A DNA stretch of 56,445 nucleotides from contig JANTHJ010000009.1 in NCBI GenBank assembly GCA_024762475.1, positions 1 through 56,445 of the forward strand, given 5' to 3'. Source of the stretch: Chromatiales bacterium. GTDB lineage: Bacteria; Pseudomonadota; Gammaproteobacteria; Chromatiales; Chromatiaceae. The notes beneath the pieces were generated by a model. That model made no database searches. It saw nothing but the letters and a program-made list of their open reading frames with translations, and was not told the origin of the DNA. Position numbers and translations under genes: made by a program. Shown piece after piece: positions 1 to 56,445 of this stretch (the stretch's first letter is position 1; each line of letters starts with the position of its first letter).

Positions 1-479
1 GCGCCACCGAGGTCCCAACCGTAGTCGTTGATCTCGTCGAAGAAGTGCTGATACTGGTCGGAGTCGGCACCGATGAACATGATGTTGCCGGTCTGGCCGT
101 GGAAGGTCACCAGGCCCGAGCCGTACTTCTCCCAGCTGTCGGCCAGCTGGCGCAACATATCGGTGCTGTAGTGGTTGCCTGCAGGGGGCTGTACACGCAG
201 GGTGTGGAATTCTCTGGAATCGGGGAAGGCATCGCCAACCTCGGAGAAGCGGGGAATGATGCCACCGCCATAGCCATAGACGGAGATGGTGCCGCCTTTC
301 CAGTAACCCTTGCGGGTCTCGTAGGAATGCTCCAGTTGACCGAGCAGGGAGTTGGCCACCCTGTTGATCTTCTCGTTCGGGTGCTCATCGCGCAGGCGCT
401 TGATGCCACTGATGAAGCTCGGCCACGGACCCTCTTCGAGCTGGTCCAACATGGGTGTGGAATACTTGTCGATCGCCAT
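1..479 (-). CDS. dsrA: Dissimilatory sulfite reductase alpha subunit, N-terminal part (cut by window edge)
   Basis: About 159 N-terminal residues of DsrA are visible; the gene runs off the left edge. Translation starts MAIDKYSTPMLDQLEEGPWP and contains the family-typical stretches YGYGGGIIPRFSE, FHTLRVQPPAGNHYS and SWEKYGSGLVTFHGQTG. DsrA pairs with DsrB in the cytoplasm around sirohaem and [4Fe-4S] clusters; in sulfur oxidisers the enzyme runs in reverse, oxidising reduced sulfur to sulfite. The sirohaem-binding cysteines lie in the missing part. The start at 479 gives the family N-terminus. Aerobic-type metabolism elsewhere in the window favours the oxidative (rDsr) type, but this is inference. 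The gene diverges from the oxygenase at 867. Confidence 0.9.
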   Translation of the reverse strand, partial: MAIDKYSTPMLDQLEEGPWPSFISGIKRLRDEHPNEKINRVANSLLGQLEHSYETRKGYWKGGTISVYGYGGGIIPRFSEVGDAFPDSREFHTLRVQPPAGNHYSTDMLRQLADSWEKYGSGLVTFHGQTGNIMFIGADSDQYQHFFDEINDYGWDLGG

Positions 480-866
480 TTCGTTATCTCTCCTGACTAA
501 TCGGTTTAACCTAGAATCCGCTCTCGCGTGGTCGACTCCGGCCACACAAAAACCATACCTTCAGTGCTCCGTGACAGATCCAGTGCACACACCGGCCCCA
601 TCAATGGCCGCTAATATAGTCGAGGCCTCTGCTTGGCTGAACTCCACCATGGGGGGAGGCCTACCCCCCAGACCTATCCCTTTGGGGATAGAATGGGGCC
701 AAAGACCCGTCGCATCACACATAACTAACTGAATAGACATGGATTTATTCGCCATCCAGTATTTTAGCTTATGCGAATGCGGCAAAATTCGGACGGCATA
801 CTAGGCGCAATTTCCTTACTGCGTCAATATGAAATATTGATGAAGATCAAAACAGGACGAAACATA
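480..866. promoter_or_regulatory. Divergent intergenic region between dsrA and the TauD-like gene, with two inverted repeats
   Basis: This 387-bp region must hold the dsrA promoter and the promoter of the rightward gene set. Two inverted repeats stand side by side: TGGGGGG and CCCCCCA at 650-670, separated by 7 bp, and TATCCC and GGGATA at 675-690, separated by 4 bp. They could be operators or structured leader elements. I see no convincing -35/-10 pair. Confidence 0.4.
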
Positions 867-1790
867 ATGCCCGCTTCCCCAGGACCCTTCGCGCTCGACG
901 ATCACTACAGTTATTCGGCCTGGCGACGGCAGAAACTCCAGGCGCCGCCCTGCCCGCCTTTTGTGATCATCGACCCTCATTGCGGGATCGATACCGCCGG
1001 TCGACGGGCCATCGCAGCGCAATGCCAGGCGCACAATTTCGCGCTGTTCCGCCTTGACGAACCGCCCGCAGACCCCCAGCCAGCCCTACGCCGGCTCGGC
1101 AGGCATTTCGGCCTGGAGGACATAGACGCCAACCTCTGCGCCGAGGACAGCGGACTCACCGAGATCACGGTCAAGGATACCGGCACCGACAATGCCTATA
1201 TCCCTTACACGAGCCGGCCCATCGGCTGGCACACCGACGGCTACTACAACCCCATGCACCAGCAGATTCGCGGCATGCTGCTCTACTGCCATCACCCGGC
1301 CATGCAGGGCGGCATCAGCGGCCTGCTGGACCATGAGATCGCGTATATTCGGCTGCGCGACCAAAACCCGGAGTGGATCAGGGCCTTGATGGCCGAGGAT
1401 GCCTTTACCATTCCCCCCAACGTCGAGGGTGGCGTGCAGATCCGCCCGGCCACCGTCGGACCGGTTTTCTCGGTTTCGGAGGACGGGCACCTGCACATGC
1501 GCTACTCGGCCCGTCAGCGCAACGTGGAGTGGAAGGACGACACCCTGACCCGCGAGGCCGCGGCCGCCCTGCTGGCCCTGTTCGAAAGCGACGACCCCTT
1601 CGTGCTCGAGCTGCGCCTGGCCGCGGGAGAGGGCCTGATCAGTAACAACATCCTGCATCGGCGCAGCGGATTCGTGGATTCGCCCGACCCCCGACACAAA
1701 CGCGTTTTCTACCGGGCGCGCTATCACAACCGGGTCGAGCTGGCGGATTTGCCGGCCCCCGCTCAGGCGAGCGCGACAACAGAGGAATAA
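867..1790 (+). CDS. TauD/TfdA-like Fe(II)/2-oxoglutarate-dependent dioxygenase
   Basis: A 307-residue protein with the iron-binding facial triad of this family: HTD in GWHTDGYYNP, a distal His in NNILHRRSGF, and a following Arg-rich segment RVFYRARY that would bind 2-oxoglutarate. TauD-family enzymes hydroxylate small molecules such as taurine or alkylsulfonates; this substrate is unknown. In-frame codons extend upstream to 771, but the ATG at 867 has an AGGACGA ribosome-binding site 6 bp before it, so that start is preferred. It is the first of four rightward genes facing dsrA, so a role in organosulfur use or sulfur-linked regulation is possible but only inferred. Confidence 0.8.
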   Translation: MPASPGPFALDDHYSYSAWRRQKLQAPPCPPFVIIDPHCGIDTAGRRAIAAQCQAHNFALFRLDEPPADPQPALRRLGRHFGLEDIDANLCAEDSGLTEITVKDTGTDNAYIPYTSRPIGWHTDGYYNPMHQQIRGMLLYCHHPAMQGGISGLLDHEIAYIRLRDQNPEWIRALMAEDAFTIPPNVEGGVQIRPATVGPVFSVSEDGHLHMRYSARQRNVEWKDDTLTREAAAALLALFESDDPFVLELRLAAGEGLISNNILHRRSGFVDSPDPRHKRVFYRARYHNRVELADLPAPAQASATTEE

Positions 1791-1795
1791 TCATC

Positions 1796-1984
1796 ATGCT
1801 GTATCTGAGTAAGGTCATGATCGCCAACCCTGACCTCGAATCCTTCGAGGACCTGAAGGCCGTCATCAAGGAACTGGCCGCGCGCGGCGAGATGTATCTG
1901 CGCTTCGATGTGAAGCCCTCTTATCCGGACACGCCGCCGGATTGGGAGGACCAGCTCGAAGTGACCTTCAGCAGCCGTTACTGA
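1796..1984 (+). CDS. Small conserved-looking protein, unknown function
   Basis: 62 residues, starting MLYLSKVMIANPDLESFEDL. It begins 5 bp after the dioxygenase stop; the GAGGAATAA at the end of that gene serves as its ribosome-binding site, which supports translation as a coupled operon gene. It is acidic, with no signal peptide, membrane segment or cysteine. No family recognised. Confidence 0.6.
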   Translation: MLYLSKVMIANPDLESFEDLKAVIKELAARGEMYLRFDVKPSYPDTPPDWEDQLEVTFSSRY

Positions 1985-1994
1985 GGCCGCCGCC

Positions 1995-2708
1995 ATGGTC
2001 GACTATCTGGACCCGAACAAACTGGAAGACACCGCCGCCGATTCGCTGCGCAAGAACCTGGGGCAGCAGGCAGAACTGGAAGGACGCCTGGTCGAGCTGC
2101 AGCAACAGCTCGAACGCCTGCCCGAGGGTGCTCCGCCTTCGGATCGCGCGCTGCTGCAGCTGGAGATGGCACATGCGCTGCAGATTCTCGAACGCGGCGC
2201 CGAGGCCTGGCCCCTGGCCACCACCGCCTTTGGCATCTTTGCCGAAATGCGCGATTGGGAGCATGCAGCCGATGCCTGCGACGTCGCCTATCAGACCGGT
2301 GAGCCGGACGCGCTGATAGCACTTGGACACGGCGTCTGGCTCGGGGTCACCTTTCCCATCGATCCTGAGATCACCGTACACCTGCTCAGTCACGTGGTTG
2401 ACGACACGCCCGATGACTCGGACGGGGCCGCGGTGGCCGCGGCGACGGCCTGCTTCCTCGCCGACATCCGCGCCGATGAGGGTCCGGAGAAAGAGCGCCT
2501 GATGTTCTTTTCGCAGCAGCTGCTGGGGCGGGTCGCGCGTCGCCACAGCGACATCGAGACCCAGGAGCAGTTCGAGCTGTGGGTGGAACGACTGGAGCTG
2601 AACGACCCCGACAAGTTCCTGGTACGCCTGCGCAACGTCGTGGACGTGCTGGTACAGGACCAATGGTGGATCGACCGCGAGGCGATCCAGGCCGAGTTGC
2701 CGGATTAA
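1995..2708 (+). CDS. Acidic, mostly helical protein of unknown function
   Basis: 237 residues starting MVDYLDPNKLEDTAADSLRK, ten bases after the preceding small gene. Residues 15-50 look like a short coiled coil (ELEGRLVELQQQLERL); the rest is Ala/Leu/Glu-rich and could form a helical repeat of TPR type, which I infer from composition only. No signal peptide or membrane span. It lies in an operon-like run between the TauD-like oxygenase and the Cas6-like RNase. No family assigned. Confidence 0.6.
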   Translation: MVDYLDPNKLEDTAADSLRKNLGQQAELEGRLVELQQQLERLPEGAPPSDRALLQLEMAHALQILERGAEAWPLATTAFGIFAEMRDWEHAADACDVAYQTGEPDALIALGHGVWLGVTFPIDPEITVHLLSHVVDDTPDDSDGAAVAAATACFLADIRADEGPEKERLMFFSQQLLGRVARRHSDIETQEQFELWVERLELNDPDKFLVRLRNVVDVLVQDQWWIDREAIQAELPD

Positions 2709-2713
2709 ACGCC

Positions 2714-2957
2714 GAACCACAGAGGACACAGAGAACACGAAGGGCCGCCCTGAATGGGGCAATCCCCACAGCGGCACGCAAAATTGCGATTGAACACCGG
2801 GATGTCGGGCCTAAAGACCCTCCCACAGACGCCCAACACCGGGGCTTTGTGGGAGCGGCTTCAGCCGCGACGTCCCGGTCCACGGCCAGTGGCGGATCGA
2901 CCGTGAGGCAATACTCCCGGGGCCAGCATTCGACGACTTCGTGTTCTTCGTGGTGAA
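2714..2957. repeat. Palindromic intergenic element, family A (copy 1), with internal REP hairpin
   Basis: The 278-bp gap holds a repeat bounded by inverted ends: AACCACAGAGGACACAGAG on the left and CTTCGTGTTCTTCGTGGTG on the right. Inside is a REP-like unit GTGGGAGCGGCTTCAGCCG at 2849-2867 with an opposing CTCCCACA at 2820-2827. Related elements with the same kind of ends occur at 7972-8108, 26218-26371 and 47222-47359. Confidence 0.7.
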
Positions 2958-2986
2958 TTGTTCTTGAGTTCTTATTTGGAAGGGAT

Positions 2987-3685
2987 ATGTTCTGGGAAGA
3001 CGACGACAAACCGCAAGAATTCCAGGTACCCGACGACGTCGCAGACCTGGTGTTCAACATCCAGTGCCGGGAACTGCCGGTCGACCACGCCCACGCGCTC
3101 GGCACCGCCCTGTGTGATACCGCGCCGGTGCTGACCAGTGACCCGCGGGTGGCCATCCACGAGATCCACCTGGCCGGCTCGCAGAATGGCTGGGAAAGGC
3201 CCGATCCCCACCTCGGGCAGAAGCTCATGCTGTCGCGCCGCACCAAGCTGCATATCCGCGCCCCCAAAGAGCTGCACGATCAAATCGGGCAGGCGCTGAA
3301 CGGTGCAACCCTGGATGTGGAAGGACACAGCCTGACCATCGGCGATGCCAAGCTCAAGCCGCTGTCGAAGCAGGGCACCATCTTTGCCCGTCACATCGTC
3401 CTCGAGCCCGGCGAAGAAACCGACGAGAATGCCTTTCTTCTGCGCCTGGCCAAGGAACTGCAGGCAAAGGGGATTCAGGTGAAGAAGGCGCTCTGTGGCA
3501 TCACCCAGGAGATGCAGACGCCAGAGGGGCCGCTCAAGACACGCAGCCTGTTGCTGGCCAACCTGCGCCCGGAGGATTCGGTACGACTGCAGCAGGAAGG
3601 ACTGGGCAGCCATCACCATTGCGGATGCGGCATTTTCCTGCCCCACAAGGGGATAGATCCGGTGAAGACCGCAGAAGATGAATAA
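2987..3685 (+). CDS. Cas6/Cmx6-like RNA endonuclease, orphan
   Basis: 232 residues resembling the Cas6/Cmx6 (type I-MYXAN) family: the N-terminus has VPDDVADLVFNIQCRELPVD, followed by HEIHLAGSQNGWERP and LMLSRRTKLHIR. The C-terminus has the glycine-rich loop of Cas6 proteins, QQEGLGSHHHCGCGIFLPHK. Cas6 enzymes cut CRISPR repeat RNA at a stem-loop using a ferredoxin-like fold; several His residues could be catalytic but none can be assigned here. No CRISPR array or other cas gene is visible in the window. The setting is instead a dsr-linked operon, so a host RNA substrate is possible. Identity comes from family memory and motif match, not a search. Confidence 0.7.
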   Translation: MFWEDDDKPQEFQVPDDVADLVFNIQCRELPVDHAHALGTALCDTAPVLTSDPRVAIHEIHLAGSQNGWERPDPHLGQKLMLSRRTKLHIRAPKELHDQIGQALNGATLDVEGHSLTIGDAKLKPLSKQGTIFARHIVLEPGEETDENAFLLRLAKELQAKGIQVKKALCGITQEMQTPEGPLKTRSLLLANLRPEDSVRLQQEGLGSHHHCGCGIFLPHKGIDPVKTAEDE

Positions 3686-3885
3686 AGGAAGCTCTGATCA
3701 ATTCGTAACACGGCATCTTGCGGCGCCAAATCGTCCATTTCTGCGTTGCGAATCTTCGCAATACCCGCTACAAGGTGAATCGCGAAGCGAGAGAGGGTCC
3801 CCTGGGGGATCACGTGCGATCCGCGCCTTGAACTCGACGATTTTTCACCGCGATCTGCTCGCGCCAGAATAAATCGGAGCTTCCT
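3686..3885. mobile_element. MITE-like element, family B, copy 1
   Basis: A 200-bp non-coding element starts directly after the TAA stop of the Cas6-like gene. Its ends are inverted repeats: AGGAAGCTCTGATCAATTCG on the left; on the right the reverse complement reads AGGAAGCTCCGATTTATTC. The reverse complement matches the element at 16251-16412 along nearly its full length, except for an extra internal block (about 3750-3810). There is no transposase, so this would be a non-autonomous element. Confidence 0.75.
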
Positions 3886-3908
3886 AAATGACCAACTTTT
3901 AATATAAT
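3881..3908 (+). promoter_or_regulatory. Candidate promoter of the DsrC-like gene at the MITE edge
   Basis: A perfect TATAAT lies at 3903-3908, about 80 bp before the DsrC-like start. The -35 position falls in the terminal TTCCTA of the MITE (3881-3886, 16-bp spacer), a weak match. The inserted element may therefore have supplied part of this promoter. Confidence 0.4.
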
Positions 3909-3990
3909 CCTCGCCGTTTTTTCTCGGACCTCGATGCGGGCGACGGGAACCCTCAATGGAAATCCACTTGCACGAAGAGGAGCAATCACG

Positions 3991-4341
3991 ATGTCGACGA
4001 TTGAAGTAAATGGCAAGACCATCGAGCTGGACGAGCACGGCAACATGGTCGACTACACCCAGTGGGATGAAGACGTGGCCCGCGCCCTGGCCGAGATGGA
4101 TGAGGGTTTCGTGGGTGAGCTGACCCAGGAACACCTCGACGTACTCAATTATCTGCGCGATCAGTACATCAACAATGTGCAGAACCAGCCGATGGAGCGC
4201 CAGATCCTCAAGGACATGGGCAAGATCTGGGGCAAGAAGGTCAGCAGCAAGGACATGTACAAGCTGTTCCCCTTCGCTCCCTCCAAGCAGGGCAACCGCA
4301 TCGCCGGCCTGCCCTATATCGCGCGCAAGGGCGGCTACTGA
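3991..4341 (+). CDS. DsrC/TusE-family protein lacking all cysteines (RspA-like)
   Basis: 116 residues with the DsrC/TusE fold signature: MSTIEVNGKTIELDEHGNM, then YTQWDEDVARALAE, HLDVLNYLRDQY and LFPFAPSKQGNRIAGLP. True DsrC carries two redox cysteines in its C-terminal arm and TusE carries one. This protein ends IAGLPYIARKGGY and has no Cys anywhere, so it cannot carry a persulfide or trisulfide. Cys-free DsrC homologues have been called RspA and proposed to be regulatory. The ATG at 3991 has GAGGAG upstream and gives the canonical N-terminus. The gene is followed by a strong terminator. Confidence 0.85.
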   Translation: MSTIEVNGKTIELDEHGNMVDYTQWDEDVARALAEMDEGFVGELTQEHLDVLNYLRDQYINNVQNQPMERQILKDMGKIWGKKVSSKDMYKLFPFAPSKQGNRIAGLPYIARKGGY

Positions 4342-4365
4342 TCGGGCGGACCCACATCCGGCCGT

Positions 4366-4400
4366 AAAAAGGCCCCGAACCACGCGGTTCGGGGCCTTTT
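4366..4400. terminator. Bidirectional intrinsic terminator
   Basis: Perfect 11-bp stem GGCCCCGAACC/GGTTCGGGGCC (4371-4381 and 4386-4396) with loop ACGC, flanked by AAAAA and TTTT. It lies between the convergent DsrC-like gene and ureG and can serve both. Confidence 0.9.
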
Positions 4401-4424
4401 CCATGCTTCACTGGGCGCGGCGAA

Positions 4425-5039
4425 TCAACCCAGCATGCCCGCATGCCGGACGAAGGCGATAACCTCATCCAGCCCCTGCCCTGTCTTCAGGTTGGTCATC
4501 ACAAAAGGCTTGTCCCCTCGCATGCGCCGACTATCGACCGCCATCACCTCGAGCGACGCCCCCACGTAAGGCGCCAGATCGATCTTGTTGATCACCAGCA
4601 GATCCGAACGGGTGATCCCGGGTCCGCCCTTGCGCGGAATCTTCTCGCCCTCCGAGACATCGATCACATAGATCATCAGGTCCGCCAGTTCGGGACTGAA
4701 GGTGGCAGAGAGGTTGTCGCCCCCGCTCTCGATGAAAACGATATCGAGTTCGGGAAACCGGGCCTGCAGATCGGCCACCGCCGCCAGATTCATGGAGGCA
4801 TCCTCGCGGATGGCCGTATGCGGGCAGCCGCCAGTCTCCACGCCGATGATGCGCTGCGCCGGCAACGCCTGCGCGCGAATCAGAATCTCCTGATCCTCCC
4901 GCGTGTAGATATCGTTGGTGACCACGGCGATTTCATAGTCCTCGCGCATGGCCTTGCAAAGGGCCTCGAGCAGGGCCGTCTTGCCGGAACCGACCGGACC
5001 ACCGACGCCGATTCTTACCGGGGATTTCCCGTCATTCAT
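4425..5039 (-). CDS. ureG: Urease accessory GTPase UreG
   Basis: 204 residues. UreG is a SIMIBI GTPase that drives GTP-dependent nickel insertion into apo-urease with UreD and UreF. Visible motifs: P-loop [15 protein letters not shown] near residue 13, the metal-binding Cys-Pro-His motif in [31 protein letters not shown], and the NKID guanine-specificity motif in [14 protein letters not shown]. The length matches the family. It is the last gene of the urease block. Confidence 0.97.
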
Positions 5040-5097
5040 GAAAACGAGCCATTTTGTCTTGAATCACCAGAATAATCCCTCCCCAACTTACGAGAGC

Positions 5098-5793
5098 TCA
5101 ACTCCGAAACAACCTCGTGTACTGGGTCTCGTGCAGACTGCTGGCGATCGCCATCCGCGTCGCCGAGGCGCCGATCTCGTCATCACCGATGACCAGCGCC
5201 CGCTCGACCATGGCCGGCAGTCGTTCGGCCAGTCGCAGCTGCAATGCCTGACCGTCGGTCTGACCGAGCGGCACCAGCTTGACCGCCGCCGCCACCATAT
5301 TCTCCAGCCAGCTCCAGGCATAGCCGTTGGCCGCCTCCGGTAGCGGAATGCCCCATCGCACGGAGGCCAGGGCAAAAGGACTGGCCTGACAGTGGCGCAA
5401 ATAGTCCTCCCAGGGCGCGGCATCCTCCAGCTCCAGGTCGATGATCAATCGCGTGAGGGCACGCGCCCGCTGACGCTCTTCGGTACGCAGTTCGGCCGTC
5501 TCCCGTGCGGCGAGCAGGTACTGTCCCCAACGGGCGAGCGCTGCCGTATCCCGTGCCATACAGGCGTGGTAGAGCCGCGCCAGAATTGGGATGTCCAGGT
5601 GGCAGAGTCCGTCTTCGATCAACCCCTGCAGCCAGTCCTGCATAGCCGCCTTGTCCTCGATCCAGCCCACCTCGATGGCATATTCCATACCCTGAGAATA
5701 GGTGAACCCGCCCACTGGCAGCGCGGGACTGACCAATTGCATCAGGCGCAGACGGGCCAGCGCAAGCCCCTGGCGGCCCGGCTCAGTGACCAT
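5098..5793 (-). CDS. ureF: Urease accessory protein UreF
   Basis: About 231 residues. UreF acts with UreD and UreG in the urease activation complex. Family stretches: LMQLVSPALPVGGFTYSQGMEYAIE near the N-terminus, ELRTEERQRARALTRLI, and SWLENMVAAAVKLVPLGQTDGQ near the C-terminus. Several in-frame starts exist upstream to 5832. The ATG at 5793 gives a normal-length protein and overlaps the end of ureE by 11 bp, so I chose it. A 58-bp gap separates it from ureG. Confidence 0.93.
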   Translation of the reverse strand: MVTEPGRQGLALARLRLMQLVSPALPVGGFTYSQGMEYAIEVGWIEDKAAMQDWLQGLIEDGLCHLDIPILARLYHACMARDTAALARWGQYLLAARETAELRTEERQRARALTRLIIDLELEDAAPWEDYLRHCQASPFALASVRWGIPLPEAANGYAWSWLENMVAAAVKLVPLGQTDGQALQLRLAERLPAMVERALVIGDDEIGASATRMAIASSLHETQYTRLFRS

Positions 5794-6241
5794 GCGAGTG
5801 TCCATGCGCATGACCACTGCCATGCTCGCCATAGGCGCCCGGCTCGGGTTCGAAGGGCAACTCGGCGAGGCCCGGCGTCAAACCCAGCCCCCGCAGCATG
5901 TCATCGAGCACATGATCGTGCTGGTAGCGGATCTCTCCCGGGAGGATCTGCAAAGGTGCGTGGCGGTTACCCAGGTGATAACAGGCCCGGGCCAGCAGGT
6001 GCGCGTCATCGGTTTTGGCCACCGAGACCGGTTCTGGCGCCGCCCGCACGCCGATCACGCTGCCATCCTCGGCCCGCAGCAGATCGCCATCGCGCAGGAT
6101 GGGCCCCCGATCGAGGAACAGTCCCGCTTCACGCCCATCGTCGAGCACCACCCGCAGTCGCGCCTTGACCCGCTGTTCGAGGGGCAGGGTCAGCGTGGTT
6201 GCCGGCTCGCCGGTTGCGACACGTTGGATAATTCGCAGCAC
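5783..6241 (-). CDS. ureE: Urease accessory nickel metallochaperone UreE (GTG start)
   Basis: 152 residues. UreE delivers nickel to the UreDFG-urease complex. It has the N-terminal beta domain (RARLRVVLDDGREAGLFLDRG region), the central HLGNRHAPLQ segment, and a His-rich C-terminal tail HGSGHAHGHSHGH for nickel binding. An open frame continues upstream within ureC, but the GTG at 6241, two bases after the ureC stop, gives the family N-terminus (VLRIIQRV). Confidence 0.93.
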   Translation of the reverse strand: MLRIIQRVATGEPATTLTLPLEQRVKARLRVVLDDGREAGLFLDRGPILRDGDLLRAEDGSVIGVRAAPEPVSVAKTDDAHLLARACYHLGNRHAPLQILPGEIRYQHDHVLDDMLRGLGLTPGLAELPFEPEPGAYGEHGSGHAHGHSHGH

Positions 6242-6243
6242 GC

Positions 6244-7947
<1,704 letters not shown>

Positions 7948-7971
7948 CACCAACCCCTTTGAAAACCGATG

Positions 7972-8108
7972 TTCACCACGAAGGGCACAAAGAACACAAA
8001 GCTATCGATGTGTTCAAACGTACAGGTTGTACTTGCGCCAAGATGCGATTGCCATGAGAGCGATCCACCAGAAGGCCCTTCGTGTTCTTTGTATTCTTTG
8101 TGGTTCAA
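7972..8108. repeat. Palindromic intergenic element, family A (copy 2), inside the urease operon
   Basis: About 137 bp between ureB and ureC. The left end reads TTCACCACGAAGGGCACAAA and the right end reads CTTCGTGTTCTTTG then TTCTTTGTGGTTCAA, forming a long imperfect inverted repeat. It fills the otherwise tight ureB-ureC junction. Confidence 0.75.
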
Positions 8109-8113
8109 GCCCA

Positions 8114-8422
8114 TCAATCGAGATTGCCCATCACCTGCCCATTGAAACCGAATACCTGCCGCGCCCCTGCATAGGCCACCAGCTCCACCTCACGCGTCTG
8201 TCCGGGCTCGAAGCGCACCGCGGTGCCGGCCGGGATGTTGAGACGGAAGCCCCGCGTCCTGTCCCGGTCGAACTGCAGCGCCGGGTTGGTCTCATAGAAG
8301 TGGTAATGGGAGCCGACCTGGATCGGCCGATCGCCAGTGTTGGCCACGCCGACCGTCACCGTGTCACGACCGGCGTTCAGTTCGATCTCACCGTCTGCTG
8401 GGATCACTTCGCCTGGAATCAT
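8114..8422 (-). CDS. ureB: Urease beta subunit UreB
   Basis: 102 residues, the usual size of a separate UreB. It is a structural subunit of the urease trimer. Typical sequence: [16 protein letters not shown] at the start, [19 protein letters not shown], and [20 protein letters not shown]. It lies 15 bp after ureA. Confidence 0.97.
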
Positions 8423-8437
8423 TGGTGTGTCCTGTGT

Positions 8438-8740
8438 TCAGATAATCGGGTCGTGCACCGTCACCAACTTGGTGCCATCGGGAAAGGTCGCCTCGACCTG
8501 CACGTCGTGAATCATCTCCGGCACCCCCTCCATCACATCGTCGCGCGTCAGGAGGGTGCGGCCATAGTCCATCAACTCGGCCACGCTGCGTCCCTCGCGT
8601 GCGCCCTCCATGACCGCCGCGCTGATATAGGCCACCGCCTCGGGATAGTTCAGCTTCAACCCCTTGTCCTTGCGGCGCTCGGCCAACAGGGCAGCGGTGA
8701 ACAGCAGCAGCTTGTCTTTTTCTCTCGGTGTCAGTTCCAT
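8438..8740 (-). CDS. ureA: Urease gamma subunit UreA
   Basis: 100 residues, the canonical UreA length. It starts [20 protein letters not shown] and has [15 protein letters not shown] and [20 protein letters not shown], all family-typical. UreA packs around the catalytic subunit. Separate ureA and ureB genes are the usual bacterial arrangement. Confidence 0.97.
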
Positions 8741-8752
8741 GGGTCGCCTTCC

Positions 8753-9586
8753 TCAGGTTGCCCAGATCCGCGGCGGCACTGGCCTGCGCCCCAACAGGGG
8801 CTCGCGCAGACGGGACCAGATCGATGTAAACAGAATGCGGGCCTTTTCGGTCGAGTTTCCCAGATAGCGGACGACGAGCAGGCCATCGACCAGGGTCGCG
8901 CTGGTCAGCGATTCCTCGCCGGAGCCGATCTCCTCCCGCGCTATGGCCAGCGCCTCTCGGTCCGCCGGAAAGAACAACTGAGTGGCCACCACCGGGTGCC
9001 CGGCAAGACCTGCACTGTCGCCCCGCCTCTGCGGCGTCACCCGCAGACGTTCGAGCAACAGGGGACGTCCGTCATGCCATACCTGCAGCCGCAGATCCAG
9101 CTCTCCCTCGTCGAACGCCTCGTGGTTCACAGGCCGCCCAAGGGAATGGCTCTCCCAGAGGGCGAAGCGCGCATCGCCCGCCAGCTCGACCCGGGTGTTC
9201 AGCCGGACGCGTGCGCCGGGAAAATAGATATTCTCCTGGGGCAGCCATTCCAGACCGGCACCCTGCTCGATTCTCAGACGCTGATCTTGCACCGCCTGCG
9301 GCGCCGCGCTGCGATAGAACTTGTTCGCGCCGGGCGTGGTCAACAGCACCTGACCGTGGGCCCCTGCGGTCACATCCAGCTCGAGCCAGTCGCCGCCGAC
9401 CACGCCACCGGGCGGATGCAGCAGATAGACATGACAGATCCCGCCCTCGGGGTAGAAGGGTCGCTGTACCGCCAGTGGCCCCTCGCGCCGACGTTCGCTC
9501 AGGCAGGTACGGCCCTCGCGGTGACTGAAGCCCAGCTGCAGGCGCCCGCGCCAGGCCGATGCATCCGAGGCGATTGCAACAGCCAT
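8753..9586 (-). CDS. ureD: Urease accessory protein UreD
   Basis: 277 residues. UreD (UreH) is the scaffold that binds apo-urease and recruits UreF and UreG. Family stretches: LLHPPGGVVGGDWLELDV, VLLTTPGANKFYRS, WLPQENIYFPGA and ALWESHSLGRPV. The frame is open upstream to 9643, but the ATG at 9586 lies just after the stop of the small membrane-protein gene (TGAAATG), so it is the better start. Confidence 0.95.
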   Translation of the reverse strand: MAVAIASDASAWRGRLQLGFSHREGRTCLSERRREGPLAVQRPFYPEGGICHVYLLHPPGGVVGGDWLELDVTAGAHGQVLLTTPGANKFYRSAAPQAVQDQRLRIEQGAGLEWLPQENIYFPGARVRLNTRVELAGDARFALWESHSLGRPVNHEAFDEGELDLRLQVWHDGRPLLLERLRVTPQRRGDSAGLAGHPVVATQLFFPADREALAIAREEIGSGEESLTSATLVDGLLVVRYLGNSTEKARILFTSIWSRLREPLLGRRPVPPRIWAT

Positions 9587-9587
9587 T

Positions 9588-9776
9588 TCAGCGCCGATCG
9601 CGCGCCCGCAACCAGCTTCTTCGCAGCCCCTCTCCAAGGCCAAGCACTGCCGGCACCAGCAAGAGCATCAGCCAGAGGTGTTCTGCCGCATGCGCCATGC
9701 CCTCGCTGGCGCTCACATGCGCCTGCGCAGCGTGGCCGATCATCAGCAGGCCCGGGATGGTCCAGATCGCCTTCAT
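9588..9776 (-). CDS. Small membrane protein in the urea operon, unknown function
   Basis: 62 residues. It starts MKAIWTIPGLLMIGHAAQAH, which could be a cleaved signal peptide, then has a hydrophobic helix around residues 33-50 (LWLMLLLVPAVLGLG) and a basic tail. It sits between urtE and ureD, 9 bp from urtE and 1 bp before the ureD start, so it is very probably co-translated. Other urease clusters place HupE/UreJ-type membrane proteins (nickel transport) here, but this is far shorter and I cannot assign it. Confidence 0.65.
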   Translation of the reverse strand: MKAIWTIPGLLMIGHAAQAHVSASEGMAHAAEHLWLMLLLVPAVLGLGEGLRRSWLRARDRR

Positions 9777-9785
9777 ATCTCCTCC

Positions 9786-10481
9786 TCAGACAGTCAGATA
9801 CTGTCGAATCAACTCTTCGTTCAGGGATGGCATCTCGCCGCCGGCCACCGCCCTGCCCCGATCCACGATCATGAAGTCGTCCCCGACCCGGCGCGCGAAC
9901 GGCAGCTTCTGCTCCACCAGCAGCACGGTCAGGCCGATCTCGTCGATCAGCTTGCGAATGATGTCCCCGATCTGTGCCACGATGTTCGGCTGAATGCCCT
10001 CGGTCGGCTCGTCCAGAATGAGCAGCTGCGGGTCGGTGACCAGGGCGCGGCCGATCGCCAGCTGCTGCTGTTGACCACCGGAGAGGTCACCGCCCCGGCG
10101 CCCCAACATCTCGCGCAACACCGGAAACAACTCATAGATGAACTCCGGAATGGCCTTCGCGCCATCGTGACGTGCCGGCAGGCCGATCTGCAGATTCTCC
10201 TCCACGCTCAGCAAGGGAAAGATCTGGCGGCCCTGCGGCACATAGCCGATCCCCATGGGCGCGCGCTCCTCCGCGCTGGCCCGCTCGATGGGCCTGTCCC
10301 GGTAGAGGATGCTGCCTGAGCGCACCGGCTGCAAGCCCATGATGCATTCCAGTAGGGTGGTCTTGCCCACGCCATTGCGCCCCATCAGCACCGTGCACTT
10401 GCGCTCGGGGACCTCCAGATCCACATCCCACAGGGTATGAGATTCGCCATAGTAGTGATTGAGCCCCTCAACCTTCAGCAT
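9786..10481 (-). CDS. urtE: Urea ABC transporter ATP-binding protein UrtE
   Basis: 231 residues of the branched-chain amino acid (LivF) type. Walker A GRNGVGKTT, signature LSGGQQQQLAIGRAL, Walker B LLILDEPTEGIQP, and the UrtE-like ending ELIRQYLTV. It pairs with UrtD to power urea import. Its start overlaps the end of urtD by 14 bp. Confidence 0.96.
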   Translation of the reverse strand: MLKVEGLNHYYGESHTLWDVDLEVPERKCTVLMGRNGVGKTTLLECIMGLQPVRSGSILYRDRPIERASAEERAPMGIGYVPQGRQIFPLLSVEENLQIGLPARHDGAKAIPEFIYELFPVLREMLGRRGGDLSGGQQQQLAIGRALVTDPQLLILDEPTEGIQPNIVAQIGDIIRKLIDEIGLTVLLVEQKLPFARRVGDDFMIVDRGRAVAGGEMPSLNEELIRQYLTV

Positions 10482-11295
10482 CGGCGCCCCCGAGATAGAC
10501 TTCGATCACCCGCGGATCGTTCTGAACCTGGTCCATGCTGCCCTCGGCCAGGACGCCTCCCTGGTGCAATACGGTAACGCGGGACTCGAGCGAGCGCACG
10601 AAATCCATGTCATGCTCCACCACCACGACCGAATGTTTACCCGCCAGTGACTTCAACAATGCCACCGTGCGATCCATTTCCTGATGGGTCATGCCCGCCG
10701 CGGGCTCGTCCACCAGCAACAGCAGGGGATCCTGCATGAGCAGCATCCCGATCTCGAGCCACTGCTTCTGACCATGGGACAGCGAGCCCGCCCGCCGGCC
10801 ACTTTCATCCTGCAGACCGATGACTTCCAACACCTCCTCGATCTGCCCCTTTTCCTCCGGCGTCAGACGTGCCGTGAGGGTCGACCAGACGGTCTTGGGG
10901 CCCGCCATGGCCAGCTCCAGGTTCTCGAACACGCTGTGATGTTCGAATACCGTCGGTTTTTGAAATTTGCGCCCGATACCGGCCTGGGCGATCTCGGGTT
11001 CGTCCATCTGCAGCAGATTGAGGCGCTGGCCGAACCAGCAACTACCCGTATCGGGACGGGTCTTGCCGGTGATGATGTCCATCATGGTGGTCTTGCCCGC
11101 GCCATTGGGGCCGATCACACAACGCAGCTCGCCGGTGTCGACATAGAAGTTGAGACCATTGATCGCCTTGAAGCCATCGAAACTGACCGACACATCCTCC
11201 ATGTAGAGTACGGTGCCATGCGAAAGATCGAGATCTTCCACCTCGCGTGCCACCATGAAATCGAAGACCCGGTCGCGGCGCAGGATGTCGCTCAT
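10468..11295 (-). CDS. urtD: Urea ABC transporter ATP-binding protein UrtD
   Basis: 275 residues of the LivG type. Walker [10 protein letters not shown], signature LSHGQKQWLEIGMLL, Walker B LLLVDEPAAGMT, H-loop VVVVEHDMDFV. The family-specific N-terminal extension precedes VLYMEDVSVSFDGFKAI. It overlaps the end of urtC by 4 bp. Confidence 0.96.
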   Translation of the reverse strand: MSDILRRDRVFDFMVAREVEDLDLSHGTVLYMEDVSVSFDGFKAINGLNFYVDTGELRCVIGPNGAGKTTMMDIITGKTRPDTGSCWFGQRLNLLQMDEPEIAQAGIGRKFQKPTVFEHHSVFENLELAMAGPKTVWSTLTARLTPEEKGQIEEVLEVIGLQDESGRRAGSLSHGQKQWLEIGMLLMQDPLLLLVDEPAAGMTHQEMDRTVALLKSLAGKHSVVVVEHDMDFVRSLESRVTVLHQGGVLAEGSMDQVQNDPRVIEVYLGGADAEG

Positions 11296-12374
11296 TGCTC
11301 TTTCTCCCGGCGTAGCAGCCCGACAACGCCGCGCGGCAGGAACAGCGTGACCAGCACGAACAGCGCACCGAGTGCGAACAGCCAGGCGTCCGGTAACACG
11401 CCGGTGAGCCAGGTCTTGGCATAGTTGACGCCGACGGCCCCGAGTACGGCGCCGTAGAGAGTTGCCCGCCCGCCGACGGCCACCCAGACCACCACCTCGA
11501 TGGAGTTGAGCGGCTGGAATTCACTGGGATTGATGATACCCACCTGCGGCACATAGAGCGCACCGGCGATCCCGGCCAGCACCGCCGAAAAGGTGAAGAT
11601 GGCCAGTTTGAACAGCTCCACCCGATAACCGACGAAACGCGCGCGGCTCTCCGCATCCCGGATGGCCACCGCCACCCTCCCCAGACGCGAGGCGACGATG
11701 GCTCGGCAGGCGAGGTATCCGAGCAAAAGGACGACCGCCGAGGCGATGAACAGGCCCAGCCGGGTGGCGTCGGACTGAAGACTGAAGCCCAGAATATCCT
11801 TGAAGTCGGTCAGGCCGTTGTTGCCACCGAATCCCATTTCGTTGCGGAAGAAGGCCAGCATCAGGGCATAGGTCAGGGCCTGGGTGATGATGGACAGGTA
11901 CACACCGGTCACCCTCGAGCGGAAGGCGAACCAGCCAAACACGAAGGCGAGCAATCCCGGCACCAGCATCACCATCAGCATGGCGAACCAGAACTGGTCG
12001 AACCCCTGCCAGTACCAGGGCAGCTCATGCCAATTGAGAAACACCATGAAATCCGGCAATTCCGGGTTGCCGTAGACCCCGCGGTCCCCGATCTGGCGCA
12101 TCAGGTACATCCCCATGGCATAACCGCCGAGGGCAAAGAAGGCGGCATGCCCGAGACTGAGGATCCCCAGGTAACCCCACACCAGGTCCAGTGCGACCGC
12201 GAGCAACGCATAGGTCAGATACTTGCCCAGCAGGGTCACGGTGTAGCTGCTCAGATGCAGCGGATTTTCCTGCGGCAGATTCGCCATGACCGTCACCGCG
12301 ATCACCAATGCCACCAGCAGCGCCACGAAGATCTGGCCGCCACGATCGCCTTTCAGAGGACGCAGCAGAAACAT
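11292..12374 (-). CDS. urtC: Urea ABC transporter permease UrtC
   Basis: 360 residues, LivM-type inner-membrane permease with about ten hydrophobic segments, for example YLTYALLAVALDLVWGYLGI and LSLGHAAFFALGGYAMGMYL, a LivM hallmark. It forms the channel with UrtB. It begins one base after the urtB stop. Confidence 0.95.
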   Translation of the reverse strand: MFLLRPLKGDRGGQIFVALLVALVIAVTVMANLPQENPLHLSSYTVTLLGKYLTYALLAVALDLVWGYLGILSLGHAAFFALGGYAMGMYLMRQIGDRGVYGNPELPDFMVFLNWHELPWYWQGFDQFWFAMLMVMLVPGLLAFVFGWFAFRSRVTGVYLSIITQALTYALMLAFFRNEMGFGGNNGLTDFKDILGFSLQSDATRLGLFIASAVVLLLGYLACRAIVASRLGRVAVAIRDAESRARFVGYRVELFKLAIFTFSAVLAGIAGALYVPQVGIINPSEFQPLNSIEVVVWVAVGGRATLYGAVLGAVGVNYAKTWLTGVLPDAWLFALGALFVLVTLFLPRGVVGLLRREKEQ

Positions 12375-12375
12375 C

Positions 12376-13980
12376 TCAATCCTCCGCCGCCCGGCCCTTC
12401 TGCGGGAAGAGTCCGCGCGGCCGCTTCTGAATGAACAGGATCACGAAGACCAGGATCAGTATCTTGGCCATCACTGCACCGGCCCAGGGCTCCATGAACT
12501 TGTTGGCGATACCGAGCCCGAGACCACCCACCAGGGTGCCCCAAAGGTTGCCGACACCGCCGAACACCACCACCATGAAACTGTCCACGATGTATTGCTG
12601 ACCGAGGTTGGGCCCCACGTTGGTGAGCTGGGACAGCGCCACGCCCGCAACGCCGGCGATCCCCGAGCCCAGACCGAAGGTCAGCGCATCCACGCGTGCC
12701 GCGCGCACCCCCATGGCCCGCGCCATGCCGCGATTCTGCGCCACCGCGCGGACCTCCAGCCCGAGGCGGGTGCGCTTGAGTACCAAGAACAGACCGACGA
12801 AGACGAGCATGCAGAACAGAATGATGTAGAGCCGGTTGTAGGTGAGCGACAGCGCGCTGTTGATGAACAGCTGGCCGCTCATGAACTCCGGATTGGAGAC
12901 GGGCACATTCTGCGGCGAGATCACCGTCCGCACCAGCTGTTGCAGGATCAGGCTCACACCGAAGGTGGCGAGCAGGGTCTCCAGCGGGCGGCCATACAGA
13001 AAGCGAATGATGCCGCGCTCGATGGCGATACCCACCGACCCGGAGACGAGGAAGGCCGCCGGTATCGACAGCAGCAGCGACACCCCCGGCAGGCCGGGCA
13101 TGAGCTGCTGGATCAGGTAGGTGGTATAGGCCCCAAGCATGATCAATTCGCCGTGGGCCATGTTGATCACCCCCATCACGCCGAACGTGATCGCCAAGCC
13201 GATGGCGGCGAGCACCAGCACCGATCCCAGGCTCAGCCCGAAGAACAGGGTCTCGATCTGCCCCATCACCCTGACCCGGTCCTCTATCTTGCGCAGGGCG
13301 GTGGCAGCCGATTTCTGCACGCTTGGCGAGGGATCGTTCTCGGCCAATCGCACCAGCGCCTGGCGTACTGCCGGCTCGAGACTGCCGGAAACGCCCTTGA
13401 TGGCCTTCAGCCGCTCCGGCTCGTCAGGGGATTGCAGCTTCGCCAGTGCCATCACCAGTTGCATCGCATCGAGGACGGCAGGATCGGTCTCCTTCTCGAT
13501 GCGAGGTTGCAGCAGGGCGATCTGGTCCGGCGACGGGTTCTCCAGTATCGCCTCCACCGCCTTGCGTCGCGCCCGCGGATCCGGACTGTCCAGGTCGCGG
13601 GCGGCCAGGATGCTCCTGATGGTGCGCCGGAGACTGTTGTTGATTCGGAACTTCTTGAGCTTCCGCTTCTTGAACTCGCCCAATACCTGGGCAGTGAGGG
13701 CATCGGTGGCCTTGAACTGCCGGCCGTCCTTCTCGACCCAGACTACCCGTTTTTCCTTCTTGAGAACCCTCAGACGACCGTCGAGGATCCCTTCTACCCA
13801 CTGGAAACGCTCGGGCCGCTCGTTGGCGACGAGCTGTTGCAGCGCCGCCTGCTTGGCCGCGAAGTCCGAGCCCAGCAGTGCCTCGAAGGCGCGGTCCAGA
13901 TCGGGATCGCCTGTTTCCACCTTCGCGCCCAGCGCCGGCAGGGTGAACAGCAGTAGCAGCGCTATGAGCAAGCGTTTCAT
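12376..13980 (-). CDS. urtB: Urea ABC transporter permease UrtB with N-terminal periplasmic domain
   Basis: 534 residues. The LivH-type permease occupies roughly residues 240-534 (GVMGVINMAHGELIMLGAYT is its hallmark). Before it comes a signal peptide and about 210 residues of helical, HEAT-like sequence, an extension usual in UrtB. The extension is probably periplasmic and might contact UrtA. Separated from urtA by 82 bp that hold a strong hairpin. Confidence 0.95.
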   Translation of the reverse strand: MKRLLIALLLLFTLPALGAKVETGDPDLDRAFEALLGSDFAAKQAALQQLVANERPERFQWVEGILDGRLRVLKKEKRVVWVEKDGRQFKATDALTAQVLGEFKKRKLKKFRINNSLRRTIRSILAARDLDSPDPRARRKAVEAILENPSPDQIALLQPRIEKETDPAVLDAMQLVMALAKLQSPDEPERLKAIKGVSGSLEPAVRQALVRLAENDPSPSVQKSAATALRKIEDRVRVMGQIETLFFGLSLGSVLVLAAIGLAITFGVMGVINMAHGELIMLGAYTTYLIQQLMPGLPGVSLLLSIPAAFLVSGSVGIAIERGIIRFLYGRPLETLLATFGVSLILQQLVRTVISPQNVPVSNPEFMSGQLFINSALSLTYNRLYIILFCMLVFVGLFLVLKRTRLGLEVRAVAQNRGMARAMGVRAARVDALTFGLGSGIAGVAGVALSQLTNVGPNLGQQYIVDSFMVVVFGGVGNLWGTLVGGLGLGIANKFMEPWAGAVMAKILILVFVILFIQKRPRGLFPQKGRAAED

Positions 13981-14017
13981 GGAGCGTTCGAATTCTTTAG
14001 AAAAGAGGGGGAGAGCT

Positions 14018-14040
14018 GGCGGCGAGATCCTCTCGCCGCC
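14018..14040 (-). promoter_or_regulatory. Stable hairpin between urtA and urtB
   Basis: A perfect 10-bp stem GGCGGCGAGA/TCTCGCCGCC with a 3-base loop and no T-run. Such a hairpin after a binding-protein gene typically protects the upstream mRNA so the binding protein is made in excess. The effect is inferred. Confidence 0.6.
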
Positions 14041-14062
14041 GCCCCTTTCTTATGTCAGATGA

Positions 14063-15355
14063 TCAGTAGTTCTGACCCGAGCACTTGCCCGTTTTGACAT
14101 TGTAGTTACCGCAGGAGAGCGGCTTGCGCCAGTCAGCGATCAGGTCCTTGGAGCCCGGCAGGAAGTCCGACCAGGCATCGCCCACCACCAGGCCAGGGGT
14201 GCTGTAGACGATCTCGAACTGTCCGTCGTCCTGGATCTCGCCGATCAACACCGGCTTGGTGATGTGGTGATTGGGCATCATGGCCGAGTAGCCACCCGAC
14301 AGGTTCGGCGCCGTCACGCCCACCATGGCGTCCACGACCTTTTCGGGATCGGTGGTACCAGCCTTCTCCACCGCTTTCACCCACATGTTGAAGCCGATAT
14401 AGTGAGCCTCCATGGGGTCGTTGGTCACCCGGTCCTCTTTCTTGATGAACTTGTGCCAGGCCTCGATGAACTCGTCGTTGACATCAGCGTCCACGCTCAT
14501 GAAATAGTTCCATGCGGCCAGGTGGCCGACGAGCGGCTTGGTGTCAATACCTGAGAGTTCCTCTTCGCCGACCGAGAACGCCACTACCGGAATGTCCTCG
14601 GCGGAGATGCCCTGGTTGCCCAGCTCTTTATAGAAGGGCACGTTGGCATCACCATTGATGGTGGAGACCACCGCAGTCTTCTTGCCGGCAGAGCCGAACT
14701 TCTTGATGTCAGCAACGATCGATTGCCAGTCGGAATGACCAAAGGGCGTGTAGTTGATCATGATGTCCCCATCTTTCACGCCCTTGGCCTTCAGATAGGC
14801 CTCGAGGATCTTGTTCGTCGTACGGGGATAGACATAGTCGGTCCCGGCCAGCACCCAGCGCTTCACACCTTGATCCATCAGGTAGTCGACTGCCGGAATC
14901 GCCTGCTGGTTGGGTGCCGCGCCGGTATAGAAGACGTACTTGGAGGACTCTTCGCCCTCGTACTGCACCGGGTAGAACAGCGGCGTTTTCAGTTCCTCGA
15001 CCACCGGCAGTACCGACTTGCGCGACACCGAGGTCCAGCAGCCGAAAATGGCGGCAACCTTGTCTTTCTGGATCAGCTCACGTGCCTTCTCGGCGAACAG
15101 CGGCCAGTTGGACGCCGGATCCACCACCACCGGCTCGAGTTTCTTGCCCAGCAGCCCACCCTTCTTGTTCTGCTCCTCGATGAGCATCAGCATGGTGTCC
15201 TTGAGCGTGGTCTCAGAAATGGCCATGGTGCCCGAGAGCGAGTGCAGAATGCCTACCTTGATGGTGTCGGCGGCCTGAACCGCACCGCTGACCACCAGGG
15301 CTGCGGCGGCCGACACGGCCAGAGCAAGCCTGCGTACAGGAACGATTGATTTCAT
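14063..15355 (-). CDS. urtA: Urea ABC transporter substrate-binding protein UrtA
   Basis: 430 residues. A signal peptide covers about the first 28 residues (LALAVSAAAALVVSGAVQAA). The mature protein has the UrtA-type start DTIKVGILHSLSGTMAIS and stretches such as IFGCWTSVSRKSVLPVVEE and LFYPVQYEGEESS. It delivers periplasmic urea to UrtBC. First gene of the urt-ure block, preceded by a sigma-54 promoter; AGGGGAGAT serves as the ribosome-binding site. Confidence 0.96.
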   Translation of the reverse strand: MKSIVPVRRLALAVSAAAALVVSGAVQAADTIKVGILHSLSGTMAISETTLKDTMLMLIEEQNKKGGLLGKKLEPVVVDPASNWPLFAEKARELIQKDKVAAIFGCWTSVSRKSVLPVVEELKTPLFYPVQYEGEESSKYVFYTGAAPNQQAIPAVDYLMDQGVKRWVLAGTDYVYPRTTNKILEAYLKAKGVKDGDIMINYTPFGHSDWQSIVADIKKFGSAGKKTAVVSTINGDANVPFYKELGNQGISAEDIPVVAFSVGEEELSGIDTKPLVGHLAAWNYFMSVDADVNDEFIEAWHKFIKKEDRVTNDPMEAHYIGFNMWVKAVEKAGTTDPEKVVDAMVGVTAPNLSGGYSAMMPNHHITKPVLIGEIQDDGQFEIVYSTPGLVVGDAWSDFLPGSKDLIADWRKPLSCGNYNVKTGKCSGQNY

Positions 15356-15426
15356 CGCTAGCGATCTCCCCTAGATATTGAAAGTTGCGCGCCGCGGACA
15401 GAATGGTGCACGGCACCCATCTGATA

Positions 15427-15442
15427 GGCAGGGAACGTGCCA
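15427..15442 (-). promoter_or_regulatory. Sigma-54 promoter of the urt-ure block
   Basis: On the minus strand TGGCACGTTCCCTGCC keeps the GG-N10-GC spacing and the full TGGCACG -24 element; the -12 element is TGC. Transcription would start near 15416, about 60 bp before urtA. Confidence 0.8.
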
Positions 15443-15505
15443 ATCAATCACCTTATTGATTTAAAATGAAATATTTCGGAATCTGACAATAGCGGGCATC
15501 GCCAT

Positions 15506-15553
15506 TGCACCAATATAGTTCTGTCGTATTGGTATTCGCACCACAATAAAGCA
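15506..15553. promoter_or_regulatory. Pair of NtrC-like enhancer sites upstream of urtA
   Basis: Compared with TGCACCA-N3-TGGTGCA. Site 15506-15522 has a perfect left half and 4 of 7 in the right; site 15537-15553 has 6 of 7 and 4 of 7. The centres are 31 bp apart, at about -98 and -129 from the expected start, like classical NtrC enhancers. Confidence 0.6.
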
Positions 15554-15569
15554 ACCGAAGGGGCCCGTT

Positions 15570-16238
15570 CTACAATTCGGCCCACATCCTCAACAGGTTG
15601 GCATAGCTGCGGTCGACCTGCTTGGCATGGTCCGAGTCGGGCGCGGTGCGCAGCAGGTGCTCACGCGCCTGGTCTAGTTCGAAAAGCAATTCCCGCCGCT
15701 CCGACTCGCGCACGAAGCTCTGGATCCAGGTCAGGGCTACCAGGCGCTCGCCGCGGGTCACCGCCGCCACGTGATGGACGCTGCGTGAGGGGTAGACTAC
15801 CGCGCTCCCGGCCGCCAGCTTGACCCGCTGGTCGCCGAAGGGCGTACGGATCACCAGTTCGCCGCCCTCATAGCTGTCCGGGTCATTGAGAAAGAGGGTC
15901 ATGGAGACATCGGTGCGAAACTTTCCGCCCCCCATGATGGGATCATCCACATGGTCACCGTAGTGCATCCCCGGCTGGTAGCGGGCAAGAATGAAATCTG
16001 CCAGCCGATGCGGCAGCACGGCACTGCGAAAGCGGGCGTTCTGCCCCACGCTGGCCATGATGACCCGGTTGAGCCGCTGCTGAATCTGCGGGTCCGGACC
16101 CAGCTCCTGGTTCTCCTTGACCCGGCTCGCCGCCATGCCGGCGGTAAGCTTTCCATCGACGAACTCGGCACCCTCCAGGATCTCACGGATCTTGTCGATC
16201 TGGGCACTATTGAGCAGTTCGGGGATTTGCAACAGCAT
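15570..16238 (-). CDS. PKHD-type Fe(II)/2-oxoglutarate hydroxylase (PiuC/YbiX-like)
   Basis: 222 residues, the usual PiuC/YbiX length. It starts MLLQIPELLNSAQIDKIREI. The iron site is visible as HxD in MHYGDHVDDP and a distal His in RSVHHVAAVTRGER, followed by LVALTWIQSFVR. Members are often linked to iron uptake, but the substrate is unknown. It stands alone between the urt promoter region and a MITE. Confidence 0.88.
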   Translation of the reverse strand: MLLQIPELLNSAQIDKIREILEGAEFVDGKLTAGMAASRVKENQELGPDPQIQQRLNRVIMASVGQNARFRSAVLPHRLADFILARYQPGMHYGDHVDDPIMGGGKFRTDVSMTLFLNDPDSYEGGELVIRTPFGDQRVKLAAGSAVVYPSRSVHHVAAVTRGERLVALTWIQSFVRESERRELLFELDQAREHLLRTAPDSDHAKQVDRSYANLLRMWAEL

Positions 16239-16250
16239 GGCTCGATCCTA

Positions 16251-16412
16251 AGGAAGCTCTGATTGATTCTGGCGCGAGCAGATTGTGGTGAAAAATCGTC
16301 CAGTTCAAGGCGCGGATCGCACGTAATAGCAGGCTATTGCGAAGATCCGCAACGCAGAAATGGCCGATTCTACGCCGCAAGATGCCGTGTTACGAATTGA
16401 TCAGAGCTTCCC
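16251..16412. mobile_element. MITE-like element, family B, copy 2
   Basis: A 162-bp element with inverted ends AGGAAGCTCTGATTGATTCT on the left and, read in reverse complement, AGGGAAGCTCTGATCAATTC on the right. Nearly identical to the reverse complement of 3686-3885 apart from that copy's extra internal block. Flanked by CTA on both sides, a possible target duplication. Confidence 0.75.
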
Positions 16413-16494
16413 TAACTAACCCGGATGCGCGACCGGGGCATTGACGCAAGGCTCCCGTTAGAATGCGCATCGAACAATTAGCAGGAGCCCGAGC

Positions 16495-17094
16495 ATGATA
16501 CTGAAGGTCACCATTGCCGACCAATTGCTGGAACTGAACGTGCCCGATGCGCTGCTCGAGCAGGCGCAGGACTTCTTCGACAAGATGGATGCCGACATGG
16601 ACCAAGGCTGGCAGGTCAACCGCGACTGGGTGGACCGTCCGAAAGCCTATCTGCGTGGCCAGATCGCGGCCAACAAGCTGCTCACCGCCATTGAGAACCG
16701 GGATGACAGTCTGGGGCGGCTGATGGCCGGCTACATCCTCGCCCGATTTCCCGAGATCGAACTGGTAGAACTCTCCGAACAGGGCGAGATCCGCGATCAC
16801 GTGCTCACCATGAAGTCAGGCGCGGACAGTGCCGAAGAAGGGCCCAGCCTCTCCTTCAGTCATGGCGGACTCCCGCATGGTCTTAGTAAGATGGAGGCCA
16901 TGACCCAGGCCGGCAAGGACGTGAGCGGTGTGTTCAAGATGGGCCGACAATACCGCTTCTCGGTCTTCAACCACGCCACCGGCGAGTGGGACCAGTCCCC
17001 CGCCTTCGGCAGCAAGGAGGACGCCGAGGCCGCTCGGGAGAAGGTCTTCAAGCAGCGTTTCGATGCCCTGAGCCAGGCACCGCAGATCCACTGA
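16495..17094 (+). CDS. Conserved-looking hypothetical cytoplasmic protein
   Basis: 199 residues, starting MILKVTIADQLLELNVPDAL, with AGGAG upstream. The N-terminal half is acidic and helical and includes DMDQGWQVNRDWVDRPKAYL. The C-terminal part (about 145-190) has FKMGRQYRFSVFNHATGEWD followed by charged helix. No signal peptide, membrane span or cysteine. No family recognised. Confidence 0.65.
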   Translation: MILKVTIADQLLELNVPDALLEQAQDFFDKMDADMDQGWQVNRDWVDRPKAYLRGQIAANKLLTAIENRDDSLGRLMAGYILARFPEIELVELSEQGEIRDHVLTMKSGADSAEEGPSLSFSHGGLPHGLSKMEAMTQAGKDVSGVFKMGRQYRFSVFNHATGEWDQSPAFGSKEDAEAAREKVFKQRFDALSQAPQIH

Positions 17095-17130
17095 CCGTCC
17101 CCACGATCGACCGTAGAGGAAGGATCACGG

Positions 17131-17190
17131 CTGCGGGAGGGCCTTCAGGCCCGACGGATATTTCGCCGCAGCCGGAACCGCTCCCACAGC
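17131..17190. repeat. REP-like inverted repeat
   Basis: CTGCGGGAGG at 17131 opposes CGCTCCCACAG near 17180-17190, with a compact GGGCCTTCAGGCCC hairpin at 17139-17152 between. It resembles the GTGGGAGC REP unit at 2849 and lies between two hypothetical genes. Confidence 0.55.
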
Positions 17191-17225
17191 GAGAACGCCG
17201 CTATAACGGATCTCCCGACTGAACC

Positions 17226-17579
17226 ATGGCCATTATCGACCAAGTCACTGCGCCGCTGGTACTCCGTGATCCCGATGGCAGGGAAAAGGTCATCGCCTGC
17301 GCCTTCACCCATCCGCAGGGATTGCTCTGCCTCGATCTGTTCTGGCACCAATCCACCCCCGACCGGGCGGCCCACCTGCTCCGTGGCGAACTGACCGGGG
17401 AAGGTCCCTGGCGCATCGGCGACCATCGCCTGCGGGTGCTCGGCTGCCACAACACCGACCCGCATCTGGCGGAGCAGTTCGCGGCCTGGCGGGAATACCT
17501 CCAGACTCACCCGGACCAGTACCCGCCTCGCGAGCAGATCGCCGAAATCGCACGCCGACTGGGCGCCACCCCGCGATAG
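17226..17579 (+). CDS. Hypothetical protein
   Basis: 117 residues, starting MAIIDQVTAPLVLRDPDGRE. A beta-rich N-terminal half (KVIACAFTHPQGLLCLDLFW, then GEGPWRIGDHRLRVLGC) is followed by a helical tail. Cysteines near residues 24, 35 and 74 show no metal-site spacing. No family recognised; the frame ends just before the SulP promoter. Confidence 0.55.
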   Translation: MAIIDQVTAPLVLRDPDGREKVIACAFTHPQGLLCLDLFWHQSTPDRAAHLLRGELTGEGPWRIGDHRLRVLGCHNTDPHLAEQFAAWREYLQTHPDQYPPREQIAEIARRLGATPR

Positions 17580-17590
17580 CATAGAAAATT

Positions 17591-17618
17591 AGACACTCCT
17601 AATATTCTGCGTATAATG
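17591..17618 (+). promoter_or_regulatory. Sigma-70-type promoter of the SulP gene
   Basis: TAGACA (5 of 6 against TTGACA) at 17591-17596 and TATAAT at 17613-17618, with a 16-bp spacer. It lies about 33 bp before the SulP start codon. Confidence 0.65.
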
Positions 17619-17650
17619 CGCGGCCCTTTGTCGTCCGGTTCTTTTGCCCT

Positions 17651-19207
17651 ATGTTCCAGCTGACCTGCCCGGGTAGGCAGTGCGTCAAGAACGACGTGCT
17701 GTCCGGCCTCACCGTTGCCCTCGCCCTGGTCCCCGAGGCGGTGGCCTTTGCCTTCGTCGCCGGCGTAGAGCCGCTGGTAGGACTCTACGGCGCCTTCATG
17801 ATGGGCCTGATCACCGCCATCGTCGGCGGAAGGCCCGGCATGATCTCGGGCGCTACCGGGGCCATGGCCGTGGTGATGGTGTCGCTGGTAGCGACCCACG
17901 GGGTGCAGTACCTGTTCGCTGCCCTGCTGCTTACCGGCGCCATTCAGGGGGCCGCCGGGGTGCTGCGTCTGGGCAAGTTCATCCGCCTGGTCCCCTATCC
18001 GGTGATGTTGGGCTTCGTCAACGGCCTGGCGATCGTGATCTTTCTCGCCCAGCTACAGCATTTCCAGGCGCCGGGGTCCGGCGGCCAGCCCGAGTGGCTG
18101 AGCGGCGAGCCTCTGTGGACCATGCTCGGGCTGGTGGCCCTGACCATGGCGATCATCCAGTTCCTGCCACGGCTCACCAACGCGGTACCCGCGGCACTGG
18201 CCGCTATCGTGGTCGTCACCCTGCTGGTACTGGGCCTGGACCTGGACGCCCGTTCGGTCGTGGATGTACTGCGCGACATGAGCGGCGACCCGCAGGCGAG
18301 TATCGCCGGGGGCCTGCCGAGCTTTTCCATCCCGTCGGTCCCCTGGAACTGGGAGACCCTGGAGATCATCCTCCCCTACAGCCTGGTTCTGGCCGGCGTG
18401 GGGCTGATCGAGTCGCTGCTCACCCTGAGTCTGATCGACGAACTGACCGAGACCCGCGGCCGCGGCAACCGGGAATGCATCGGCCAGGGCGTGGCCAACA
18501 CGGTCAACGGGTTCTTTGGCGGCATGGGCGGCTGCGCCATGATCGGCCAGTCGCTGATCAACATAAACTCCGGCGGCCGTGGACGCCTGTCCGGCATCGC
18601 CGCCGCCCTGTTTCTGCTGATATTCATCCTGTTCGCCTCGGGCCTGATCGAGCAGATCCCCATCGCGGCCCTGGTCGGGGTGATGTTCATGGTGGTGCTG
18701 GCCACCTTCGAATGGGCCATCTTCCACATGATCGGCAAGGTGCCGTTGGCCGACATCCTGATCAGCGTGCTGGTGGCCGCTATCACCGTGGTTGCCGATC
18801 TCGCCATCGCAGTGCTCGTGGGCGTGATCGCCTCGGCCCTGGTTTTCGCCTGGGAACATGCCAAGCAGATGCGCGCCGACAGCTACATCGACGAGAACGG
18901 AGCCAAGGTCTATGAACTGCACGGTCCGCTGTTCTTCGGCTCGGTACAGCACTTCCAGGACCTGTTCGACCCGCGCAACGACCCGGACGAGGTGATCGTC
19001 GACTTCTACGACTCGCGCGTCGCCGATCATTCGGGCATCGAGGCGATCGACAACCTGGCCGAGCGTTACCAGCGCCACGGCAAGACCCTGCACCTGCGTC
19101 ACCTCAGCCCGGAATGCCGCGACCTGCTGGAGAAGGCCGGCGGCCTGGTGGAGGTCAACATGATGGAAGACCCGCGCTACCACGTGGCAGACGATCGGCT
19201 GGCTTAG
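17651..19207 (+). CDS. SulP/SLC26-family inorganic anion transporter with STAS domain
   Basis: 518 residues. Residues 10-400 form the multi-span membrane domain, with the family entry motif [20 protein letters not shown], then [17 protein letters not shown] and [19 protein letters not shown]. Residues about 415-510 form a cytoplasmic STAS domain with its loop motif DHSGIEAI. SulP proteins move sulfate, bicarbonate, nitrate or other anions; the sequence does not tell which. In a sulfur oxidiser, sulfate or bicarbonate are both reasonable. Confidence 0.9.
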
Positions 19208-19217
19208 ACCGCAACCG

Positions 19218-19589
19218 TCAGGACAGAAACAACGCCAATACCTGCTGCACCTTCTCTTCGGTAATGGGGAACTGAATGGCCGCGTCCACGGGGTGGGCCG
19301 CGCGGAAGCGTTCGAAACGCTCCGCATGCTCAGGCAGATAGAACACCAGCAACTTGACCTGCGGCAGCTTCTGCAGGATGGCCATCAGGGTCTCCAGGTT
19401 GGAGCTGCGGTCGCGGAAATCGGACTGGGCGTTGTACTCGGCCACGATGGCATCGGGCGTGGTCTTCTTAAGGTAGCTGCGCGCCTTGCGCTGCGAATTG
19501 ACCACGTCCACCTGGTAGCCCAGCGACTGGTAGAGCGGGATCAGATTCGGATAGCCCCCCAGCTCGACGATCGCCAGCAGGCGTGGCAT
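19218..19589 (-). CDS. Receiver-like protein without the phospho-acceptor Asp
   Basis: 123 residues with the alpha/beta rhythm of a response-regulator receiver: MPRLLAIVELGG (strand 1), VDVVNSQRKARSYL, PDAIVAEYNAQSDF (strand 3), VKLLVFYLPEH (strand 4) and AIQFPITEEKVQQVL (strand 5 region). At the usual phospho-Asp position it has Glu (VAEYN), so it is probably not phosphorylated. Its start codon overlaps the stop of the oxygenase gene (TGATG), so the two are likely translated together. The fold assignment is inferred. Confidence 0.55.
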   Translation of the reverse strand: MPRLLAIVELGGYPNLIPLYQSLGYQVDVVNSQRKARSYLKKTTPDAIVAEYNAQSDFRDRSSNLETLMAILQKLPQVKLLVFYLPEHAERFERFRAAHPVDAAIQFPITEEKVQQVLALFLS

Positions 19590-20212
19590 CAGCGGAACAC
19601 CACCCAGGTGGTGGCGATGTACTTGACCCCTTCGGTCAGCACCTCGGAGCGATGCTCATGGGTCCAGAAAGGGGGGAACAGGATCATCTTGCCCCGCTCC
19701 GGACGCACACTCACATCCTGGTAGAGAAACTGGGTACGCCCCCCTGCCCCTTCCGGTACGTCGTTCAGGTACCAGAGGGCGACCAGCTGGCGATCGGCGA
19801 ACTGGTGACTGCCCCCGTCGATATGCCAGTGGTAATACTCGCCCGGCTGATAGCGCTGGATCTGGTAGCCCATGTCCTTGAAGGGGCCCTTGAAAAAGGG
19901 AAAGGCCTCGCGGAATTCCTTGAGTGCTGCGGCCATGCAACGAAAGAACAGTTGATCCACGTCCTGCCAGTCGGGATTGTTGCTGACCACCAGGTCCATG
20001 GTGCGCTTGATTCCGGCATCGAGACCCTGCACCTGCCCGATACGGCCCGGATTCTGCTGCTCGGGATGGGCCTCGAAACGCCGGATCATCTCTTCGCACC
20101 AATCCGCTGGAAGGGTATCGGGCCGCTCATAGATGAAGCTGAGCGGCTTGACCTCGCGAAAGCTCGCCGGCGGAGTGAAGGTGCGCTCGACAGGAAAAGG
20201 GTTGCTGCTCAT
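19589..20212 (-). CDS. Fe(II)/2-oxoglutarate-dependent prolyl 4-hydroxylase-like oxygenase
   Basis: 207 residues from the ATG at 20212; an in-frame upstream start at 20239 is possible. The iron site is HID in YYHWHIDGGSHQ, with the distal His in FPPFWTHEHRSEVLTEG and a Lys/Thr segment KYIATTWVVF for the co-substrate. Family members hydroxylate protein side chains or small molecules. Translationally coupled to the receiver-like protein. Confidence 0.85.
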   Translation of the reverse strand: MSSNPFPVERTFTPPASFREVKPLSFIYERPDTLPADWCEEMIRRFEAHPEQQNPGRIGQVQGLDAGIKRTMDLVVSNNPDWQDVDQLFFRCMAAALKEFREAFPFFKGPFKDMGYQIQRYQPGEYYHWHIDGGSHQFADRQLVALWYLNDVPEGAGGRTQFLYQDVSVRPERGKMILFPPFWTHEHRSEVLTEGVKYIATTWVVFR

Positions 20213-20267
20213 CGGGTACTCCGGAAGTTCGGCGTCCAATTATACCTGCAGGCCAGCGAGGACGAGC

Positions 20268-20933
20268 TCAGTCTTCCGGCTGTTTCGGTGGGCGTGCGAT
20301 CTGATCGAGCCGCACCACGGTCTCTTCGATTCCACTTGGCTCCAGAGACGGCTTGTCCACCACGAACAGACGGTGACCGTTGATGATCCCCGAGACATCG
20401 TCCGACTCGCCCTTCAGGTCATGCAATGCCGCGGTCACCATGTGCGCGACCACCAGTATCCAGACCGCCGTCGCAAAGACGCCGTGCACGTCCGGAAGAT
20501 AGACGCCGAACAGCACAGGCCCGTTCGATTGCAGCGCGCCGCCCAGGGCAAGCACCAGCAGGCAGACGTAGAGCAGCAGATAGAGCGGCTTCCATAGCGG
20601 ATTGTGGGCATACCAACGCGGCAGCGGCGTCTTGCCGAAACTGGCGTAGAACCTCAGCATCTGGCCGACGGCTGGCCACTCGTCGTCCTCCGGCACCAGC
20701 TGACCGATACGCTCCACCGGACGCCCGGCGAACATCAGCCAGATCCGCAACACCAAGCCGGCGATGAGGATACTGGCGGCGTAGTAATGGATATCCACCG
20801 CCTCCGCCTCTACCGAGGGCGCGTGCGATGAGAGCCAGCCCGTGACCATCAACACCAGCACCGACCCTCCGACCAGCAGGTGGCTTAGTCTCAGCCAGCC
20901 GCTCCAGATCCGTATCCGCCTGATATCGGCCAT
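20268..20933 (-). CDS. Cytochrome b561/Ni,Fe-hydrogenase-type b-haem membrane protein
   Basis: 221 residues with four to five hydrophobic helices. Candidate haem ligands are His in RLSHLLVGG (helix 1), HYYAASILIAGLVLRIW (helix 2) and VHGVFATAVWILVVAHMVTA (helix 4), a pattern of the cytochrome b561-type family that links quinone to periplasmic partners. A 45-residue cytoplasmic tail follows. No partner cytochrome or oxidoreductase is adjacent, so its electron donor is unknown. Confidence 0.8.
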   Translation of the reverse strand: MADIRRIRIWSGWLRLSHLLVGGSVLVLMVTGWLSSHAPSVEAEAVDIHYYAASILIAGLVLRIWLMFAGRPVERIGQLVPEDDEWPAVGQMLRFYASFGKTPLPRWYAHNPLWKPLYLLLYVCLLVLALGGALQSNGPVLFGVYLPDVHGVFATAVWILVVAHMVTAALHDLKGESDDVSGIINGHRLFVVDKPSLEPSGIEETVVRLDQIARPPKQPED

Positions 20934-21245
20934 CCACTTTCCCCTGCTACTGTCCAGAAGGCCGCATGATACGCCCCAGCCAGGTTCTTGACAGGGCCAG
21001 CTCGAAGCCGGGAACCTTCACTGTCTCCACAATCAGCATCAGCGGTCCAGGCGAGTCATGCCCGACACATGGATGGAGAGGGGCCGCGAGCGCCTCGATC
21101 TGTTGCTGACGGACACAGACCACAACGCCCGGTCGCCGGGGCGGTGAGGAGCGTATTATCGTCGGACCACAACCGTCAGCCGAGACTGACCGACACACAA
21201 CCCCTTCCCCAAGGCCGCCCGGACACAAGCCCTGCCGACTCGCCC
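20934..21245. other. Divergent intergenic region, nothing firm
   Basis: About 312 bp between the b-type cytochrome and the ABC ATPase gene. Open frames cross it on both strands but show no plausible start, ribosome-binding site or family-like sequence. It probably holds two divergent promoters that I cannot place. Confidence 0.4.
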
Positions 21246-22172
21246 ATGACCGCAATCATTTCCATCAGCAACCTTTCCAAGACCTATGCCAATGGCTATC
21301 AGGCATTGAAGAACGTCAGCCTGGATATCCAGAGCGGCGAGATCCTGGCCCTGCTCGGGCCCAACGGGGCGGGCAAGACCACGCTCATCTCGATCGTCTG
21401 CGGCATCGTCAATGCCACTGGGGGCAAAGTCACCGTCGCGGGTCGCGACATCGTGCAGGACTACCGATTGACCCGCAGCCTGATCGGCCTGGTCCCGCAG
21501 GAACTGACCCTGGGCGCCTTCGACCGGGTCTGGAACACCCTCTGTTTCAGTCGCGGCCTGTTCGGCAAAAAGCCGGATCGCGCCTACCTGGAGCAGGTAC
21601 TGCGGGATCTCTCCCTTTGGGACAAGAAGGACAGCATGCTGATGGCCCTGTCCGGCGGCATGAAGCGCCGGGTGCTGATCGGCAAGGCCCTGGCCCACGA
21701 GCCGCGCATCCTGTTTCTCGACGAACCAACCGCCGGCGTGGACGTGGAGCTGCGCAAGGACATGTGGGCGCTGGTGCGGCAGTTGCAGGCGTCCGGCGTG
21801 ACCATCATCCTCACCACCCACTATATCGAGGAAGCCGAGGCGATTGCCGACCGGGTGGGGGTCATCAATCACGGTGAGCTGCTACTGGTGGACGACAAGC
21901 AGGCTTTGATGCACAAGCTGGGCAAGCGACAGCTGCTCATCGAGATCGAAACGCCTCTGGCCGAGATGCCGGCAGCGCTGGCAGACCGGCCGCTGGAGTT
22001 GTCGGCGGATGGGCGCACGCTGATCTACACCTACGACCCGCACAGGCCGCAGACCGGCATCGACGAGTTGCTGCAGGCCTTGCGGGATGCGGGCCTGACA
22101 ATCAAGGACGTATTGAGCACCAAGACCTCACTGGAAGAAATCTTTGTCAACCTGGTACAGGCGAAACCATGA
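21246..22172 (+). CDS. ABC-2-type exporter ATP-binding protein (YadG-like)
   Basis: 308 residues. Walker [10 protein letters not shown], signature [15 protein letters not shown], Walker [18 protein letters not shown]-loop [19 protein letters not shown]. The last 80 residues are the C-terminal region usual in YadG/NodI-type ATPases. An upstream in-frame extension from 20988 lacks family sequence, so the ATG at 21246 is chosen. It overlaps the permease gene by 4 bp. Substrate unknown. Confidence 0.92.
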
Positions 22173-22930
22173 ACAGCTATGCGATCCGCGTGATCTACAA
22201 GTACGAGATGCTGCGTGCCTGGGAGACGCTGGCGCAGAGCTTTGCCTCCCCGGTCATCTCCACGGCGCTGTACTTCGTGGTGTTCGGCTCGGCGATCGGG
22301 TCGCGGATCCAGCATATCGAGGGGGTACCCTACGGTCTGTTCATCGTGCCCGGCCTGATGATGCTGGCATTGCTGACCCAGAGCATCGCCAATGCCTCGT
22401 TCGGTATCTTTTTCCCGCGATTTACCGGCACCATCTACGAACTGCTCTCTGCGCCGGTCTCCTTTGTCGAGATCCTAATCGGCTACGTCGGCGCCGCGGC
22501 GAGCAAGTCGTTCATCATCGGCCTGATCATTCTGGCCACGGCGGGCTTCTTCGTCCCGCTGCAGATCGCCCACCCGGTGTGGATGCTGACCTTCCTGCTA
22601 CTGACCTGCATTTCGTTCAGCCTGTTCGGCTTCATCATCGGTCTGTGGGCCACGAACTTCGAAAAGCTGCAGCTGATTCCGATGCTGGTGATCACGCCAC
22701 TGGTATTCCTTGGCGGCAGTTTCTATTCGGTGAACATGCTGCCACCGGCCTGGCAGACGGTCAGCCTGTTCAACCCGGTGGTGTATCTGATCAGCGGTTT
22801 TCGCTGGAGTTTTTTCGAAGTGGCCGATGTGGACGTGGGGCTGAGCCTGGCCATGGTGCTGGGATTTCTGGGATTGTGTCTGGCGGTGGTGTGGTGGATG
22901 TTCCGCACGGGTTATCGGTTGAAGCAGTAA
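22169..22930 (+). CDS. ABC-2-type transporter permease (YadH-like)
   Basis: 253 residues with six hydrophobic segments. Typical stretches: [40 protein letters not shown] and [20 protein letters not shown]. It forms the membrane part of the exporter with the preceding ATPase, as in the E. coli YadGH pair. Substrate unknown. Confidence 0.92.
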
Positions 22931-22952
22931 GGCCCTTGAGGAATACCTGATG

Positions 22953-23080
22953 AATCCCTCCCCCCGCTTGCGGGGGGAGGCTAGGAGGGGGGTAAGCCCT
23001 TGTTTGAACTCTCCCTCCCGGAGCCCCCGTCGCTACGCTCTCCCCCAAAGGGGGGAGGTGGAAAACCGGATTTTTCAGAG
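22953..23080. repeat. C/G-rich palindromic repeat, family C (copy 1)
   Basis: Contains CCCTCCCCCCGCTTGCGGGG, then AGGAGGGGGGTAAGCCCTTG, an opposed CCCCCAAAGGGGGGAGG and an ending GGATTTTTCAG. The same order of motifs occurs at 56012-56120. It fills the gap between the ABC permease and the convergent nasA and may act as a terminator. Confidence 0.7.
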
Positions 23081-23135
23081 TTTCGTCAAACGGCGGCTCG
23101 AGTCTGGCCCACGCCTCTATCAGGCCCAGCTCGAA

Positions 23136-25805
23136 TCAGGACACCTTAACCGCCTCGGCGATCAGCGCCCGCAGCTCCGGTACGCAGGAGCCACAGTTGG
23201 TGCCGGCCTGCAGGCGCTCGCCCAAGGCCTCGGGCGTGGTTGCGCCTTCGTGGATCGCCTTGATGAGCGTATTGATCCCTACCGAGAAACAGGAACAGAT
23301 GATCCGTCCTGCGTCCTCCTGATGCTTTCCTGGCGTGCCGGCCAACACCCGCTGCCGCTGCTGAGCGGTCAGGCCCTCTTCGGCGAACAGACGCACCAGC
23401 CAGTCACGTTCGGGCAGGTGGAAGTCGGGTCCGATGAAAATGCAGGCGTCCAGTCGGTCACCGACAAAGCGCGCGGTGCGAAAACGGGCATGTGCCGGAT
23501 CGTGCATCTCGGCCCAACTGCCGTCCTCCCCAGCTCCCTCGCTTAGGGTCTTGCGCGCACAGACGGCCCAATCCTGCGGGGCCTCTTCGCCCGCCAGCTC
23601 ATAGTGCCAAAGACCCTCGCGGCGCACCCGCACCCAGTAGGTGGCATGCTGCGGCGTGATCTGCCGGCGACTGAGGGCAAATCCATACCAGGCCGGCCGG
23701 TAAGGAACCACCCTCACCGGGGTATGTTTGAATTCCGGCTGACCTGAAACCGGGTCCAGGGCCGGGTTGACCAGCGCGTCGGCCCGCGCCGCACTGGCGA
23801 ACTGGTCGCTCCAGTGCATGGGAATGAACACACTGCCGGGCTGCTGACTGTCCGACACCCGGGCACGCACGATCACCTCGCCCCAGCGGCTGCTGATCTG
23901 CACCAGTGAACCGTCCTCCACGTCCAACCCCGCGGCATCATGGTGGTGCAGCTCCGCATAGGGTTCGCTGACATGCCCGTTCAGCCGGGGCGAACGCTCG
24001 GTACGGGTCATGGTATGCCACTGGTCGCGGACCCGGCCGGTGTTCAGTCGCAAAGGATAGTCGGGATCGGGCATGTGCGCCGGAGGACGCGGGGTCACTG
24101 CCACGAATCGCGCTCGCCGCTGCGGGGTGAAGAAACGGCCATCCCCCAGCATCCGCGCTGTACCCTGCCCGTCGGCGGTGACCGGCCACTGCACCGGCTG
24201 CAGCGCGTCGTAGTCTTCCCGGGAGAGGTCCTGCAGTCCGGAGATGTCGAAGTCGCGCTCGCCCGCGTTCTCGAAGCCCGACAGGCGCGCGTGCTCCACG
24301 AAGATCTCACGCGGCCCGGCATATTCGAAACCGGAGAACCCCAGCTGTTGGGCAAAACGGGACAGGATCCACCAGTCCTGGCGGGCCTCACCCGGCGGCT
24401 GCAAGAAGGCGCGCTGGCGCGAGATACGGCGCTCCGAGTTGGTCACTGTCCCATCCTTCTCGCCCCAGGTGGCGGCGGGCAGCAGCACGTCGGCGAACGC
24501 GGTCGTATCGTTTTCCACACAGTCGGAGACGACCACCAGATCACAGCGGGACAGTGCGCGCCTGACCCGGTCGCTGTCCGGCAGACTGACCGCCGGATTG
24601 GTCGCCATGATCCACACTGCCTTGATCTTTCCCTCATCCATGGCCCGGAACATATCCACCGCCTTGAGACCCGCCGCTCGCGCCATGTTGGGCGCCTGCC
24701 AGAAGCGTTCCACCAAAGCCACGTGCTCCGGATTCTCGAAATCCATATGCGCGGCCAGCTGGTTCGCCAGACCACCCACCTCGCGCCCTCCCATGGCATT
24801 GGGCTGGCCGGTCAGAGAGAACGGGCTGGACCCCGGCCGGCCGATACGACCGGTCAGGAGATGGCAGTTGATGATCGCATTGGCCTTGTCGGTCCCGCTG
24901 CTCGATTGATTGATCCCCTGGGAGAACGCGGTGACGGTGCGTGGCGTGCGGGCGAACCAGCGAAAAAAGGTTTCCACCTGCTCCAGCGGCAGGCCGCAGT
25001 GCTCCGCCACCGCCAATGGGGATGGCGCGTACCAGCGCGCCACACGCAGGGCCTCCTCGAAACCATCGGTCGCATCCTGGACGAAACCCGGATCGCCATA
25101 GCCCTGATCGTGCAGCCAGGCGAGCAGTCCGCCAAACAACAGTGCGTCGGTCCCGGGGCGCAGCGCCAGATGAAGATCCGCGATATCACAGCTTGCGGTA
25201 CGGCGCGGATCGATCACCACCACCCGCATCGGCCGATCCGAATCCTTTCTCTTTTTCTTTGCGCGCACCACCCGCTGGTAGAGCACCGGATGGCACCATG
25301 CGGCATTGGCCCCGGCAAAGATCAGCAGGTCCGCCTCGTCCAGATCATCGTAAGAGGCCGGGACGGTATCGCTGCCAAAGGCCCGCTTGTGGCCGGCGAC
25401 CGCCGAGGACATGCAAAGGCGTGAGTTGGTATCGATATTGGCCGAGCCGATGAAGCCCTTCATCAGCTTGTTGGCCACATAGTAGTCCTCGGTCAACAGT
25501 TGCCCGGAGACATAAAAGGCCACCGCCTGTGGACCATGCTCATCGACGATTGCACGAAACCGTGCACCCATCGTCGAGAGCGCCTCGTCCCAGTCACAGG
25601 GGCGGCCATCCACTACAGGTCGAGTGAGTCGCCCCTCCAGAGAGACGGTTTCGCCCAGCGCGGCCCCTTTGGAACACAGTTTGCCGAAATTCGCCGGATG
25701 GGCCTTGTCACCCGAGACGCCAACCGCGCCATCTGCATCCGCCCGAACCTGCAGCCCGCATCCCACCCCGCAGTAGGGACATGTCGTGCTTACGCTTTCA
25801 CCCAC
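23136..25805 (-). CDS. nasA: Assimilatory nitrate reductase catalytic subunit with C-terminal BFD-type [2Fe-2S] domain
   Basis: 889 residues. The N-terminus has the [4Fe-4S] motif CPYCGVGCGLQV and SKGAALGETV, followed by the molybdopterin (bis-MGD) domains, e.g. NIDTNSRLCMSSAVAGHKRA. The C-terminal 60 residues carry ICSCFSVG and NCGSCVPELRALI, a BFD-like [2Fe-2S] domain found in many NasA proteins. It reduces nitrate to nitrite in the cytoplasm. There is no signal peptide. The start is GTG at 25805; no ATG suits. No NasB/NasC flavoprotein lies beside it, so the electron donor is not obvious. Confidence 0.93.
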   Translation of the reverse strand: MGESVSTTCPYCGVGCGLQVRADADGAVGVSGDKAHPANFGKLCSKGAALGETVSLEGRLTRPVVDGRPCDWDEALSTMGARFRAIVDEHGPQAVAFYVSGQLLTEDYYVANKLMKGFIGSANIDTNSRLCMSSAVAGHKRAFGSDTVPASYDDLDEADLLIFAGANAAWCHPVLYQRVVRAKKKRKDSDRPMRVVVIDPRRTASCDIADLHLALRPGTDALLFGGLLAWLHDQGYGDPGFVQDATDGFEEALRVARWYAPSPLAVAEHCGLPLEQVETFFRWFARTPRTVTAFSQGINQSSSGTDKANAIINCHLLTGRIGRPGSSPFSLTGQPNAMGGREVGGLANQLAAHMDFENPEHVALVERFWQAPNMARAAGLKAVDMFRAMDEGKIKAVWIMATNPAVSLPDSDRVRRALSRCDLVVVSDCVENDTTAFADVLLPAATWGEKDGTVTNSERRISRQRAFLQPPGEARQDWWILSRFAQQLGFSGFEYAGPREIFVEHARLSGFENAGERDFDISGLQDLSREDYDALQPVQWPVTADGQGTARMLGDGRFFTPQRRARFVAVTPRPPAHMPDPDYPLRLNTGRVRDQWHTMTRTERSPRLNGHVSEPYAELHHHDAAGLDVEDGSLVQISSRWGEVIVRARVSDSQQPGSVFIPMHWSDQFASAARADALVNPALDPVSGQPEFKHTPVRVVPYRPAWYGFALSRRQITPQHATYWVRVRREGLWHYELAGEEAPQDWAVCARKTLSEGAGEDGSWAEMHDPAHARFRTARFVGDRLDACIFIGPDFHLPERDWLVRLFAEEGLTAQQRQRVLAGTPGKHQEDAGRIICSCFSVGINTLIKAIHEGATTPEALGERLQAGTNCGSCVPELRALIAEAVKVS

Positions 25806-25852
25806 GGCAGGTCAACCACCACATAGCAAAGTGCTGGCCCGTCCCGGGGGAT

Positions 25853-26182
25853 TCATGCCGCCGCCTCATCGGTCTTCAGGCCCAGGTAGATCTTGCCACC
25901 CTCGACCTTGACCGGATAGACGTTGGTGCAACCCTCGTCCGGCCCGGTGGCACAACCGCTGTCCAGATCGATCTTCCAGTTGTGCAAGGGGCAGGTGACC
26001 GTCGTGCCGCTGACGATGCCCTGCGACAATGGCCCCTGCTTGTGGGGGCATTCGTCCTTCAGGGCAAACACCTGGTCGTCCCGGGTACGAAATACCGCCA
26101 CGTTCATGGTGTCGGTCTTGACCACGCGGGAACCCAACCTCGGGATGTCATCCAGCGCGGCGATCTCTATCCAGTTACTCAT
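25853..26182 (-). CDS. nirD: Nitrite reductase (NADH) small subunit NirD
   Basis: 109 residues with a Rieske-type fold. The two Rieske pairs are both complete: ECPHKQGPLSQG and CPLHNWKIDLDSG, so unlike many NirD proteins it may bind a [2Fe-2S] cluster. The start at 26182 gives MSNWIEIAALDDIPRLGSRV; upstream in-frame sequence lies in the repeat and is not coding. Partner of NirB. Confidence 0.93.
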   Translation of the reverse strand: MSNWIEIAALDDIPRLGSRVVKTDTMNVAVFRTRDDQVFALKDECPHKQGPLSQGIVSGTTVTCPLHNWKIDLDSGCATGPDEGCTNVYPVKVEGGKIYLGLKTDEAAA

Positions 26183-26217
26183 TCGTTTTAATCCTGTTGA
26201 TTCCCAATTTTGATTTC

Positions 26218-26371
26218 TTTCACCGCAAAAGACGCCAAGGTACGCAAAGGTCTTAGAAGCACTTGACCTGAAGCCCCCACTGCCGGACGAACGGCCGATC
26301 AATCGTTCGCGCCACGGGCCGTGCAAGCATCAGCAATCACTTTGCGGCCCTATGCGTCCTTTGCGGTTAAC
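26218..26371. repeat. Palindromic intergenic element, family A variant (copy 3)
   Basis: About 154 bp filling the nirB-nirD gap. The left end reads TTTCACCGCAAAAGACGCC then GGTACGCAAAGG; the right end reads CTATGCGTCCTTTGCGGTTA. Its ends are a variant of the CACCACGAAG type seen in the other copies. Confidence 0.65.
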
Positions 26372-26376
26372 AACAA

Positions 26377-28815
26377 TCAGGCCGCGGTGATTTCGATGGG
26401 CTGGAACTCGTGCTGGTCCTTGCCCTCGGCCGCAGCCTTCCAGGGATCGACCTGGGCGAACTGCTGGCTGTACTTGAAGCGATCGTACAGGGCCTTGCGC
26501 TGCTGCGTATCGTCTACGATGGCCTGTTTCACATAGTCGAAGCCGACCCGCTCCACCCAGGGTGCGGTGCGTTCGAGGTAGTGGGCCTCTTCGCGGTACT
26601 TCTGGACGAAGGCGCCGCAGTATTCGAGCACCTCGCCTTCGGACTCTACCTTGCACATCAGATCGGTGACGCGCACCTTGATGCCGCCATTGCCGCCGAT
26701 ATGCAGTTCGTATCCGGAGTCGACGCACACCACGCCAAAGTCCTTGATGGTGGCCTCGGCGCAGTTGCGCGGACAACCAGAAACAGCCAGCTTGAACTTG
26801 TGGGGCATCCACGAGCCCCAGGTGAGCTCCTCCAGCTTCACGCCCAGTCCAGTGGAGTCCTGGGTGCCGAACCGGCACCAGTTCTTTCCGGCACAGGTCT
26901 TGACCGTGCGCAACGCCTTGCCGTAGGCATGGCCGGAGACAAAGCCGGCGCTGGACAGATCCTTCCACATCGGTGGAAGGTCTTCCTTCTTTATACCGAA
27001 CAGGTCAATGCGCTGGCCGCCGGTGACCTTCATCTCGGGTACCTGATACTTGTCGGCCACATCGGCGATGGCGCGCAGCTGGTCGGGCGTGCACAGGCCG
27101 CCAAACATCCGCGGCACCACCGAGTAGGTGCCGTCCTTCTGGATGTTGCCGTGGGCCCGCTCGTTGATGAAGCGCGACTGCGGGTCGTCGTGGTATTCGC
27201 CAGGCCAATTCGCGAGCAGATAGTAGTTGAGCGCCGGACGACAGGCCGCGCAACCATCCGGATTCTTCCACTCGAAGAAGCTGCGTACCGCGTCCATGCT
27301 CTTGAGGCCCTGTTCCTTGATCCCCGCGATCACCTCGTCGTGACTGTGCTCGGTACAGCCGCACAGCGGCTTCTTGCTGGGTGCGGCGTCATAGCCCTCA
27401 CCCACGGTACTTGCAAGGATGGACTCCACCAGGCCGGTACAGGAGCCGCAGGAACTGGAGGCCTTGGTATGGGCGCGCACGTCCTCCAGGGTGAACAGGC
27501 CCTTCTTGACGATGGCGTCCACGATCTCCCCTTTGCAGACGCCGTTGCAGCCGCAGATCTCCGCGTCGTCTCCGAGGGCTGCCACACGATGCTCGTCGCC
27601 GTGTCCAGCGTCGCCCAGATCGTGCTGACCGAACAGGATGGTGGAGCGCATGGCGGAAATATCGGTACCGTCGCGCAGCAGCTGGAAGTACCAGGTGCCG
27701 TCGAGCGTGTCGCCATACATCACAGCGCCCTTGATGCGGTTGTCGCGCACCACCAGTTTCTTGTAGACGCCGGCACCCGGGTCCTGCAAAACCAGGGTTT
27801 CGTCACCCTCCTGCTCGTTGAATTCGCCGGCGGAGAACAGATCGATGCCGGTCACCTTGAGCTTGGTCGAGGTGACCGACCCCTCGTAACGCGCGATACC
27901 CATCTCGGCCAGATGATTGGCCGCCACCTTGGCCTGCTCGAACAGGGGCGCCACCAGGCCATAGCAGATGCCGCGATGCTGCACGCATTCGCCCACTGCA
28001 TAGACCCGTGGATCATAGGTCTGCATGGTGTCGTTTACCACGATGCCCCGCTCGCAATGCAGCCCGGCCGCCTCGGCCAGTTCGATATTGGGACGGATAC
28101 CCACCGCCATCACCACCAGGTCGGCCTCGACCTGCGAGCCGTCTGCGAATTTGAGCCCCTGCACCCGGTCGTCTCCCAGGATCTCGCTGGTCTGGGACTC
28201 CATCAGGAACCTCATGCCGCGCTCTTCCAGCGACTGCTTGAGCATCTCCGCGGCGGGATGGTCCAGCTGACGCTCCATCAGGATATCCATCAGATGCACC
28301 ACGGTCACATCCATTCCGTTCTTCATCAGGCCGTTGGCCGCCTCCAGACCCAGCAAGCCGCCACCGACGACAACCGCCTTCTTGTACTGCTTCGAGGCCT
28401 CGAGCATGGCCTCCACGTCGGCAATATCACGGAAACCGATCACGCCTTCCTTGTCATGCCCCGGCACCGGGATGATGAAGGGGTTGGAGCCGGTTGCGAG
28501 CAGCAGGCGGTCGTATTCGGTCTCCTGACCGGATTCGGTCACCACCTTGCGGTGAGAGCGGTCGATGCTGACCACCGGGTCACCGGTGTGCAGGGTGATG
28601 CCGTTCTCTTCGTACCAGGCGCGGTCGTTGAGAATGATGTCGTCGATCGTCTTCTCACCCGCGAGCACCGGCGAGAGCATGATGCGATTGTAGTTGGGAT
28701 AGGGTTCGGCCCCGAACACGGTGATGTCATAGCGTTCCGGATCAAGCTTCAGCAGCTCTTCCAGGACTCTGACGCCCGCCATGCCATTGCCGATCAATAC
28801 CAGTTTCTGTTTCAT
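26377..28815 (-). CDS. nirB: Nitrite reductase (NADH) large subunit NirB
   Basis: 812 residues. Order: FAD/NAD oxidoreductase (MKQKLVLIGNGMAGVRVLEE, VVVGGGLLGLEAANGL), BFD-like [2Fe-2S] domains (CGCNGVCKGEIVDAI, CGSCTGLVESIL), then the sirohaem/[4Fe-4S] domain with KTCAGKNWCRFGTQDS and KLAVSGCPRNCAEAT. It reduces nitrite to ammonium in the cytoplasm. The ATG at 28815 is the clear start; the open upstream frame runs into the preceding gene's end. Confidence 0.96.
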   Translation of the reverse strand: MKQKLVLIGNGMAGVRVLEELLKLDPERYDITVFGAEPYPNYNRIMLSPVLAGEKTIDDIILNDRAWYEENGITLHTGDPVVSIDRSHRKVVTESGQETEYDRLLLATGSNPFIIPVPGHDKEGVIGFRDIADVEAMLEASKQYKKAVVVGGGLLGLEAANGLMKNGMDVTVVHLMDILMERQLDHPAAEMLKQSLEERGMRFLMESQTSEILGDDRVQGLKFADGSQVEADLVVMAVGIRPNIELAEAAGLHCERGIVVNDTMQTYDPRVYAVGECVQHRGICYGLVAPLFEQAKVAANHLAEMGIARYEGSVTSTKLKVTGIDLFSAGEFNEQEGDETLVLQDPGAGVYKKLVVRDNRIKGAVMYGDTLDGTWYFQLLRDGTDISAMRSTILFGQHDLGDAGHGDEHRVAALGDDAEICGCNGVCKGEIVDAIVKKGLFTLEDVRAHTKASSSCGSCTGLVESILASTVGEGYDAAPSKKPLCGCTEHSHDEVIAGIKEQGLKSMDAVRSFFEWKNPDGCAACRPALNYYLLANWPGEYHDDPQSRFINERAHGNIQKDGTYSVVPRMFGGLCTPDQLRAIADVADKYQVPEMKVTGGQRIDLFGIKKEDLPPMWKDLSSAGFVSGHAYGKALRTVKTCAGKNWCRFGTQDSTGLGVKLEELTWGSWMPHKFKLAVSGCPRNCAEATIKDFGVVCVDSGYELHIGGNGGIKVRVTDLMCKVESEGEVLEYCGAFVQKYREEAHYLERTAPWVERVGFDYVKQAIVDDTQQRKALYDRFKYSQQFAQVDPWKAAAEGKDQHEFQPIEITAA

Positions 28816-28852
28816 ATGCTTGCTACCTAGAATGTGGTGTCCGGATTGCTGT

Positions 28853-30997
28853 TCAGGCCGATACGGACGCGTTTTCCGGTGAGACCGGCGACTCGAACGC
28901 AGCGAGATACCCTTCCACGTCCGCAGCGTCGAAGGTCCGCCCATCCATGAAGCGATCGGCGCCCATGGGGATGGGCTCGTCGCCGCTCATCAATACCCAA
29001 CCCCCCTCATGTTCGCCTTCGGTCTTGAAATCGACCTCCGGGTAGGGATGGCCAAGCGCATCGCAGGCGGCGCGATAGACCTCGGGCCGATATACCGACT
29101 TGGCGATCGCCTTCAGATCCGCGCCTGCATCGATCTCCCCCCAGCGCCGCATCTGGCTGAGGAACCAGACGGCATGCGACCGCCAGGGGAAATTCGCCGC
29201 ATAACGATGGAAAACGTTGTAGTCCGGAACCCGTTGCGGCCGCTCATCGGACGAGTATTGCAGGGTGCCGGTAAGTGATTTCTCCAGAACGTCGACCGGC
29301 GCATTGACATAACGACCAGCGCTGAGCAACTCACACACCTCACGCCGGTTTTGCGGCTCATCGAGCCATTCGCAGGCCTGGAGCAATGCCATCAGAACGG
29401 CCTGATGGGTATTCGGATTACGCTCCGCCCAGTTGCGGGTCACCGCAAACACCTTTTCAGGATGGTTGTTCCAGATGTCGTAGGTGGTGATGAGCGTGCG
29501 TCCCAGTCCCTGCGCCACGGCGTCACTGTTCCACGGCTCGCCGACACAGCAACCCTGGATCATGCCGGCGCGTAGGTAATGCCCCACCTGGGGTGGTGGT
29601 ACCACGGTGATGCGCACATCGTTGTCCGGATCGATGCCCGCAGCCGCCATCCAATAGCGCAACAGATAGTTGTGCGACGATTGAGGGAACACGACGGCAA
29701 AGGTGAGCGGCTTGCGTCCCGCGGCCTTGCCCTGGTCGATCACGGCCTTTAGGGCCTGCGCCGATCCCATGGCGGTGTCGATCGCCGGCACGCCGGTGGC
29801 CAACATCTGGCCGTACAGCTCCTTGGAGACCGTGATCGCGTTGCCATTCAGGTCGAGATTGAACGAGGCCACCATGGGTTCACAGGCCTTGGCATCGAGT
29901 CCCGACGCCAGCGGCATCGCCGCGAGCATTTGTGCCCCATCGAGCATACCGGTACAGACCTTGTCCCGGATGTTGGCCCAGGACGATTCACGCGACAGCG
30001 CCACATCCAGACCCTGCTCGGCGAAGAAGCCCTTTTCCTTCGCCACCACCAGCGGCGCACAGTCGGTCAGTGGAACAAATCCCAGCTCCAGGCGGGTCTT
30101 CTCCAACACCTTGCCCGTGTCGCTGGTCAGACGGCTTGTCGACGCGGGCAGAGGCAGGACGTTGCTTTGCGCCGCCGCCCCCTCGGCAGGAGCGTGGCTG
30201 GGCGCCTGGTCGCCGGCGCTCTGATGACGTTCGTGCAGGAACTTCACCACCTCGGCGCGGTAATGGTTGTACTGCGGATCCTCTGCCAGCGCGAGACGGT
30301 CCCGTGGGCGTTCCAGTTCGACGTGCAGGATATCGCCAATGGTCGCGTTCGGTCCGTTGGTCATCATCACGATGCGGTCGGAGAGCAGTACCGCCTCGTC
30401 CACATCGTGAGTGATCATGATCACCGTGTTGTTCAGGTTCGCCTGGATCTCCATGAGCGAATCCTGCATGTGGGTTCGGGTAAGCGAATCGAGGGCGCCG
30501 AAAGGCTCATCCATCAGGAGCACCTTGGGTTCCATGGCCAGGGCCCGCGCGATGCCGACCCGCTGCTTCATGCCACCGGAGATCTCGTCCGGGCGCCTGT
30601 CCAGGGCATGCGACATATGCACCAGCTCCAGGTTGTGCAGCGTCCACTCGTGCCGTTCCTGCTTGGACTTGGTCTTCTTGAAGACCTGATCCACTGCCAG
30701 TCGCACATTGTCGTAGACGCTCAACCAGGGCAGCAGGGAATGGTTCTGGAATACTACCGCCCGATCGGGACCGGGCTGGCTCACCTCCTTTCCCTCGAGG
30801 ATGACCCCACCCTTGGTGGCCTGCAGCAGGCCAGCCACAATGTTCAGCACCGTCGACTTGCCGCAGCCCGAGTGCCCGATCAGAGAGATGAACTCTCCCT
30901 CGGCCACCTGCAGGTTCACGTCCTCGAGGACGGTCAGGGGGCCCTTGTCGGTCGGAAAGGTGATCCCGATGTGATCGATATTCAAATAGCTGTTCAT
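28853..30997 (-). CDS. nrtC: Nitrate ABC transporter ATPase fused to NrtA-like binding domain (NrtC type)
   Basis: 714 residues. Residues 1-265 are the ATPase: Walker A GHSGCGKST, signature ISGGMKQRVGIARAL, Walker B VLLMDEPFGALD. Residues about 310-700 resemble NrtA ([28 protein letters not shown]-like CCVGEPWN, RRWGEIDAGADLKAIAKSVY). In cyanobacterial NrtC this domain is a cytoplasmic regulator of uptake. A separate NrtD ATPase is absent here, so this protein may work as a homodimer. It lies between nrtB and nirB. Confidence 0.92.
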   Translation of the reverse strand: MNSYLNIDHIGITFPTDKGPLTVLEDVNLQVAEGEFISLIGHSGCGKSTVLNIVAGLLQATKGGVILEGKEVSQPGPDRAVVFQNHSLLPWLSVYDNVRLAVDQVFKKTKSKQERHEWTLHNLELVHMSHALDRRPDEISGGMKQRVGIARALAMEPKVLLMDEPFGALDSLTRTHMQDSLMEIQANLNNTVIMITHDVDEAVLLSDRIVMMTNGPNATIGDILHVELERPRDRLALAEDPQYNHYRAEVVKFLHERHQSAGDQAPSHAPAEGAAAQSNVLPLPASTSRLTSDTGKVLEKTRLELGFVPLTDCAPLVVAKEKGFFAEQGLDVALSRESSWANIRDKVCTGMLDGAQMLAAMPLASGLDAKACEPMVASFNLDLNGNAITVSKELYGQMLATGVPAIDTAMGSAQALKAVIDQGKAAGRKPLTFAVVFPQSSHNYLLRYWMAAAGIDPDNDVRITVVPPPQVGHYLRAGMIQGCCVGEPWNSDAVAQGLGRTLITTYDIWNNHPEKVFAVTRNWAERNPNTHQAVLMALLQACEWLDEPQNRREVCELLSAGRYVNAPVDVLEKSLTGTLQYSSDERPQRVPDYNVFHRYAANFPWRSHAVWFLSQMRRWGEIDAGADLKAIAKSVYRPEVYRAACDALGHPYPEVDFKTEGEHEGGWVLMSGDEPIPMGADRFMDGRTFDAADVEGYLAAFESPVSPENASVSA

Positions 30998-31007
30998 TTT
31001 GATTACC

Positions 31008-32036
31008 TCAACGCAGCACGGCGTTACGATCCCAGCTCACCCAGCGCTGCAGCATCAGCATCAGGCGGTCGAGCAGGAACCCGATGAACCCGATCACCAG
31101 GACGGCGACCATAATGCGGGCCAGGGAATTGGAGCTGCCATTCTGGAATTCGTCCCATACGAACTTGCCCAGGCCCGGGTTCTGCGCCAGCATCTCGGCG
31201 GCGATCAGTACCATCCAGCCGATGCCAAGGCTCAGGCGAAGGCCGGTAAAGATCATCGGGATGGAAGATGGGATGATGATCTTCATGGTCTTGGTGAACC
31301 AGTTCAGACGCAGTACGCGGCTGACGTTGATCAGATCCTTGCTGACACCCGAGACCCCCACTGCGGTATTGATGATAGGCGGCCACAGGCAGCACAGCGT
31401 CACCGTGATGGCGGAAGTCAAAAAGGATTTGGAGAACATCGGGTCCTGACTGACGTAGACCGCAGAGACCACGATGGTGACCAATGGCAGCCAGGCCAAA
31501 GGGGACACCGGCTTGAATATCTGGATCACCGGATTGAAGGCCTGATAGAGCGTCTGGCTCATCCCGATCAGGATGCCCAGGGGGATGGCGATTAGCGAGG
31601 CCAGGATGAAACCGGTAGTCACGGTCCCCAGGCTGGTCCAAATCTGGTCGATGAAGGTCGCGGGGCCGGTGTACTTTCGACCCTTCATCTTGTCGATCTT
31701 TTCTTGCGGCTTGCCGGCGGCAACCGCCTTCTCGATGCGCTTGTCCAGCCGCCCATAGAAAGCGGCTTCCTTGGCCCGCTCGGCGCGATGCTCGTCATAC
31801 AGTGCGACCGCCTGTTCCCAGACCTTGGCCGGCCCCGGCAGGACGCCCAGGGAGGTCTGCACCTGGCGCGCGCCGATGTCCCACAACGCCAGAAAGAATG
31901 CGATGGCAATGAGCGGCACCAGGACATTCCGGGCAAGCCCCCCCAAGTGCCTGGTGATGGTGTCGCCTGACAGATATTCGATCAGCCGATCGAACCAAGG
32001 AATCTCGAAGGTCTTCTTACTGGTGACCGCAGACAT
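31008..32036 (-). CDS. nrtB: Nitrate ABC transporter permease NrtB
   Basis: 342 residues. An N-terminal helix (LVPLIAIAFFLALWDIGARQ) is followed by a roughly 80-residue loop, then the binding-protein-dependent permease fold: LASLIAIPLGILIGMSQTLY, FKPVSPLAWLPLVTIVVSAV and LRLSLGIGWMVLIAAEMLAQ. The long first loop (residues about 60-125) is lysine-rich. It lies 10 bp before the ATPase gene. Confidence 0.94.
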   Translation of the reverse strand: MSAVTSKKTFEIPWFDRLIEYLSGDTITRHLGGLARNVLVPLIAIAFFLALWDIGARQVQTSLGVLPGPAKVWEQAVALYDEHRAERAKEAAFYGRLDKRIEKAVAAGKPQEKIDKMKGRKYTGPATFIDQIWTSLGTVTTGFILASLIAIPLGILIGMSQTLYQAFNPVIQIFKPVSPLAWLPLVTIVVSAVYVSQDPMFSKSFLTSAITVTLCCLWPPIINTAVGVSGVSKDLINVSRVLRLNWFTKTMKIIIPSSIPMIFTGLRLSLGIGWMVLIAAEMLAQNPGLGKFVWDEFQNGSSNSLARIMVAVLVIGFIGFLLDRLMLMLQRWVSWDRNAVLR

Positions 32037-32101
32037 GGTAGTTACCTCGTGGATCGTGGTCGGAAGGGAGGGGCGGCATGGGCCGCCCCTCCGGTGCCCG
32101 C

Positions 32102-33490
32102 TCAGGGCTTGTCGTCGCCTTTCAGGCCAATCGGGAACTGGGCCAGGTAGTCATTCGGCTTGGTCCCGTCGAAGGTGATGCTATCGATGAACTGGGTCTG
32201 CGGAGGACGGAAACCGGTCTCCTTGTCGAAGTCCGGGAAGTCTTCCGGCTTCATCTTGCCCTCGGCGATCAGCTCCTCGGCCGCCTTACGATAGATGTCC
32301 GGGCGATAGACCTTCTTCGCCATGTCCATGTACCAGTTGTCCGACTTCTGCGCAGGAATCTGACCCCAGCGACGCATCTGGGTCAGATACCAGACCGCAT
32401 CCGAGTAATAGGGGTAGGTGGCGAAGTAGCGGAAGAAGACGTTGAAATCGGGTATCTCACGCTTGTCACCCTTCTCATACTCGAAGGTGCCGGTCATGGA
32501 ATTGGCGATGACCTTGTAGTCCGCGCCCACGTAGTTCGGCTGGGAGAGGATCTTCACCGCCTCCGGACGGTTCTTGTTGTTGTCCTCGTCAAGCCACTTT
32601 CCCGCACGAATCAGGGCCTTGACCACGCGCACCGTGGTGTTCGGATATTTCTCGGTGAACGCCTCGGTCATGCCAAAGACCTTTTCCGGATTGTCCTTCC
32701 AGACCTCGTAGTCGGTGATGACCGGCACGCCGATACCCTTGAACACCGCCTGCTGGTTCCACGGTTCACCAACGCAGTAACCATCGATGGTGCCGGCCTC
32801 GAGCGTCGACGGCATCTGCGGGGGAGGGGTCACCGACAGCAGCACGTCGGCAGAGAGGGTGCCGCTGGTATCACCCTTGTCCGGCGCGTAGTAGCCGGGG
32901 TTAAGACCACCGGCCGCGAGCCAGTAGCGCAACTCATAGTTATGGGTGGAGACAGGGAACACCATGCCCATCTTGAAGGGCTTGCCTGCGGCCTTGTACT
33001 TGTCGACCACCGGCTTGAGATATTTGGCGCTGATGGGATGCTTGGGCCGCCCGTCCGGAAGTTTGGGGATATCGGGCTTCATCTCCTTCCAGACCTTGTT
33101 GGACACGGTAATGCCGTTGCCGTTCAGGTCCATGGAGAAGGGCGTGATGATATGGGCCTTGGTGCCATACCCGATGGTCGCCGCCAATGGCTGGCCGGCG
33201 AGCATGTGGGCCCCATCGAGCTTGCCGTCGATGACGCCATCGAGCAGCACCTTCCAGTTGGCCTGGGCCTCCAGGGTCACGTACAGGCCTTCGTCCTCGA
33301 AGTAACCTTTCTCATACGCGACGGCCAGGGGCGCCATGTCGGTCAGCTTGATGAAGCCGAACTTGAGGTCCTCTTTTTCCGGCTCTCCGATCTCCGCCGA
33401 TACCTGCATGCTCGACAGCCCCAGGCCGGCGACCAGGCCGATTGCCAGGGTGAGACTTCCCAGGCGCTTCTTGAAACTTATCTCTTTCAT
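32102..33490 (-). CDS. nrtA: Nitrate-binding protein NrtA
   Basis: 462 residues. A signal peptide covers about the first 32 residues ([20 protein letters not shown]). The mature part has [39 protein letters not shown] and [19 protein letters not shown], typical of NrtA. It captures nitrate or nitrite in the periplasm for NrtB. The ATG at 33490 has GGAG upstream and follows the leader terminator. First gene of the nrtA-nrtB-nrtC-nirB-nirD-nasA operon. Confidence 0.95.
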
Positions 33491-33509
33491 TTGATTTGCC
33501 CTACTCCGC

Positions 33510-33562
33510 AAAAAAAACGCCCACCTCCCCTGCCCGCATAGCAGCAGACGGAGAGATGGACG
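33510..33562 (-). terminator. Intrinsic leader terminator upstream of nrtA
   Basis: On the minus strand a 13-bp stem (some G-U) pairs CGTCCATCTCTCC (33562-33550) with GGGGAGGTGGGCG (33530-33518), closely followed by eight T residues (33517-33510). It lies between the promoter and the nrtA ribosome-binding site, so it must be bypassed for expression. Its 5' arm overlaps the P2 hairpin. Confidence 0.85.
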
Positions 33563-33589
33563 CCGTTGTCCGTTTGGCCGACATTGGCC
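33558..33589 (-). promoter_or_regulatory. Two-hexaloop ANTAR (NasT) target RNA in the nrtA leader
   Basis: Read on the minus strand: P1 is GGCC-AATGTC-GGCC (33589-33576), then a 4-base linker AAAC, then P2 is GGAC-AACGGC-GTCC (33571-33558). Both loops are six bases with A at position 1 and G at 4, the pattern bound by ANTAR antiterminators. The P2 3' arm GTCC lies inside the terminator's 5' arm, so P2 and the terminator exclude each other. Confidence 0.85.
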
Positions 33590-33617
33590 GATTGATCCAG
33601 ATTGAATACGTCGACCG

Positions 33618-33635
33618 GCGCTCGCCGTTGAGCAC
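33618..33635 (-). promoter_or_regulatory. Additional upstream hexaloop hairpin in the nrtA leader
   Basis: On the minus strand GTGCTC-AACGGC-GAGCGC forms a 6-bp stem (one G-U) with the same AACGGC loop as P2. It lies about 28 bases upstream of P1 and could be a second NasT contact. Confidence 0.6.
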
Positions 33636-33669
33636 TCCCGCAGGAGGTGATCGACTTGGCGGAAGAACA

Positions 33670-33685
33670 AGCAGATATCGTGCCA
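33670..33685 (-). promoter_or_regulatory. Sigma-54 promoter of nrtA
   Basis: On the minus strand TGGCACGATATCTGCT: complete TGGCACG, GG-N10-GC spacing, TGCT as the -12 element. The expected start is near 33658, leaving a leader of about 168 bases that contains the NasT target and terminator. Confidence 0.85.
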
Positions 33686-33760
33686 GGCGGACCCGCCCTA
33701 TATTATTCAGATAGTTAGCTCAGGCTGTAGAAAAGATGCCCGGGCTGGACGCCAGGGCGC

Positions 33761-33808
33761 CGCACCATTAGCGCACGCTGATGTGCTGATGCGCACCAGG
33801 ACTGGGCA
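33761..33808. promoter_or_regulatory. Pair of NtrC-like sites upstream of nrtA
   Basis: Against TGCACCA-N3-TGGTGCA: 33792-33808 scores 6 of 7 and 4 of 7; 33761-33777 scores 6 of 7 and 2 of 7. The centres are 31 bp apart at about -111 and -142, the spacing of classical NtrC enhancers. The second site is weak alone. Confidence 0.5.
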
Positions 33809-33943
33809 AATGATGTGCAGCCGATGGAAAGGCTTCGAGCGAAGAAAATGGCGCCGCTCTGCGGCGATGCGACAGCCGCATCTCCGGACGGAGACATGAC
33901 ATCAGGTTCCCGGCCGCACCCGCGCGAATGTCACGAAGCAGAA

Positions 33944-34546
33944 TCAGCCGGTCCGGGGTGGTCCACCCAGGATCTCCGAGGCGGCAATGATGCTCTCGGC
34001 CACCTCGGCAAGGCGCTGGTTGCGATCCATGGCCGCCTTGCGCAAAAGGCGATAGGCCTCCGGTTCGGCCACCCCCCGCTGGGTCATGATGATCCCCTTG
34101 GCTCGATCGATGGCCTTGCGTTCGGCCAGTTGACCGCGGGTTTTCTCCAATTCGGAATGAAGGGCGCGATACTGCTCGAAATGCGCAATGGCCGCGTCCA
34201 GAATCGGACGCACCCGCTGGCTCTGCAGTCCATCCGCCACATAGGCGCTGACCCCAGCACGCACCGCGCGCCGGATGCTCTCCGGATCGTCGTCGGGACT
34301 GAACAGCACCAATGGCCGCGGCGCCTTGGCCTGGACACTCCCCAGCGCCTCTAGCATATCCCGGTTGGGGGCATCCATGTCCGCGATCACCACGTCCGGC
34401 TGGTAGCGGTCCACAGCCGCCAACAGGTCGTCGGTGAACGACGCCACCCCGACGACCTCGCAGCTATCGCAGGTGAAATCAGCCACCCCCGTGGCAGCGC
34501 GCGGGGGCTGATCGCTGACCAGCATGATCCGAAGCTTCTGATTCAA
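33944..34546 (-). CDS. nasT: ANTAR-domain response regulator NasT (nitrate antiterminator)
   Basis: About 200 residues. Receiver-like part: LRIMLVSDQ (strand 1), VVIADMDAPNRDMLEAL with the acceptor Asp, and PLVLFSPDDDPESIRRAVRA. A coiled-coil linker leads to the ANTAR RNA-binding domain KAIDRAKGIIMTQRGVAEPE then AYRLLRKAAMDRN. NasT binds paired hexaloop leader RNA to stop a terminator forming. The start is uncertain: TTG at 34546 keeps strand 1 whole, while ATG at 34525 would cut it. No NasS nitrate sensor is adjacent. Confidence 0.9.
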   Translation of the reverse strand: MNQKLRIMLVSDQPPRAATGVADFTCDSCEVVGVASFTDDLLAAVDRYQPDVVIADMDAPNRDMLEALGSVQAKAPRPLVLFSPDDDPESIRRAVRAGVSAYVADGLQSQRVRPILDAAIAHFEQYRALHSELEKTRGQLAERKAIDRAKGIIMTQRGVAEPEAYRLLRKAAMDRNQRLAEVAESIIAASEILGGPPRTG

Positions 34547-34649
34547 GAAAGGTACCCAAGCGTGATTCCAGCTACCCGGGCAAACAGAACCGCCCGCTGT
34601 GCGGGGCGATTCTACCCTTTCAGTCGACGCACGAGGTACCCATCGATAC

Positions 34650-35282
34650 TCAGACCGCACCCTCGTCGCCGATCCGTCCCGCCTCGGCATGGGTCAGGTG
34701 AGGATGATTGCGCAACCGGTACCCGGCATTGTGCAGGTCCAGGATACACTGGCGAAGATTGGCACGGATCGCCGGATTCTCGGAGTCCAGGTGGGAGGCA
34801 AGCACGTGCATATCCACCTCCACATGGTGATCATGGACGGCCACTGCCATGTGCAGGCGTTCCGCCATACTCAACAGGGGCTCCAATGCGCTCGCGTCCA
34901 GTGTTTTCCTGCTCCGCGCATGGCCATTCGGGGATGACGACGGCTGTGGCTGCCGGGGAAGCGAAAATCTATTGTCCAGCGCCTCCGGCACCGCTGCCTG
35001 CCCGTCGAGCACGGCCTCGACCAACGCGATCACGGCCTGCGCGGTCTCACTGGTCGGCGCCTGACAGAGAATGGCCGCCATGACCTCCCGCTGATCCTCG
35101 CTCAGCTTCTCCGCCCGGTAGCCGGTCATCGCGAAATCGGGCCGCTCCCCCAGGTGGCGCAGGAAGGACGCCGTCACCACATGGTAGCGGGATGTATAGA
35201 AGAAAAGTTCCTCGGCAAAGGCTCCCCATCCCGAATCAAAATCCGGATAGAAATGCCCGGCGATGCGTCTTTGGCCTGTCAT
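34650..35282 (-). CDS. Hypothetical protein between nasT and pckA
   Basis: 210 residues. The N-terminal half has aromatic-rich HFYPDFDSGWGAFAEELFFY and is mostly helical; a low-complexity linker (about 105-125, LPRQPQPSSSPNGHARSRK) leads to a second helical part with a His cluster HDHHVEVDMH. No signal peptide or membrane span. It starts 13 bp after pckA and may be co-transcribed with it. No family recognised. Its position next to nasT makes it a candidate partner, but nothing in the sequence shows that. Confidence 0.6.
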   Translation of the reverse strand: MTGQRRIAGHFYPDFDSGWGAFAEELFFYTSRYHVVTASFLRHLGERPDFAMTGYRAEKLSEDQREVMAAILCQAPTSETAQAVIALVEAVLDGQAAVPEALDNRFSLPRQPQPSSSPNGHARSRKTLDASALEPLLSMAERLHMAVAVHDHHVEVDMHVLASHLDSENPAIRANLRQCILDLHNAGYRLRNHPHLTHAEAGRIGDEGAV

Positions 35283-35295
35283 GATCAGCCCCCTG

Positions 35296-36903
35296 TCAGT
35301 TTCGCGGTGTGGGACCTGCCGCGACTACCTGCGGGTCCACTTCGCTGGCGAAGCGTGCAAAATTCTCCACGAACATCGCAGCAAGTTCAGCCGCCTGCGC
35401 GTCATAGGCCGCCTTGTCGGGCCAGCATTCACGCGGTCGCAGCAGGTCCGCCGGCACACCGGGGCAGGACTGCGGCACCTCGAGTCCAAACACCGGATCG
35501 GTCGAAGTCGGGACATCATCCAGGCGCCCATCGAGCGCCGCGTTGACCATCGCACGGGTATGCGGGATATCGATGCGTTCCCCCACCCCATAGGCCCCCC
35601 CGGTCCAGCCGGTATTGATCAGCCACACGCGGCTGCCGTGACGGCGGATGCGTTCCCCCAGCAGCTCGGCATAGCGGCGTGGATGCAACGGCATGAAGGG
35701 CGCTCCGTAACACGCACTGAATACCGGTGATGGCTCGGTCACGCCCTTCTCTGTACCGGCTACTCTCGCCGTATAGCCGGAGATGAAGTGGTACATCGCC
35801 TGCTCGGGAGAGAGTCGGGAGATGGGGGGCAACACCCCGAAGGCGTCGCAGGTCAGAAAGATGATGTTCGCGGGATGACCCCCCATCCCGCTGGGAGTGG
35901 CATTTGGAATGGCGCTGATATGGTAGGCGCCACGGGTGTTCTCGGTCAGCGAGTCGTCGTCGAGATCGAGCCGACGAGTATGCGCGTCCATGGTGACATT
36001 CTCCAACACCGTTCCGAAACGGTGTGTGGTGGCATAGATCTCCGGCTCGTTCACCGGCGACAGTCGGATCATCTTGGCATAACAGCCACCTTCGAAATTG
36101 AAGATGCCATTGTCCGACCAGCCATGCTCGTCGTCCCCGATCAGCACGCGCGAGGCATCCGCCGAGAGAGTCGTCTTTCCCGTGCCGCTCAGTCCGAAGA
36201 ACAATGCGGTCCTGTCATCCCCGCCAATATTGGCCGAGCAGTGCATCGGCAGCACCCCCCTGTCCGGCAGCAGGTAGTTCATCACCGAGAAAATAGACTT
36301 CTTGATCTCCCCGGCGTAGCTGGTCCCGCCGATCAGCACCAGGCGCTTGTGGAAGTTCACCAGGATGAAGGTCTGACTGCGGGTGTGGTCCTGCGCCGGA
36401 ACCGCATGGAAGCGGGGCACATCGATGACCGTGAAGAAGGGCTCATGCGTCTCGAGTTCTTCATCGGTCGCCTGAATGAACATGTTGCGCGCGAACAGGC
36501 TGTGCCAGGCGGCCTCGGTAACGATGCGGATCGGCATGCGATAATCGGGATCGGCGCCGGCAAAACAGTCCTGCACATAGACATCCTTCATTTGCATATA
36601 GGACGCCATGCGTTGATGCAGGACATCGAAACTGTGTTCGTCGATGGGCTTGTTGATCGTGCCCCACCAGATGTGATCGTGCGACTCTGCCTCGTCCACG
36701 ATGAATTTGTCTTCTGCCGAGCGGCCCGTGTGATGACCGGTGCGCACCACCAGGGGCCCCAGATGCGCAACACTGCCCTCATGGCGTGACAGCGCATGCT
36801 CATACAGGGCAGGCGTAGGCAGGTTCCAGAAGACCTGGTTCAGGTTGTAGAGGCCATCGGCCTCCAGTCCCTGAGAGATATATTTCATTCGAGAAACGGC
36901 CAT
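35296..36903 (-). CDS. pckA: Phosphoenolpyruvate carboxykinase (ATP)
   Basis: 535 residues, the ATP-dependent type. Kinase motif FGLSGTGKTTLSAD, metal-binding region LIGDDEHGWSDNG and NFEGGCYAKMIRL, plus GRSAEDKFIVDEAES near the N-terminus. It converts oxaloacetate to PEP and CO2. The ATG at 36903 has GAGGTAGAAAG upstream. It is unusual to find it inside a nitrogen-assimilation stretch, with nasT and an unknown gene downstream. Confidence 0.96.
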   Translation of the reverse strand: MAVSRMKYISQGLEADGLYNLNQVFWNLPTPALYEHALSRHEGSVAHLGPLVVRTGHHTGRSAEDKFIVDEAESHDHIWWGTINKPIDEHSFDVLHQRMASYMQMKDVYVQDCFAGADPDYRMPIRIVTEAAWHSLFARNMFIQATDEELETHEPFFTVIDVPRFHAVPAQDHTRSQTFILVNFHKRLVLIGGTSYAGEIKKSIFSVMNYLLPDRGVLPMHCSANIGGDDRTALFFGLSGTGKTTLSADASRVLIGDDEHGWSDNGIFNFEGGCYAKMIRLSPVNEPEIYATTHRFGTVLENVTMDAHTRRLDLDDDSLTENTRGAYHISAIPNATPSGMGGHPANIIFLTCDAFGVLPPISRLSPEQAMYHFISGYTARVAGTEKGVTEPSPVFSACYGAPFMPLHPRRYAELLGERIRRHGSRVWLINTGWTGGAYGVGERIDIPHTRAMVNAALDGRLDDVPTSTDPVFGLEVPQSCPGVPADLLRPRECWPDKAAYDAQAAELAAMFVENFARFASEVDPQVVAAGPTPRN

Positions 36904-37005
36904 TTCTTTCTACCTCGTATTCAATCGCGCCCGGGCGGAGGTTCCTGCCAGGCGCTGGCGACATGGGCCCCGGGACGGCTGCACCCCAGGGCCCGGGATT
37001 TTCGC

Positions 37006-37473
37006 TCAGGAGGCCTTGCGCCCGAGCAGCGCCTTCAGCCAGCTGCGCTTCTCGTCGGCCTCCTTTTCATACTCGGCACCGTCGATCATGACCTCGGCAA
37101 CGGCGGTGTAGGTCGTCACCCAGGCATCCTTCACCTCGGGGGTGAACTGGTCACCGAGCCCCTGCTCCAGGGTCCACAGGAAGGACGCGCCGACCTTGTC
37201 GTAGTCCTCGGCCTTCACGCCGTAGCCCTTGTGTGTCTTGCCCGATGCCTTGAGCGGCTCCACCAGGTGCTCCAGGTTATCCAGACCGCTCACAGCAGTA
37301 TTGAGCATGGCCATCAGCTTGCGTCCCTGTTCCTTCATATCGCCCTTGAAGTAAGGCTTCACCTCCGGATACTGCTCGAAGAGCCGGTTGTAGAAAAGGT
37401 CGGCGGCCTGCTCCTGTATCGGCAGTACCTTGGCCCAGGATTCCTTGACCAGCTGTTTTTGTTCGGGTGTCAT
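37006..37473 (-). CDS. Single-domain globin (Vitreoscilla haemoglobin-like)
   Basis: 155 residues. It starts MTPEQKQLVKESWAKVLPIQ and has FYNRLFEQYPEVKPYFKGDM, with Gln in the distal region and the proximal His in SGKTHKGYGVKAEDYDKVG. No FAD/NAD reductase domain is attached, so it is not a flavohaemoglobin. Roles known in the family are oxygen delivery and NO dioxygenation. It is preceded by haem-protein genes on the same strand, suggesting it belongs to that module. Confidence 0.92.
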   Translation of the reverse strand: MTPEQKQLVKESWAKVLPIQEQAADLFYNRLFEQYPEVKPYFKGDMKEQGRKLMAMLNTAVSGLDNLEHLVEPLKASGKTHKGYGVKAEDYDKVGASFLWTLEQGLGDQFTPEVKDAWVTTYTAVAEVMIDGAEYEKEADEKRSWLKALLGRKAS

Positions 37474-37548
37474 CTGTGTTTCTCCTTGCGTTACAAATAA
37501 TGAAATGGGTAGTCAGGGCCGGGACCTGCCCGTCCCTGTGTCGAAGGG

Positions 37549-38154
37549 TTATTGATCTACCGGGATCCGGATCACGACCCCGCCCATGACCTGGCCGATC
37601 TTGAAATCGCGCCGCGGCGAATCCTTGTGATCGTTGTGACAGGACACGCACACCGGTGCGACCGCGATATCAGGGTAGACAGCGGTGAAATAAGACTTGC
37701 CGCCCAGTTTTTCGGTGGTGTAGTAGTTCTTGCCCACGTTCTCGGCGACATACTTCAACCCGGTTTTTTCCGCCTCGGTCTTGGGCGCGTTCTGCCTGTT
37801 GACCGGCCACAGCGACTGCAGCGAGTAACTGAAGTTCACATCGGGCAGCGCATCTGCACGCTTGGCGACGAGCTCGGAGCCGAAGCGGAACATCTGCGCA
37901 GGAAGCGCCAGGGCCTTGTCGTCCTGGAAATGTTCACTCGCCTTGATGACCTTGTCCTTCTTCACCAGCCGGTTGACGATCTTGCGGGTGTAGATGGTGC
38001 GGTCCGAATCCATGACCAGATGCAGCGCATCGGCCATGGCCCTGGGGGTGATCAGTTTCTCGTTCGCGACATCGCCGACGGCCAGCGTACTGGCCGCACC
38101 GAGCACGACCGTGGTGCCGAATACGACGATGGAAGTGAACAGGTTCTGCTTCAT
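37549..38154 (-). CDS. Periplasmic mono-haem protein with Tll0287-like (DUF3365) domain
   Basis: 201 residues. A signal peptide covers about the first 26 residues (FTSIVVFGTTVVLGAASTLA). The domain ends with a c-haem site CVSCHNDHKDSPRRDFKIGQ and the typical VMGGVVIRIP finish. Tll0287-like domains bind one c-type haem and often sense redox state or small ligands. It lies 44 bp from the multihaem cytochrome gene and 75 bp before the globin. Confidence 0.88.
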   Translation of the reverse strand: MKQNLFTSIVVFGTTVVLGAASTLAVGDVANEKLITPRAMADALHLVMDSDRTIYTRKIVNRLVKKDKVIKASEHFQDDKALALPAQMFRFGSELVAKRADALPDVNFSYSLQSLWPVNRQNAPKTEAEKTGLKYVAENVGKNYYTTEKLGGKSYFTAVYPDIAVAPVCVSCHNDHKDSPRRDFKIGQVMGGVVIRIPVDQ

Positions 38155-38197
38155 GGTTTCTCTCCTATGACTTTCAATGCCGGCTGTCCGGCGGGTT

Positions 38198-39616
38198 CTA
38201 CCGCTTTTCCCCGGGGGAGCCCTTCAGTTCCTTCAGGTAGTTCTCCTGGTCCTTCCTGGCCAGGTCGATGCTCTGCACATGGATGCCGGGCCGGCCATCG
38301 AAATTGCGTTCCACCAGCGTGCGGTCGGCCAAGGCATCGATCGAGAATCCGAGTCCGTGGCAATGCAGGCAGGCACCACGGATCATCTTGGTATTGGGTG
38401 AGAGATTGGCGCTCTGGTTGTGGTCCACCACGATCCGGCTGGACCAGTCGCTGATATCCCGCTCCACCCGCGGCATGTGACAGGTGGCGCAGGAGACGCC
38501 GCTACCGGGCGGCGCGCTGCCCAGCACCTCCGCCTGCCAGAGACGGAAGTGGGACGAATTGCGGTAGGCACGCGTATGCCGGTCGTCGTGACAGCCTTCA
38601 CAGGCCTCTACCGCCGCCTTGACCACGTCGTCGTCGTGGGCCTTGTGGCAGCTGTTGCAGTCCAGCGACTCGTGCGCCGCGTCGGATCGCATCGGCAGAC
38701 GTGCCCTGTCGGTGGTCATGGGCGGCAATCCGGCCGCAAGACGCATGCCGTGCTTGCCCTTGCCGAAGCGGTCGAGTTCCTGATCGTGGCAGCTGCCGCA
38801 GCTCTTGGGATCGGGCCGGGGGCGCCATGGCGCCTGCGCGTCACCGCCCTGGTGACAGGCACTGCAGTTGACGCCCGCGCGGGCATGGGCGGTCTGCAGC
38901 CAGTGGCGTATCCCGTCGGCATTCATGCCCTCACTCCGGTCGAGATCGGCCGGCATGTCCACGGCGGCCGCAGCCACCGGTTGCAGTGGATAACGGTCGC
39001 GGGGATAGGTAAGGATCTCTTCCAGTGCCTCGTGGAAGCCGCGCGGGGGCACCCTGCCGTCGCGCCGGGTATCCGTGTCGTCCATGTGTTTGACCAGGAA
39101 ATCCGTGTACAACGCACGGTTGTTGTGAAAGTTGTGGCAGCCGGCGCTGGCGCAGGTATCGAACGCCATCCCCTGATGCGAGGGGCGGTCCTCGGCGATA
39201 TCGGCATGGCAATGGGAGCACAGGTCGCGCGGCTGGGTAACCCCATCCTTGCGGGTGATCTCCGACTTGTGCTCGGTATGGCAAGTGACGCAACGCAGGG
39301 CGTCGATCTTCTCCAGACGGTCGGCATTGCGCGGGTCACGAAACTTGCTCCGAGGGTGCGAATCGAAGGGCTTCACCCGGTCCTCTCCATGGCATTCGAC
39401 ACAGTTCTCCTGTATGACCTCTTCTCCCGCCATGGCCTCTCCATGACAGATATCGCACCGCTCTGCGAGCTGGTGATGGCCGTCGCTCAGCGGCCCCGGC
39501 ATGAACAGGGTCTTGTCCTCGTCCCGCAGGAGGACCCACGCCAGCGCGGCGACGATGGCCAGGGTGATCAGCCCCCAGAGCCACCAGTAACGACCATTGC
39601 TGCGCTCGGCTGCCAT
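38198..39616 (-). CDS. Membrane-anchored 11-haem cytochrome c
   Basis: 472 residues. One N-terminal membrane anchor (WWLWGLITLAIVAALAWVLL), then a periplasmic part with ten CxxCH sites: CDICH, CVECH, CVTCH, CSHCH, CSACH, CGSCH, CNSCH, CEGCH, CATCH and CLHCH. There is also one CX4CH site, CASAGCH, making eleven haems in all. No catalytic Lys-haem motif (CxxCK) is seen, so it looks like an electron-transfer rather than a NrfA-type protein. It lies 13 bp after the flavo-b-haem gene, so the two are surely co-transcribed. Confidence 0.92.
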   Translation of the reverse strand: MAAERSNGRYWWLWGLITLAIVAALAWVLLRDEDKTLFMPGPLSDGHHQLAERCDICHGEAMAGEEVIQENCVECHGEDRVKPFDSHPRSKFRDPRNADRLEKIDALRCVTCHTEHKSEITRKDGVTQPRDLCSHCHADIAEDRPSHQGMAFDTCASAGCHNFHNNRALYTDFLVKHMDDTDTRRDGRVPPRGFHEALEEILTYPRDRYPLQPVAAAAVDMPADLDRSEGMNADGIRHWLQTAHARAGVNCSACHQGGDAQAPWRPRPDPKSCGSCHDQELDRFGKGKHGMRLAAGLPPMTTDRARLPMRSDAAHESLDCNSCHKAHDDDVVKAAVEACEGCHDDRHTRAYRNSSHFRLWQAEVLGSAPPGSGVSCATCHMPRVERDISDWSSRIVVDHNQSANLSPNTKMIRGACLHCHGLGFSIDALADRTLVERNFDGRPGIHVQSIDLARKDQENYLKELKGSPGEKR

Positions 39617-39629
39617 CGATCAGAACCGG

Positions 39630-41642
39630 TCAGAACCAGTACACCTTGAGCACGTGCCAGCCCAGCAGCGCCGGCACCGGCCAGAACAGCAGGATGTGCG
39701 TCCAGACGGCGGCGGTTCGCGCGCGTCGCGCGGTCGCGGCCTCGAGGCGGTGCTGTTGTCCCAGAAACACCGCCGCCACGCCGCCGACGATCAGCATCGC
39801 CACGAAACTGCCCGCGAGCATCGCATTCAGACCCTGGCCCAGACGGAGGCCGGTGTGCAGCACCAGCCCGAACAGCACCAGGAGACCCAGCACCAGGTGC
39901 ATCAGCCGCCACAGGTCGTAACTGCCAATGGAGAGGAAGCCGGGCGCACGCTTGCGCAGAGACATCAGCAGGCCGATGGCAAAGGCGCCCAGGACAGAAT
40001 AGCCGGTCACCTGCTTGAGCAGGCCGTCCCGCCACAGCTGGTCGATGGACCACGGCGTCTGCACGCTGTCGGCATAGGGAATGGGGGGCAGCAGTACGAA
40101 CAGCAGGCCCACCACCAGGGCCAGCAGTCCCGCCCAGGTGAGGGTCCCGGCCTGCGCGAGCGGCTCGGCACGGGCGTCCCCGATCAGTTCCTGCACCAGG
40201 GGCTGGCAGGAGCCACAGACCGATCCGGCCCCGGTAGCCTCGGAGATGGCCGTCACCGATCCGGCCCCCGCGTCACGGGCAGCGCAGATCCCTCCCCGGG
40301 TGGCTCCGGTGCATTGACACACGACGGCATTCGCCGGCCACGCCGCGACGCCACTGCTCTCGCCTTCCGGCCACAACATTCCGGTACGGCGGAAACGCAT
40401 CCGATGCCATGGCAGCACCCAGCCGCGCCGCGCGATGAAGCCCTGCAGGCGGGTGGTCTCCGGCCACTCTCCCACGCCCAGGGCACCGACCAGGCGATGC
40501 CGGTGCACCAGGATCTTGCGGTAGATGCCCTTGGCCGGTTCCCGATAGGTGTAGGTCTGGCCGTAGTGGCGCCGCGCGTCGATGCCCACCGGCCCCATGC
40601 TGAACACCGGGGTGCCGACGACCTTCAGGCGGCTGGCGGCGATCGAGCCCTGGTATTGACCTTGGGTACCACCGATATGTGCCGCCGCCACCGAGGCCTG
40701 CTCCAGGCCCGGCGCGACCAGCCCGTAGATACGTTCGCGGTGTTCGGCACACTCGCCCACCGCATAGATATCGGGGTCGGAGGTGCGCATGCTGTCGTCC
40801 ACCACGATGCCGCGACGGAATGCCAGACGCGCGTCCTTGGCCAGTTCCACATTCGGACGGATGCCCGCCGCCACGATCAGGGTATCGCACAACAACTCGG
40901 TACCATCGCGCAGGACCAGCCCGGTGAGCCGCTCGGTACCTGAGATGCGGCTGGCCCCCGACCCCAGGAGAATGCCAATGCCCTGACGCGTCAGTTCGTA
41001 TTGCAGATAGGCCGAACCCTGCTCATCGAGCTGACTGGCCATCAGTCGGTCGGCGTGGTCGATCACCGTCACCTTGGTGCCCATCTGCAGCATGCCCCGC
41101 GCGGCTTCCAGGCCCAGCAGGCCACCCCCCATCACGACGGTGTGATGGCTGCGGGCGCGGCGCGCCAGCAGGGCGGTCGCATCGTTGAGGTTGCGGAAGG
41201 TGTAGACACCAGGCAGGTGGATACCGGGAATATTCGGCACATGTGCCCGCGAGCCGGTGGCCAACACCAGGCGGCTATAGGGCTGTACCCCGCCGGTGGT
41301 ATCGACGACGACTTTTTGTATCGGATCGATGCGGCAGACCCGGTAACCCATGCGCTGCTCGACGCCCTCCAGATCGGCGCCCTCCGGGGCCTCGAGCAGG
41401 CTCGACCAATGCAGATCGCCGGCCAGCCAGGAGGAGAGCTGCACCCGGTCATAGGGCCGGTAGGGCTCGTCACCATAGACGATGATCCGCGCCTCGGGCA
41501 GGCGCCGGCGCAACTCGCGCACCACCCGCATGCCCACGGGGCCATTGCCGACCACCACGATGGGCAGCCCCTGCGCCGACCGGGCACCGAGCGGCGCCGG
41601 ATTTTCGGCCGGATCGGATTTCTGAACGTCAGTTGTTACCAT
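39630..41642 (-). CDS. NirB-like FAD/NAD(P) oxidoreductase - BFD [2Fe-2S] - di-haem b membrane fusion
   Basis: 670 residues in three parts. Residues 25-400 resemble the FAD domain of NirB (IVVVGNGPVGMRVVRE, VVMGGGLLGLEAARGM). Residues 440-490 form a BFD-like cluster domain with C442, C444, C476 and C479. Residues 500-670 hold five membrane helices; H582/H596 in helix 3 and H649/H663 in helix 5 give two H-x13-H pairs, the pattern of a di-haem b protein. It should pass electrons between cytoplasmic NAD(P)H/flavin and the periplasmic 11-haem cytochrome next to it, in either direction. A sigma-54 promoter lies upstream. I know no named enzyme with this layout. Confidence 0.85.
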   Translation of the reverse strand: MVTTDVQKSDPAENPAPLGARSAQGLPIVVVGNGPVGMRVVRELRRRLPEARIIVYGDEPYRPYDRVQLSSWLAGDLHWSSLLEAPEGADLEGVEQRMGYRVCRIDPIQKVVVDTTGGVQPYSRLVLATGSRAHVPNIPGIHLPGVYTFRNLNDATALLARRARSHHTVVMGGGLLGLEAARGMLQMGTKVTVIDHADRLMASQLDEQGSAYLQYELTRQGIGILLGSGASRISGTERLTGLVLRDGTELLCDTLIVAAGIRPNVELAKDARLAFRRGIVVDDSMRTSDPDIYAVGECAEHRERIYGLVAPGLEQASVAAAHIGGTQGQYQGSIAASRLKVVGTPVFSMGPVGIDARRHYGQTYTYREPAKGIYRKILVHRHRLVGALGVGEWPETTRLQGFIARRGWVLPWHRMRFRRTGMLWPEGESSGVAAWPANAVVCQCTGATRGGICAARDAGAGSVTAISEATGAGSVCGSCQPLVQELIGDARAEPLAQAGTLTWAGLLALVVGLLFVLLPPIPYADSVQTPWSIDQLWRDGLLKQVTGYSVLGAFAIGLLMSLRKRAPGFLSIGSYDLWRLMHLVLGLLVLFGLVLHTGLRLGQGLNAMLAGSFVAMLIVGGVAAVFLGQQHRLEAATARRARTAAVWTHILLFWPVPALLGWHVLKVYWF

Positions 41643-41714
41643 GTGTGGTGCCGGTCAACAGGCCTTGCGGCCTTCTCTGTTTCGGCCCCAAGGGCCAGCT
41701 ATCAAGGAGACCAA

Positions 41715-41730
41715 AGCACCATTCGTGCCA
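41715..41730 (-). promoter_or_regulatory. Sigma-54 promoter of the flavo-b-haem module
   Basis: On the minus strand TGGCACGAATGGTGCT: full TGGCACG, GG-N10-GC spacing, TGCT -12 element. The start would be near 41703, about 60 bp before the coding region. Confidence 0.8.
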
Positions 41731-41794
41731 GAAGAAATTAACCGTTTAACAACAAGGTGTTGACGCCTCTATACCAACCACCGTCAGGCGCGCT

Positions 41795-41834
41795 TGCACT
41801 AACGCGTGGCACCGCGAGGATAGATATTGGTGCA
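41795..41834. promoter_or_regulatory. NtrC-like sites upstream of the flavo-b-haem module
   Basis: Site 41795-41811 (TGCACTA-N3-CGTGGCA) scores 6 of 7 and 4 of 7, centred at about -100. A second site at 41818-41834 has a perfect TGGTGCA half but a poor partner half. Centre spacing is 23 bp rather than 31. Confidence 0.5.
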
Positions 41835-41915
41835 AGAAGTAACGAAGCGTGCCACACGCGCCGACGAGCCCTGATTCGCCTGCTGGGTCGGATGCCGGGT
41901 TCCTGGACAGCGGGC

Positions 41916-42110
41916 AAAAAAAGACCCCGCCGGGGAGGTGGGGTCAAAATGCTTGGATTTACGCCAAGCTTCCCGAGGTAGAGGAGCAATTCAGATGCCG
42001 GATACCACCAGGATCCGGCGAAACTTCGATGCACGTATTGCTTAGCAGGTTGCATGCCAGGTCATGGATGTCTTGAATTTTCCTTAACTTAGCTCGCTTT
42101 GACGGCCCGC
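41916..42110 (-). ncRNA. Candidate structured small RNA with intrinsic terminator
   Basis: This region between the CHAD gene and the flavo-b-haem promoter has no open frame of interest, but the minus strand folds well. It has GCCGGAT/ATCCGGC (7 bp) around 41996-42018 and GCTTGG/CCAAGC (6 bp) around 41953-41971. These lead to a terminator GACCCC/GGGGTC (41945-41923) followed by seven T. The 5' end is unknown. It could be an independent small RNA or the 3' end of the CHAD mRNA. No known family recognised. Confidence 0.5.
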
Positions 42111-42196
42111 CAAGGCAAGATGAACGGCCTGGCTTCGCACTGCGATGAGGCGATGCTGGGCGTTCTGGGCCATCGCGGGGCAATTCGAGGCGCCGA

Positions 42197-43204
42197 TCAG
42201 CGCCAGAACGGTTGCTGCTCACGAAAGAAGTGCCAGCGCCGGACCAGCTGCTCCCAGTCCTCGCGTGCCCGATACTGGGCCACACCGATCACCCGGCCGG
42301 CGGCGCGGCAGGCCGCGGGATCGCTGGCCGCCGGCGCATCCGCTTGTAGAAACAGCGCTTCGAGCACCACCGCATCGTTCAACGCGCCGAAACTGTCCTG
42401 CAGTACAGCCAGGGACTTGCGGGTATGCCGCACCCCCTTGGCAGGGAACAGCGGTGCGAGCAGCTCGATGGCATAACGCAGACCCTTGAGGGCCTTGCGC
42501 AGGGAGTGGCGTTGCTCGGCATCCAGCCGCCGGATACGACGACCCCGTTTGCGTACCCGTTCGTAGATAGGATCCAGCATCTGCGGGGCCAGTGCCTCGA
42601 CGGGGCGAGTTGGCATGTCCTCGGTGCCCGAGGCCGTCTCGCCGGCCGCCAGGGAGATCAACGCGAGCAGGAAATCCCTGCCGCGCCGTCCGAGTAGGAC
42701 CTTGCGCAACCCCTCACGCACCTCACCGCGGCGCTGCTCGACAGCCGCCAACAGCGGATCGAAGCCTGGTTCCTGTGGCGTTGCCTGCGCGGCCGGCCGC
42801 AGCATCTCCAGAAAGATCACATCCAGGTCACGCAACGCACCCACCTCCCGGCCCAGCCAGCGTGCCTCTTTGTCGAGCCGGGCACGCGCAGCGGCACCGG
42901 GGAGATCGCGGAATAGGCGCAGTCCCGCGCGCAGCCGACGCAGGCCCACCCGCAGCTGATGGGGGCCCTCCGGATCGCCGCTGCGCAGCACGCAGCGGAG
43001 ATCGGCAAGGACCTGGCGAAGACACTCCCTATAGATGGACCGCGCCGCCTCGGCTGGGGGCATGCCCGGCCGCAGCGCCGGTGGTTTCGCCTTGCGCGGC
43101 GCTGCCGCCGCCTCGGCACCCAGCCACTCGGACAGGGCCGCGGCACGCCGAGACGGCGGTGTGCCGATCAGTGTCGCTAGCTGTCGTTCGATGTCATCTG
43201 CCAT
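42197..43204 (-). CDS. CHAD domain protein
   Basis: 335 residues from the ATG at 43204; ATGs at 43210 and 43219 are also possible and none has a clear ribosome-binding site. Two CHAD helical repeats are visible through their His/Arg faces: HQLRVGLRRLRAGLRLFRDL and HSLRKALKGLRYAIELLAPL, each followed by acidic GALRDLDV and GALNDAVV turns. CHAD proteins bind polyphosphate through such conserved His and basic residues. The far longer upstream open frame (to 43606) overlaps the neighbouring gene and is not coding. Confidence 0.88.
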   Translation of the reverse strand: MADDIERQLATLIGTPPSRRAAALSEWLGAEAAAAPRKAKPPALRPGMPPAEAARSIYRECLRQVLADLRCVLRSGDPEGPHQLRVGLRRLRAGLRLFRDLPGAAARARLDKEARWLGREVGALRDLDVIFLEMLRPAAQATPQEPGFDPLLAAVEQRRGEVREGLRKVLLGRRGRDFLLALISLAAGETASGTEDMPTRPVEALAPQMLDPIYERVRKRGRRIRRLDAEQRHSLRKALKGLRYAIELLAPLFPAKGVRHTRKSLAVLQDSFGALNDAVVLEALFLQADAPAASDPAACRAAGRVIGVAQYRAREDWEQLVRRWHFFREQQPFWR

Positions 43205-43262
43205 CTTCATGAGCCACATACCCAGGAGGGCCTCGCCCACAAGAATAGAGGCTTCTGGTGGC

Positions 43263-43293
43263 AAAAAAAGCCGCAACCCACTCGGGTCGCGGC
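43263..43293 (-). terminator. Intrinsic terminator after the hendecad-repeat gene
   Basis: On the minus strand GCCGCGACCC and GGGTTGCGGC pair (one mismatch, 4-base loop) and are followed by seven T. It lies about 34 bp after the stop of the leftward gene at 43327. Confidence 0.8.
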
Positions 43294-43326
43294 CAGACAG
43301 ATTGAGCTGTTGAAAGATGGCCGGAC

Positions 43327-43854
43327 TCAGCGGCGCCAAGCCGGCGGGACCGGCCGATGCGGACGGTAGGGCGGCAGCGGTCGCTGATGGCGACGGTCCC
43401 AGCGCCGGTCGAAACGCTGGCCCTTGCGGTCCAGGCGGCGATCGATGCGTGCCCCGCGGCGGTCCATACGGCGGTCGATGCGCTCTCCCTTGCGGTCGAG
43501 CCGGGCATTGATCCGGTCGCCACGGCGGTCGAGGCGGTTCTCGATACGATCGCCCTTGCTGTCCAGACGCTCGGCGGCCCGGGTCTTGCCGTGCTCTTCG
43601 AGCCAATCGGCACGGCGATCCAGGCGGTCGTTGATGCGCTCACCGCGCCGGTCCAGGCGTTCGTCGATGATGTCCCCCCGCCGGTCGAGGCGTCGCTCGA
43701 TCCGGTCGCCCCGCCGGTCGAAGCGTTGCTCGATACGGTCGCCCCGCTGGTCGAAGCGGTTCTCGACACGATCCCCGAAATCGTCGGCCAGCAGCGGTGC
43801 ACTCGCCAGGGCCAGCAGCCCCAGCCCTGTCAAACAGGCAATACCCTTCTTCAT
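43327..43854 (-). CDS. Exported protein of tandem 11-residue charged repeats
   Basis: 175 residues. A signal peptide (MKKGIACLTGLGLLALASAP, cut near LLADD) is followed by about ten 11-residue repeats of consensus xxRLDRRGDRI, e.g. ENRFDQRGDRI, ERRLDRRGDII, ENRLDRRGDRI and DRRMDRRGARI. One stretch (RADWLEEHGKTRAA) breaks the pattern. The end is Pro/Arg-rich (PLPPYRPHRPVPPAWRR). Eleven residues make three helical turns, so a long straight helix or right-handed coiled coil is expected, with dense Arg/Asp pairing. The ATG at 43854 has AGGAGA upstream. Function unknown; periplasmic or surface location inferred. Confidence 0.8.
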   Translation of the reverse strand: MKKGIACLTGLGLLALASAPLLADDFGDRVENRFDQRGDRIEQRFDRRGDRIERRLDRRGDIIDERLDRRGERINDRLDRRADWLEEHGKTRAAERLDSKGDRIENRLDRRGDRINARLDRKGERIDRRMDRRGARIDRRLDRKGQRFDRRWDRRHQRPLPPYRPHRPVPPAWRR

Positions 43855-44151
43855 CGTCTTGTCTCCTAGCTGTGGTTTGAGGTTTTGGCCCGGGTTACTC
43901 AGGACAACGGCGAAGTCGGCAAACGGTTGACCGCGGCGTCGGGATTCCACTTCGCCAATCGCTGGGCAGCGGCGCGACGGGCACCCCCATCGGTATTTCA
44001 GAAAAAACCGATACACAGGGAAAGGAAATCCTGAATTTCGTTCCTTGTGTCGTGCATCGAAAACAGACCCCATATCTTGGGGTTCGACGCGATGCGGTGC
44101 GCCTCGCCGCAAGTCCCTGAGTACGCGCCTGTTTTGCCGCTTATACCCCTT

Positions 44152-44194
44152 TTGTCCACAAGACCTCCACAGTTTTGCACAGCTTTTATGCACA
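44152..44194 (+). promoter_or_regulatory. Cluster of DnaA-box-like sites upstream of nrdA
   Basis: Against TTATNCACA: TTATGCACA at 44186-44194 is perfect, and TTTTGCACA at 44173-44181 and TTGTCCACA at 44152-44160 each differ by one base. All are in the same direction. DnaA is known to control nrdAB in E. coli. Confidence 0.55.
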
Positions 44195-44237
44195 AGATAT
44201 TGTGATTGACAGTCGTCGAACAGCGTATATATTGTGC
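44190..44237 (+). promoter_or_regulatory. Paired NrdR boxes upstream of nrdA
   Basis: Two 16-bp palindromic sites, GCACAAGATATTGTGA (44190-44205) and AGCGTATATATTGTGC (44222-44237), resemble the NrdR box. They are 32 bp apart, three helical turns, as is usual for NrdR operators. They overlap the likely promoter of nrdA. The rest of 43855-44189 holds two hairpins (ATCGGT/ACCGAT near 44003-44026; CCCCA/TGGGG near 44070-44084) and no gene. Confidence 0.75.
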
Positions 44238-44335
44238 TTCCAGGCGTCAGGGGCAGCACCCTCGATTTCAAGCCATCGCGCAACGCGAAAGCCCCGCCGG
44301 ACCGCCACCGACACCAGAACATGAGGAGGAGCCCG

Positions 44336-47215
44336 ATGGGCATCGACGCGAACACGCCAGAGACACTTGCCGTGACAGACACCCTTGCCGTACCGCCCAC
44401 CGCCACCGACACGGCGGCCCCGCCAGAGCCCCCTATCGCCGGACCCAGCGACCTGCGGGTGATCCGGCGCAACGGCAAGGTGACCAGCTTCGACGGCAGC
44501 AAGATCGCGATCGCCATGACCAAGGCCTTCCTCGCAGTCGAGGGCAACAGCGCTGCCGCCTCCAGTCGTATCCGCGAGACGGTCGACGGCCTCACGCAAC
44601 AGGTGGCGGACGCCCTGCACCGGCGCAAGCCCGACGGGGGCTCGGTGCACATCGAGGAGATCCAGGACCTGGTCGAGCTGGCCCTGATGCGCGCCGGCGA
44701 GCACAAGATCGCGCGCGCCTATGTGCTCTACCGTGAGGAGCAGTCCCGCAAGCGCGCCGAGGAGGCGGCCACTACCGGCAGCGGAGAACAGGAACACCGG
44801 GTCAACGTCACCCTGGCCGACGGCAGCACCCGCCCGCTGGACACGGCCCGCCTGCGGCGTCTGGTGGAGGAGGCCTGCGAGGGCCTGGAGGCCGTCTCGG
44901 CCGACGCCATCCTCGACGATGCCTGCCGCAACCTCTTCGACGGGGTCAAGGAATCGGATGTCTCCAAGGCGCTGGTGATGAGCGCCCGCACGCTCATCGA
45001 GCAGGAACCCAACTACTCCCAGGCGGCCGCCCGCCTGCTGATGGATATCCTGCGGCGTGAGGCCCTCGACTTTCTGCACCTGGACGATGGCGTCGCCACC
45101 CAGGCCGACATGGGCAAGGTCTACGGCGAGTACTTCGCCGCCTATGTGCGGCGCGCCGCCGAGCTCGAACTGCTCGACCCGCGGCTTTGCCAGTACGATC
45201 TGGAGCGAATGGGCAAGGCGCTGCGGCCGGAGCGTGACCTGCAGTTCACCTACCTCGGCCTGCAGACCCTGTACGACCGCTACTTCATCCACTCGGCCAA
45301 CGGCATCCGCTTCGAGCTCCCGCAGGCCTTCTTCATGCGCGTGGCCATGGGCCTGGCGATCAACGAGATCGACCGCGAGGGGCGCGCCATCGAGTTCTAC
45401 GAGCTGCTCTCGGGCTTCGACTTCATGAGTTCGACGCCCACCCTGTTCAATTCCGGCACCCTGCGCCCGCAGCTCTCGTCCTGCTATCTCACCACGGTGC
45501 CGGACGATCTGGACGGTATCTACAGCGCCATCCGCGACAATGCCCTGCTCTCCAAGTTCGCCGGCGGCCTGGGCAACGACTGGACCCGGGTGCGCGGCCT
45601 CGGCTCACACATCAAAGGCACCAACGGCAAGAGCCAGGGTGTGGTTCCCTTCCTCAAGGTGGCCAACGACACCGCGGTAGCGGTCAATCAGGGAGGAAAG
45701 CGGAAGGGCGCGGTGTGCGCCTACCTCGAGACCTGGCACATCGACATCGAGGAGTTCCTCGAGCTGCGCAAGAACACCGGTGACGAGCGCCGCCGCACCC
45801 ACGACATGAACACCGCCAACTGGATCCCCGACCTGTTCATGAAGCGGGTCGCCGAGGACGGTGACTGGACCCTGTTCTCGCCCAACGAAACCGCCGACCT
45901 GCACGACCTCACCGGCCGCGCCTTCGAAGCGGCCTACGTCCGCTACGAGGAGAAGGCCGCGCGCGGCGAGATGGAGGTCTACAAGACGGTCAAGGCCAAC
46001 GACCTGTGGCGCAAGATGCTCGGCATGCTGTTCGAGACCGGCCACCCCTGGGTCACCTTCAAGGACCCGTGCAACATTCGCTACACCAACCGGCACGCCG
46101 GGGTGGTCCACTCCTCCAACCTGTGCACCGAGATCACCCTGCACACCAACGACCACGAGATCGCGGTATGCAACCTCGGTTCGGTCAACCTGGCGGCCCA
46201 CGTGGACGAGAACGGTCTGGACATGGCCAAGCTGGAGAAGACCGTCTCCACCGCCATGCGCATGCTCGACAACGTCATCGAGTACAACTACTACTCGGTG
46301 CCGCAGGCGCGCAATTCCAACCTGCGTCACCGCCCGGTGGGGCTTGGGATCATGGGTTTCCAGGATGCGCTGTACAAGCTGCGCACTCCCTATGCCAGCA
46401 CCGAGGCAGTTGAGTTCGCCGACCGCTCCATGGAGGCAGTGAGCTACTACGCGATCAAGGCCAGCACCGACCTCGCAGAGGAACGCGGCCGCTACTCCTC
46501 CTTCGAGGGCTCGCTGTGGAGCCAGGGCATCCTGCCCATCGACTCGCTGAACCTGCTGGCCGAGGAGCGCGGCCAATACCTGCAGGTGGACACCCACCAG
46601 ACCCTGGGCTGGGACGGCCTGCGCGAGCGGGTGAAGAGGGTCGGCATGCGCAACTCCAACACCATGGCGATCGCCCCCACTGCCACCATCTCCAATATCT
46701 GCGGGGTGAGCCAGTCGATCGAGCCGACCTACCAGAACCTGTTCGTCAAATCGAACCTCTCGGGCGAGTTCACCGTGGTCAATCCCTATCTGGTGCACGA
46801 CCTGAAGGCGCGCGGCCTGTGGGACGAGGTGATGGCCAACGACCTCAAGTACTACGACGGCTCGGTACAGCCCATCGACCGCATCCCAGAAGACCTAAAG
46901 CAGCTCTACTCCACCGCCTTCGAGATGGATCCGCGCTGGCTGGTCGAGGCCGGCAGCCGTCGTCAGAAATGGATCGACCAGGCACAGAGCCTCAACCTCT
47001 ACATGTCCGAGCCCTCGGGCAAGAAGCTCGACAATCTGTACAAGCTGGCCTGGGTGCGCGGTCTCAAGACCACCTATTACCTACGCTCCATGGGCGCGAC
47101 CCACATGGAGAAGTCGACCGGTGACAACGACCGGGCTGAGCCGCTGGACGCCGGCGGCAGCGACGCCCCCAAGGCCTGCAGCATCCTCGACCCCGACTGC
47201 GAGGCCTGCCAGTGA
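44336..47215 (+). CDS. nrdA: Class Ia ribonucleoside-diphosphate reductase alpha subunit
   Basis: 959 residues. A Pro/Ala/Thr-rich N-terminus precedes an ATP-cone allosteric domain (about residues 38-140: LRVIRRNGKVTSFDGSKIAI, HKIARAYVLYREEQSRKRAE), then a second cone-like region and the catalytic barrel. Key pieces: NSGTLRPQLSSCYLTT, NLCTEI, AVCNLGSVNL, and the C-terminal redox tail DPDCEACQ. It reduces ribonucleotides to deoxyribonucleotides with NrdB. The ATG at 44336 follows AGGAGG. Confidence 0.97.
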   Translation: MGIDANTPETLAVTDTLAVPPTATDTAAPPEPPIAGPSDLRVIRRNGKVTSFDGSKIAIAMTKAFLAVEGNSAAASSRIRETVDGLTQQVADALHRRKPDGGSVHIEEIQDLVELALMRAGEHKIARAYVLYREEQSRKRAEEAATTGSGEQEHRVNVTLADGSTRPLDTARLRRLVEEACEGLEAVSADAILDDACRNLFDGVKESDVSKALVMSARTLIEQEPNYSQAAARLLMDILRREALDFLHLDDGVATQADMGKVYGEYFAAYVRRAAELELLDPRLCQYDLERMGKALRPERDLQFTYLGLQTLYDRYFIHSANGIRFELPQAFFMRVAMGLAINEIDREGRAIEFYELLSGFDFMSSTPTLFNSGTLRPQLSSCYLTTVPDDLDGIYSAIRDNALLSKFAGGLGNDWTRVRGLGSHIKGTNGKSQGVVPFLKVANDTAVAVNQGGKRKGAVCAYLETWHIDIEEFLELRKNTGDERRRTHDMNTANWIPDLFMKRVAEDGDWTLFSPNETADLHDLTGRAFEAAYVRYEEKAARGEMEVYKTVKANDLWRKMLGMLFETGHPWVTFKDPCNIRYTNRHAGVVHSSNLCTEITLHTNDHEIAVCNLGSVNLAAHVDENGLDMAKLEKTVSTAMRMLDNVIEYNYYSVPQARNSNLRHRPVGLGIMGFQDALYKLRTPYASTEAVEFADRSMEAVSYYAIKASTDLAEERGRYSSFEGSLWSQGILPIDSLNLLAEERGQYLQVDTHQTLGWDGLRERVKRVGMRNSNTMAIAPTATISNICGVSQSIEPTYQNLFVKSNLSGEFTVVNPYLVHDLKARGLWDEVMANDLKYYDGSVQPIDRIPEDLKQLYSTAFEMDPRWLVEAGSRRQKWIDQAQSLNLYMSEPSGKKLDNLYKLAWVRGLKTTYYLRSMGATHMEKSTGDNDRAEPLDAGGSDAPKACSILDPDCEACQ

Positions 47216-47221
47216 AAGGCA

Positions 47222-47359
47222 TTCACCACGAAGAACACAAAGGCCACAAAGGTCTCTTTGCGAGGTCCAAGAGCGGTCGAGGTAACGGAAACATCGACCG
47301 AAAGACCCCCTTACAAGGCGGCCTTCCCGCTTTGTGTTCTTCGTGCCCTTTGTGGTGAA
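47222..47359. repeat. Palindromic intergenic element, family A (copy 4), between nrdA and nrdB
   Basis: About 138 bp. The left end is TTCACCACGAAGAACACAAA and the right end is CTTTGTGTTCTTCGTGCCCT then TTGTGGTGAA. It fills most of the gap between the two subunit genes. Confidence 0.8.
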
Positions 47360-47409
47360 AAACAATTCTGGGGCGTCCACACCGCCCCGTACCTGAGGAG
47401 AGAACGATC

Positions 47410-48615
47410 ATGCTGAACTGGGACGACCCCCTTACCCCCGCTCCGCCGGCCGGCAGCCCGGCACAGCCGGCCGAGCGCGAGCTTTCGCCCGAGGCCAACC
47501 CGGTCCTCGCCCCGAACGAGCCGCTGCCCGCGGCAGCCCAGCCGAATCCGCTGGCGGGTGTCGAGGCGGAGATGCACGGCCAGCCGCTGCACACCCCGGA
47601 CCCGGCGGACCTCAAGCCGATCAACCCGGACGACAAGCGCGTGGTCAACGGCCTGACCGATGTGAATCAGCTGGCGCCGTTCAAATATCCCTGGGCCTGG
47701 GAGTACTTCCTCAACGCCAACCGCAACCATTGGACGCCCCTGGACATCAATATGAACCAGGACGTGCACGACTATCACCACAAGCTGACGCTGGAAGAGC
47801 GTCATGTGTACGAGAACGTGCTCGCCTATCTGACCACCTCCGACATCCTGGCGATGCGCAATATCGGCCTGGCGGTGATGGAGAAGATGTCCGCCCCCGA
47901 GCTGCAGATCTACCAGGCGCGCCAGGTGTACGAGGAGTCGCTGCACACCTGGACCTACCAGCACTGCATCGAGTCCATCGGTCTCGATCAGAGCGAGATC
48001 TACAACCGCTACCGGGTGGTACCGGAGATCAACGGCAAGATCCAGCTGGCCAACCGCCGCCTCAACTCGGTATTGCGCCCGGACATCGACCTCAACGACC
48101 GCGACGAGCTGCACAACTTTCTGATGGCCTACATCTTCTTCGCCGGGGTGTTCGAGGGTTGCTGGTTCTACAACGGCTTCTCCCCCATCTTCGCCCTGCA
48201 GCGCCGCGGCCTGATGAAGGGCACTGCCGAACAGCTGCAATACATCATGCGCGACGAGGTGCTGCACGCCTCCTTCGGCATCCGCGTGGCGAAGCAGATC
48301 ATGGTCGAGGAAGAGATCCAGCCCGATCCGAAGGCACTGAAGCTGATGTGGGAGGAAAGCGAGGCGGCCGAGGCGACCTATGCCGGCTACATCCTGCGCG
48401 ACCCCATCCTCGGTTACAGCAAGGAGGATCACATCGGCCAATACCGCTTCATCGCCAACCGCCGGGCCAAGAACCTGGGCATCGAGGAGCCCTATCCCGG
48501 CGCCGAGCCGACCCTCACCTGGCTCGACGAGCAGGCCAACCTGCGCAAGGAGAAGAATTTCTTCGAGACCCGGGTGACCGAGTACCAGACCGGCGGCGCG
48601 CTGAAGTGGGACTGA
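47410..48615 (+). CDS. nrdB: Class Ia ribonucleoside-diphosphate reductase beta subunit
   Basis: 401 residues. Residues 1-85 are a Pro/Ala-rich extension. Metal ligands are complete: D145 (TTSDILAM), E176 and H179 (EESLHTWTY), E249 (VFEGCWFYNGF), E283 and H286 (RDEVLHASFG). The radical Tyr is Y183. This makes it a normal Tyr-radical class Ia subunit, not class Ic. Ends EYQTGGALKWD. GAGGAGAGAACG lies before the ATG. Confidence 0.96.
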   Translation: MLNWDDPLTPAPPAGSPAQPAERELSPEANPVLAPNEPLPAAAQPNPLAGVEAEMHGQPLHTPDPADLKPINPDDKRVVNGLTDVNQLAPFKYPWAWEYFLNANRNHWTPLDINMNQDVHDYHHKLTLEERHVYENVLAYLTTSDILAMRNIGLAVMEKMSAPELQIYQARQVYEESLHTWTYQHCIESIGLDQSEIYNRYRVVPEINGKIQLANRRLNSVLRPDIDLNDRDELHNFLMAYIFFAGVFEGCWFYNGFSPIFALQRRGLMKGTAEQLQYIMRDEVLHASFGIRVAKQIMVEEEIQPDPKALKLMWEESEAAEATYAGYILRDPILGYSKEDHIGQYRFIANRRAKNLGIEEPYPGAEPTLTWLDEQANLRKEKNFFETRVTEYQTGGALKWD

Positions 48616-48861
48616 TCCCCACCCCAACCCTCCCCACAAGTGGGGAGGGGGCAAACGCCGGAGCCGGTTTCGAATTGTCGACACTGATGCTGCCCGAGCA
48701 AGGGCAGGCAGAAACATGATCAATGCCGGAGGGGCCTTGAGAACTCTCGCCCGACATTTTCGTGATGTCAAAGACCACCACTCAGGGGGACTGGGGTCAC
48801 TCCGGCACCAACACCCGGCCTTCCGGTTGCGACCGGAATGCCCGCGCACGAGGACCTGTCG
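48616..48861. repeat. Intergenic stretch with C/G-rich hairpin (family C-like)
   Basis: CCCTCCCCAC and GTGGGGAGGG (48628-48649) form a 10-bp hairpin with almost no loop and no T-run. It resembles the cores of the repeats at 22953 and 56012. The remainder shows no gene. Confidence 0.5.
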
Positions 48862-49932
48862 ATGCTGAAGCACGGACACTCCCTGCCGCTCGCGCTGCAA
48901 TCAGGCATTAGCACCGGCGGCGCGGCCACGACCGCGACCACGCCGGCGCTGCGCAGCTATCCCCGCTCCCAACCGTCGCAGTGGCAGGTCGCCGAGCCGG
49001 GCACCGTCGCACCGCAGGTCCCGCTGCTCAGCGGCGAACAGTCCTGGGCCAGACGCCATTATCTGCTCGCCTCCCGGCATCACTGGTCACCCGCCGACAT
49101 CTCACTGGAGGCGGACATCGCTGCCTGGCAGGCCTCCGAGGGATTGCGCGAGGAAGAGCGCACCGTTCTGCTTCATGGACTCTCCTGGCTGATCGCCCTA
49201 GACGCCGCCACCTCGCCACATCCGCCCGCACTCTCCACCTGGCGGTTGCTGGACAGTGTCGACTGCCGCCAGTTCCTGGCGCGACAGCTGTTCGATGAAA
49301 GCCAGCGCCCCACCACCGCCCGGGCCATCACGGATGCGCTGGGTATCGATACCAGGATGCTCGCCGCCTCGCCCGAGGCCGCCAGCAGCGCGCAACGGAT
49401 GGGCGACTGGCTGGCCGCCCGCCACAAGGTACTGGCGGAACTCGTCCGCTCCGGGGCGGCCGATCCCCAGGGGCTCTGTGACGACCTTGCCACCTGCCAT
49501 GTCGCGACCAAGGCCGTATTCGTGCAGCTGGTAGCGATCCAGCTCCTGGCCATTGCGCGCCGCGGTCACCTGCCCGGCATCGCGCGCCTGTTTCGTCACA
49601 TGCTGCGAGACGAGATCGCGCACCTGCAGTTCGGCCTCGCCCTGATGGGCAGGGTCGGCGAGGGATACCAGGACATGCGCCTGGACGGGCTGCGCAATGC
49701 CCTGACCCAGGCGGTGGAGCTGGCCACCACCCAGGCCTATGCCAGCCTGCCGCGCGGGCTGCCCGGCCTGAACGCCCCCATGCTCGAGGAGTATCTCGCG
49801 TATGCGGCCAATCGCTGCTGCCGCAGTCTGAGCCTGCCCGAGCTGCAGCCCGGCGCGGGGAATCCTTTTTCCTGGATGACCGAACTCCGCCCGGTACGCG
49901 GCACCGCCGTTCGCCTTGCGGACCGCGATTGA
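48862..49932 (+). CDS. Degenerate ribonucleotide reductase R2-like protein (ligands and Tyr lost)
   Basis: 356 residues alignable by eye with the NrdB just upstream: WARRHYLLASRHHWSPADIS matches WAWEYFLNANRNHWTPLDIN. The iron site is broken. Asp114, Glu146, Glu251 and His254 are kept, but the ligand His is Arg149 (DESQRPTTA), the ligand Glu is Lys217 (ATKAVFVQL), and the radical Tyr is Ala153. It cannot hold a normal di-iron Tyr cofactor. A regulatory or structural role is possible. The ATG at 48862 has AGGA 7 bp upstream and is preferred over 48838. Confidence 0.75.
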   Translation: MLKHGHSLPLALQSGISTGGAATTATTPALRSYPRSQPSQWQVAEPGTVAPQVPLLSGEQSWARRHYLLASRHHWSPADISLEADIAAWQASEGLREEERTVLLHGLSWLIALDAATSPHPPALSTWRLLDSVDCRQFLARQLFDESQRPTTARAITDALGIDTRMLAASPEAASSAQRMGDWLAARHKVLAELVRSGAADPQGLCDDLATCHVATKAVFVQLVAIQLLAIARRGHLPGIARLFRHMLRDEIAHLQFGLALMGRVGEGYQDMRLDGLRNALTQAVELATTQAYASLPRGLPGLNAPMLEEYLAYAANRCCRSLSLPELQPGAGNPFSWMTELRPVRGTAVRLADRD

Positions 49933-49956
49933 ACGACAATCAAAGGGGAAGCCATC

Positions 49957-50166
49957 ATGCGATGCCCACAATGCAATGTTGCACTGACCCGGACCGACGA
50001 GATCGTGGAGGGCAGCGCGCGCCAGATCTGGGAGCAGTGCCCGGTGTGCGGCCTGCGCCACACGGTGAGCGAGCCGGATGTCCGACCCGCACCCCGGCGC
50101 ATCGGACACAGTTATCGCTTCAGTGCCGGGCCGGCCCTGGCAAAACCGCCGGAAAGATCAGCATAG
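49957..50166 (+). CDS. Small zinc-ribbon protein
   Basis: 69 residues starting MRCPQCNVALTRTDEIVEGS, with a second CPVCG pair 28 residues later; two CxxC knuckles make a zinc ribbon. The C-terminus is basic and unstructured. AAGGGGAAG lies before the ATG. It follows the R2-like gene by 24 bp and precedes a terminator, so it looks like the last gene of the nrd operon. Role unknown. Confidence 0.7.
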   Translation: MRCPQCNVALTRTDEIVEGSARQIWEQCPVCGLRHTVSEPDVRPAPRRIGHSYRFSAGPALAKPPERSA

Positions 50167-50195
50167 GCCACAACAACCACAAAGCCGTACCCCTC

Positions 50196-50219
50196 GCCGC
50201 GCCCTGCGCGGCTTTTCTT
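50196..50219 (+). terminator. Intrinsic terminator after the nrd region
   Basis: GCCGCGC/GCGCGGC stem (50196-50202 and 50206-50212), 3-base loop, followed by TTTTCTTT. It ends the rightward nrdA to zinc-ribbon set. Confidence 0.8.
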
Positions 50220-50261
50220 TGCGCTTGTGCCGGTCAGAGATCGAACGCCATAGCCTGCTGT

Positions 50262-50306
50262 GGGTCGGGCTTTAGCCCGACATGTCGGACTGAAGTCCGA
50301 CCTACC
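50262..50306. repeat. Double REP-type hairpin
   Basis: Two adjacent stem-loops, GTCGGGCTTTAGCCCGAC and GTCGGACTGAAGTCCGAC, separated by AT. They lie between the nrd terminator and the convergent SecA-like gene; nothing else is seen in 50220-50424. Confidence 0.75.
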
Positions 50307-50424
50307 CAGGAACTGCGACTTGAGGTGAGAGGGCCGTAGGATGTGGTGAGGCACGAACCGCATCTGTCTTGCCCCTTCGGAAGACAGGAGCGGATTGCCC
50401 GAAACCTCGATGGCCAAGATGCGA

Positions 50425-52371
50425 TCAGGAATGTCTGCCCGCAAAGGCCAGCCGCTCGGCCAATCGCTCTTCCTGTTTCAGCAGCCGCGCCCGCGCCCGG
50501 GCCTGCAGGCGCTCTTCGGCGCGCTGCGCCAGCCGCATCGCCAGCTGCGGCCACCACCTCGGCAGCCAGTGCCGCAGGGTCCTCGGCAGATGCCGCTGCA
50601 GCAGCGGGTCGTCCAGGCACAGCAGCCACTCGTGGCTGCCCGGCTGTCCCTGGCGCCCGCAACGCCCGAACAGCTGCCGGTCGATACGCCGTGCGTCGTT
50701 GACCTCGGTGGCGATCACATGCAGCCCGCCGGCGGCGAGGGAGGAATCCGGCAGCTGGATATCGGTCCCCCGGCCCGCCATGTTGGTCGCGATGGTGACC
50801 TGGCCCGGCTGCCCCGCCTCGGCCACCAGGCGCGCCTCGTGCGCACTCTGGCGTGCGTTGAGCAGCTGGCAGGGAATGCCGGCCGCCGCCAGCTGCGCGG
50901 CGATCGCCTCCGATTCGGCCAGGGTGCGGGTACCGATCAGCACCGGCCGGCCCGCGGCGCACAACGCCTGCAATCGGTCGAGCAGGCGTGCCTGCCGGGT
51001 CGTGCCGTCCGCTGTGCAGCGCAGTCCCAGGTCACGGCGCTGGACCGGGCGATGCGGCGGCACCACGCGCACCCGCAACCCGTAGACGCGGCGCAGCTCC
51101 CGCGACACCTCCGAGGCGGTGCCGGTCGTCCCGGCCAGGCGCGGGTAGTGCCGGAAGAAACGCTGGTAGGTGATGCGCGCCAGCACCTCCCGCTGACCCG
51201 AGAGCTTGAGGCCCTCCTTGAGTTCGATCAGGCCCTGCAGCTCCGGCTCCCAGGCCCGGTCCGGCATCGCCCGCCCGGTATTGGCGTCGATGATCTCGAC
51301 CCGCCCGTCGCGCACCAGGTAGTCGCGATCGCGCACGAACAGATGCAGCGCGGACAGCGCCTGCACCACCAGCGTGCGGCGGCGGCGCTCGGCACGCCAG
51401 AAACCGTCCAGCCCAACGGCCCGCTCCGCCAGATGCTGTTCGCCGGCGGGGGTCAGGGCGGCCCGCCGGTGCCGATGGTCGACCCGGTAGTCCCGCCCCT
51501 CCTTCAGCTGGCGGCCGAGGTACAGCGCCGTCACCAGCAGGCCGCGCTCGGTACGGGGCGGGCCCAGGCGCGACAGCAACAGGGGGGTGCGCGCCTCGTC
51601 GATCAGCACGCTGTCCGCCTCGTCGACGACGGCGAAATGCAGACCGCGCTGCAGCAGCGGCCGGGAGCCGGGCTGTTTCGCCAGCAAGGCCTCCACCGCG
51701 AGATGCAGGCTGCCGGGACTGCCCCCGAGCACCAGGCGATCGTGCAGGTAGTCGAACACCAGCTGCTGGCTGCTGCAGTAGCTGACATCGGCGGCATAGG
51801 CCTGTCGCCGCGCGTGCTCGTCGCCCTGTCCGGTGACCGCGCCCACCTGCAGGCCCAAAGCCGCGAACAGGGGGCGCATCGCCTCGGCGTCGCGCGCCGC
51901 CAGGTAGTCGTTGGCGGTGACCAGATGGACCGGCACCCCGGCAAGGGCGGCGGCGCAGGCCGGCAGGGTGACAGTCAGGGTCTTGCCCTCGCCGGTCGGC
52001 ATCTCGGCGAGATGGCCACGCAGCAGATACCAGGCCCCCATCAGCTGCACCCGTCGGGGCGTCTGCCCCAGCGCCAGGCGCGCCGCCTCGCAGATCAGCG
52101 CAAAGGCACGGATGGCATTCGCCTCCCGCAGCCCCTCGCGGCGCAGCACCGGCGCCAGTTCCTGCGCCGCGCGCGCCAAGGCGTCCCGATCGGCCAGGGG
52201 CGCGGCCTGCACCGCGGCCAAGGTGGCCTCGGCCAGGCGGCGACAGGCAGCCCGGCCCAGTCGCCGCCGGGGCAGCAGGCGATCCATGCGCCGGGAGAGG
52301 GCCTCGCCCTCGGCGGGCAGCGTGTGGGGGATCGGCGGTGCCGGGTGAACGGCCTGCGCGGCGCTGCGCAT
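50425..52371 (-). CDS. SecA-like accessory ATPase, short form
   Basis: 648 residues, about 250 fewer than house-keeping SecA. Present: Walker A MPTGEGKTLTV, Walker B VVDEADSVLIDEARTPLLLS, the SecA helicase core (NMAGRGTDIQL) and the Arg finger GRCGRQGQPG. The C-terminal zinc-binding tail and much of the helical wing are missing, and the N-terminus differs. Its start overlaps the stop of the M50/HlyD gene (TGATG), so the two are made together. It probably drives a dedicated protein export step; the cargo is not in the window. Confidence 0.88.
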   Translation of the reverse strand: MRSAAQAVHPAPPIPHTLPAEGEALSRRMDRLLPRRRLGRAACRRLAEATLAAVQAAPLADRDALARAAQELAPVLRREGLREANAIRAFALICEAARLALGQTPRRVQLMGAWYLLRGHLAEMPTGEGKTLTVTLPACAAALAGVPVHLVTANDYLAARDAEAMRPLFAALGLQVGAVTGQGDEHARRQAYAADVSYCSSQQLVFDYLHDRLVLGGSPGSLHLAVEALLAKQPGSRPLLQRGLHFAVVDEADSVLIDEARTPLLLSRLGPPRTERGLLVTALYLGRQLKEGRDYRVDHRHRRAALTPAGEQHLAERAVGLDGFWRAERRRRTLVVQALSALHLFVRDRDYLVRDGRVEIIDANTGRAMPDRAWEPELQGLIELKEGLKLSGQREVLARITYQRFFRHYPRLAGTTGTASEVSRELRRVYGLRVRVVPPHRPVQRRDLGLRCTADGTTRQARLLDRLQALCAAGRPVLIGTRTLAESEAIAAQLAAAGIPCQLLNARQSAHEARLVAEAGQPGQVTIATNMAGRGTDIQLPDSSLAAGGLHVIATEVNDARRIDRQLFGRCGRQGQPGSHEWLLCLDDPLLQRHLPRTLRHWLPRWWPQLAMRLAQRAEERLQARARARLLKQEERLAERLAFAGRHS

Positions 52372-54521
52372 CAGATATGGATCTCGTCGAGCATCAGCCG
52401 CCGCAGGCGGTGCAGCAGCCGAGTACCCAGCGGGAGCGGCGCATGGGTCAGGCGCAGGCTGGCGCGCATGCCGGCCGGCCAGTCGCCGGTACCCTCGGGC
52501 AGCCGCACCTCGATCAGGTAGACCGGCCGGGCGGCGAGGAAGGTGCCCTCGCCGTCCGGCACGGCGGCGATGCTCCCGCCGTTGGCCGCGGCCAGCGCCG
52601 GACTGGGCAGGCGCTCCACCGCTCCGGGTATCAGCCGCAGGCCCGCCGCCTTCACCACCGGCGCGGCATCCCGCCAGGGCCTCACCTGCACCGCCATCCC
52701 CTGGTCGCGCACCAGCCCGATACGGTCCTGCTCGATCGCCGCGACCACCGTGGGCCGATAGTGCTCGGCCTGTACGAAGCCGATGGGCTCGCCCTTGGCG
52801 AAGAAGCGCCCCGGCAGCGGATCGCTGCGTCCCACCACGAAGCGCCCACCCAGTGGCGCACGCACTGTGAGGCGACGCTGCTCCTCCCGCAGCGCGGCCA
52901 GTTCGCGGCGCGTCGAGGCGACCTTGTCCTCGGCCAGGCGGCGCTCGACCGGATCATCGAGGAGGTGGCTGTCCACATAGGCCTGGAACTCGCGTAGCCT
53001 GGCCTCCACCTCGCGCACACTCGCGTCCAGCTCACCCCGGTCACAGCGCACCAACACCTGGCCCTTGCGGACCCGCTGTCCGGGGGTCACGGCCGCCTCG
53101 CTCACCAGGCAGTCCGCGCCGGCCAGCAGACGTGATTCCTCCGGTACCTGGACCACCCCTTCGGCCTCGCTGTAGCCGCCGAGGGGCACCAGGAACAGGG
53201 CGGCCACGACCGCACCGACCGGCGTCCCCAGCCGGATCAGGGCCCCCAGCGCCTGACCGCTGCCGTCCGCCTCCAGCCACAGACGCTTCACCCCGCGCCC
53301 GAGCGGCAGCACCAACTGGGTAACCACCGCCCAAAGCGCCACCACGGCGCCGGCCACCGGCGACAGCCGGCTGGCCAGGAGCACCAGGCCGCACAATATG
53401 GCCACCCAATAGGTCAGAGAGAGCGCCCCGTACAACGCCAGCCATCGCGCCTCGCCGCGGTCGCGGGCCGCAGGATGCGCCACCTCGAGACCGGCCAGGC
53501 GCTGCAGCCACTGCGCGTAATAGCGCCGCGACCGCTGCCACAGATCCGGTATCTCCAGCAGGTCCGCCAGCACGTAATAGGCATCGAAGCGCATCAGTGG
53601 ATTGCCGTTGAACAGCAGACTCGAAACCCCGCCGATCAGCATCACCGAGAACAGCACATCGCGCAGCAGACCCGGCTCGGTGTTCAGCCAGGCCAGCAGT
53701 GCCAGCGCGGCCAGGCCCAGTTCCGCAGCCACCCCGGCGGCAGCCACCCCGGCGCGCTGCCACTTGTCCGGAAAGGTGCCGGCGGCCTTGCCGTCCACAT
53801 AGGGCACCGGCATCAGCACCAGCAGGGCGACGCCCAGTTCGTGCACCTCGCCGCCCCAGCGCCGGATCAGCAGGCCATGCGCCAGCTCGTGCAGCAACTT
53901 CATCAGGGGATACACCGTGAGCATCAGCAGCAGATGACGGGGCTCGCTCATCGAGGCCAGCGGCTGGGCGCGCAGTTCGTCCCAATGGACCCCGGCGAGC
54001 GCCAGCCCGAGTGTCACCAGCAACAACCAGATGACCAGACCGGGCCGTCCCAGCAACGGGCCGAGCCTTGGCGCCAGGCGCGCCAGCAGGCGGTCCGGAT
54101 CATACAGCGGCAGGCGAATCATCAGCGGATTGAGGGCCTTGCCCTGGCGGGTCCGCCGCTCCTCTCGCCGCCGACGCTGCAGCAACACCTCGAAGTCGGA
54201 GCTGACGTCCACCTCGAGCAGGTTGCGGGCATGCAGACGATCGAGGATGTCGATCACCTGCTCCTGGGTGGGTGCCTCGTCGCCGAGGCGCTCGTTCGCC
54301 AGCTCCCAGGCCTCCTGCACCTTGCGGCGGCCATTGAGCAATCCAACGAAGCCATAGGCCGCCTCGTTGAGGCGATGGTGGTTACCGCTCGCGCGGTCGT
54401 CCAGCACATACCAGGTGGCACCCCGGTAGCGATGCTTGTGCACCCCCAGGTGCGAGCGCAGTCGCGGGGTCAGGGCGGCGACCTGGAACCAATGGGGACT
54501 GAAGATGCTCTCGCTGTGCAT
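52371..54521 (-). CDS. Membrane protein: M50 site-2-protease domain fused to HlyD-type adaptor domain
   Basis: 716 residues. Residues 45-110 look like a PqqD-type helical domain (LNEAAYGFVGLLNGRRKVQE). Residues 150-450 hold several membrane helices with the M50 metal site HELAHG near residue 212 and the second motif LLFNGNPLMRFDAYY. Residues 455-700 are a HlyD-type barrel and coiled coil (ECDRGELD region; VREVEARLREFQAYVDSHLL). Such fusions accompany export of large surface proteins or modified peptides. Lies 6 bp from the GAF-HlyD gene and overlaps the SecA-like gene. Confidence 0.85.
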   Translation of the reverse strand: MHSESIFSPHWFQVAALTPRLRSHLGVHKHRYRGATWYVLDDRASGNHHRLNEAAYGFVGLLNGRRKVQEAWELANERLGDEAPTQEQVIDILDRLHARNLLEVDVSSDFEVLLQRRRREERRTRQGKALNPLMIRLPLYDPDRLLARLAPRLGPLLGRPGLVIWLLLVTLGLALAGVHWDELRAQPLASMSEPRHLLLMLTVYPLMKLLHELAHGLLIRRWGGEVHELGVALLVLMPVPYVDGKAAGTFPDKWQRAGVAAAGVAAELGLAALALLAWLNTEPGLLRDVLFSVMLIGGVSSLLFNGNPLMRFDAYYVLADLLEIPDLWQRSRRYYAQWLQRLAGLEVAHPAARDRGEARWLALYGALSLTYWVAILCGLVLLASRLSPVAGAVVALWAVVTQLVLPLGRGVKRLWLEADGSGQALGALIRLGTPVGAVVAALFLVPLGGYSEAEGVVQVPEESRLLAGADCLVSEAAVTPGQRVRKGQVLVRCDRGELDASVREVEARLREFQAYVDSHLLDDPVERRLAEDKVASTRRELAALREEQRRLTVRAPLGGRFVVGRSDPLPGRFFAKGEPIGFVQAEHYRPTVVAAIEQDRIGLVRDQGMAVQVRPWRDAAPVVKAAGLRLIPGAVERLPSPALAAANGGSIAAVPDGEGTFLAARPVYLIEVRLPEGTGDWPAGMRASLRLTHAPLPLGTRLLHRLRRLMLDEIHI

Positions 54522-54527
54522 CGGCGA

Positions 54528-55919
54528 TCACCACCCCAGGGCCCAAAGCTGGCGCCGACCCCAATCCACCACGCGGTGGGTCAGCAGCCACGCCAGCGAG
54601 CGCTGGCCGGCATCCAGCCGGGCCACCCCCGTCATGCCCGGTCGAAGCCCGTCGGGTGGCGACAACAGATCGGCCTCGACCCGGAACCGGTTGCGCCCCT
54701 CTTCGATACTCGATACCGGGGTGAGGCGAGCCACCCGTACGCTCAGCTCGGTCTCGGGCAGGGCGTTCAATACCAGCGCGCCCCGCTGCCCCACCTGTAC
54801 CGCGCCGATGTCCCATTCGTCCACCTGCAGCACCACCCGGTAACTGTCCAGCGGGGCGACACGAAACAGGGTCTCGCCCCGGTCCACCGGCGCGCCGATC
54901 GCCTGGCTCAGATCGCCGCTGACCACATAACCGGTCACCGGGGCCACCAGGTGGGTGCGCGCGATCTGCTCGGCGAGCAACGCCAGCCTGGCACGGGTCT
55001 GCTCCGCGCGCGCCTTGAAGATCGCGGTTCGGGCGCGGTCGTGGCCCGCCAGGGCGCGGCGGTATTCGCGTTGGATCTGCTGTAGCTCGCCTCGCAGCTT
55101 GTCGCGCTCCAGCTCCAGCTCGCGACGATCCAGGCTGGCCAGCTCCTCGCCCTCGGCCACCCGGTCGCCGGCACGGTATCGGGCAGATGCGACAAAGCCG
55201 TGCAGGGGGGCGACCACCGTGCGCTGCTGTTCGGGTTCCAGCAGCACCCCGGCGCTCACCCGGTAGTCCCCCGGGATGGTCACCAGACCATAGACTGCCA
55301 GGATCAGCAGTACCGCCACCGCGGCTGCGGCCAGCGCCGGGCGTACCGAGAACCACCGGGCCAGGCGTTGACGCAGCGCATGCCAGGGCCGCTCGGCCTC
55401 GTAGCGGGCGGCCAGCAGGGGGCCGACCAGGGTCGCCAGGTGCTGCAATCCAGCGAAGTCGACCGCCGGCGGCGTCTCCCATTCCAGGGTCAGGGCCCCG
55501 AAGGGCCGGCCCCGATCCAGCAGGGGCAGGGTACAGACCTGGGACAGACCCTGCTGCCGCGCGTAGGCATGGTGCTGCTGAGAAATGGCCGGGGGTAGTG
55601 CCTCGGGCTCGGGCCAGGCCACCGTCTGCAACGGGTCGAGCGCCTCGTCCATCAGGGCGCCCATCTGGGTACCGGTTTCGCTCCGGTCCTCGGCCCCAAT
55701 GGCATGTGACAGGGCCACCAGCCGGCACCCACCCCGCCGCCTGACCCCAACGGCCACCCGGGAGCAGCCCTGCGCCAGGGCGAGCCGGCTGGCCAGTGCG
55801 GTCGCCGCTTGCTCGAAGGTCTGTGCCTCGAGAACGACAGCGGCCATCTCCAGGGCCAGCCGTCCCGGGGGATCATTGCTTTCTGGCGGCGCAGAGGTTT
55901 GTTGTTTCAGGCCTTGCAT
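54528..55919 (-). CDS. GAF domain - membrane helix - HlyD-type adaptor protein
   Basis: 463 residues. Residues 20-165 resemble a GAF domain (LEMAAVVLEAQTFEQAATAL, GLSQVCTLPLLDRGRPFGAL). A membrane helix follows near 190-212 (AAAVAVLLILAVYGLV), then a periplasmic HlyD-like half: EQQRTVVAPLHGFVASARYR, a coiled coil, and HLVAPVTGYVVSGDLSQAIG. A cytoplasmic sensor fused to an export adaptor is unusual. It is the first gene of the leftward export operon. Confidence 0.85.
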   Translation of the reverse strand: MQGLKQQTSAPPESNDPPGRLALEMAAVVLEAQTFEQAATALASRLALAQGCSRVAVGVRRRGGCRLVALSHAIGAEDRSETGTQMGALMDEALDPLQTVAWPEPEALPPAISQQHHAYARQQGLSQVCTLPLLDRGRPFGALTLEWETPPAVDFAGLQHLATLVGPLLAARYEAERPWHALRQRLARWFSVRPALAAAAVAVLLILAVYGLVTIPGDYRVSAGVLLEPEQQRTVVAPLHGFVASARYRAGDRVAEGEELASLDRRELELERDKLRGELQQIQREYRRALAGHDRARTAIFKARAEQTRARLALLAEQIARTHLVAPVTGYVVSGDLSQAIGAPVDRGETLFRVAPLDSYRVVLQVDEWDIGAVQVGQRGALVLNALPETELSVRVARLTPVSSIEEGRNRFRVEADLLSPPDGLRPGMTGVARLDAGQRSLAWLLTHRVVDWGRRQLWALGW

Positions 55920-56011
55920 GGCGGGGTCGCGGGCTCCTGCCTTTGATATGGATGTCGCCCGGTCGCTTTTCGGCCAGGCGTGATATCTGCCCCCTTAGGG
56001 AAGCTCCAATT

Positions 56012-56120
56012 AATCCCTCCCCCGCTTGCGGGGGAAGGTTAGGAGGGGGGTAAACCGTTGTTTGGACTCCCCCTCCCCGCCTCCCCCGCTTGCAGGGGAG
56101 GTGAAAAATCGGATTTTTCA
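56012..56120. repeat. C/G-rich palindromic repeat, family C (copy 2)
   Basis: Has the same order of motifs as 22953-23080: CCCTCCCCCGCTTGCGGGGG, AGGAGGGGGGTAAACCGTTG, CTCCCCCGCTTGCAGGGGAG and a GGATTTTTCAG end. Just before it, GGGAAGCTCCAATTAA (55998-56013) resembles the end of the family B MITE. The rest of 55920-56299 is the divergent promoter region. Confidence 0.7.
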
Positions 56121-56299
56121 GCCTCCTTAGCGGCCAATGGCCACGGAACTTTACCGGCGAGCGGCGGCCGGTTTTCGGAATCACAGAAGACTCGCGTTCC
56201 TCAAATCCACTCCGGATTCCCAGGATTCCGAGACGCGACTCAAGGTTTCCCTGGCGCGCCCGATAGCAACACCGATATAAACCGGAAAGAGCAACAATC

Positions 56300-56445
56300 A
56301 TGCGTGGTCCAGGACTGACCTTATGCCTTTTCATATTAACTGGCGTGGCCGCAGCGGAGCCGGCCTTCGCTGAAGAACAGCAGCTCGACTGCCTGATCGA
56401 GCCCTACCAGACCATAGAGGTCGGCACGCCGGTATCGGGCGTGGT
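56300..56445 (+). CDS. HlyD-type periplasmic adaptor, N-terminal part (cut by window edge)
   Basis: The first 48 residues are visible: a signal peptide (MRGPGLTLCLFILTGVAAAE, cut near AFAEE), then LDCLIEPYQTIEVGTPVSGV, which looks like the first strand of a membrane-fusion barrel. It diverges from the GAF-HlyD gene and is likely part of the same export locus. Confidence 0.65.
   Translation, partial: MRGPGLTLCLFILTGVAAAEPAFAEEQQLDCLIEPYQTIEVGTPVSGV

Follow-up and report, generated by a model that had tools for sequence, protein, structure and literature searches.

A conserved operon encoding a putative NAD(P)H-fed transmembrane electron conduit associated with nitrate assimilation in proteobacteria

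Introduction

Bacterial nitrate assimilation is usually treated as a cytoplasmic process carried out by NasA together with NirB or NirA. In Paracoccus, the electrons for this process pass from NADH to the NirB-type protein NasB, then to the Rieske protein NasG and finally to the nitrate reductase (PMC5424462). In Bradyrhizobium, the flavoprotein Flp and the single-domain globin Bjgb are encoded in an operon with NasC; this operon counters NO, and Flp supplies electrons to NasC and probably also to Bjgb (PMC4724949). Nitrite and NO likewise arise from assimilatory nitrate reduction in Rhizobium etli. A further family of relevance is that of the Tll0287/sCache_heme domains, which bind NO when fused to signalling modules, whereas the stand-alone proteins bind NO poorly and behave as redox proteins (PMC12889525).

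Here, a four-gene set that could link these themes was analysed in a Chromatiales contig (JANTHJ010000009.1). The term window is used below for the whole 56,445-nucleotide stretch of DNA that was studied.

Results

The set occupies positions 41642 to 37006 of the minus strand and encodes, in this order, a fusion protein, an 11-haem cytochrome c, a Tll0287-like protein and a globin. As a whole, the window resembles an island for nitrogen scavenging, with urea-type ABC transporter genes at 12376-15355 and a nasA/nirBD/nrtABCD/ANTAR regulator cluster at 23136-34690. In the latter, nrtA, nrtB, nrtCD, nirB, a Rieske nirD and nasA were identified by family matches (23136-33670, minus strand), and a NasT-like ANTAR regulator was found at 33944-34690 on the same strand (PF03861, E 5e-21). 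An Rfam match to 5_ureB_sRNA (121 bits, 7514-7796, plus strand) is antisense to an ORF at 6244-7953 (minus strand), which probably encodes urease alpha, and the match may reflect only conserved urease coding sequence.

The fusion gene (39630-41642, minus strand) encodes 670 residues in which, as the original prediction had stated, a NirB-like FAD/NAD(P)H domain, the four cysteines of a BFD [2Fe-2S] domain and two H-x13-H pairs in membrane helices are found in one protein. Three domains scored above their Pfam cut-offs (Pyr_redox_2, residues 28-320; Rubredoxin_C, 337-404; BFD, 440-487) and are followed by the membrane helices, and the presence of Pyr_redox_2 plus a BFD domain with its four cysteines identifies a NirB-like FAD-BFD electron input unit. 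The first 490 residues align in NCBIfam to the N-terminal half of NirB, and NorW is among the closest NADH-reductase relatives other than NirB. Identity with the NirB nitrite reductase itself (TIGR02374) was rejected, the score of 392 bits being far under the cut-off of 578 because the sirohaem half is absent; only positions 1-468 of the 794 in the profile were covered. Across 40 relatives, the glycine motifs for NAD(P)H and FAD are conserved, as are the cysteines of the BFD domain and the histidines of the haem b pairs, with Cys442/444/476/479 and the four histidines being invariant.

The AlphaFold model of the fusion was confident (pLDDT 86) and placed five helices at residues 498-517, 540-563, 575-597, 605-628 and 635-669, which carry the pairs H582-x13-H596 and H649-x13-H663. 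As the loops after helices 2 and 4 are rich in arginine and lysine, the positive-inside rule predicts that H582 and H649 lie on the cytoplasmic (N) side and H596 and H663 on the periplasmic (P) side, so that two bis-His haems would be stacked across the membrane. The flavin part of the model resembles NADH-dependent ferredoxin reductases (Z about 40), and a fold search with the whole model returned flavin reductases only. A PDB sequence search with the di-haem b domain gave no match, and its assignment to the DUF4405 di-haem b family (PF14358) was discarded after scores of 20.5-23.1 bits against a cut-off of 26.7, with weak matches in two of 15 members. Ferric_reduct (PF01794) had no Pfam match, and a profile comparison, for which the reference alignment contained some wrong ORFs, was not significant. 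In another genome, an 863-residue protein (L122:5833-8424) combines cyclic-nucleotide-binding domains, a BFD domain and an FNR-type FAD/NAD unit with a C-terminus resembling the di-haem b domain of the module; the cytochrome is absent there, and the protein constitutes an independent second instance of an NAD(P)H-to-haem b fusion.

The second gene (38198-39616, minus strand) starts 13 bp downstream of the fusion and encodes a 472-residue cytochrome with an N-terminal membrane anchor and the predicted 11 haem motifs, ten of them CX2CH and one CX4CH. This pattern was kept in 44 of 45 relatives, and the one without it (L016) seems to have a disrupted reading frame. Outside the motifs, exactly 11 histidines are conserved (ten in 45/45 and one in 44/45 relatives; the next best position reaches 39/45), and 11 spare histidines for 11 haems would suit an all-bis-His wire. 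The count does not, however, establish that all haems are six-coordinate: in NrfA, one spare conserved histidine lies in the active site and can be catalytic, so that a catalytic haem in the cytochrome is conceivable.

Only partial multihaem matches were found for the cytochrome in Pfam. The widest family match was to the DmsE/MtrA-type decahaem conduits (39/40 members), whereas the NrfA model was touched by 14/40. Membership of the former family (TIGR03508) was rejected, with 37 bits against a cut-off of 192 and 11 haems instead of ten. Local sequence matches to NrfA and ONR lay around the haem of the CATCHMP motif and, in a structural model of moderate quality (pLDDT 72), residues 217-441 resembled HAO and octahaem nitrite reductases (best Z 8.8, 4.5 A over 209 residues). 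An identity with the cytochrome c nitrite reductase NrfA was discarded as the catalytic CXXCK is present in none of 46 members, a criterion that extends to octahaem ONR, which shares the CXXCK site, while some HAO-type enzymes are without it.

The remaining two genes, on the same strand, also agree with the original prediction. The third (37549-38154, minus strand) encodes a mono-haem c protein with an N-terminal hydrophobic segment and belongs to the Tll0287-like (sCache_heme) family (PF11845, E 9.5e-19, 68.7 bits against a cut-off of 24.1), with a single CVSCH at residues 169-173 and no cysteine outside this motif. Met88 is a very tentative candidate for the distal haem ligand, as the alignment to a canonical paralogue was unstable. 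No match to this family was found in a PDB sequence search. Several relatives begin in a lipoprotein-like manner, and in 11 of the 45 loci, around a quarter, a class-I cytochrome c gene follows the Tll gene.

The fourth gene (37006-37473, minus strand) encodes a single-domain globin of the FHb/Hell's Gate globin type, with 155 residues, no reductase domain, a conserved His81 and a PF00042 match of 71 bits; the best PDB matches were 3wfw, 3s1i and 3ubc. A globin of the same kind is present in 23/45 loci, and 13 others have a truncated globin or a hemerythrin. A truncated globin takes the globin position in Oleiphilus (L030) and in G010, and a hemerythrin lies upstream of the fusion in all 12 Microbulbifer loci. 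The swapping of unrelated O2/NO-binding proteins across lineages suggests that a gas-binding activity belongs to the module. In 9/45 loci no gas-binding protein adjoins it, two of these (L015 and L040) being on contigs that end early. In several globins, the sequence closes with a short amphipathic stretch (KKGFFARMFG-like) that may serve to anchor the protein at the membrane.

Upstream of the fusion, an exact match to a sigma-54 -24/-12 promoter, TGGCACGAATGGTGCT, was found at 41715-41730 on the minus strand. The window contains just one other exact match (33670-33685), which precedes nrtA. A one-mismatch site is also present at 15427-15442, 5' of a periplasmic binding protein gene. Among relatives, 43 loci had an upstream region that could be tested, and in 21 of these a -24/-12 site scored p<=0.05 in comparison with shuffled sequence; several of these sites are perfect, and none was detected in the upstream regions of the Microbulbifer group. 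From its GG/GC elements with a 10-base gap and its conservation among relatives, a sigma-54-dependent promoter is predicted. The promoter anticipated in the original prediction was thus recovered, but the NtrC-like sites proposed along with it are weak: one possible site, with two mismatches to the palindrome, lies at 41795-41811 (plus strand), and such matches occur in numbers near chance. ANTAR nasT genes adjoin the module in 11 loci.

A scan of bacterial genomes revealed 45 loci with the fusion, a few of them cut by contig ends, and the same arrangement is spread over alpha-, beta- and gammaproteobacteria, a recurrence that reflects more than chance. The cytochrome lies directly downstream of the fusion in 45/45 loci, and the Tll0287-like gene is present in 44, the contig of the 45th (L015) ending first. 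In an independent class-wide sample of 369 genomes, 27 had the membrane domain and 25 of these carried the cytochrome beside it; L105 corresponds to a contig end, and L114 and L122 to a different fusion, the latter (a 28% relative in G284) being left out of the operon counts. Distance correlations among relatives reached 0.91 for fusion and cytochrome and 0.84-0.85 with the Tll gene, compared to a permutation maximum of about 0.2, which supports joint inheritance, with a contribution from shared species history. The value for fusion and globin was 0.35 (0.68 without L009). Two divergent copies of the module (L120 and L121) were found in a 1.7 Mb genome (G180) in which NasA and NirB were not detected.

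In the class-wide sample, NasA (called at E below 1e-200) was present in 24/27 carriers compared to 136/342 other genomes, about 40% (odds ratio 12, p 6e-7), and NirB in 22/27 compared to 145/342 (p 9e-5), in both cases with relatedness among genomes not removed. The expectation of a wire tied to nitrogen supply was supported by the co-occurrence with NasA. Physical proximity is less general: the core genes stay together, but the globin is found in about half of the loci, and nasT, nrtA/B, nirB or nasA lie within 10 kb of the module in only 17/45, a count that takes in matches of around 40% identity in L016 and L019. For 15 carriers whose loci have no nasA near the module, the gene was found elsewhere in the genome in 15/15 cases, including Hahella, Oleiphilus, Marinobacter and six Microbulbifer; in one of them, the genome of L028, the matching sequence is interrupted by in-frame stops. 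Three carriers were NasA-negative (G138, G010 and G180); in G138, a nirB-nirD-narG operon lies within 5 kb of the module, and no evident assimilatory nitrate reductase was found in the genomes of G010 and G180. Some NirB-less carriers have a two-domain nitrite/sulphite reductase instead, which adjoins NasA in G052.

Three further features were noted in these neighbourhoods. A nirB-nirD-narG operon (L118:566-7344) places a NarG-type nitrate reductase in an assimilatory-looking cluster. Proteins of about 310 residues, Cache-like or unassigned, are encoded near nrt genes (L011:14452-15408 and L014:18190-19125) and are perhaps nitrate/nitrite sensors. An Alginate_exp-type outer membrane porin, possibly a nitrate porin, lies beside the module and nrt genes in L008, L012, L017, L023 and L038.

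The module is absent from about 136 of the 160 NasA genomes in the class-wide sample, including one of the same genus (G254), and it co-occurs with NasA types having or lacking a C-terminal [2Fe-2S] domain. Therefore, it is an accessory of NasA and no necessity. The proposal that NasA lacks a partner and needs the wire as its donor is not supported, since the window itself encodes NirB and a Rieske NirD, which constitute a documented donor route (PMC5424462).

Discussion

Our preferred reading, to which we assign a rough probability of 0.42, is that the module forms an NAD(P)H-fed inner-membrane wire that acts as an accessory of nitrate assimilation and protects against its nitrogen-oxide by-products, NO and nitrite. 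This reading starts from what was observed directly, namely the gene content, the conserved ligands, the operon order, the sigma-54 site and the genome-wide link to NasA. NAD(P)H, as the putative donor, would reduce the FAD domain of the fusion, from which electrons would pass to the BFD [2Fe-2S] cluster, to the cytoplasmic-side haem b (H582/H649), to the periplasmic-side haem b (H596/H663) and then, presumably outwards, to the anchored 11-haem cytochrome. Next in line would be the mono-haem protein of the Tll0287-like type, joined in a quarter of the loci by the class-I cytochrome c. Such a chain, from NAD(P)H through eleven haem c groups to a periplasmic mono-haem carrier, runs downhill and agrees with all of the conserved ligands. 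On the cytoplasmic side, the flavin/FeS unit would probably also re-reduce the co-encoded globin, its likely partner, which would remove nitric oxide, while the wire may drain electrons towards, or itself reduce, nitrogen-oxide by-products of the conversion of nitrate to ammonium.

The cases of Bradyrhizobium and Rhizobium etli favour nitrogen-oxide protection, and the NO or nitrite handling suggested in the original prediction remains the best fit. Against it stand the 9/45 loci without an adjacent gas-binding protein (two on the early-ending contigs), the poor NO binding of stand-alone Tll0287 proteins (PMC12889525) and the weak distance correlation between fusion and globin, which improves without L009. 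A drain on NADH would also be surprising in cells whose use of nitrate calls for additional reductant.

An inward conduit, in which electrons from c-type cytochromes of the periplasm, or from quinol at the di-haem b domain, would reach NasA through the BFD cluster and so spare NADH, mainly in lithotrophs with electron entry at cytochrome c, appears unlikely. The potential of nitrate is high enough to take electrons from cytochrome c or quinol, and the strong link to NasA, the class-I cytochrome c gene in 11 loci and the presence of several carriers in sulphur-oxidiser groups, as judged from record titles, all speak for such a route. However, the NAD(P)H/FAD domain, which it does not require, is kept intact, NasA types without the C-terminal [2Fe-2S] domain co-occur with the module too, most NasA genomes do without it, and NirB/NirD is the documented donor route (PMC5424462).

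Less probable still is an enzymatic role of the 11-haem cytochrome, which as a member of the NrfA/HAO superfamily would reduce nitrite or NO in the periplasm, with NAD(P)H supplying the electrons via the fusion. The HAO-like fold of its C-terminal half and the NrfA/ONR matches at the CATCHMP haem argue for such an enzyme, whereas the absence of CXXCK, the one-to-one number of spare histidines and haems, as in an all-bis-His wire, and the wider match to DmsE/MtrA-type conduits argue against it. The spacing between haems, which we take to be shorter in the cytochrome than in NrfA, points in the same direction.

A redox or NO sensing relay, in which the Tll0287-like protein would sense NO or the redox state in the periplasm and the wire would link this to nitrogen regulation in the cytoplasm, has a small chance of being correct. 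NO binding by the signalling-fused domains and the NasT or Cache-type genes adjoining several loci fit this proposal, while stand-alone members act as redox proteins (PMC12889525). Thirteen haems and an NAD(P)H dehydrogenase would moreover make a heavy apparatus for a sensor, and the module is without an output domain. A nitrogen-regulated system for another substrate that merely shares the nitrate regulon, for example periplasmic iron or metal reduction, is similarly improbable, as its topology like that of NADPH oxidases and ferric reductases, and the frequent service of multihaem conduits in metal reduction, are set against the close genome-wide link to nitrate assimilation and the gas-binding partner proteins.

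Pfam, NCBIfam and the literature searched, which took in few subscription papers, gave no name for either the fusion or the operon, and an earlier description may exist. Each part belongs to a known kind; what is new, as far as could be tested, is their combination and the place that it takes in nitrate assimilation. The wider claim, that the module is a previously undescribed respiratory-style complex which spans the inner membrane, conducts electrons from NAD(P)H to cytochrome c through flavin, [2Fe-2S], two haem b and eleven haem c, and controls nitrogen-oxide or electron balance during nitrate assimilation in alpha-, beta- and gammaproteobacteria, stands at roughly even odds. If so, a conserved inner-membrane wire, carried by roughly every seventh NasA genome within the sampled class (24/160), would imply an unrecognised periplasmic or membrane side of nitrate assimilation and an NAD(P)H-linked electron conduit of a new type, with Marinobacter, Alcanivorax, Microbulbifer and Hahella as culturable hosts.

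Compared to known systems, the NADPH oxidases and ferric reductases (FRD, MsrQ) also pass electrons from a cytoplasmic NAD(P)H-flavin unit to two stacked bis-His haems, whose ligands presumably lie, as in the fusion, on helices 3 and 5 with a spacing of 13-14 residues; the fusion differs from them in its flavin fold, in having no Ferric_reduct match and in its periplasmic multihaem partner. The N-terminal half of NirB and the NasB-type FAD-BFD reductases likewise consist of a FAD/NAD(P)H domain followed by a BFD [2Fe-2S] domain (TIGR02374 positions 1-468), but in the fusion a five-helix di-haem b domain takes the place of the sirohaem nitrite reductase half. The cytochrome shares multihaem c packing and partial sequence and fold matches with the DmsE/MtrA conduits and the HAO/NrfA/ONR superfamily, and is distinguished by 11 haems including one CX4CH, an N-terminal membrane anchor and the lack of CXXCK. 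The PF11845 domain with one CXXCH is common to Tll0287 and the stand-alone sCache_heme proteins (PMC12889525), whereas the protein described here has no cysteine for the Cys/His ligation of canonical Tll0287 and sits in a conserved redox operon. Finally, in the narK-bjgb-flp-nasC operon of Bradyrhizobium, Flp is described as a cytoplasmic-type oxidoreductase, and a membrane di-haem domain, an 11-haem cytochrome and a Tll0287-like protein are not described, but both systems co-encode an NAD(P)H flavoprotein and a single-domain globin with nitrate assimilation, and we count NasS/NasT control and, probably, NO protection among the features that they share (PMC4724949).
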